DNA from: Calothrix anomala FACHB-343
GTDB lineage: Bacteria > Cyanobacteriota > Cyanobacteriia > Cyanobacteriales > Nostocaceae
Direction: 5' to 3'
Assembly: GCF_014696435.1 (NCBI RefSeq)
Contig: NZ_JACJQG010000093.1
Location: forward strand, 1 to 32,882
Length of the DNA stretch: 32,882 nt
Part shown: piece after piece, positions 1-32,882 of the stretch
Numbering within the stretch: the stretch's first letter is position 1
Layout of the letters: the number at the start of each line of letters is the position of its first letter
The notes under the pieces: model-generated
Databases searched by the model: none
What the model saw: only the letters and a program-made list of their open reading frames with translations
What the model was told of the DNA's origin: nothing
Position numbers and translations under genes: made by a program

Positions 1-1
1 A

Positions 2-118
2 GAGGTTTCAATTTGGGAATGCGATCGCAATCTTAATCAGGTTTGTGTAGATTGGCGTTTTCGTACAGAAGATGCAAGAGTTAAGCTTTCAAAGATTTAT
101 CCAACCCAGCAAAATTAA
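2..118 (+). CDS. C-terminal fragment of an unidentified protein, cut by the window edge
   Basis: An open frame enters the window at base 2 and runs 38 codons to a TAA at 116-118. The peptide contains VDWRFRTEDARVKLSKIYP. A WxFxTxDARxKLxxLYP-like tail is something I associate with cyanobacterial transposase-related proteins, but this is recall and not proof. The frame includes a HIP1 octamer at 21-28, read through as CDR. Start, length and true function lie outside the window. It could equally be the end of another hypothetical gene. Confidence 0.4.
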   Translation, partial: EVSIWECDRNLNQVCVDWRFRTEDARVKLSKIYPTQQN

Positions 119-136
119 TGGGACAGACCACTAGTT

Positions 137-156
137 CCCCCCTTTTTTAAGGGGGG
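137..156. repeat. G/C-tract hairpin of an intergenic repeat
   Basis: CCCCCCTT and AAGGGGGG form a perfect 8-bp stem around TTTT, followed by a second G-run (CTAGGGGGGATC) to 168. It lies 19 bases after the stop of the truncated gene, so it may act as a bidirectional terminator. The C6/T/A/G6 design is, however, that of a dispersed cyanobacterial intergenic repeat. Confidence 0.5.
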
Positions 157-696
157 CTAGGGGGGATCGAATTCTATGCAGCGTCATAAAAAATTGGTAT
201 AAGGCTCATATTAGGCGAGTAAATATACTTATTTTCTGAGTAATTATACTGTTATTTGTGGCTAAATTAATTAATTATCAAGATATTCCTTAGCTGTTTG
301 CCGAAAAAATATTTGGTAAAAAATGGCATTTATTAAATAAAAATATGTTCTTGATGAATGACTGATAAGTAAAGATTTAATGCTACTTTATATTTGTTTA
401 TTACAAAAATAAATTAGCCCAATTTTATTGGTATCATAGTTATTGGGGCAATTTTCCTAACATCAGTCACATCGTCATGAGTGGGTTTTTAATTACAGGT
501 TTTAAGTTGTGGTAAATCTCCTGGCTGTTAGGTTTTTGCAATAATAATTATGAATTAGGAAATTTCTCTTCTGAGTACTAAATTATCGCTGAAACTTTCA
601 GCAAAACACGCTTAATTGATGATAATTTTTTCGGTGTTGTAACAACAATTAACATCTTCACCTGGCATTACTGTACCTAGTATGTATATAAAAAGG

Positions 697-726
697 TTGA
701 CATTTTCTAGTGATTTAAAGAATCAT
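697..726 (+). promoter_or_regulatory. Possible sigma-70 promoter of the antiporter operon
   Basis: A perfect -35 TTGACA at 697-702 is followed after 18 bases by AATCAT (721-726), which matches four of six -10 positions. A start point near 733 would give a leader of about 29 bases before the ATG at 762, with a GAGGA ribosome-binding site just upstream of that ATG. The -10 is poor, so this is tentative. Confidence 0.3.
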
Positions 727-761
727 CTTAGGGAAACCGGATAGTCGTTGTTGAGGAAACT

Positions 762-2942
762 ATGCACGCAGTAATACTCGTTCTGTTTGAGGTGCTGATT
801 GTTATTGGACTGTCACGGTTAGTCGGACTGGCTTTTAAGTCAGTGAAGCAACCGTTGGTAATTGGTGAGATTGTCGCCGGGATTATGCTTGGCCCTTCTC
901 TATTTGGTCTAATTGCACCCTCAGTAGCAGCTCACGTATTTCCACCTGAGACAATTCCCTATTTAAATATTTTGTCACAAGTGGGATTAATATTTTTCAT
1001 GTTTCTCATTGGCTTAGAACTTAATCCTAAATATCTGAGTGGTCAATTAGAAACAGCAATTTTGACTTCTCATGTGAGTATTTTAGTACCATTTTCATTA
1101 GGCACAATCCTAGCATTATTGCTTTATCCGCTAGTTTCTAATGCGAGTGTATCTTTTACCGCCTTTGCCTTATTTTTAGGTGCGGCGATGTCAATTACAG
1201 CATTTCCTGTGTTGGCGAGAATTATTACAGAAAACAACTTGCAAGGAACCCGGTTAGGGACATTAGCGTTAACTTGCGCTGCGGTGGATGATGTCACAGC
1301 TTGGTGTCTGTTAGCAGTGGCGATCGCAGTTGCCAGAGAAGGTAGTATTGTCAGTGCATTCCCGACTGTGATCGAAAGTATACTCTATATCGGCTTTATG
1401 CTCACCGCCGGACGTTGGTTTTTGCAACGCCTCGCTACTCATTACCAGCGCGCCGGACGCTTAAGCCAATTGGTAGTAGCCTTAATTTATATGGCTGTTG
1501 TCGCTTCCGCCTTGATTACCGAATTAATTGGTATCCACTTGATTTTTGGAGCCTTTTTACTCGGTGCAGCTATGCCGAAAAATGCAGATTTAGTCAGGGA
1601 ATTAGCGGAAAAAACCGAAGATTTTGTTTTAGTATTTTTACTGCCGGTATTTTTTGCCTTTAGCGGCTTGCGGACGCAAATAGGCTTACTCAATCGTCCA
1701 GAATTGTGGCTAATGTGTGCATTAGTTTTAGGAGTAGCGATCGCAGGTAAGTATATTGGAACTTATGTCGCAGCCCGTGTCAGTGGAATTAATAAACGAG
1801 AAGCCTCAGCTTTAGGCTGGTTAATGAATACTCGCGGCTTGACTGAGTTAATTGTGCTGAACATTGGTTTAGATTTGGGTGTAATTTCCCCCGTACTGTT
1901 TACCATGTTGGTGATTATGGCACTAGTTACCACATTTATGACCTCACCGTTACTGGAATGGACATATCCCAAAAAGTTAATCCGCTTAGATCGATTAGAA
2001 CCAGAATCAACAGAAACCCCAGGGGAAAATACTGTTGTTGCTAACGATTATCGCATTTTAGTTCCAGTAGCTAATCCCAGCACCCAAAAAGGCTTAGTAC
2101 AGTTAGCAGTCGCATTGGCGCTGAACAATCATCAATCGGCTGTAGTTCATCCCCTCAGCTTAATTGAATTTGAAGAAGACTATGCCTTTGAGAATACCCC
2201 AGTTGAAGCTAACCGCCTAATTGAGCAACGCCAGCAACAGCTAGAAGATTTAATCAATAGTCTAGAACCGCCAACAATCCGTTCTTACGTCCAACCGATT
2301 ATTCGCTTGTCGAGTAATGTTGCCAGAGAAACCGCAGAAATTGCCAAAATTGAGCAACCTAACTTGATTTTAGTCGGTTGGCACCGTCCAGCTTTTAGTA
2401 ACAATCGCTTAGGTGGTAGAGTAGGTCAAATTCTTACCACTGCCCCCGTAGATGTAGCAGTGTTCATTGATAGAGGTAACGAACGCTTAGAAAGCTTATT
2501 AGTGCCCTATTCTGCCAATATTCATGATGATTTAGCCCTAATATTAGCCTTAAGATTATTAATCAATCGTGACACTTGTATGTTACAAATTTTACATGTT
2601 ATTTCAGGGAATCAAACCAACGATGAATTAAGTTACGAGCTGCACATGATGATGGAACGCTTACCAGAGACTGTACGCGATCGCATTGAAATTAAACCCA
2701 TAAAAGCCGAAGAAGAACCAATTCAAGCTGTAATTACCGCTTCCGAAGCCGTAGATCTAACAATAGCTGGTACTAGCCGCGCTTGGGGTATTGAGCGCCA
2801 AACTCTAGGAAGATACACAGATCAACTAGCAATTCAATGTCGTTCTTCCTTGCTAATTACTCGACGCTATAGTCAAGTTACCTCTCATTTATCATCTGTG
2901 CTATCTGAAGTCACCACACAAGAATCGGTTGCTAGGAGTTGA
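762..2942 (+). CDS. CPA2-family cation:proton antiporter with C-terminal universal-stress-like domains
   Basis: Predicted inner (or thylakoid) membrane Na+/H+ or K+/H+ exchanger. Residues 1-400 are a series of hydrophobic helices of the Kef/NapA/NhaS type. The paired acidic residues D176-D177 in AAVDDVTAW are where the CPA2 ion-binding site is expected, and GEIVAGIMLGPSLFG near residue 35 is the usual family signature. From about residue 437 (RILVPVANP) the protein has two consecutive USP-like alpha/beta segments, the second starting LESLLVPYS. These are a cytoplasmic regulatory tail common in cyanobacterial antiporters. The 726-residue length fits that fused architecture. The ATG is preceded by GAGGA. 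The stop TGA at 2940-2942 lies 4 bases before the next start, so the two genes are probably co-transcribed. Whether it carries Na+ or K+ cannot be told from sequence. Confidence 0.9.
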   Translation: MHAVILVLFEVLIVIGLSRLVGLAFKSVKQPLVIGEIVAGIMLGPSLFGLIAPSVAAHVFPPETIPYLNILSQVGLIFFMFLIGLELNPKYLSGQLETAILTSHVSILVPFSLGTILALLLYPLVSNASVSFTAFALFLGAAMSITAFPVLARIITENNLQGTRLGTLALTCAAVDDVTAWCLLAVAIAVAREGSIVSAFPTVIESILYIGFMLTAGRWFLQRLATHYQRAGRLSQLVVALIYMAVVASALITELIGIHLIFGAFLLGAAMPKNADLVRELAEKTEDFVLVFLLPVFFAFSGLRTQIGLLNRPELWLMCALVLGVAIAGKYIGTYVAARVSGINKREASALGWLMNTRGLTELIVLNIGLDLGVISPVLFTMLVIMALVTTFMTSPLLEWTYPKKLIRLDRLEPESTETPGENTVVANDYRILVPVANPSTQKGLVQLAVALALNNHQSAVVHPLSLIEFEEDYAFENTPVEANRLIEQRQQQLEDLINSLEPPTIRSYVQPIIRLSSNVARETAEIAKIEQPNLILVGWHRPAFSNNRLGGRVGQILTTAPVDVAVFIDRGNERLESLLVPYSANIHDDLALILALRLLINRDTCMLQILHVISGNQTNDELSYELHMMMERLPETVRDRIEIKPIKAEEEPIQAVITASEAVDLTIAGTSRAWGIERQTLGRYTDQLAIQCRSSLLITRRYSQVTSHLSSVLSEVTTQESVARS

Positions 2943-2946
2943 AATC

Positions 2947-3468
2947 ATGAATCATTTCAATTTAAAATCCTTAACCTTTTACGGAATTGCGATCGGTTCA
3001 GTTCTCCTGTTATTTAAAACTGTCAGCGTCTATGGAGAAAGTAAATTAAAAGCCCCCCCTACAATCAACAATCACTATCGTATTGCTTTACAAGAAGCCA
3101 TACCCAACTGCGGAAAGCCAGAACAATTAATTTTGAATATGCAGCAATCAGGTATTTACTTAAATGCCTCTTTTTTACCTGCAAATCCTGAAGCTGAATC
3201 ATCAAATAGCAACCCCACACACAATCATCTCTCTGGCATTTTTAGCAACCAAGAATTAAACCTATCTGGCAGAATTGACAAAAGCGTTTTCTGTCAGATT
3301 AGTAACCCCAAAGATAACTACGTTCACTCAGTGAAAATGCAAATGCAATTAATCAACCAAGGAAATTTCATCGGGCAATTTTCCTTAAGTGGTAGCACGA
3401 GAGTTTTTAAATTTACTGCTGTGCCAGATAAAACTCAGGTAAAATCTCAACAGAGCAAAAAACATTAA
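2947..3468 (+). CDS. Small exported protein of unknown function, coupled to the antiporter
   Basis: 173 residues. I do not recognise the family. The N-terminus MNHFNLKSLTFYGIAIGSVL is a short basic stretch followed by a hydrophobic segment, so it is either exported or anchored by one helix. The remainder is a polar beta-rich domain with two cysteines (in IPNCGKP and SVFCQIS) that could form a disulfide. The tail is lysine-rich (SQQSKKH). I prefer the ATG at 2947 because AGGAG (2934-2938) lies 8 bases upstream. An in-frame TTG at 2929 would overlap the antiporter and place that site inside the gene. The 4-base spacing to the antiporter suggests translational coupling and possibly an accessory role, which is inference only. 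Confidence 0.75.
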   Translation: MNHFNLKSLTFYGIAIGSVLLLFKTVSVYGESKLKAPPTINNHYRIALQEAIPNCGKPEQLILNMQQSGIYLNASFLPANPEAESSNSNPTHNHLSGIFSNQELNLSGRIDKSVFCQISNPKDNYVHSVKMQMQLINQGNFIGQFSLSGSTRVFKFTAVPDKTQVKSQQSKKH

Positions 3469-3512
3469 AGCACAAACATACCAGATAGCTCAAAATATCC
3501 CAGATAAAACCT

Positions 3513-4466
3513 ATGGTCAAAAGTCTCAAAACTAAACAATCTTGCCAACTTTGTCAGCAGCTATTTGGTATTAGCTGGTTTGGCATATATACCATAATTA
3601 CTCTGCAAGCTGGTAGCATCAGCGCCTTACCAGCAACAAAACAGCTACCACCGCCAATTGGTAGCAGCAATATTACCTCCCCATTAGCTATACTTGATAA
3701 TTGGCGCTTTTCTCCAGAGGCGTTACAATTAGAGTTTTCTGTTTCATCCGGGACTACACCTCATTATTTTTATCTCGCCCAACCTCCCCGGCTAGTTGTC
3801 GATTTACCTAATACGAAATTGGGTTATGTTTCTACCCAACAAAGTTATTCTGGAGCTATTCAAAGAGTCCGGGTTTCTCAGTTAAATGCAGGCGTAACTC
3901 GGATAGTTTTAGATGTAGCACCAGGAAATTATTTAGATCCAAATCAAGTAAAATTACAACCAACATCCAAGAAAAACTCTACTCGCTGGGTACTGCGGGG
4001 GATTAACTCTGGGTTGAGAAATGCTGTACAACCTAGACAATATCCCCAACAATCTAATACCTTACCTGTAATTCCCCCTAACTACCCACAACAACCTAAT
4101 AACCTCCCGACAATTCCCTATAACTATCCGCAACCAACGATTAATCAACCAACAACTAATAATCAACAATTTCCCTTTGCAACTTTACCACCACCATCTC
4201 ATACTTTGCCATCAATACCCACTAATTCTCAGCAACCACTAGTAGTTGTTCCCCCACTTTCACCTAATAACCAATCTCAACTACCAAATCCGATACTTCC
4301 TCCGCCAATTTTCTCAAATCAACCTAATAATATTGCTAATCCTGATTTGATAAATCAACCTGATTTTACCGTACCCACATTACCCCAATCTCCCCCTAGT
4401 TTTCGGGGAGAAGCACCAGCACCAGTAATTGAGTTTGGACAACCTATTCCCAGAATGCAAAATTAA
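3513..4466 (+). CDS. AMIN-domain protein with a proline/asparagine-rich tail
   Basis: 317 residues. An N-terminal hydrophobic segment around residues 20-40 looks like a signal peptide. Residues about 58-160 match the AMIN domain: LDNWRFSPEALQLEF, then PPRLVVDLPNT, then IQRVRVSQLNAGVTRIVLD. AMIN domains are known to place amidases and secretin-type proteins at the peptidoglycan or septum. The rest (170-317) is a low-complexity P/N/Q-rich linker with repeated motifs of the type NYPQQPNNLPTIP. No amidase catalytic domain follows, so this is a binding or scaffold protein and not an enzyme. It lies 44 bases after the preceding gene, on the same strand. The domain call is strong; the role at the cell wall is inferred. 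Confidence 0.8.
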   Translation: MVKSLKTKQSCQLCQQLFGISWFGIYTIITLQAGSISALPATKQLPPPIGSSNITSPLAILDNWRFSPEALQLEFSVSSGTTPHYFYLAQPPRLVVDLPNTKLGYVSTQQSYSGAIQRVRVSQLNAGVTRIVLDVAPGNYLDPNQVKLQPTSKKNSTRWVLRGINSGLRNAVQPRQYPQQSNTLPVIPPNYPQQPNNLPTIPYNYPQPTINQPTTNNQQFPFATLPPPSHTLPSIPTNSQQPLVVVPPLSPNNQSQLPNPILPPPIFSNQPNNIANPDLINQPDFTVPTLPQSPPSFRGEAPAPVIEFGQPIPRMQN

Positions 4467-4707
4467 CTTGTAGAAACATGATTTGATTGGCTGACATAGC
4501 AATAATTTTTCATCATCAAAAATACCTAAATTATATGCCAGGGCACAAATAAATTTGCCCTTAGATAGTTGTGAAAATCTTTTTAAAGACCTATCATGAT
4601 GCGCTGAATCAGCAAATATGATTATTTTTTGCTCTTTACTCAATCAGACGTATTATTTAATATTATTTCTTAATAATGGATGCAAATAAATACTGAGGTA
4701 ATTACTC

Positions 4708-5433
4708 ATGTCTCGTTCTGCGCCCTATCAGCCTTTGTTGTTAAAGATAATTCATGGCGTGAGTGGAATTTTAGCGATCGCCGCCATCATCACAGGCTTT
4801 TTGGTTTACAATACCTTCGACGGCAGATTTGGGAAAATACCCCTCCCGCGTATTGGGCCAATTATCGATCTTCACGGGACTTTTGCAGTATTTTTCTTTG
4901 GTATTTTCCCCATATTAGCAATATATAGCTTTCATGCAGGTAATAGACGCTTATTACAAAAAGATTCTTTACAAAACTTAACTCAAGTTGGTAGACCGAT
5001 TTGGTGGGTAAGTTTGCAAAGAATTGCTAACACACTCATGTTAATTGCATCACTTTTAGCTGTATTATCTGGCAGAATGATGCAAGAAGAATGGTTACCG
5101 ACAGGAGATTTAAATCAAGGTTGGTACTACCTACATCTGATTGCTTGGGCGTTATTAGTTTGCTGTTTAGCAATTCATGTATTGATGTCTGCAAAAGTAG
5201 GTGGTGCGTCTTTATTATTATCTATATTTTCGCCAAATCTCCGCCCAGAAGATAGCCCGACACAATGGTATGGGCGGTTGCGTCATTGGTGGAGTAATTT
5301 CTCCGCTAATGTTGCTGCAGAAATTAGTAATTTACGACAAAATAATTTTCCTCTTAGTCTCGTAGAAATTATCGTGCTAATAGGAATTTTAGCGGCGCTG
5401 ATTTTACCTCTTTTCTTCTCTGGTGGCGATTAA
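4708..5433 (+). CDS. Cytochrome b561-like di-haem membrane protein
   Basis: 241 residues with about five hydrophobic helices (roughly 16-34, 54-74, 105-122, 138-160 and 220-238). Histidines H16, H56, H143 and H157 sit in or at the ends of helices, as expected for haem ligands of cytochrome b/b6-like electron carriers (KIIHG, DLHGT, YYLHL, AIHVLM). H76 lies in the following loop. Such proteins pass electrons across the membrane between quinol or other donors and an acceptor; the partner is not encoded nearby. The ATG has a GAGG about 9 bases upstream. A hairpin repeat at 5445-5472 follows the stop and could end the transcript. It might also be annotated simply as a cytochrome b/b6 domain protein. 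Confidence 0.75.
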   Translation: MSRSAPYQPLLLKIIHGVSGILAIAAIITGFLVYNTFDGRFGKIPLPRIGPIIDLHGTFAVFFFGIFPILAIYSFHAGNRRLLQKDSLQNLTQVGRPIWWVSLQRIANTLMLIASLLAVLSGRMMQEEWLPTGDLNQGWYYLHLIAWALLVCCLAIHVLMSAKVGGASLLLSIFSPNLRPEDSPTQWYGRLRHWWSNFSANVAAEISNLRQNNFPLSLVEIIVLIGILAALILPLFFSGGD

Positions 5434-5444
5434 ATATAATTAAA

Positions 5445-5472
5445 GGTGCGTTAGCCTACGGCATAACACACC
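5445..5472. repeat. GGTGCGTTA...TAACACACC hairpin repeat
   Basis: GGTGCGTTA and TAACACACC can pair across GCCTACGGCA, with one G-T pair. Nearly the same sequence (GGTGCGTTAGCC then GGCATAACGCACC) occurs inside the element at 20061-20208, so it is a dispersed repeat. Placed 12 bases after the cytochrome stop codon, it may also function as a transcription terminator, though it lacks a T-run. Confidence 0.6.
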
Positions 5473-5522
5473 CTAAATTAAATCCAAAAACCTAGCTACA
5501 GGTTGCAGACTGTTAATAATTA

Positions 5523-5624
5523 TACCAATTTGAAAAAAGAATGCGACAGATGGTAGGGGCAAGGCATTGCCTTGCCCTCTTGCCCTCTAAAATATATTGA
5601 TGTGTCGCATTATTTGAATTGGTA
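5523..5624. mobile_element. MITE-like palindromic element at the epimerase stop codon
   Basis: The ends are imperfect inverted repeats: TACCAATTTGAA with AATGCGACA on the left, and TGTCGCATT with TTGAATTGGTA on the right. The centre holds a perfect palindrome (5557-5577, 10-bp arms GGGCAAGGCA/TGCCTTGCCC) that recurs at 25042-25062. TTA flanks the element on both sides (5520-5522 and 5625-5627), consistent with a 3-bp target duplication. The right TTA is the complement of the epimerase TAA stop. The element has no coding capacity, so it would depend on an enzyme supplied elsewhere. Confidence 0.65.
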
Positions 5625-6575
5625 TTAGCTATACAAAGATTTGATCCAATGCCATTCTTGAGTCAAACCTTCTTTCAGAGAGACAGCTGGCTGATATTGG
5701 AGAATTTTTCTGGCTTTCGATACATCAGCTGCTGTATGGCGTGCATCTCCTATAGCTTTTTCTATATGGTTGGTTTTGATTGGTTGACCAACAATTTCTG
5801 CCATTGTATCTAATACTTCAGTTAAGACAACTCTGCTACCACCACCAATATTGAAGATTTCGCCCACAGCATCAGGCGCAGTAGCGGCAGCTAGGTTAGC
5901 AGCAACAGCATCGCTAACAAAGGTAAAGTCTCTAGTTTGCTGTCCATCACCATAGATGGGAATAGCTTCATCTTGCAATACAGCTTTGAAAAACTTATGA
6001 AATGCCATATCCGGGCGCTGTCTGGGGCCATAAACTGTAAAATAGCGCAAAGATACAAAAGGTACGCCAAAGTTTTTGTGATACAGACTGCATAAACGCT
6101 CGGCTGCTAGTTTGGTAATACCATAAGGAGACACAGGGCGAGGTGGAATATCTTCGTGAGTCGGTAGAGTTTCGGCATCACCATATACACTAGATGTAGA
6201 GGCAAATACTAGCCTTTGCAAGTTTTTCGCATCTTTAGCAGCTTCTAGTAAAATTTGCGTCGCGTTAATGTTGCGTTCGGTGTAAGCACGGAAACCGCTA
6301 CCCCAACTGGCTCTAACTCCTGCTTGTGCGGCTTGATGGTAAACTACCTCTACATCTTGTAGTAATGTCGGCCAATCTAATAACTGAATATCGCCTTCAA
6401 CAAGTTTAAAGTTAGGATATGCTTTTAAAATTGCTATATTCTTGTGTTTTAATGTCGGATCGTAGTAATCGTTAAATTCATCAATACCTATTACTTCTTT
6501 ATCTTGTCGCAGTAATGCTTCAGCTATGTGAGAACCAATAAATCCAGCTGCCCCTGTAACGATGATTTTGGTCAT
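5625..6575 (-). CDS. NAD-dependent epimerase/dehydratase (UDP-glucuronate/UDP-glucose 4-epimerase type)
   Basis: 316 residues of extended short-chain dehydrogenase type. The Rossmann motif TGAAGFIGSH lies at residues 7-16. The catalytic set is S128/S129 (ASTSSVYGD) and Y151-x3-K155 (SPYGITK). Later motifs QTRDFTFVSDAV and FNIGGG are typical of nucleotide-sugar 4-epimerases, which interconvert UDP-hexoses or hexuronates for exopolysaccharide, heterocyst-envelope or LPS synthesis. The length is normal for the family. The substrate cannot be assigned from sequence. It is monocistronic here. The stop codon coincides with the flanking duplication of the element at 5523-5624, and the protein ends normally at IKSLYS. 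Confidence 0.88.
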   Translation of the reverse strand: MTKIIVTGAAGFIGSHIAEALLRQDKEVIGIDEFNDYYDPTLKHKNIAILKAYPNFKLVEGDIQLLDWPTLLQDVEVVYHQAAQAGVRASWGSGFRAYTERNINATQILLEAAKDAKNLQRLVFASTSSVYGDAETLPTHEDIPPRPVSPYGITKLAAERLCSLYHKNFGVPFVSLRYFTVYGPRQRPDMAFHKFFKAVLQDEAIPIYGDGQQTRDFTFVSDAVAANLAAATAPDAVGEIFNIGGGSRVVLTEVLDTMAEIVGQPIKTNHIEKAIGDARHTAADVSKARKILQYQPAVSLKEGLTQEWHWIKSLYS

Positions 6576-7266
6576 ATCTCTAATTTTTATATATCCTCTT
6601 CATCTTTGCATACACAGATTAATACTTCGGGTGGTAAAAGTCACTACTTGCCCAGTATTTTTATTTAATCTTTTTAATCAAGATAAAAAATCAAAGAGGT
6701 CTTTACATATTAATCAGGTTAAGTGGAAAAAATTGGTCTATACAGGAAAGGACTACACAGAGAAGAGAAAATAGCCTTACCTGAACTCTATTACTCTATA
6801 TATAAACATGAGATTGAGTTGCTAAAATTATACCAAATTAAAGCAGAAATAACACCGATTGTTTGTGTTGAGGGGAGTTGAATACTTTTGACTTTTAACT
6901 TCCCCCTCATGGGGCGCTGATATCCATTGGTGTCAACTTAAGGCGAAACCCCCATTCAATCTAGCTCCCATGCTCTGCGTGGGAGCGTAGATTTATGAGG
7001 CTCTGCCTCAATTTATCAGAAGACGAGGCGGCAGCCCAAGAATCCACATTTCCATCCTCCTGCTGGAAACGAGATAGAGAAAGGTAAATAGACCACGCTG
7101 TAGGGGCACGGCATCAGTAAAATTATTGTATGTACCAAAAGATTGTCGGTGTTCCCTACGATAGATGTGGTTCAAATAGGTGAAAACTGCTGTAAGTTGA
7201 CACAGGTGATACAGCACCCTTGCAAAAGAGCGATCGCCTCAGATGCTTGGACTGCTCAACAGAACA
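6576..7266. other. Intergenic region with insertion-element debris
   Basis: 690 bases without a convincing gene. The first 350 bases are AT-rich and featureless except for GAGGGGAGTT (6873 on) facing AACTTCCCCCTC, an imperfect hairpin of about 10 bp. The rest holds the repeat block at 6930-7203. TGTAGGGGCACGGCAT near 7100 resembles the core of the element at 5523-5624 and may be a decayed copy. Confidence 0.5.
6930..7203. repeat. 274-bp remnant bounded by GTGTCAACTTA inverted repeats, with internal hairpins
   Basis: GTGTCAACTTA at 6930-6940 is exactly reverse-complemented at 7193-7203 (TAAGTTGACAC). Inside are hairpins CTCCCATGC-TCT-GCGTGGGAG and GAGGC-TCT-GCCTC, then CTCCTGCTGGAAACGAG, a sequence style known from dispersed cyanobacterial intergenic repeats. 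No transposase is present and no flanking target duplication is visible. It is either the deleted shell of an insertion sequence carrying a second repeat inside it, or a composite non-autonomous element. Confidence 0.45.
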
Positions 7267-8610
7267 TCAATTAGGGAACTGTGCTAGCAGGTCTTTGCCG
7301 TCAATAATGGTACTAGTAAAGACAAACTTGCGATTAGCTTGGTAGCGTGGATCTGACTTAATCATCGCCATAAAATCGCGATGTCCCTGTCTTGTCCTAC
7401 CTACTTGACAACCAGCACTCCATCTGCCTACGTCAGATTTAGGGTTATCACCTCCCCAATGTTGGTTAATGCCAAACATCCCTGAGTCCATAGAGTCGCC
7501 TTGATCGCGTCTGCCATTGCGATTGGCATCACGATGAACGGTGACTTGTCCGCCAGTTTGCACCAGCGCTTCATGTCCGCCACCTGGGGTATGAATTCCT
7601 ACTTGCCATGCACTGTATTGCCCAAAGGCGATAATTGCTGCACCTTTAGGGTTCATGGGCTTGTAGGTATAGTACTTACCTGGATTGGTTGTGGCTTCCC
7701 AACAGCCAATCATTTTCGGCTTACCATCCTGAAACTCAATCACCGTGCGGAGGTCGTTCCAGACATTCAGGGTGTTGTCATTGAGCGTTCCGTCTGGATT
7801 CATGCCTTCGATGTAGATAATATTCTTTTGTCCAGGTTGTTTGTCAATTCTGTAGCCTTTTTTCTCACAATAGGCAACGATTTTCTCGGCTAGAGTTTTC
7901 GGCTTAACCGTGACTGTGGCGATTTTGGAACCATCAATCTGCACATGTCCGCCATAGATAAACCAAATGCGCCGACTCAGAATTGGAGTTTTGAGCATGA
8001 CTCGCAGATGTTGCGCATCTGCGATCGCGACTTCGATAATTTCCAACTCTCTCCCTGCTTTGACGGTGGTTTTTTCCGATGCTTCCAGCTTGTTAGAGGG
8101 CAATGAACAGCTTTTCAACACCGAGTCAGAAGTCACCTTAAGATTAAACTGCCCCTGCTCAACCTGGCCATCTTTGAGTCCGAGCGCTTGCAGAAAGTAC
8201 AAAATTGCCGCACAACCAGGAACTGAATCAATAGTTTTGGTGTGATTAGTCCCAGCCCAAACAAACGGCGTAATTCCCTGGTTATCTTTACCCTGAAAAT
8301 CGTTGCACGCATCAAAGGCGAGTAAGCGAGTAGAGAGCTTTGTTGGTATCTGTTCGCCCTGAATCTTACTCAGCTTGCCCGTGATTTGCTCTAAAAATTG
8401 CTGATAATCCGGAAAATCTGCCTTAGCATGTAAGATTCCTGCCCAATACCAAGGTAAATTGGGATAATACCACTCAAGTTTTTCGTACAAACCGCGATCG
8501 TAATACAGCTTCTCAGCTATTCTTTCTAACTCTGGCAAGAGATTTGATTGCACCTTGCAGCTTTGCCACAGTTCTGTATATTTTTCTTCTATATGTACAA
8601 TATTAGCCAT
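7267..8610 (-). CDS. Multidomain cell-wall protein: lysozyme-like N-terminus, SH3-like segment, L,D-transpeptidase-like C-terminus
   Basis: 447 residues, no signal peptide. Residues about 25-145 (NLPWYWAGILHAKADF, TPFVWAGTNH, CAAILYFLQALG) resemble the lysozyme-like domain of cyanobacterial peptidoglycan-binding proteins, although the usual acidic residue after the IH motif is not obvious, so it may be catalytically dead. Residues about 155-226 (LKVTSDSVLKSC to WFIYGGHVQI) match an SH3-like spacer found in such proteins. The C-terminal part contains H384 in INQHWGG and S398-x-G-C401 in GRWSAGCQV, the order of His and SxGC residues seen in YkuD-type L,D-transpeptidases. D361-N363-N365-D369 (DANRNGRRD) looks like a calcium loop. 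It is the last gene of the four-gene minus-strand cassette and 119 bases from its neighbour. Domain assignments come from motif memory and are moderately sure. Confidence 0.6.
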   Translation of the reverse strand: MANIVHIEEKYTELWQSCKVQSNLLPELERIAEKLYYDRGLYEKLEWYYPNLPWYWAGILHAKADFPDYQQFLEQITGKLSKIQGEQIPTKLSTRLLAFDACNDFQGKDNQGITPFVWAGTNHTKTIDSVPGCAAILYFLQALGLKDGQVEQGQFNLKVTSDSVLKSCSLPSNKLEASEKTTVKAGRELEIIEVAIADAQHLRVMLKTPILSRRIWFIYGGHVQIDGSKIATVTVKPKTLAEKIVAYCEKKGYRIDKQPGQKNIIYIEGMNPDGTLNDNTLNVWNDLRTVIEFQDGKPKMIGCWEATTNPGKYYTYKPMNPKGAAIIAFGQYSAWQVGIHTPGGGHEALVQTGGQVTVHRDANRNGRRDQGDSMDSGMFGINQHWGGDNPKSDVGRWSAGCQVGRTRQGHRDFMAMIKSDPRYQANRKFVFTSTIIDGKDLLAQFPN

Positions 8611-8729
8611 TTTTGTGATAAATGCTTGGTAACTAAAACGGCTGGTAGCTTTATTTTTTAATCATCGCCAATAAATCATCGCCAACAGCTAGAACAGACA
8701 ACACTAGCATCCACTTTTAAACAGTCCAG

Positions 8730-9065
8730 CTATGCTTCGTTAGAAGTATAACTTGCCGTGTTCAAGCTCCAGTTTGAATTTCTTGGCTGTGGATTGTTCA
8801 GCTCTTCATTATGGACTTCTGGATATCTATTATCTTGATTTTTCACCTGTTCTATACGTTGGCAGAGGCTATAAATAATAATCGGATCGCGGATGATTTC
8901 AGTGAGAATGCGGGCTTCATTAAAGTCTCTAGCATCGCTTCTTAAGTCACGCAATACCAAATCGATTAACTCCGGACTCATTTCTATTTCCAAAGAAATG
9001 TTAATCGCAATATTTGGCCCCGTTTTGTCGATATCGATGGAATACTTTTTACTGTTACGAATCAT
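8730..9065 (-). CDS. Small hypothetical protein of the SLOG/SLATT-lysozyme cassette
   Basis: 111 residues of no family I recognise. Residues 8-35 are beta-like (SIDIDKTGPNIAINISLEI), residues 38-80 are helical and charged (ELIDLVLRDLRSDARDFNEARILTEIIRD), and the last 30 residues are polar, N/S-rich and probably disordered. There is no signal peptide or membrane helix, so it should be cytoplasmic. AGGA lies about 10 bases upstream of the ATG. Its position between two cell-wall-enzyme genes in the same orientation suggests an adaptor, inhibitor or immunity-type role, but this is only positional inference. Confidence 0.6.
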   Translation of the reverse strand: MIRNSKKYSIDIDKTGPNIAINISLEIEMSPELIDLVLRDLRSDARDFNEARILTEIIRDPIIIYSLCQRIEQVKNQDNRYPEVHNEELNNPQPRNSNWSLNTASYTSNEA

Positions 9066-9113
9066 AATTGTGTCCTATAAAATTTTTTCGTGAATGGCTG
9101 ACTTAAAAATCGC

Positions 9114-9141
9114 GTTAACTGTTGACTGTTGACTGTTGACT
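9114..9141. repeat. Heptameric tandem repeat (GTTGACT)n
   Basis: There are three perfect GTTGACT units (9121-9141) preceded by one degenerate unit, GTTAACT. The same heptamer family recurs at 14775-14802. It is an STRR-type repeat between two genes of the minus-strand cassette. The following 9200-9245 stretch is a pyrimidine-rich CCTTGTC-type tract. Confidence 0.7.
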
Positions 9142-9256
9142 CTTAATAAATGATTTTCATGTTTGGTTGTGAAATTTTCTCGTAGATAGCTGACATGAAA
9201 GATTAATTTCTCCCTTGTCCTCCTTGTCCCCCCTTCCCTTATCTCCCGTCGCCTGC

Positions 9257-9299
9257 AAACAAAAACCCCTCAAGCCTTAAATATTAGACGATTAGGGGT
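9257..9299 (-). terminator. Probable terminator of the SLATT-lysozyme gene
   Basis: On the minus strand CCCCT at the gene end pairs with AGGGG 23 bases later, and this is followed by TTTTTGTTT. The 5' arm begins at the stop codon. The stem is short with a large loop, so termination may be partial, which would let the two downstream genes share the transcript at a lower level. Confidence 0.45.
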
Positions 9300-10704
9300 A
9301 GGGTTTTAAGAATAGATCGGCTTCAGCTTCTCTTCGTCTCCTCAATCCTTGCTCAACATTGGTTCCAGGATTGCGATACTTAATCAAAGTTTCGCGCATA
9401 TTCGGCCAATCACGATTATTTAAGACTCTGGTTATGGAATCAAAGCCAGAAGCGCCGTAGAATCTACTCCCCAAGTTATAACCAAAGCTGAGTAATGCCC
9501 CTTGTTGGTGAGGGTTGAGTTCACCCCAGCAAGGTATTCTCATTAAATCGGGTAAGTAACTTGTTTCCAACTGATAAATTAATAACTCGTCAGCTTCTTG
9601 TTGAGAAATAGTGTCTCCAATATACCAGGGGCTTCCGTCACGTTTTCTAGTCGAACCCCAGCCAATCGTGATTGGTAACCCTTTAGTTCTAGGATCGGGG
9701 TATGCTTTAAGATCGCAACCTTCAAACTTTTTAATTAGCTCAACTCCACACATCGGTAGCTTTGTGGAGACTTGTTTAGTTTCGACGCTCTGGTTTGGTG
9801 CGGTACCGTTTCTGCTGATAGGATTGTTCTTAACCTTAGCCAGAATCTCGTTAGTACTGAGATACTGTACTGAATCAGCGTTGAGGCTGGTGCTATCACG
9901 ATCCTCTTCGTCATCTTGCCAGAAATTGACCGCAGAATTTAAGTCAGCTTGCCCATCTGAGTCCCCTTGGGCTACTTGCTCTGCTGATTGTTCGTTATTG
10001 CTTTGTTGTGGGGCAGAACGCTCTTGTTCCCACTGCTGTTTTTCAGCTTGAATGCGCTGTTTCTCGGCTTCTAGTTCCTTAAGTTGGGCTTCATATTGTG
10101 CCCGTAACTGCAACTGCTCGTTGAGATTTTCTAAAGCAAGTTCTGCATTCTTTGAGACTGTTTCTTGTGTCTGCTTACTACTTCCTTCTTGTCGTTCTGT
10201 TAGCTGGGAAATAAAGCCCTGTACGTCTTGCTGAATATACTGTTCGACTCGTTCGGCAAAAATGGTGTAGGCCTCGGAGTGGTTATTATATTGACGATAG
10301 GGGCCAGCCATTTGGAAAAACTGCCACCCTTCAATTTTCAAGCCTTCAGCAGTATTACGATAGCTGCGATACTTCTCACCATGACCAAAAAACTCTTCAA
10401 CCGCCGCAGAAACGGCTACTACCTGACTTAAACCAAAAGCCGACCAGCCAACAATTTCTTGCCACTTTTGGTTCCCCTTCTCAAAACCAATGAGTGCAGG
10501 GACAATTACCCCACCAATGATAGTAATCATTCTGAGGTTATGATGGGCATTGCGTTCTTTAGTGGCTCGCCCCTCTAACCACATAACTTGATCGAGCCAG
10601 CGATTTTTCAGAAAGTCTTTGCGCAAGTCTGACAAGTCAAGTCGGTCAATTAGTCCATAGAATGTCTGTTTAAGGTATTGACTATAGTCGTTTTTCTTAG
10701 CCAT
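9292..10704 (-). CDS. SLATT/DUF4231 two-helix membrane domain fused to a GH24 lysozyme
   Basis: 470 residues. The N-terminal 175 residues resemble DUF4231/SLATT: a conserved helical region (LKNRWLDQVMWLEGRAT), two hydrophobic helices (about 58-73, 84-100), then YRNTAEGLKIEGWQFF. Residues about 185-240 are a heptad-rich coiled coil (AQLKELEAEKQRIQAEKQQW), followed by an acidic, disordered linker. From residue 319 it is a T4/P21-type lysozyme (GH24) with E328 (KKFEG), D337 (YPDP) and T346 (PITIGWG) at the E-D-T catalytic positions, and a normal C-terminus (LRRRREAEADLF). SLATT domains are known as membrane effectors paired with SLOG sensors, and a SLOG gene lies 118 bases upstream. There is no signal peptide, so with two helices both ends should face the same side. 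The domain identities are fairly sure; the fusion's role in lysis is inference. Confidence 0.8.
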   Translation of the reverse strand: MAKKNDYSQYLKQTFYGLIDRLDLSDLRKDFLKNRWLDQVMWLEGRATKERNAHHNLRMITIIGGVIVPALIGFEKGNQKWQEIVGWSAFGLSQVVAVSAAVEEFFGHGEKYRSYRNTAEGLKIEGWQFFQMAGPYRQYNNHSEAYTIFAERVEQYIQQDVQGFISQLTERQEGSSKQTQETVSKNAELALENLNEQLQLRAQYEAQLKELEAEKQRIQAEKQQWEQERSAPQQSNNEQSAEQVAQGDSDGQADLNSAVNFWQDDEEDRDSTSLNADSVQYLSTNEILAKVKNNPISRNGTAPNQSVETKQVSTKLPMCGVELIKKFEGCDLKAYPDPRTKGLPITIGWGSTRKRDGSPWYIGDTISQQEADELLIYQLETSYLPDLMRIPCWGELNPHQQGALLSFGYNLGSRFYGASGFDSITRVLNNRDWPNMRETLIKYRNPGTNVEQGLRRRREAEADLFLKPYP

Positions 10705-10822
10705 AGTTTTAAATTTCTCAAAAGCTTCTAGCTATAGTTAGATAAAAATAATGGTTACTCGTTCTTACAGGAAAAATTCCCGATATGGACTTTTTTTGCC
10801 GTTTTTGTCTCCTCAAGGTAAA

Positions 10823-11560
10823 TTAAGTAGACAGTAAATGTTTAATTGTCTGGGTTAACTCCTCCACTTCTGCTTCTAAATCAATTGTTTGTAACTTTCC
10901 AGATGCAGCTAATTTTTCAGCACGTTCATCTGTGGCTTCTCCATGTAATGCAGAGACAAGTTTATCGGCTGTTCTACCGCTACCTGCTATTACCATCACC
11001 AAGCGTCCGGCGACGACACTATTAGCAGCATCCAAAAAGGTAATTTCGCCACCATTAATCAGCACTGTCACCGAGGGTGCGCCACCAGCTAGTATGGTTG
11101 CTACTTTGACGATCCAAGGAGACTCATCGCCCCAATTATTACCGGGAACTAGAACAAAATGAGTATGATGTGGCTCTAGGGGTGCAGCATCATCAGCAAC
11201 TTCAGTTTGATTTGGTAAAATCACCTTTCCTATAGGTGCTACGCCAATCAGAGGAAATGTAGACTTGGTTTGCTGACGAGCATTACCTATCAGTTGCATC
11301 ACTCCTGCATCTGTACCGCCATCAACAACATAGGCTCCTAAACTCTCGGCTATTGGGGCTAATACTTCCACAAACAAGCTTTGGATACGCCCAAAATCTG
11401 CTGCGCTAATCTGACTTGCACCACCGACGATCACTAAAATAGGACGCGAACCAATTAGCCCCATTTGCTCAAGCACATTAGATAATTCTGTAGATTCAGA
11501 GACTCTAGCGGCTGTTGCTGTTTGCCCTTGGTCGAAACTCAGGCTAAGAAATTTTTCCAT
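10823..11560 (-). CDS. SLOG-family (LSDAT/TRPM-type) nucleotide-ligand sensor
   Basis: 245 residues from the ATG at 11560. An in-frame TTG at 11605 is possible but adds residues without family character. It is a Rossmann-like SLOG protein of the LSDAT type related to the TRPM N-terminal region. The glycine motifs are ILVIVGGASQIS (G46-G47-A48), YVVDGGTDAGVMQLIG (G81-M88) and LIGVAP, followed by HTHFVLVPGNNWGDESPWIV and VIAGSGRTAD (about 201-210), the expected ligand-contact loops. SLOG domains bind nucleotide or NAD-derived ligands. This copy is intracellular with no membrane segment. As first gene of the minus-strand cassette it is the likely trigger for the SLATT-lysozyme protein downstream. 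Confidence 0.8.
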   Translation of the reverse strand: MEKFLSLSFDQGQTATAARVSESTELSNVLEQMGLIGSRPILVIVGGASQISAADFGRIQSLFVEVLAPIAESLGAYVVDGGTDAGVMQLIGNARQQTKSTFPLIGVAPIGKVILPNQTEVADDAAPLEPHHTHFVLVPGNNWGDESPWIVKVATILAGGAPSVTVLINGGEITFLDAANSVVAGRLVMVIAGSGRTADKLVSALHGEATDERAEKLAASGKLQTIDLEAEVEELTQTIKHLLST

Positions 11561-12172
11561 GACTTGGAATTTGAAGTGTAGAAAGTCACGCTCATTATTC
11601 CACAAGAATTTGCTTTGTCGTCATAAATCTTACATAAACACATCCTACAATGGGTAGAGATTATGTATTACTTTATCAGAAATTTATGGTATCTTTACTT
11701 AAGCCACATGAATTTATACTTTTTTTCCATGAAAAACCTGTAGAGTACTAGAAAATATACTGTAATGGTATTCTGTTATAGTTAAAACTCAAAACCATAA
11801 ATCTTCGTATTTTTAACGTACTCAGCACTCGCACTCTTCATCGGTTTATTTGCTCAGATGGTTTGAGAATCGCTCAACTCAGTCCAGACTGACTAAAAAA
11901 GCAGATGAAAACTTTTTCAAAAGATGACGGGAAACTAACTCCGCAACTGGGGTGAGAGAGATAGACACCCCGTAGCTATTATTTGTCATTTGTCGGTATT
12001 AAGTAGCAAAAACAACTTGCCACTGATAGTTCATCACGGGTGGGGATGAGTCTAACTGTCCTGCTATGTGCAGTTCAGGATAGCTTTCCATGTAATTATT
12101 TACACATCTAATAATTTATTTCGGTCTTAGAATCGATTATTTTGTTTGTATATAAAATCACAAATTATTGAG
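11561..12172. other. Divergent intergenic region with several inverted repeats
   Basis: This 610-base gap separates the minus-strand SLOG cassette from the plus-strand secretion operon, so promoters for both must lie here. I see TCAGTC-CA-GACTGA (11879-11892), TGAAAA-CT-TTTTCA (11906-11919), GGGGTG-N11-CACCCC (11948-11970) and CTGC-TATGT-GCAG (12061-12073). The clustering in 200 bases suggests either a folded leader RNA for the exoprotein gene or a set of regulator sites. There is no open frame and no recognised riboswitch. Confidence 0.4.
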
Positions 12173-14734
12173 ATGAGTAAAAGTAATTGTTTGGATGGAT
12201 TCAAACTTTTGTCTGTAGTAACAATAGAGACTTTAGCTCAATTTTTATTGATACCTATAATTACCAGCAATCCCACTCTGGCACAAATCGTGCCGGATGG
12301 GACATTGGGTAATGAAAGCTCCCGCGTGACTGGTAATGTCACAATTAAAGGTAGTGCTGCTGATTTGATAGAAGGTGGCGCACTTAGGGGAAGCAGTCTG
12401 TTTCACAGCTTTACAGAATTTAATATCAACGAAGGGAAACGAGCTTATTTTGGTAACCCGACAGGAGTTGAAAACATTTTCAGTCGTGTGACGGGTAATA
12501 ACGTTTCTAATATTTTGGGAACATTGGGCGTAAATGGTAGCGCCAATCTGTTTTTACTCAATCCTAATGGTATTTTGTTTGGGAAAAATGCCCAGTTAGA
12601 TATTCAAGGTTCGTTTTTAGCAACTACAGCCAACAGTTTTCAGTTTCCTGATGGTAGTGAGTTTAGTGCAACGAATCCCCAAGCAGCGCCACTGTTAACA
12701 ATGAGTGTTCCTGTGGGGGTACAGTATGGTTCTCAGCCAACGGCGAGTATTAGTAATGAGGGAAGTTTAGAAACTGGAAAGGATTTGACTCTGAGTGCAG
12801 GAAATTTGGATTTGCAGGGACAACTCCAGGCTGGTGGTAATTTAACTTTACAAGCGGAGGACACTTTAGAAATCGAAGAGAGTGAGAGCGATCCTTTCAT
12901 TGCGGCTGCTGGTGGAAAATTGGTGGTGCAGGGTAATCAAAAAATTGATATTTCTGCTTTAAATAACCCCAATAGTGGCTTTTTCTCTGGTGGGGATATG
13001 GTGTTGCGCAGTAGTAATGCGGTTGGTGGCGATGCACATTACTGGGCTGGGGGTAATTTTACCATCGAACAGTTAGATGGCAATTTGGGCGATCTATTTA
13101 GTCCTAACGATCCGGTGATTCGTGCTAGTGGGGATGTGAGTTTTGATAGTTATAAAGGTGCTTCTTTGCACATTTTGGCGGGTGGAAGTGTAACTATTTT
13201 GGGTAATGTGAAAATCACGGGTGTAGACACAAGCAATTTTCTTAAAGAAACCGTCACCCTGTCGGATAGAAAAACAAATATAGATATAGATGGTAGTAAT
13301 GAACCAACACTAGACATTCGAGCAGGGGTAAGTTCTAATACTATTAGGTCTCCAAAATTTGAACCAGATTTTCTCTCTGGATTCTATGCTCAAAATCCTA
13401 CAATAATTGACACTCAAATAAATGCTGATATCACTATTAACGGTGATATTTATAATACTTCAGGTGCTGAGTTTAACAGTGGACAAATATTTATAACTAA
13501 TCAGTATCAGCCCAATAATGAATTGGCAGGTAATATCACAACAGGAAAAATTTGGACTTATGGTGATGTCACCATCGATTCGCGGGGTGATATTGAAATT
13601 CGAGATGAAATTGATACTAGTCCTCAAGATAATAATAAGATTGGTGGTAATGTCACGATTCAAGCTGTTGATGATATCCATGTTGATAAGATAAAAGCTA
13701 CTAGTGTTAATGATGATGCTAATGATAGTAATAAAAAATTTAATACTATCAAGATTAACTCTACCGGAGGTTCAGTTTATTTAGATGGTTCTATAATCAG
13801 TAATAACAATACTGGTTCTGGTTATGCAGGAGATATTATTATTAATGCCAGTAACGAAATTTCTCTTCTTAATAATAGTGAAATATCTAGTCAAGGAAAT
13901 TATGGAAGGATTTTTATTAATGCCAAGACTCTAACTTTGAATAACTCATCGATTACTACAAAGACTGAAAAGGGAGTTGCCGGTGATATTAACATCACGG
14001 TACAAGACTTCTTGCTACTGCGCGATCGCAGCAACATTATCGCAACAGGTGTTGAAGGTGATGGCGGCAATATCAAGATTAATGAGAATGCTAAAGCTGG
14101 ATTTGTGATCGCAGTACCATCAGAAGATAGCGATATTCTTGCCAATGGTGTGGGTGGAAATGGCGGCAAGATTAAGATTAGCGCTAACCGCATTATAGGT
14201 TTTAAAAACTCTCAAAATCGGGGAAAGTTGGATCTGAATAACATTGATCAAAACCGTATTAGCGATATCAGTGCCAGTTCTGATATTGGGCAAGATGGGG
14301 ATGTATCGCTTGATACTCTCAGCATCGACCCTAGTCAGGGGCTTGTAGCACTGCCTACTGATTTAACAGATGCCTCTGGATTAATTGCCCAAGGCTGTGG
14401 CGCGGGCGGTGGTGGTAGTGTGGCTAAGGGGCAGAGTGAATTTGTGATTACTGGGCGAGGTGGACTACCTCCTAGTCCTGATGATGCTTTAAGTGCGGGG
14501 GCTATGTCGGCTAGTTGGGTTAATCGTGATACTAATACATCAACTAATAATAATGAAAAAGATTCTGTGAAAGCGGCGAATGTGATGGAATTTTCATCCG
14601 GTGGGACTAAGCCTTTAGTGGAAGCAGTAGGTATGGTACGGAATAGCAATGGTGACATTGTGTTAACGGCTAAACCGACAACGGCTACTCAGCTACAGTC
14701 TCGGTTATCTAGCGCATTCTGTAGTGTTAAGTAA
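12173..14734 (+). CDS. Two-partner secretion exoprotein (filamentous haemagglutinin type)
   Basis: 853 residues from the ATG at 12173 (an in-frame TTG at 12146 would add nine). A signal segment ends near NPTLAQ, then the TPS secretion domain follows: IVPDGTLGNESSRV, a GGALRGSSLFHSFTEFNINEG motif, and ANLFLLNPNGILFGKNAQLDIQGSFLATTA with the conserved NPNGI. The middle is a long right-handed beta-helix of S/T/N/G-rich repeats. The C-terminus has the CGAGGGG and FVITGRGGLPPSPDD motifs usual in cyanobacterial members. It is exported by Sec and threaded through the outer membrane by the TpsB protein encoded next (14966). It is shorter than adhesins of pathogens but normal for cyanobacteria. Its ligand is unknown. 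Confidence 0.9.
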   Translation: MSKSNCLDGFKLLSVVTIETLAQFLLIPIITSNPTLAQIVPDGTLGNESSRVTGNVTIKGSAADLIEGGALRGSSLFHSFTEFNINEGKRAYFGNPTGVENIFSRVTGNNVSNILGTLGVNGSANLFLLNPNGILFGKNAQLDIQGSFLATTANSFQFPDGSEFSATNPQAAPLLTMSVPVGVQYGSQPTASISNEGSLETGKDLTLSAGNLDLQGQLQAGGNLTLQAEDTLEIEESESDPFIAAAGGKLVVQGNQKIDISALNNPNSGFFSGGDMVLRSSNAVGGDAHYWAGGNFTIEQLDGNLGDLFSPNDPVIRASGDVSFDSYKGASLHILAGGSVTILGNVKITGVDTSNFLKETVTLSDRKTNIDIDGSNEPTLDIRAGVSSNTIRSPKFEPDFLSGFYAQNPTIIDTQINADITINGDIYNTSGAEFNSGQIFITNQYQPNNELAGNITTGKIWTYGDVTIDSRGDIEIRDEIDTSPQDNNKIGGNVTIQAVDDIHVDKIKATSVNDDANDSNKKFNTIKINSTGGSVYLDGSIISNNNTGSGYAGDIIINASNEISLLNNSEISSQGNYGRIFINAKTLTLNNSSITTKTEKGVAGDINITVQDFLLLRDRSNIIATGVEGDGGNIKINENAKAGFVIAVPSEDSDILANGVGGNGGKIKISANRIIGFKNSQNRGKLDLNNIDQNRISDISASSDIGQDGDVSLDTLSIDPSQGLVALPTDLTDASGLIAQGCGAGGGGSVAKGQSEFVITGRGGLPPSPDDALSAGAMSASWVNRDTNTSTNNNEKDSVKAANVMEFSSGGTKPLVEAVGMVRNSNGDIVLTAKPTTATQLQSRLSSAFCSVK

Positions 14735-14768
14735 GCTATTCTGCTGTTAAGTTGCACAATCCATCGAG

Positions 14769-14807
14769 AGGGCTGTTGACAGTTGACCGTTGACAGTTAA
14801 CAGCCCT
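14769..14807. repeat. Hairpin enclosing GTTGACN heptamer repeats
   Basis: A perfect 9-bp stem, AGGGCTGTT/AACAGCCCT, encloses four heptamers (GTTGACA, GTTGACC, GTTGACA, GTTAACA), the same unit as at 9114-9141. It lies 35 bases after the exoprotein stop. It has no T-run, so it may attenuate or stabilise mRNA between the exoprotein and its transporter rather than fully terminate. Confidence 0.6.
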
Positions 14808-14965
14808 GATTAGTATTTGTGCAAATTTAGCTGAAAGTAGTTTGCTTAAATTTCGGGATTTTTCAGCAGGTTTTTTGCTGGTGGGAAATTTAACAGTATA
14901 AATTTAACAATTCATCGGGTGCTGACATTGCAATGTTTGTTTTACCTATATAGAGAATTTTTATT

Positions 14966-16738
14966 ATGAATCGTTTATCGGGCTGGCGATCGCGCAGTCT
15001 ATATTCTCATAATTCTAGATACAAGTCTTCTGTGTCTTGGCGCAAGATGTTGATGCTGATGACAGCAATGATTCCTAGCTTGCAGGTAGAACGTTTAGCG
15101 GCGCAAGTCCCACCGGTGGAAGTTAAACCGCCTTCAGGACAACAGCAGCCAAAATTAGAACCGCTACCACCTTTACCACCACCAGAACAACTCTTACCCA
15201 ATTTGCCGGGTACTATCACTCAACCAGAATTTAATCCGGAAGCACTACCTGAGACGTTAACAGTCGAAAAATTTGAGTTTGTCGGAAATACGGTGTTTAG
15301 TACGGAAGAATTGGCGAAGGTGGCTGCACCATATACTAAACGCTCAATTACTTTTGTTCAATTAGTAGAGTTACGCTCTCAGTTAACAAAATTATATGTA
15401 GATAAAGGTTATGTCACATCGGGAGTAATCATCCCTCCCCAAACTATCAAGGCTGGGGTGGTGGTGATGCAGGTGGTAGAAGGAAGTTTAGAAAAGATTA
15501 ATGTTACAGGTACGCGCAGCCTCAATCCTAGTTATGTGCGCGATCGCTTGGCGATTGCTGCGGGTAAACCATTCTCACGCGATCGCCTTTTAGAAGGATT
15601 GCAACTATTACAACTCGATCCCCTGATCCAAAGTGTTTCTGCGGATTTACAAGCTGGGATTAGTCCGGGAACGAATGTCTTAGAGGTGAAGGTTAAAGAA
15701 GCCAATTCTTTGAGTGGCGATATTGTCTTAGATAACGGACGCAGTCCCAGTGTGGGTAGTTTTCGGCGGCGAGTTAATCTTCATGAAGGTAACTTTTGGG
15801 GATTGGGAGATAGTTTAAACATCGGTTATACCAATACCGATGGAAGTAACGGCTTTGATATTAGCTATAGTCTGCCACTTAACCCGCGCAACGGTAAGCT
15901 AACTTTTTCCTATGGAAATACTAATAGTAATGTGATAGAAAAGCCTTTCAATGTATTAGATATTACTTCTAAATCTAGTTACTATGAGTTAAATTTCCGG
16001 CAACCAATTGTCCAAACTCCTAGCCAAGAATTTGCTTTAGGACTTACCGCTAGTCACCAGACGAGTCAAACCTTTTTAGGTGTTGATGGTATTGGTGGGT
16101 TTCCTCTGGCGACTGGGGCGGATGATGAAGGACGTACAAGGGTTTCGGCGATCCGATTTGTCCAAGAATGGACTCAGCGCAGTAGTCAACAAGTCATCGC
16201 CGCGCGATCGCAATTTAGCTTAGGATTAGGTATTTTAGACGCAACTATCAACAAAGATGCACCAGATAGTCGCTTTTTTAGCTGGCGCGGACAAGGACAA
16301 TGGTTGCGTTTGTTAGCGCCTGATACTTTGTTTTTGCTGCAAGCTGATATGCAATTAGCAGATCGCGAATTATTGGGATTAGAACAATTTGGGATTGGTG
16401 GACAAACAAGTGTCCGGGGATATCGTCAAGATCAGTTGTTAACAGATAATGGCATTCAAGCAACGGCGGAGATTCGCTTACCAATTTTGCGAGTTCCCCA
16501 ACTGCAAGGAGTTTTACAACTCACACCTTTTGTTGATGTTGGTACTGGCTGGAATAATGACGGAGCAAATCCTAAGTCCAACACTTTAGTAAGTACAGGT
16601 ATTGGATTGCTTTGGCATCAAGGTAATAACTTAACGGCGCGTTTAGATTGGGGAATTCCACTCACATCAGTTGATTCTAAGGGGGACACATGGCAAGAAA
16701 ATGGTTTGTATTTCTCTCTCATTTACAAACCTTTTTGA
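14966..16738 (+). CDS. ShlB/FhaC/HecB-type outer-membrane TPS transporter (TpsB)
   Basis: 590 residues. A signal peptide spans about residues 25-48 (KMLMLMTAMIPSLQ to LAAQ), then a proline-rich linker typical of TpsB proteins (PPLPPPEQLLPNLPG). POTRA-type repeats follow (LTVEKFEFVGNTVFSTEEL; then LEKINVTGTRSLNPSYVRDRL), and then a 16-strand beta-barrel region starting near VKEANSLSGDIVLDNG. The conserved loop-6 motif VRGY (TSVRGYRQD) is present, and the protein ends in F (LIYKPF), as outer-membrane barrels do. Its partner is the haemagglutinin-type exoprotein immediately upstream. Position, strand and the 231-base spacing are consistent with an operon. Confidence 0.92.
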   Translation: MNRLSGWRSRSLYSHNSRYKSSVSWRKMLMLMTAMIPSLQVERLAAQVPPVEVKPPSGQQQPKLEPLPPLPPPEQLLPNLPGTITQPEFNPEALPETLTVEKFEFVGNTVFSTEELAKVAAPYTKRSITFVQLVELRSQLTKLYVDKGYVTSGVIIPPQTIKAGVVVMQVVEGSLEKINVTGTRSLNPSYVRDRLAIAAGKPFSRDRLLEGLQLLQLDPLIQSVSADLQAGISPGTNVLEVKVKEANSLSGDIVLDNGRSPSVGSFRRRVNLHEGNFWGLGDSLNIGYTNTDGSNGFDISYSLPLNPRNGKLTFSYGNTNSNVIEKPFNVLDITSKSSYYELNFRQPIVQTPSQEFALGLTASHQTSQTFLGVDGIGGFPLATGADDEGRTRVSAIRFVQEWTQRSSQQVIAARSQFSLGLGILDATINKDAPDSRFFSWRGQGQWLRLLAPDTLFLLQADMQLADRELLGLEQFGIGGQTSVRGYRQDQLLTDNGIQATAEIRLPILRVPQLQGVLQLTPFVDVGTGWNNDGANPKSNTLVSTGIGLLWHQGNNLTARLDWGIPLTSVDSKGDTWQENGLYFSLIYKPF

Positions 16739-16881
16739 GGTGGAAAAAGAGGGAATTACAGAAAGTCGGTGAGAAAACCAACTTCTTGATGGGACGGGAT
16801 GAACCGTCGCCCACCGACTTGAAGCAACTGGCGTCATGGGGCATTGGTGATTTCTTCCCCATGCCCCATGCCCTATTCGCT
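16739..16881. repeat. Repeat-rich spacer before the CHAT gene
   Basis: A spacer carrying the heptamer-like GGGGCATTGG and CCCCATGCCCCATGCCC, which are mutually complementary and match the tract at 32697. AAGTCGGTGAGAAAACCAA and CACCGACTT also pair. The reading frame of the CHAT gene stays open through this spacer back to 16690, but the encoded sequence looks like translated repeat and not protein. Confidence 0.5.
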
Positions 16882-19518
16882 ATGCCCAAATTTAATTCGT
16901 TGTACAAACAACGAATTAAATTTGGCTATGTTATTTTGGCTGGTTTAACTGCTTTATTATGTATATTTACCTCGCCTGTTTTCGCCCGCGATACATCAAA
17001 TCAAGGGTTTAACTCACCCCAAATTGCTATTCTTCCTCAGGAACAAGAAGCGAAAAATTTATATACAGCCGGACGATTTAGCGAAGCTGTGACGGTGTTG
17101 CAGCAAGTTTTGCAGGTTTATCAAGGTAATAATGATACCATTGGACAGGCGGTTGTTCTGAGTAATTTGGCTTTGAATTTTCACCAATTAGGACAGATAC
17201 CAAAAGCAACCGAAGCCATTGAAAATGCGATCGCATTAATCCAAAACACTCCTGATTCTCCCCAAAGTTTAACAGTTTGGGCGCAAGCTGTAGATGTCAA
17301 AGGTGGTTTACAACTAGCACAAGGTAAGGCGGAAGCTGCATTGTCATCCTGGGAGCAAGCTGCATCATTTTACCAAAAGCTGCAAGATAGCAATAAAGTT
17401 ACCCTCGTCACTATTAAGCAAGCACAAGCTTTACAAACTTTAGGACTGTATCAACGGACAATTTCCACGCTGGAGAAGTTAAAAACAACTCTGCAAAATC
17501 AACCAGATTCTTTAATTAAAGCGGCTAATTTGCGCAGTTTAGGTGATGCTCTTTTGGTTGCAGGGGATTTAAAAAAGGCGGATGAGAATTTACAAGCTAG
17601 TCTGAAAATTGCTCAACAACTACAATCGCCAGAAAACGTTGCTGCTGCTTATTTGAGCTTAGGTAATCTGGCTCGCGCTCAAAGTAAGAATAAAGAAAAA
17701 AACAATCAGCAAGCCCTGGGTTTTTACCAACAAGCAGAGGTAATGGCGAATACCTCAACTATAAAAGCTCAAGCTCAAATCAACCGCCTGCGCTTGCTGG
17801 TAAAAATGGAAAAATTGCCAGAAGCACAAGCACTATACCCACAAATCAAAAGTCAAATTTCTAACCTACCCGTGGGTCGTCCGGCGATTTATGCCCAGGT
17901 ACAATTTGCTCAGAGTCTCTTAGAATTAAGGCTGAAATCCTCTAGCCCTAACCCAGAAACAATTGGTCAAATTCTGGCTGTGGCTCGTCAGCAGGCGGAA
18001 CAATTGCAAGATGTACGGGCGGAATCTTTTGTTTTAGGTAATCTGGGACACCTCTATGAAATGACTCAACAATGGGCGATCGCGCAAGATTTGACTCGCA
18101 AAGCACTGAATTTATCTCAGTCAATTCAAGCACAAGATATCGCCTATCGTTGGCAATGGCAGCTAGGGCGGATTCTCTGTCAAGGACAAAAGCAATGCGA
18201 CAACCAAGAAAAATTTCCAGATGCCATCAATGCCTACACCGAAGCATTTAATAGTTTACAAGGTATCCGGGGTGACTTGATTGCCAGTAATGCAGATGTA
18301 CAATTTTCCTTTCGGGAAAGTGTCGAGCCTCTATATCGCCGCTTAGTAGATTTGCTGCTACAATCCCCCACCTCTAGTCAAAGCAACCTCCAACAAGCTC
18401 GCAATGTCTTAGAAGCGCTGCAAGTTGCCAAATTGCAAAACTTTATGCAACAAGCTTGTCAAGATACTAAATTACAACTTGACAAGGTAATCGACACTAA
18501 AGACCAAAAAGCGGCGGTGATCTATTCAATTATTTTAGATGACCGCTTAGAGGTGATTGTTAAGTTTCCCAATAATCAAGATTTATATCACTCTCCAGCT
18601 GTCAAACTATCCAAAAAGGAAATTGAGACGACTTTACAACAATTCTATAACAATCTTAAGGACATAGGTAATTATGAAGACGTACAAGAGGATGGTCAAA
18701 AAGTCTACAGATGGCTAATTCAACCAATACAAACAAAATTAGAGCAAGGCAAAATTAAAACTTTGATTTTTGTTTTGGATGGGTTTCTGCGCAAAATTCC
18801 GATGGCAAGTTTATATGATGGCAAACAGTATCTCATGGAAAAATACGCCGTCGCTTTAGTTTTAGGGCTACAAGTGCGCGATCCTATGCCTTTACAAAGA
18901 AGAGAAATTAAGGTATTAGCAGCTAGCCTGACTGAACCACCAAAGGAAGTTAAGGGCTTTTCGCGATTAGAAAATGTAAAAAAGGAAATAGCAGAAATTA
19001 AGAAGACGGGGGTAGATGTTAGTACTATTGCTGAAGCACAATTTACTAATAAAGCCTTCAACACAAAGCTCAATACTTCTAACTTTGATATCGTCCATCT
19101 AGCAACTCACGGTTATTTCGGTGCTGACAGAGAAAACACATTTGTGTTAACAGCCGACGGAAAAATGAAGTTAGATGAATTCGATCGGTTGTTTCAAAGA
19201 CAAGGACAAAAACGCACCAAAGCAATTGAAATATTATTTCTCAGTGCTTGTCAAACAGCAGCAGGTAACGATCAAGCAGTCATGGGGATTGCAGGAACTA
19301 CAGTTCAAGCCGGAGCTAGTAGTGCGATCGCTAGTTTGTGGGATCTGGACGATCAATCCAGCGTCTTGTTCGCCAAGGCTTTTTATCAAAACTTAGGAAA
19401 GCCTGGTGTCAGCCGAGCCGAAGCCCTACGCCTAGCACAACAGGCTCTATTTAAAAATCCTGACTACGATCATCCATCCTTTTGGGCACCCTATGTTTTA
19501 GTAGGTAGCTGGCTTTGA
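16882..19518 (+). CDS. TPR-CHAT protein (caspase-like protease), exported
   Basis: 878 residues from the ATG at 16882. I chose this start because a good signal peptide (KFGYVILAGLTALLCIF to SPVFA) begins 12 residues later. The longer frame from 16690 overlaps the previous gene and is repeat-derived. Residues about 55-450 are TPR-like helical repeats (NLALNFHQLGQIPKATEAIENAI and similar). The C-terminal CHAT domain carries H743 in HLATHG and C790 in LSACQTA, the caspase-type dyad, then GTTVQAGASSAIASLWDLDD and HPSFWAPYVLVGSW. CHAT proteins are clan CD peptidases. Its location right after a TPS pair suggests processing or quality control of the secreted exoprotein, but the target is unknown. 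Confidence 0.88.
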   Translation: MPKFNSLYKQRIKFGYVILAGLTALLCIFTSPVFARDTSNQGFNSPQIAILPQEQEAKNLYTAGRFSEAVTVLQQVLQVYQGNNDTIGQAVVLSNLALNFHQLGQIPKATEAIENAIALIQNTPDSPQSLTVWAQAVDVKGGLQLAQGKAEAALSSWEQAASFYQKLQDSNKVTLVTIKQAQALQTLGLYQRTISTLEKLKTTLQNQPDSLIKAANLRSLGDALLVAGDLKKADENLQASLKIAQQLQSPENVAAAYLSLGNLARAQSKNKEKNNQQALGFYQQAEVMANTSTIKAQAQINRLRLLVKMEKLPEAQALYPQIKSQISNLPVGRPAIYAQVQFAQSLLELRLKSSSPNPETIGQILAVARQQAEQLQDVRAESFVLGNLGHLYEMTQQWAIAQDLTRKALNLSQSIQAQDIAYRWQWQLGRILCQGQKQCDNQEKFPDAINAYTEAFNSLQGIRGDLIASNADVQFSFRESVEPLYRRLVDLLLQSPTSSQSNLQQARNVLEALQVAKLQNFMQQACQDTKLQLDKVIDTKDQKAAVIYSIILDDRLEVIVKFPNNQDLYHSPAVKLSKKEIETTLQQFYNNLKDIGNYEDVQEDGQKVYRWLIQPIQTKLEQGKIKTLIFVLDGFLRKIPMASLYDGKQYLMEKYAVALVLGLQVRDPMPLQRREIKVLAASLTEPPKEVKGFSRLENVKKEIAEIKKTGVDVSTIAEAQFTNKAFNTKLNTSNFDIVHLATHGYFGADRENTFVLTADGKMKLDEFDRLFQRQGQKRTKAIEILFLSACQTAAGNDQAVMGIAGTTVQAGASSAIASLWDLDDQSSVLFAKAFYQNLGKPGVSRAEALRLAQQALFKNPDYDHPSFWAPYVLVGSWL

Positions 19519-19565
19519 ACGAAAATAGACAGATACATCTGGCGAATTAGGGGTAATAACCCTCG

Positions 19566-19714
19566 CTTATCCCGACGAAATCCCGCCCTCACCCTCAAGG
19601 GTGAGGCTAACCGAACAAAGCCTGCCTCCGCAGGCTCTATTTCTCTAGCCTGCGGAGGCAGGCTTTGTAGATTTAGCCCCAGGCTTATAGCCTGCGGGCG
19701 ATGTGTCGGGTAAG
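19566..19714. mobile_element. Palindromic MITE-like element, diverged relative of the 25106 element
   Basis: The ends CTTATCCCGACGA and TGTCGGGTAAG are inverted. Inside are a CCTCACCCT-CA-AGGGTGAGG hairpin and two perfect 20-base inverted arms (core AGCCTGCCTCCGCAGGCT) around CTATTTCTCT. The internal architecture equals that of the elements at 25106 and 32776, but the arm centre is CTCC where theirs is CTTC. Both arms have changed together, so pairing is preserved. Confidence 0.65.
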
Positions 19715-20483
19715 CAAGAAAAGTGTTTGGATCGACATTATTGAGGATTCTAACCCACAATTTGCCAGCTGTATCCTATAAGAAGTCTGGGATCTAGCAA
19801 CCCTAAAAATACTTAAATGTTTTTTTTAATTAAAGCGAATTTCTATACTTTGATAAATCTTAGTTGATTATTAAAATCACGCTAGCAAAAATATTTTTGA
19901 AAAGGTAAAGTATTCTATTTTACTGTCCAGAAATTATTGCTCTAAAGTGAGCAATATAGTGTATGTATACTATTATTGCTAAATAATAACTTAGACTAAA
20001 TTAAATTAAAACGATCGCGATCGCATTGAAGCGATAACAATCCCTGCTTCCATCCAGACTATAGGAATCCGATTTGATTTCTGAAAAAATCTATGTATTT
20101 GTAGGGTGTGTTATCGCGTAGCGTAACGCACCAAAGCCTTCGGACGGTGCGTTAGCCTCCGGCATAACGCACCCTACGTATATTTCAAAAATCAAATATG
20201 AGTCCTATATATACTCTCACAGATTACCATTGAGAAAAACTGTCAGACTTTCAGGACTGAAGGATGTTAAGCAGGGTGAGACGCATCAATTTTTTTCTAT
20301 CAGCTTGATATAGAATAAAACTAATTAAAGTCGGCTATCAGCTTTTATTACTTTAGATAGATTTGCTGAATATTCTGATTTGTTCCCTATTTATCCAAGA
20401 TAAAATAACTAATCTACAATCGCTTTGTTTAGCTAATTGAGGCTAATTTTGCTGCAATTAGCTGCATCAAAGGAGAAGCCACC
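19715..20483. other. Intergenic region upstream of the sensor kinase
   Basis: About 770 bases without a gene. It holds overlapping HIP1 octamers (ACGATCGCGATCGCAT near 20012), the element at 20061-20208, and TATCAGCTTGATA at 20299-20311, a small palindrome about 170 bases before the kinase that might bind a regulator. An AGGAG ribosome-binding site at 20471-20475 precedes the kinase start by 8 bases. The remainder is plain AT-rich sequence. Confidence 0.5.
20061..20208. mobile_element. MITE-like palindromic element with ATAGGA ends
   Basis: The left end ATAGGAATCCGATTTGATTT and the right end AAATCAAATATGAGTCCTAT are imperfect inverted repeats. Inward of these, GTAGGGTGTGTTA faces TAACGCACCCTAC, and the middle holds GGTGCGTTAGCC/GGCATAACGCACC hairpins also seen at 5445-5472. 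No coding capacity. A TA target duplication is possible but cannot be separated from the terminal bases. Confidence 0.6.
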
Positions 20484-23045
20484 TTGAACGGAACGATGCT
20501 GCGACTTTTGCCTTATGCAGTAGCAGTTTTGGCAGTTGGTAGCGCATTACTACTGACTTTATTGTTAAAGCCACTACTCAGTCCAACGATTTTTTTACTG
20601 TTTTTTGCTGCTGTGGCGGTGAGTGCTTGGTACGGCGGTATGAAATCAGGATTATTGGCTACTACTTTGGCTACTATCTCTGTTGCATACTTTTTTTTGG
20701 AGCCAATATCTTCACCGTTAATTTACTCTTTTGATAGTCTGTTACGCTTAATCTTATTTGTACTGGTGACAACGCTGATTAGCTGGTTAAACTCCCAGTT
20801 ACGCAGCGCTAAGTGTCGTCTCGAAAAAAGTTTGCAGCAGCTACAAGCTAGCGAAGCCAGATTTAGACGCTTGGCAGAGTCTAACATTATTGGGGTGGTT
20901 GTAGCTGATATGAAAGGGGCGATTTTGGAAGCTAACGATGCCTTTTTAACAATGGTAGGTTACAGCAGAGAGGAATTGTTATCGGGAAAAATGCGCTGGC
21001 GAGAAATGACACCGCCAGAATATCAAGAAATTAGCGATCGCGCTATTACTGAATTACGCCATCGAGGTTTTAATCAACCATTTGAAAAAGAATATTTTCG
21101 CCAAGATGGTAGTCGCGTTCCCATTCTCATTGGTTCCGCCTTATTAGCCAGTGGTGTAGAAGAAGTCATTAGTTTTGTGCTTGATTTAAGCACAATTAAA
21201 CAAACAGAAAATGAATTACGCGAAAGCCAAAATAGATTTCATGCCTTAGCTGATGCTACCGTTGAAGGCGTGTTAATTCACGCCAATGGTAAAGTCATAG
21301 ATGCCAACCCTGCTTTTGCAAAAATGTTTGGCTATGAAATTGATGAAGTGATTGGTATTGATATTACAGAATTTCTCACGCCAGAATCGCGCCAATTACT
21401 GCAAGATAATGGGGAAACTCCTTATGAAGTCACGGGTGTAACTAAAGAGCAAAATACTCTAAATTTAGAAATTATCGCCAAAAATTCTCTATATAAAGGT
21501 CGTGATGTTAGAGTTTCGGCATGGCGTAATATCACCGAAAGAAAGCAAGCAGAAGCAGCAATCCGCCAAAGAGAAGAACAACTCAGATTAATTACTAATG
21601 CCTTACCCGTATTCATTTCCTATGTCGATACCCAGCAACGTTATCAATTTAATAATCGTCATTACGAAGAATGGTATGGCATAAAAGCAGCGGAATTTTA
21701 TGGCAAGAAAATTCAAGAAATTGTCGGCGATTCAGTCTATGAGGAAATCAGTGATTATATAGATACAGTATTATCGGGGTTGCGCATCAATTACGAAACT
21801 CAAGTTGATAGTCCAAAGATGGGAAAACGTGATGTTAATGTCACTTATATTCCCCAATTTAATCAACAATCGCAAGTAGAAGGTTTTGTGTCTCTGATTA
21901 ACGATATCACAGAGACAAAACAAGCCCAAAAAGCCCTACAAGATAGTGAAGAAAGGTTTAGAAAATTAACAGAAAAAGTTCGGGTAATTCCTTGGGAAGT
22001 AGATGCAAATACCGGACAGTTTACCTATGTCGGGCCGCAATCAGAAGAGATTTTAGGTTATCCTGCAACAGAATGGTACGCCAAAAATTTTTGGGAAGAA
22101 CATATCCACCGAGAAGATCGAGAATGGGCAATTGAGTATTGTTTACAATCTGCTCTCACATTGGATAACTATGAATTTGAATACCGCATGTTGACAGCCG
22201 ATGGCAGAGTAGTGTGGATATATGACATTGTGAATGTCGTGCGCCAAGGAGAAAAACCGCAGATATTACATGGATTTTTGATTGATATTACCGATCGCAA
22301 ACTCTCAGAGCAAGAACGGGAAAGACTGCTCATTGAAGCCGAAGCCGCCAACCGGATGAAAGATGAGTTTTTAGGTATCCTTTCCCATGAACTGCGTACC
22401 CCGCTCAACGCGATAGTCGGTTGGATACAGCTACTCAAAAAGCGCAAATTAGACGAAACTACAACTAACCGCGCCTTAGATACCATTGACCGCAATAGCA
22501 AAATCCTTGCACAATTAATTGAGGATGTATTAGACGTATCGGGAATTATTCAAGGTCAACTTTCCTTAAATCTGCGACCATTAGAACTGATACCCCTCTT
22601 AGAAGCTGCTCTTGAAACTTTACAACCAGCCGTTGCAGCTAAAGAAATTCACATCGAGAGCAGATTCGATCCAGCAGTGGGGGTAGTAATGGGAGATGTC
22701 AACCGATTGCAACAAATCTTTTGGAATCTCCTTTCCAACGCCGTCAAATTCACACCCAAAGGCGGTAGAGTTGAAGTGCTGCTAGAACGCCTAGACGATC
22801 GCATTCAATTGCGAGTCAGCGACACCGGCGGCGGAATTGCCCCTGATTTCCTCCCCTATGTATTTGAACGCTTTCGCCAAGCCGACAGTTCCAGCACGCG
22901 ATCGCACGGCGGATTAGGATTAGGATTAGCGATAGTTCGTCATCTCGTAGAATTGCATGGCGGTACAGTCGAAGCCCAAAGCCAAGGAATCGGCAAAGGT
23001 GCAACATTTATTGTTAATTTGCCCATGAAAGTTATTAGTCAATAG
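20484..23045 (+). CDS. Multi-PAS sensor histidine kinase with DUF4118 membrane anchor
   Basis: 853 residues. The TTG at 20484 is preferred to the ATG at 20496 because AGGAG lies 8 bases upstream of it. Residues 5-105 are a DUF4118-type set of membrane helices ([14 protein letters not shown] is characteristic). Four PAS-like modules follow at about 125-240, 250-350, 365-480 and 490-605, each joined by an ITERKQAE-type linker. HisKA has phospho-accepting H635 ([12 protein letters not shown]). HATPase_c has N752 ([11 protein letters not shown]), the G1 box DTGGGI and the G2 box GGLGLGLAI. The kinase should autophosphorylate on sensing a small molecule, redox or light signal through its PAS domains. 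No chromophore or haem ligand could be assigned. No response regulator is encoded in the window and there is no receiver domain, so it is an orphan here. Confidence 0.9.
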
Positions 23046-23136
23046 AGACGCGATGAATCTAGAGACGCGATGAATCGCGTCTGTACAATTTCCTTGTCCC
23101 CCTGCTCCCTGCCCCCTGCCCCCTGCCCCCTGCTCC
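23045..23136. repeat. GACGCGAT direct/inverted repeat plus CTGCCCC heptamer array
   Basis: GAGACGCGATGAATC occurs twice (23045-23059 and 23062-23076). The second copy continues into a 9-bp stem AGACGCGAT-GA-ATCGCGTCT. The kinase stop codon supplies the first base of the repeat. Then come five heptamers (CTGCTCC, CTGCCCC three times, CTGCTCC; 23102-23136), an STRR-type array. No terminator T-run is present. Confidence 0.65.
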
Positions 23137-23191
23137 TTCTGCCGCGACAACAATTAAAATAAAGATGACGTACATTCATCAGTAGCTTAAA

Positions 23192-25027
23192 GTGTCAGAC
23201 TCTCTGCCATTGCGCGATCGCTACCTGGCTTTAATCGACGAAATTGTGGACACCACCCTCAAGGGCAAAATTAGCTCTGTAGAGCAGGTGTATCAAATGT
23301 TGCTCAAAGGGGTGAATCCTGGGACAGGAGAAGTATTTGAGTTAGTTTTGAGCGATCGCTCTACAGCCATCCAAAACCAAGTAGATGGGGAAAAGGATGA
23401 ACTCAAAAAAGCTAAGGCTACCCGCAGTTTAAGGGCAATTAAAACCATTCAAACTCAATGGCAAAGGTGGCAAGAACACAACAAAGCTACAGAAGCGATC
23501 GTTTCTGCTGTGAAAGAAATCACCACAGCCGCAGCTGATGAACGGCTAGCAACATTTCTTAGATTCACCGATCCTAATCAAAAGCAGCCCCTCAATTCTC
23601 AACAGCTACAACAGTTGTCAAAATCTATACAGCAATTTTCTCAGCCAGAATCAGATTTACAATATATATCTGACGGAATTAACCGAGGTTTAGCAGCTTG
23701 GCAGCGATTGCAAGAACATTTAGTTAGCTGGATGTACGAGCAAAATCAATCACTAGGGTTTGGTGGTGTACCGGGAGACAGCGGCCCTTGGGCAACTTGG
23801 GCAAAGCAGGTAAATAGCCAAATACCGCATACCCTACTGCGTACCTTAGCAACGGAAGGTTCGGCAATTGAATTCGCCGCCAACCAGCAAATTACCTTGA
23901 GTGAATGGGTAGAAATGGCGTTAATTCTGCAATATTTGCAAAGGGGTTTAGTTAACTGGTTTGACCAACAAGCTTACAATGTGCAAGCTGGTTCTAAGTT
24001 ATCGATTTCTACTTATTTAACCTTTGCAGTGATTTGGAGTCAATTAGCTAGCGGTTTTCACAATCTAGCCCCAGTTTACAGCAATGGTGCGTCGCAAGTT
24101 ATGCTGCAAATTCTCCGCAATTTTGCCCTCCGTCCTTATTTTCCCCTTTACGGCGGGATTTTCGCTTCATTTTCTGGTAACTATTTGCGGGATGCTTTAG
24201 ATTATTTAGACGAGCCACTGCGGAGAGTCGAAAAAACTCAAGAAAAAGCGCGAATATTAACCTTATTAGGCTATTCACAACGGGCTTTAGGACAATATCA
24301 ACGTTCTATCGAATTTCATCAACAAGCATTAGAAATCGCCAGAAATGCAGGCGATCGCCCCTGTGAAATTGCCAATCTCAATCACCTCAGCCGTACCTAC
24401 GTGCAAGAGCAAGATTACGTAGAAGCTATTAACCACAGCCAACGCGCCTTAATTCTCAGCCGTCAAGTAGGCGATCGCACTGGCGAAGCCAACGCTCTAA
24501 TTAACTTAGGCTACAGCGAAGTCATGCACGCCCAAGAACTAGAACAGCTAGAACCAGAAACCTATGAAATGGCAATTAACTATTTACAACAGGGTTTAAA
24601 ATTAACCGAACAATTAGGTGATATTCAAAGTAAAGCCTTGTGTTTTAGCAGCTTAGGAATTGCCCATTTAGTAATTGGCGAATCACAAATTGCCATTAAA
24701 TATTTAGAAGAAGGTTTTAAAACAGCACAAATATCTGGAGATTTATATCTCCAAGGACGCAATTTAGCTTACTTAGCCGAAGCTTATTATCAACTGCAAA
24801 ATTTTGAAAAAACAATTTACACTGGCAGTTTAGGCATGTATCTTTTAGAGCAAATTGCTTCCCGTGAATGGCGACAAGCAGCCGGACTCTTAACAATTTT
24901 ACAAGGGCAAATAGGCGAGGAAACCTTTACAAATTTCCTCCAACAAAATCGCCCGAAAATTATTGCAGTTATCGGTGTAGATGGCTACGATTACATTCCC
25001 CAATTATTAGCAATGTATAAAAATTGA
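23192..25027 (+). CDS. Tetratricopeptide-repeat protein with a helical N-terminal region
   Basis: 611 residues, starting at a GTG. Residues 1-130 form a helical, charged N-terminal region (RDRYLALIDEIVDTTLKGK, RSLRAIKTIQTQWQRWQ) that I believe is shared with cyanobacterial TPR proteins of unknown role. The mid-section is helical, and residues about 340-560 hold TPR units (RILTLLGYSQRALGQYQRSIEFHQQALEIARNAGDR, then NLNHLSRTYVQEQDYVEAINHSQRAL and further copies). No enzyme motif or signal peptide is visible, so it should be a cytoplasmic scaffold. It is 146 bases downstream of the sensor kinase, on the same strand. A partnership is possible but the repeat between them argues against tight coupling. 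Confidence 0.8.
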   Translation: MSDSLPLRDRYLALIDEIVDTTLKGKISSVEQVYQMLLKGVNPGTGEVFELVLSDRSTAIQNQVDGEKDELKKAKATRSLRAIKTIQTQWQRWQEHNKATEAIVSAVKEITTAAADERLATFLRFTDPNQKQPLNSQQLQQLSKSIQQFSQPESDLQYISDGINRGLAAWQRLQEHLVSWMYEQNQSLGFGGVPGDSGPWATWAKQVNSQIPHTLLRTLATEGSAIEFAANQQITLSEWVEMALILQYLQRGLVNWFDQQAYNVQAGSKLSISTYLTFAVIWSQLASGFHNLAPVYSNGASQVMLQILRNFALRPYFPLYGGIFASFSGNYLRDALDYLDEPLRRVEKTQEKARILTLLGYSQRALGQYQRSIEFHQQALEIARNAGDRPCEIANLNHLSRTYVQEQDYVEAINHSQRALILSRQVGDRTGEANALINLGYSEVMHAQELEQLEPETYEMAINYLQQGLKLTEQLGDIQSKALCFSSLGIAHLVIGESQIAIKYLEEGFKTAQISGDLYLQGRNLAYLAEAYYQLQNFEKTIYTGSLGMYLLEQIASREWRQAAGLLTILQGQIGEETFTNFLQQNRPKIIAVIGVDGYDYIPQLLAMYKN

Positions 25028-25041
25028 TCGTCTGCAATAGA

Positions 25042-25062
25042 GGGCAAGGCATTGCCTTGCCC
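25042..25062. repeat. GGGCAAGGCA/TGCCTTGCCC palindrome
   Basis: A perfect 10-bp inverted repeat with a one-base centre, 14 bases after the TPR stop codon. It is identical to the core of the element at 5523-5624 and may serve as a terminator-like hairpin. The flanking TAGAGGGCAAGG and CCCCTACAATTT are the usual context of this dispersed repeat. Confidence 0.65.
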
Positions 25063-25105
25063 CTACAATTTATGGCACAATTTAATCAAATTGGTCTTAA
25101 GGTTT

Positions 25106-25266
25106 GGGAGCATCCCAAATGTGCAAAAACGCCCTCACCCTATAAGGGTGGGGCTAGAAATACGAAGCCTGCCTTCGCAGGCTAAAAGTTTGATAGCCTG
25201 CGAAGGCAGGCTTTGTTGGGATAGCAATACCCTTCTAGGGTATTGCGTCAAAATTGGGATGCTCCC
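25106..25266. mobile_element. 161-bp MITE with 8-bp target duplication, inserted at the DUF928 stop codon
   Basis: The first 13 bases GGGAGCATCCCAA are reverse-complemented at the right end. TAAGGTTT flanks both sides (25098-25105 and 25267-25274), a textbook 8-bp target-site duplication. Inside are three hairpins in a row: GCCCTCACCCT/AAGGGTGGGGC; two perfect 18-base arms AGCCTGCCTTCGCAGGCT around AAAAGTTTGAT; and GCAATACCCT-TCT-AGGGTATTGC. A second copy starts at 32776. It has no open frame and would need a transposase in trans. Confidence 0.85.
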
Positions 25267-25994
25267 TAAGGTTTGAGTTCAGATATCGGTTCTGAAGCAG
25301 CCTTTTCCAGGCTATATTGCGAGAGAATTTTCACCCATTCTTGTGGATGAAGATTGCGATACTCTGCAAGTTCGCTGATGGCTTCAGCCCAGATGTTATT
25401 TTCAAAATAAGGAAAGTATTTATCTTGAGGTTTTGTTTGCTTCAGACGCTCTACTAAGGTGGAATCAGGTTCAACCCGTTTAATCCAACCATCAACAAAG
25501 ATATTGCTTGGTGAACCTTGGTCATTTACACAAGTAATGCTGAAATACCAGTGATAGCGTTGACCAACAACGAGTGGTTTTTCGGTAGAGGGTAGAGAAA
25601 GTTTCGCAATACCTTTTTTCTCAGGTAAAGATAGTTTCAATGGTTTTGATAAAACAGACTTTTTCTCTTCATTTAAAAGCCTAAATGTTGCGGGTAAAGA
25701 TTGAGAAGACTTAGCAAAGGGTAAATTAAACCAAAAGTCAGGATACTCTTTAGTAGTCAATATCTCATTGTTTTTGGGCACTAACGCCATAAGGTTATCG
25801 TTCTCTAGTTCCGAGCATTGCGAACGCTTTCCCCCTCCATTCTGTCGTCCGGAAGGACTGGCCTCGCTGTTGATATCAGCCCTAGCTACTGTTGATGAGA
25901 GAGATATGACAGACAGCAAGCTACCAGAAAATACAGTTGTGATGGTGCAGATGGTAATTAGCTGTCGCCATAACTTAGATTTAAGCTCGATCAT
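25266..25994 (-). CDS. DUF928 protein, exported, downstream of the TIR-CHASE2 gene
   Basis: 242 residues. A signal peptide spans about residues 10-38 (LITICTITTVFSGSLLSVIS to TVARA). The rest matches DUF928: DNLMALVPKNNEILTTKEYPDFWFNLP, a beta-rich middle, then RYHWYFSITCVNDQGSPSNIFVDGWIKRVEP, and a helical end (WAEAISELAEYRNLHPQEWVKIL). The function of DUF928 is not known to me. It is often found beside CHASE2 proteins in cyanobacteria, and here it starts 21 bases after the TIR-CHASE2 stop, so the two form an operon. An extracytoplasmic partner of the CHASE2 sensor is a reasonable inference. The stop TAG is formed jointly by the last base of the MITE and the first two bases of its target duplication. 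Confidence 0.85.
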   Translation of the reverse strand: MIELKSKLWRQLITICTITTVFSGSLLSVISLSSTVARADINSEASPSGRQNGGGKRSQCSELENDNLMALVPKNNEILTTKEYPDFWFNLPFAKSSQSLPATFRLLNEEKKSVLSKPLKLSLPEKKGIAKLSLPSTEKPLVVGQRYHWYFSITCVNDQGSPSNIFVDGWIKRVEPDSTLVERLKQTKPQDKYFPYFENNIWAEAISELAEYRNLHPQEWVKILSQYSLEKAASEPISELKP

Positions 25995-26015
25995 TTCAAT
26001 TAACTCCTAAATAAT

Positions 26016-29000
26016 TTAAACTTTGCGTAATTGGTAAGTTAAATAAACAACTCCAGCCCCTGTAACAATTAATGCGATCGCAGGCTGGATGATAGGCACC
26101 CAAGCGCTTTGAAAAACTAGAATGAGATAGCCAGCAGTGTAGAGACAGCCAAGAGAGGCGATCGCACCGACGACTAAATACAGTGTTTTTGGCGATCGCC
26201 AAAAAACGATCCCGCCGACTAAAGACCAGCCAAATATCCACAACATTTCATATTCAACAGACCACCACCAAATCAAGGGCCGATTGTCTAAAACGGCACT
26301 GAGTATTTGGCTAATCATTTGCCCGTGCAAGGTGATACCGGGCATATCTCCCTGTGGTGTATTCCAGTAGTCTGATTGTCTAGCGCCTCTGTCAGTAATT
26401 CCAATCAGTACAATCCGATTTCTAATTTGCTCGGCAGGAACCTTATTGTTCATCACATCTAAAATACTGACTCTAGGGGCAAATTTATTGGGATCGCCCT
26501 TATGGGTACGGTATTTGAGCATCGTTTGATACCCCGCCAGCCGCGCGTCCGCTATTTGGTAGCCACCACCATTTCCCACCAGACGGGGAATCTGGGTTTT
26601 GCCAAACTGCATATTCCGCACATATCTTTTAGTCTTTAAATCTAAGGGAGAGAGATATTGCTGATTCTCGGCCTCTAAATAGCGACGAGCAATTACTAAA
26701 TTGAAGGATTCCCTTGAGTTGCAATAGTCGGGGTCTGGTTTTTGCATCAAAAGACTGCGCCGCACATACCGACCACCATTGATATCTTCATCAACTAAGT
26801 CATTAAACCCTACTTGTTTTAATGGTAATTCTGGCGGTTGCTTATAGCCGGGAATTAAGACATCCCGCTCATTGTCATGATAACTATGTTTACAGATGGC
26901 AATCAGATTTTGAGTTTGCCTGAGACGCTGGGCTAAATTACCTTTGGCAGGAAAATTGCGGATAAAGTCTAAGCCAATGACTCTGGGTTTCGCCTCTGAG
27001 AGGGTTTTGAATAAATCATCTAAGGCTGGATCGGCTATTGAGCCTTGTCCGCCCTGATACTTGGGTATTTCGTTCAATTTGTCAATACTTTCTGGATCGA
27101 CATCTACCATTAAAAATCGCTGATCTTGAGTTTCATCAGGACGCGATCGCATTAGCTGATCGTATGCTGCTAATTCTAATGGTTCGGTGACAGCAAAATG
27201 TCGCCCGATAAACATCAACATTGTCACAGCTAAACTAGTCAGCAATACGGTGCGAGCCTTAATTTTGCGATGGGGTAGGGCGCGACTAGCATCAAGATAT
27301 TCTAACTGTAGAGGGGTGGGGTGTGGCTCTTTGGTTTGGGATTCGTTTAACCAGGTAACAGATGCAGCCAAATCCTTACCCCGCAACAAGAAAGCGTCAT
27401 CTCGTCCGTGTTGTTCCCATTCTTTGGCTTTGAGCAATAAACGAGTGTGCGATCGCAGGTATTCTGGATCTGTATCTAGGGTTCTGGTGAGTTCGCCAAA
27501 GTTGGTGAGAAAGTCGCCTCCATGCTTACGAAAATCAATCCACTGGACTTTTGCTAACCCCGGATGAAGTTTACTCGGCTCGACTTCGCGACATAAGACG
27601 GTAACAATCCGCTTATTCAGTTGCATTGCATATTCCACTTCATCCGCACAGTAAGGCGAATTAATTGAATTAGGAGAAATAATAAATAAGAAGTTGTTAG
27701 AAGTTTCAATTCCTCGATAAATTTCCTGCTGAAAGTCACTTCCCGAAGCTATACTTTCTTGATCGAACCAAGTCGTCTTATTTTGAATTTGTAATGTATC
27801 GTTCAGCTTCCGGGTAAATTCCGAATCAGCACGGGAGTAGGAAATAAATACGTCAATGGCTGCATTTGGCGGTTGCTTGAGGCTTTCCGCGATAAATTCT
27901 GCTTGTAAAGGTATCGGTAAATGCTGTGTTCTTTGTTTTGCTACCTTCAACCATGCTTCCGCATTACGGAGATTGTAGCCGCGTAATAAGATACTGGGAT
28001 TGTGCTTTTGGCGTTCCCACTTTAACGCCTTGGCAAGTAAAATTTTATGCTGTTCGTAGTAAATTGCATCTTGACGCAGCACATTAATTAACTTCGCCGC
28101 ATCAGTACGATATTTGTCTGCTTCTAGATGATCTGCAAAGTTGATAAATTGCAAATTACGTAATTCTGGCGGAACTTTTTCTATGTCTAATTCCTCTACC
28201 AGAATCGGAATAATCCGCTTGTTGAGAGACAAAGCATGAGATATTTCTTGCTGACAATATTCTGATCGTAAAGATGCTAGCGACATCAAATAAACTAAGT
28301 TATCTGCTTCTTCAATCCCTCGGTAAATTGCTTCTACAAAATCCGCTCCCGTTTTAATATCTGTTTTGTTTGTCCAAACAGTAAAAGCTTCTCTTCTTAA
28401 AGTTGCGGCAATTTTCTCCATAAAGTCCCTTTCTTTTTCTGAATAAGAAAGGAACACTTGAGTCATCAGGTTGTTGGCATTTTTGATACTTTCACAAATA
28501 AAGTCACAGTGTATATTTGTGGGTTCACATGGTGGTTGCTCGTCTTTAAATTTAATTTTTAACCAGTTTTCCGCCTCTACTCTTTTTTCACCAATTAATA
28601 AATAAGATGACTGTTTTTGATTGCGATTCCACTCTAGTGCTTTATCTAATAAATATGTGTGATCCTGCACATATTTTTTGTGACGCGCGAATATTTCTAA
28701 TAATCCGGCAAAAGATTTTTCAAAGTCATCTATACCTTCGCGGAGATATACCCAATTAATTTTACCGATTGCCGGATGCATGTTAGGATAACTAGAGTGT
28801 AATCCCTTTGCTTTATAGGGTTCCCACTCACTCGCAGGGCGTTGGGGATTGCGTTTTTGCCAGGTTTCTTGAGTAATTTCCTCGACATGCAACACCGGAA
28901 TAATGCGTTTATTGCAGCGAATAGCTAACTCAATTTCTTTGCGACAATAAGGTGAGTTAATCGAATGGGGTGCAATAATAAACAGAAAATTGTCTGACTT

Positions 29001-29168
29001 TTCAATGCCGTCATCAATTTGATTTTGAAAATCAACACCCAAAGGAATATCGTTTTGGTCAAACCAAATCTTCAATCCTTGTTCTATCAACCGACTATGG
29101 AGATAAGTAGCAAATGCTTTACTATCTGCTCTTCCATATGAAATAAATGCATCCTGAAAACTAGTCAT
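26016..29168 (-). CDS. Triple-TIR CHASE2 receptor protein
   Basis: 1050 residues. Three TIR domains lie at about 5-130 (DAFISYGRADSKAF), 236-345 (VFLSYSEKERDFM) and 437-548 (VFISYSRADSEF). Each keeps the glutamate at the NADase catalytic position: E78 (YCRKEIE), E308 (YCQQEIS) and E510 (YCADEVE). Each is followed by a similar helical spacer (HTRLLLKAKEWEQHGRDDAFLLRGKDL type). A membrane helix at about 638-656 leads to an extracytoplasmic CHASE2 domain (660-965; RFLMVDVDPESI, RVIGLDFI, RIVLIGITD, PGITLHGQMISQIL) and three C-terminal helices (972-1046). CHASE2 senses unknown extracellular cues and usually precedes kinases or cyclases; here the signalling part is TIR, on the N-side. It is the first gene of an operon with DUF928. 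Whether the TIRs are NADases or only protein-binding modules cannot be decided. Confidence 0.9.
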   Translation of the reverse strand: MTSFQDAFISYGRADSKAFATYLHSRLIEQGLKIWFDQNDIPLGVDFQNQIDDGIEKSDNFLFIIAPHSINSPYCRKEIELAIRCNKRIIPVLHVEEITQETWQKRNPQRPASEWEPYKAKGLHSSYPNMHPAIGKINWVYLREGIDDFEKSFAGLLEIFARHKKYVQDHTYLLDKALEWNRNQKQSSYLLIGEKRVEAENWLKIKFKDEQPPCEPTNIHCDFICESIKNANNLMTQVFLSYSEKERDFMEKIAATLRREAFTVWTNKTDIKTGADFVEAIYRGIEEADNLVYLMSLASLRSEYCQQEISHALSLNKRIIPILVEELDIEKVPPELRNLQFINFADHLEADKYRTDAAKLINVLRQDAIYYEQHKILLAKALKWERQKHNPSILLRGYNLRNAEAWLKVAKQRTQHLPIPLQAEFIAESLKQPPNAAIDVFISYSRADSEFTRKLNDTLQIQNKTTWFDQESIASGSDFQQEIYRGIETSNNFLFIISPNSINSPYCADEVEYAMQLNKRIVTVLCREVEPSKLHPGLAKVQWIDFRKHGGDFLTNFGELTRTLDTDPEYLRSHTRLLLKAKEWEQHGRDDAFLLRGKDLAASVTWLNESQTKEPHPTPLQLEYLDASRALPHRKIKARTVLLTSLAVTMLMFIGRHFAVTEPLELAAYDQLMRSRPDETQDQRFLMVDVDPESIDKLNEIPKYQGGQGSIADPALDDLFKTLSEAKPRVIGLDFIRNFPAKGNLAQRLRQTQNLIAICKHSYHDNERDVLIPGYKQPPELPLKQVGFNDLVDEDINGGRYVRRSLLMQKPDPDYCNSRESFNLVIARRYLEAENQQYLSPLDLKTKRYVRNMQFGKTQIPRLVGNGGGYQIADARLAGYQTMLKYRTHKGDPNKFAPRVSILDVMNNKVPAEQIRNRIVLIGITDRGARQSDYWNTPQGDMPGITLHGQMISQILSAVLDNRPLIWWWSVEYEMLWIFGWSLVGGIVFWRSPKTLYLVVGAIASLGCLYTAGYLILVFQSAWVPIIQPAIALIVTGAGVVYLTYQLRKV

Positions 29169-29858
29169 ATTCCCTGTGTAGTTGTTAATTTAACTTAAAA
29201 ACTCAGCTTCAATAAAGAAAAATAAACAACATCTATATATAACAAATGGTAAATGTCATATTATTAAGATAAAAATCTTAATAATTTATAAATAAATAAA
29301 CACCATACTCATATCTCAGAAGCAATTCCTCAGATTCAGTATTTGTAGTTGTCATTGCCAAATTTCATTTCCAGCAATTCCAGATAGAAAAGCAGGCTTT
29401 TGACAAGTGACATAATATTGAGTTTTGCTTCAGCGATCTGCTTTACCCTAATAACCTAATGGCAAAAAAACTACAGTTCTCAAAGTAGATGCAGTTGATG
29501 TTGAGAACTCTAGCCCCAGCGATTAATTCCGGAAAAAGTGAAATTTAGATGTTTTTGCCGCAAATCCTAGCCTAACAACTCATTTAAACACATTTAGTCG
29601 GTATATTTTGGGACAGTACAAAATACTTAATTTAATTTTTACAATTCTACCGATGTATGTAAATTTACTATAAAGGAGCATTGATATTGTTAAATTTTCA
29701 TAAAGGTATAAAATATTTTTCAGTATATCTGTGCCAGACTGGTGAGTTTTGTAATTAGAATTTCCTTGGATATGAGGGGATTTTACAAGGTCATATCCAA
29801 CTAAGTACATTTTGCGTTATTAGTAGATAAATGTGAAACCGTTGGGATAAGGCGCTAA
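29169..29858. other. Divergent intergenic region between TIR-CHASE2 and XPB genes
   Basis: 690 AT-rich bases with no credible gene; the only open frame, on the minus strand at 29580-29810, has low-complexity composition and no ribosome-binding site. Promoters for both flanking operons must be here. The inverted repeat at 29260-29285 is the only clear structured site I find. Confidence 0.5.
29260..29285. promoter_or_regulatory. Perfect 11-bp inverted repeat upstream of the TIR-CHASE2 gene
   Basis: ATTATTAAGAT and ATCTTAATAAT are perfectly complementary around AAAA, 92-117 bases upstream of the start at 29168. With its AT-only stem ends and no T-run, it is more likely an operator or DNA-bending site than a terminator. 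Confidence 0.4.
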
Positions 29859-31394
29859 ATGGCTCGCACCCCTACATTAACTTTCGATCGCGGTACACTC
29901 ATACTACATCCCCCACCAAAAGGTAAAGCCTGGATGGACTACGCTACCTGGGATGATAGAGTGGAAAAATTTCGCGTACCTGCAATTCAGTACCGTTCTT
30001 TAGTAGAAGCACTGCAAGCACAAGAGGCGTACTTTATCGATGAAGCTAAGGAATTTTACCCTTTAGATTTAGTCGCCACGATGGAAATGGAACCTTACCC
30101 CCATCAAAGTGAAGCCTTAGCCGCTTGGAAACTCGCGGGGAGACAAGGGGTGGTGGTACTTCCTACCGCAGCAGGTAAGACTTATTTAGCGCAAATGGCA
30201 ATGCAAGCCACACCCCGCAGTACGCTGATTGTAGTCCCAACCTTGGATTTAATGCATCAATGGTATGCCCATCTAGTCGCAGCCTTTCCCGATGCGGAGG
30301 TAGGTTTATTGGGGGGTGGTTCCAAAGACAAGACAGCAATTTTAATTGCAACCTACGATAGTGCAGCAATTCACGCCGAAGCCTTGGGGAATCGCTATGG
30401 ATTGCTAATTTTCGATGAATGTCACCATTTACCGACAGATTTTAACCGAGTAATTGCCGAATATGCGATCGCACCCTATCGCTTAGGACTCTCCGCTACT
30501 CCAGAACGCACCGATGGCAAACATGCTGACTTAAATATCCTCATTGGTAGAGAAGTATATCGCAAACGCGCTGAAGATTTAGCGGGTAAGGCGTTAGCAG
30601 AGCATGAAATCGTTCAAATTAAAGTGAAATTATCCCAACACGAGCGGGAAAAATACAACGAGTTAATTCAAACCCGTAACGATTTTTTACGAGATTCGCG
30701 GATTTCCTTGGGAAGTATTCAAGGTTGGCAAATGTTTGTGCAAATGAGCGCGCGATCGCAATCTGGGCGTAGAGCTATGTTAGCACATCGCGAAGCCAAA
30801 GAAATCGCTTTAGGAACTGATGGGAAGTTGCGGATTTTAGCGAATTTATTAGCGAAGCATTATCCTGAGAGAATCATTATTTTTACGGCTGATAATGCTA
30901 CGGTTTACCGCATTTCTCAAGAGTTGTTAATTCCAGCGATTACTCATCAAACACCGGTGAAGGAACGTCATGAGATATTAACTAAATTTCGTCAGGGTGA
31001 ATATAACACTTTGATAGCTTCCCATGTTTTAAATGAAGGGGTTGATGTTCCCGCAGCTTCGATTGCCATTATTTTATCGGGTACTGGTTCAACTAGAGAA
31101 TATATTCAGCGTTTGGGGAGAGTTTTACGTAAGGGAAATGTGGAGGATAAGCAGGCGATATTATATGAAGTAGTGGCTGAAGATACGAGTGAAGAAAGAA
31201 CTTCGGCGCGACGGAGAGGGGTGGATAAGAGTAACGAACCGCGAAGACACAAAGAACACGAAGGGAAGAAAGATAAGAGAGGACATTTACAAGTTGTGTA
31301 TGGAAGTGGAAAGCATAAAAGTGCGAAAGCGGCGGAACAATTAGAACTAAATTATTCCACAAAGCGCGATGAAGACTCTTCTGATTTAACTTAG
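29859..31394 (+). CDS. XPB/Rad25-type DEAD/DEAH helicase
   Basis: 511 residues, superfamily 2 helicase acting on DNA. The N-terminal 75 residues (TLTFDRGTLILHPPP to PLDLVATMEMEPY) fit the short DNA-damage-recognition part of archaeal and bacterial XPB. Motif I is PTAAGKT (102-108), motif II DECHH (186-190), motif III LSATPERTDG (211-220), and motif VI YIQRLGRVLRKG. In archaea XPB pairs with Bax1, and the next gene (31477) encodes that partner, which supports a nucleotide-excision-repair-like role. The C-terminal tail (about 450-511) is lysine/arginine-rich and contains NEPRRHKEHEGK (from residue 459), which looks like a translated dispersed DNA repeat and not a conserved element. The ATG has no strong ribosome-binding site. 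Confidence 0.9.
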   Translation: MARTPTLTFDRGTLILHPPPKGKAWMDYATWDDRVEKFRVPAIQYRSLVEALQAQEAYFIDEAKEFYPLDLVATMEMEPYPHQSEALAAWKLAGRQGVVVLPTAAGKTYLAQMAMQATPRSTLIVVPTLDLMHQWYAHLVAAFPDAEVGLLGGGSKDKTAILIATYDSAAIHAEALGNRYGLLIFDECHHLPTDFNRVIAEYAIAPYRLGLSATPERTDGKHADLNILIGREVYRKRAEDLAGKALAEHEIVQIKVKLSQHEREKYNELIQTRNDFLRDSRISLGSIQGWQMFVQMSARSQSGRRAMLAHREAKEIALGTDGKLRILANLLAKHYPERIIIFTADNATVYRISQELLIPAITHQTPVKERHEILTKFRQGEYNTLIASHVLNEGVDVPAASIAIILSGTGSTREYIQRLGRVLRKGNVEDKQAILYEVVAEDTSEERTSARRRGVDKSNEPRRHKEHEGKKDKRGHLQVVYGSGKHKSAKAAEQLELNYSTKRDEDSSDLT

Positions 31395-31410
31395 TTACTC
31401 AATACAACTT

Positions 31411-31447
31411 TCCTCTCTGCGCCTCTGCGTCTCTGCGTGAGCTAAAA
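31411..31447. repeat. CTCTGCGYCTCTGCGT dispersed repeat
   Basis: TCTCTGCGCCTCTGCGTC followed by TCTGCGTGAGC is three direct copies of CTCTGCG with varied spacing, 17 bases after the helicase stop codon. It is the kind of short dispersed repeat common in Nostocales genomes. No terminator-like hairpin is evident, so helicase and nuclease may still be co-transcribed across the 82-base gap. Confidence 0.5.
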
Positions 31448-31476
31448 AATATTACTTAAATTACGAATTATTATCT

Positions 31477-32691
31477 ATGCTCCCCTCAGATTTATTAATG
31501 CACCGCCACAACGGCGAAGAAATCATCCCCAAACGCTTAAAAATAGATGATAAACATTTAAATCTCGCTACCGAACTCATTAATTATTTTCAATCAGCTG
31601 TTGGCAAAACTCAAGGTATTCTAGAACGCCAACTAGCAGATTTTGAAGGCGACACCACAGATTACCGTGTGAAACGCGGTTTAGCTTATATTCTTAAAAG
31701 CAGCTTTTGCACTTTTGAAGTAGTTAGCCCTTTAGAACCACCAATGTTAAGAGAAAGGCTATTTGCGCTATCTGCTAAATCTGTTCCTAGCCGCGAATCA
31801 ACCCAAGCAACTTTAACTAAAATCGCTGATGAATTAACTCACGAATTAGAACGAGAGATATTACCAGAACAAGTTCATAATGGCTTATATGCCGATTTAA
31901 ATGAAAATAAAATTTTAACGCTTTTCGATGCACCCAAACCCCAAGATTTATTACATCGCTATAATTTATCCCAAGTGCAGGGAGTATTTTATAAAGCCAG
32001 TAAATTAATATTAAATGCTCATCGCAATGTTCCCGGAGAATATAAACTTTTATTCCGCTATCTCAAGCTGTTTCAATTAATGGCTTATATCGAAGGCGAT
32101 GCCGATCATGGGTTTACAATTACCATTGACGGGCCGACGAGTTTATTTAATCCTAGTACAAGATACGGATTAGCGATCGCGAAACTTATCCCCGCTTTAC
32201 TTCACGTGACTCGCTGGAGTCTTGCTTCCACCCTGCAAACCCGCGATACCTACACGAATACCTGGAGAACCGGACGTTTTACCCTCAATTCTGAATGTGG
32301 TTTAGTCACTCATTATTCCCCAGGTAAACCCTACGATAGTATGCTCGAAGCGTCTTTTGCTGATAAATGGGATGCTTTAAAATCTGAATGGGTATTAGAG
32401 CGAGAAGTAGATTTAATTCCCATTCCTGGTAGCGTGATGATTCCTGATTTTCGCCTAGTTCATCCTGATGGGCGCACATTCCTCTTAGAAATTGTTGGTT
32501 ATTGGCGTCCAGAATATTTACAAAAAAAGTTTTCTCAAGTGCGTCGTGCAGGACGAGATGATTTAATTTTAGCAATTTCTGAACGCTTGAATTTAGAAAA
32601 AGCCGGCGTTAAATTAAACGATGTCCCAGCTAGAATTATCTGGTTTAAAGATAAGTTATTACCAAAATCGGTATTAGCAGCGATGGAGTAA
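31477..32691 (+). CDS. DUF790 protein, Bax1-like nuclease partner of XPB
   Basis: 404 residues matching DUF790: MLPSDLLMHRHNGEEIIPK at the N-terminus, a helical domain with YRVKRGLAYIL, then GPTSLFNPSTRYGLAIAKLIPALL, and the nuclease-like region SMLEASFADKW, IPDFRLVHPDGRTFLLEIVGYWRPEYL. The D in IPDFRL and the E in LLEIVGYW fit a restriction-endonuclease-type metal site (PD...E-x-V). Archaeal Bax1 is known to bind XPB and cut DNA bubbles, and the helicase-nuclease gene pair here is the same arrangement. It is normal length. The two genes are separated by 82 bases and are probably one operon for DNA repair. Confidence 0.9.
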   Translation: MLPSDLLMHRHNGEEIIPKRLKIDDKHLNLATELINYFQSAVGKTQGILERQLADFEGDTTDYRVKRGLAYILKSSFCTFEVVSPLEPPMLRERLFALSAKSVPSRESTQATLTKIADELTHELEREILPEQVHNGLYADLNENKILTLFDAPKPQDLLHRYNLSQVQGVFYKASKLILNAHRNVPGEYKLLFRYLKLFQLMAYIEGDADHGFTITIDGPTSLFNPSTRYGLAIAKLIPALLHVTRWSLASTLQTRDTYTNTWRTGRFTLNSECGLVTHYSPGKPYDSMLEASFADKWDALKSEWVLEREVDLIPIPGSVMIPDFRLVHPDGRTFLLEIVGYWRPEYLQKKFSQVRRAGRDDLILAISERLNLEKAGVKLNDVPARIIWFKDKLLPKSVLAAME

Positions 32692-32696
32692 ATATA

Positions 32697-32734
32697 GGGC
32701 ATGGGGCATGGGGCATGGGGCATTGGGCATTGGG
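32697..32734. repeat. GGGCATG/GGGCATT heptamer array
   Basis: Five heptamers in a row: GGGCATG three times and GGGCATT twice, ending with GGG. It begins six bases after the nuclease stop codon. It is an STRR-type tract of the same kind seen inside the CHAT gene leader (16840-16880). Confidence 0.75.
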
Positions 32735-32775
32735 TGGTATCCTGAAATAGACAAGGAAGACAAATGACTATTGAC

Positions 32776-32882
32776 GGGAGCATCCCAAATGTGCAAAAAC
32801 GCCCTCACCCTATAAGGGTGGGGCTAGAAATACGAAGCCTGCCTTCGCAGGCTATCAAACTTTTAGCCTGCGAAGGCAGGCT
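32776..32882. mobile_element. Second copy of the GGGAGCATCCC MITE, cut by the window end
   Basis: All 107 visible bases match the element at 25106 except that the 11-base spacer between the 18-base arms reads ATCAAACTTTT, the exact reverse complement of AAAAGTTTGAT in the other copy. The right half, third hairpin and any target duplication are beyond the window. Confidence 0.8.

Follow-up and report, generated by a model that had tools for sequence, protein, structure and literature searches.

A run of four minus-strand genes in Calothrix anomala FACHB-343 (7267-11560), together with a TIR protein encoded further along the same contig, suggests a built-in self-lysis switch that would join an NAD-type alarm enzyme, a nucleotide sensor and a lysozyme-bearing membrane protein. 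The window, by which we mean the whole stretch of 32,882 nt analysed here, corresponds to positions 1-32,882 of contig NZ_JACJQG010000093.1 (GCF_014696435.1), and the composition of the run agrees with that given in an earlier note on this DNA: an LSDAT-type SLOG protein, a DUF4231/SLATT protein carrying a GH24 lysozyme, a 111-aa orphan and a 447-aa wall enzyme (Table 1). We consider it an even bet that this cassette executes the output of a self-lysis system driven by TIR, with presumed signal, pore, lysis and antiphage steps. The four-gene unit proposed in the note is real but too narrow, as the TIR protein, the likely trigger, lies outside it.

Table 1. Features of the window and their coordinates.
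Feature	Position	Strand	Remarks
447-aa wall enzyme: degenerate lysozyme-like N-part, SH3b-like middle, YkuD-fold C-part	7267..8610	-	
111-aa protein, no assigned function	8730..9065	-	Present in 10/10 GH24-type loci
470-aa protein: SLATT (DUF4231) two-TM domain, linker and GH24 lysozyme	9292..10704	-	
GH24 domain of the 470-aa fusion (residues 325-461)	about 9322-9732	-	Pfam
DUF4231 domain of the 470-aa fusion	10276-10593	-	
LSDAT-type SLOG protein, putative nucleotide sensor	10826..11560	-	245 aa from ATG; Pfam LSDAT_prok
DUF928 protein adjoining the TIR gene	25266..25994	-	Pfam DUF928 2.4e-50
Triple-TIR + CHASE2 protein, putative sensor and NAD-derived signal maker	26016..29168	-	1050 aa

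Conservation of the gene set and association of LSDAT with SLATT

The domains, the intact GH24 site, the conserved gene sets, the co-occurrence, the fusions and the hydrolase exchange described below are direct observations. The earlier note expected the four genes to be neighbours in related genomes; in the GH24-type loci the fusion, 111-aa and 447-aa genes are consecutive in 10/10 cases, while the LSDAT gene is found on the examined locus in 8/10. PADLOC models gave no match in the four genes, and a search of a library of open-access papers found no description of such a SLOG-SLATT-hydrolase unit.

LSDAT and DUF4231 occur together in 25 of 386 cyanobacterial genomes (Fisher p=4.5e-34; the Fisher tests ignore shared ancestry), with 29 carriers of LSDAT and at least 26 of DUF4231, the latter number being a lower bound from hand-collected entries with at most four candidates scored per genome. 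A SLATT gene lies within 3 kb of the LSDAT gene in 22/30 cases, which is the genomic association with nucleotide-signal domains expected of SLATT effectors; 13 of these 22 pairs are on the same strand with a gap of at most 31 bp, and the other 8/30 LSDAT genes have no SLATT gene inside 3 kb. Members of two other phyla, Hymenobacter and Chlorohelix, encode LSDAT, DUF4231 and SLATT_1 on a single polypeptide, and the Hymenobacter fusion gene is flanked by a GH108 muramidase gene on one side and, on the other, by a gene whose PG_binding_3 match falls below the cut-off. Co-occurrence, proximity and these fusions, along with the joining of SLATT to several different wall hydrolases (below), make the association a strong one and support the reading of the note in part.

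Conflict systems combining SLOG and SLATT were predicted by Burroughs et al. 2015 (as cited in excerpts of PMC7159879, PMC9503650 and PMC13143021). As in the cassette, the two-TM SLATT protein is there a predicted nucleotide-responsive pore beside nucleotide-related domains, TIR included, whereas the excerpts citing this work mention no fusion of SLATT to a peptidoglycan hydrolase, no TIR partner of the present kind and no exchange between GH24, GH19 and C39.

The LSDAT protein as a putative nucleotide sensor

The first gene product belongs to the LSDAT family (LSDAT_prok, 1.4e-71, 240.3 bits against a cut-off of 25.4). By phmmer it matches the N-terminal regions of TRPM2 and TRPM8 (E 1.9e-8 for the TRPM2 chanzyme), and among proteins of solved structure TRPM channels are the nearest to it in sequence. 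Residues H132, H134 and the G-S-G..A-D motif are invariant in 19/19 relatives. LSDAT is a putative binder of an ADP-ribose-type nucleotide. In TRPM2, an ADP-ribose site is reported for the corresponding N-terminal region (PMC13143021, in part). TRPM2 couples its SLOG (LSDAT) region to a membrane pore, as the cassette would; unlike in the channel, sensor and membrane part are here mostly encoded as separate proteins, with a two-helix SLATT domain instead of a TRP channel in the membrane.

The G-G-x-x-x-x-x-[DE] motif retains an acidic residue in 19/19 relatives (17 D, 2 E), at a position which we take to be that of the catalytic glutamate of LOG enzymes (PGGxGTxxE), while the phmmer alignment places a threonine there in the TRPM2 chanzyme. 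LSDAT may therefore be an enzyme beyond its role as a sensor. In the extreme form of this idea it would make or destroy the signal, as do LOG phosphoribohydrolases, another part would do the sensing, and LSDAT activity would silence SLATT-GH24. We regard this as quite unlikely, since the resemblance to TRPM channels and their reported ADP-ribose site, as well as the fusions to a membrane domain, better suit a gating sensor.

The SLATT-GH24 fusion and the exchange of hydrolases

HMM searches, which the note named as a check, find the membrane part as well as SLOG, with 100.8 bits against a cut-off of 41 for NCBIfam SLATT_1 and two hydrophobic segments, as expected of a two-TM SLATT protein. It is followed by a linker that looks coiled-coil-like by eye and by the GH24 part, a putative peptidoglycan hydrolase, which matches the Phage_lysozyme model and lysozymes/endolysins in the PDB (best 4.5e-12). 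Its E-D-T site is invariant in 10/10 loci, as the note had anticipated for most homologues. The fused lysozyme cannot be a frame artefact, one intact ORF being present in 10/10 loci. The two-helix domain of SLATT is expected to have both its ends in the cytoplasm, which means that a pore would need to let the folded enzyme through or expose it. A point against lysis is that a lysozyme tethered on the cytoplasmic side must still cross the membrane.

The GH24 lysozyme described in the note is real, yet it is just one option. Our survey of DUF4231 comprised 82 genes on 79 loci, drawn from the top 80 of 141 relatives, with a bias toward the clade of the window (by coordinates, L104 and L063/G328 are one contig, and contigs of the 386-genome sample recur among some further loci of the series L100-L178); the tree of these genes was built by a quick method. 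A hydrolase-like domain is fused in 25/82 genes: 13 GH19, nine GH24, one C39, one C39+GH19 and one CHAP-like, a label given by eye to a part to which Pfam assigned no family. A narrow pattern for the C39 cysteine motif matched 1/7 proteins. Five further genes have a separate hydrolase inside 6 kb. The DNA examined shows none of the searched hydrolases within that distance for 52 of the 57 SLATT genes lacking a fused one (L109, which ends at a contig edge, and L115, which looks truncated, are counted among the 57); these neighbour counts cover the DNA taken around each gene, and many contigs terminate nearby. Hydrolases are thus exchanged on this SLATT family (GH24, GH19, C39; companions M15 or YkuD), and the abundance of genes without fused or nearby hydrolase, a point against the self-lysis model, suggests that LSDAT and SLATT form a simpler core to which wall attack has been added.

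The GH24 part shares as much as 59.6% identity with cyanophage lysins, and the 447-aa protein is assembled from parts seen in phages and viral contigs. One could then see in the cassette a phage lysis module, decayed or domesticated, in which no signalling takes place, a reading to which we give hardly any credence, given that none of 50,697 phage records covers 80% of the fusion, that pattern scans of IMG/VR yielded one contig with this SLATT domain and none with LSDAT, and that the GH24 site is intact and gene order conserved. The same searches of phage records and IMG/VR led us to reject the module as a prophage lysis region. What it shares with phage holin-endolysin cassettes is a membrane-active part with wall hydrolases lacking a visible export signal, and modules (GH24, GH19, C39, M15 and YkuD-type) several of which have lysin matches; it differs in that lysin and membrane part form one protein, which is linked with SLOG and TIR genes and found outside phage.

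The 447-aa wall enzyme and the 111-aa protein

The note left it open whether the fourth protein aids wall damage or acts as a brake. The former is the more likely, since the protein has an SH3b-like domain (residues about 148-228) and a C-part with a YkuD fold (residues about 236-447), pointing to a second wall enzyme; the brake was rejected because the YkuD-fold domain retains its conserved residues. L,D-transpeptidases carry a catalytic signature composed of a His and an S-x-G-C motif. Accordingly placed residues, H384 and S398-A-G-C401, occur in 11/11 sequences with this domain, and among 13 more diverse rows H and A-G-C are kept in 13/13 and S in 12/13. The Pfam YkuD model matched one of the 16 members of the C-part set (A2), weakly (E=2.2).

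The gene of the 111-aa protein was detected in 2/386 genomes and solely with the GH24-type cassette; at the limits applied, neither Pfam nor PADLOC, NCBIfam or PHROG assigned the protein to a family. Its tie to the GH24 type, together with TPS exoprotein, ShlB and CHAT genes lying between the TIR and LSDAT genes and a TPS-like gene in 17/79 loci, could evoke an inter-bacterial weapon in which the hydrolases are delivered to neighbours, the 111-aa protein is the immunity factor and the TPS/ShlB pair the exporter. This appears highly improbable: the lysozyme sits behind a two-TM domain and shows no export signal by eye, the strongest hydrophobic stretch of the 111-aa protein is weak (1.11) and its gene is missing from the examined GH19 and C39 loci, and 62/79 loci have no TPS-like match.

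The TIR protein

The 1050-aa protein contains TIR_2 in three stretches (1.4e-85), each with the S-x-Y-C-x-x-E motif, and CHASE2 (9.8e-56), and it matches the ThsB_TIR model (6.4e-16). Its subfamily, defined as matches to the first TIR domain of the window only (E<=1e-40), was found in 12/386 cyanobacterial genomes, 11 of which have LSDAT (p=6.5e-13) and all 12 LSDAT or DUF4231 (p=4.5e-15); 10/10 GH24-type genomes carry both LSDAT and this subfamily. Ten distinct TIR genes, collected by hand, lie within 20 kb of LSDAT against 0.37 expected; that of the window is 14.5 kb away, beyond the TPS/ShlB/CHAT block. On a viral contig, TIR and DUF4231 genes overlap and are followed by a gene for a PG-binding/YkuD-type protein. 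From these sequence associations, we consider the TIR protein a member of the LSDAT-SLATT system. The window-type TIR is not always the signal source, because 18/29 LSDAT genomes have no close member of the subfamily and 5/29 no TIR match even at 1e-5. Membership of the DUF928 gene is uncertain; a gene of similar size follows the TIR gene in L101, L102, L103 and L105.

CHASE2 is an extracellular sensor domain. It is present on the TIR proteins of the window, L105 and L111, and many hosts in the survey are, by name, filamentous cyanobacteria, so the same signalling core might read an extracellular cue and, instead of phage defence, serve the programmed death of cells in filaments or the remodelling of their envelope, during stress, fragmentation or differentiation. 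We deem such a purpose unlikely: the patchy, accessory distribution (LSDAT 29/386, TIR subfamily 12/386) fits a core developmental role poorly, the survey also includes loci of Microcystis, which is unicellular, the TIR and DUF4231 pair is also on a viral contig, and the sensor tails differ, with WD40 replacing CHASE2 in other TIR proteins.

Proposed mechanism and relation to known systems

In the self-lysis model, the TIR protein, through a swappable sensor tail, would detect stress, probably phage infection, and convert NAD+ to an ADP-ribose-type signal. LSDAT, related to the N-terminal region of ADP-ribose-gated TRPM2, would bind this signal and act on the two-helix domain of its SLATT partner, leading to oligomerisation and membrane permeabilisation. 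The SLATT-borne GH24 and its YkuD-fold companion, both without visible signal peptide, could then reach and cut peptidoglycan, and lysis would precede phage maturation, probably as abortive infection. We infer each of these elements, from the chemistry of the signal and its binding by LSDAT to the pore, the access of the enzymes to the wall, lysis and a benefit against phage. Pore formation by SLATT is itself a prediction in print (PMC7159879, PMC9503650 and PMC13143021, in the parts consulted), and DUF4231 is described in an excerpt of PMC10799925 as enriched in anti-phage defence islands.

Thoeris likewise combines a TIR enzyme, of the ThsB type matched here, with a SLOG-fold or membrane effector. 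By contrast, the SLOG of the window is of the LSDAT/TRPM family and SLATT with wall hydrolases serves as effector; the four genes gave no match to SIR2 or macro domains that would indicate a ThsA effector (SIR2-SLOG or TM-macro). The cassette is thus Thoeris-like with a holin-endolysin output, yet not Thoeris. For TM-macro ThsA, nucleotide binding is reported to bring the TM domains together in clusters (PMC11204291, in part). Peptidoglycan attack as a conflict effector has also been proposed for EAD1-linked lysozyme or papain-like proteins (PMC7159879, in part), where the adaptor is EAD1 and not SLATT with LSDAT.

With somewhat less than even confidence, we read the whole as a phage lysis strategy turned immune executioner, in which an ADP-ribose-type messenger made by TIR would open a prokaryotic counterpart of TRPM2, split into an LSDAT sensor and a SLATT pore, and swappable phage-type hydrolases, either fused to this pore or encoded next to it, would lyse the infected cell. 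If true, this would add a further TIR-SLOG output alongside NAD depletion and membrane clustering, and bacterial TIR immune signalling could end in controlled wall lysis via a membrane protein that carries its own lysin. The exchange of hydrolases would offer a simple rule for locating more such systems. The gene set is small enough to be rebuilt in cyanobacteria or E. coli, and the LSDAT-SLATT pair would represent a prokaryotic membrane device that is gated by nucleotides, related to the sensor of TRPM2 and open to testing.

LSDAT and SLATT genes as a recurrent pair

Among 386 genomes sampled across the cyanobacterial phylum, LSDAT occurs in 29 and the window-type DUF4231 (SLATT) domain in at least 26, with both present in 25. 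A SLATT gene lies within 3 kb of 22 of the 30 LSDAT genes, 13 of these 22 being on the same strand with a gap of 31 bp or less; the other eight have no SLATT gene inside 3 kb. Three of the 22 neighbouring SLATT genes encode a double DUF4231-SLATT_1 protein (Pfam check on one). A single polypeptide combines LSDAT, DUF4231 and SLATT_1 on plasmids of Hymenobacter tibetensis and Chlorohelix; the Hymenobacter fusion gene starts 47 bp behind a GH108 muramidase gene. On the fetched 16 kb of the related locus L078 no SLATT gene was found, and its patatin phospholipase could be an alternative, membrane-attacking partner of LSDAT. Enrichment of DUF4231 in anti-phage defence islands is reported in a previous study (PMC10799925).

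Features of the window and of related loci (L-numbers, fetched stretches of relatives' DNA)
Locus	Coordinates	Strand	Features
Window	9322-9732	-	GH24 domain
Window	12146-19518	+	TPS exoprotein, ShlB transporter and CHAT-TPR gene, between LSDAT and TIR
Window	25266-25994	-	DUF928 protein, behind triple-TIR gene
Window	26016-29168	-	Triple-TIR plus CHASE2 protein
L078	7993-12543		LSDAT, then patatin phospholipase gene and TIR gene
L115 (Microseira)	5816-10801		TIR, WD40 and DUF4231 frames, apparently broken up
L139	9024-16127		LSDAT and DUF4231 genes; separate C39-GH19 gene a few kb downstream
L146	9088-16040		LSDAT and DUF4231 genes; separate C39 gene a few kb downstream
L179 (Hymenobacter plasmid)	4318-7878	one strand	GH108 muramidase, LSDAT-DUF4231-SLATT_1 fusion, PG_binding_3 gene (match below cut-off)
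L181 (viral contig)	2547-4788		Single-TIR gene (with borderline FHA domain), DUF4231 gene, PG-binding/YkuD-type gene, consecutive

Conservation of the four-gene set

The earlier note had presented the LSDAT, SLATT-GH24, 111-aa and 447-aa genes as one neighbouring unit. This description fits the last three, which are consecutive and on the same strand in all ten loci encoding a SLATT-GH24 fusion (GH24-type loci, window counted), and fits LSDAT less strictly, its gene being within the fetched locus in eight of the ten. A whole-genome search found that the remaining two genomes also encode LSDAT: in L101 it lies 13 kb from SLATT-GH24, on the same contig by coordinates and with a TIR gene in between, and in L108 it is away from the cassette locus and 1.7 kb from a TIR match. 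For L063/L104 (Sphaerospermopsis), L106 and L107, the LSDAT gene is encoded on the opposite strand. Within the phylum sample, the 111-aa gene was found in two of 386 genomes, both GH24-type, and the full-length 447-aa protein was matched in these same two only; partial matches, mainly to its C-terminal domain, occur in 26 further genomes.

The LSDAT, SLATT, 111-aa and 447-aa proteins of the window are 98-100% identical to those of L100 (Calothrix brevissima), the GH24 domain merely 89%; the lysozyme part was possibly replaced or converted between the two. The TPS, ShlB and CHAT-TPR genes may be part of a larger island, and a TPS-like gene is present in 17 of 79 related loci, a set derived from the 80 best of 141 relatives.

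Exchange of wall hydrolases

These 79 loci (one genome per species) hold 82 DUF4231 genes, fused to GH19 (13), GH24 (9), C39 (1), C39 plus GH19 (1) or a domain that is CHAP-like by eye (1). The other 57 are fused to none of these, and a separate hydrolase gene lies within 6 kb of five of them. The GH19 and C39 labels were assigned from Pfam matches of representative proteins, in one GH19 case below the cut-off, and from BLAST to these representatives. In seven loci of the same set (L109, L111-L114, L116 and L153) an M15 peptidase adjoins DUF4231 on the opposite strand and has an N-terminal part in common with the 447-aa protein. A tree of 87 rows, built by a quick method, required 11 changes of hydrolase label versus 27.8 for shuffled labels. 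In this tree the C39 and CHAP types share a clade that has full SH-aLRT support, and another clade contains all ten GH24 types together with nine of the 13 GH19 types. We infer that various wall hydrolases joined this SLATT family more than once. On the fetched DNA, 54 of the 82 genes have LSDAT no more than 6 kb away, and 29 have a TIR gene at a distance of up to 10 kb. The lysozyme part is missing from L115.

On the viral contig L181 the TIR and DUF4231 genes overlap, and the PG-binding plus YkuD-type protein that follows shares 45% identity with that of the window over 203 positions, a possible minimal three-gene version of the system. The YkuD-type domain of the 447-aa protein occurs in seven viral-contig loci (L182-L188, one being the L181 contig), fused in L184 to a lysozyme-like N-part.

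Association with a TIR protein

With the first TIR domain of the window as query, 12 of the 386 genomes have a match at E<=1e-40 (the close TIR subfamily); LSDAT is present in 11 of these, DUF4231 in 11, and one or the other in all 12, versus about 0.9 expected. A hand count of distinct frames at E<=1e-5 gave 47 TIR genes in the 29 LSDAT genomes, ten of which lie within 20 kb of LSDAT versus 0.37 expected; the close subfamily is absent from 18 of the 29, and five have no TIR match at 1e-5. All ten GH24-type genomes possess the subfamily, and in nine a TIR match is about 20 kb or less from LSDAT, the one in L108 being weaker (E 8.7e-23); the exception is L107, whose LSDAT contig is 6.5 kb long. 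TIR and the four cassette genes share one strand in L102, L103 and L105. Each of the three TIR domains of the window keeps an S-x-Y-C-x-x-E stretch, in which TIR NADases carry their catalytic glutamate. A gene similar in size to the DUF928 gene comes after TIR in L101, L102, L103 and L105.

Proposed mechanism and relation to described systems

In the simplest reading, a signal made by TIR would be sensed by LSDAT, SLATT would permeabilise the membrane, and the wall would be cut by lysins that have no visible export signal. Two hydrophobic segments are present in the SLATT part, so both its ends probably face the cytoplasm; the lysozyme would therefore have to pass the SLATT pore or be exposed by it, like phage endolysins with holins. 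LSDAT can be aligned to a region of TRPM2 that is reported to bind ADP-ribose (PMC13143021). LSDAT may itself be an enzyme, since an acid is conserved at the LOG-glutamate position in 19 of 19 sequences. A close precedent is provided by the TM-macro Thoeris effectors, whose membrane domains are reported to cluster upon ADPR or IAD binding (PMC11204291).

Several elements are already published: SLATT as a predicted nucleotide-responsive pore (PMC7159879, PMC9503650), TIR-SLATT neighbourhoods in phages (PMC9503650), antiviral reverse transcriptases associated with SLATT proteins (PMC12483538, PMC9122126), and peptidoglycan attack, proposed for EAD1-linked effectors (PMC7159879). In the open-access library searched, we found no description of SLATT-fused wall hydrolases or of a TIR-LSDAT-SLATT-hydrolase set. 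We therefore regard this set as a variant form of TIR/SLOG signalling, so far undescribed in that literature, with a putative function.
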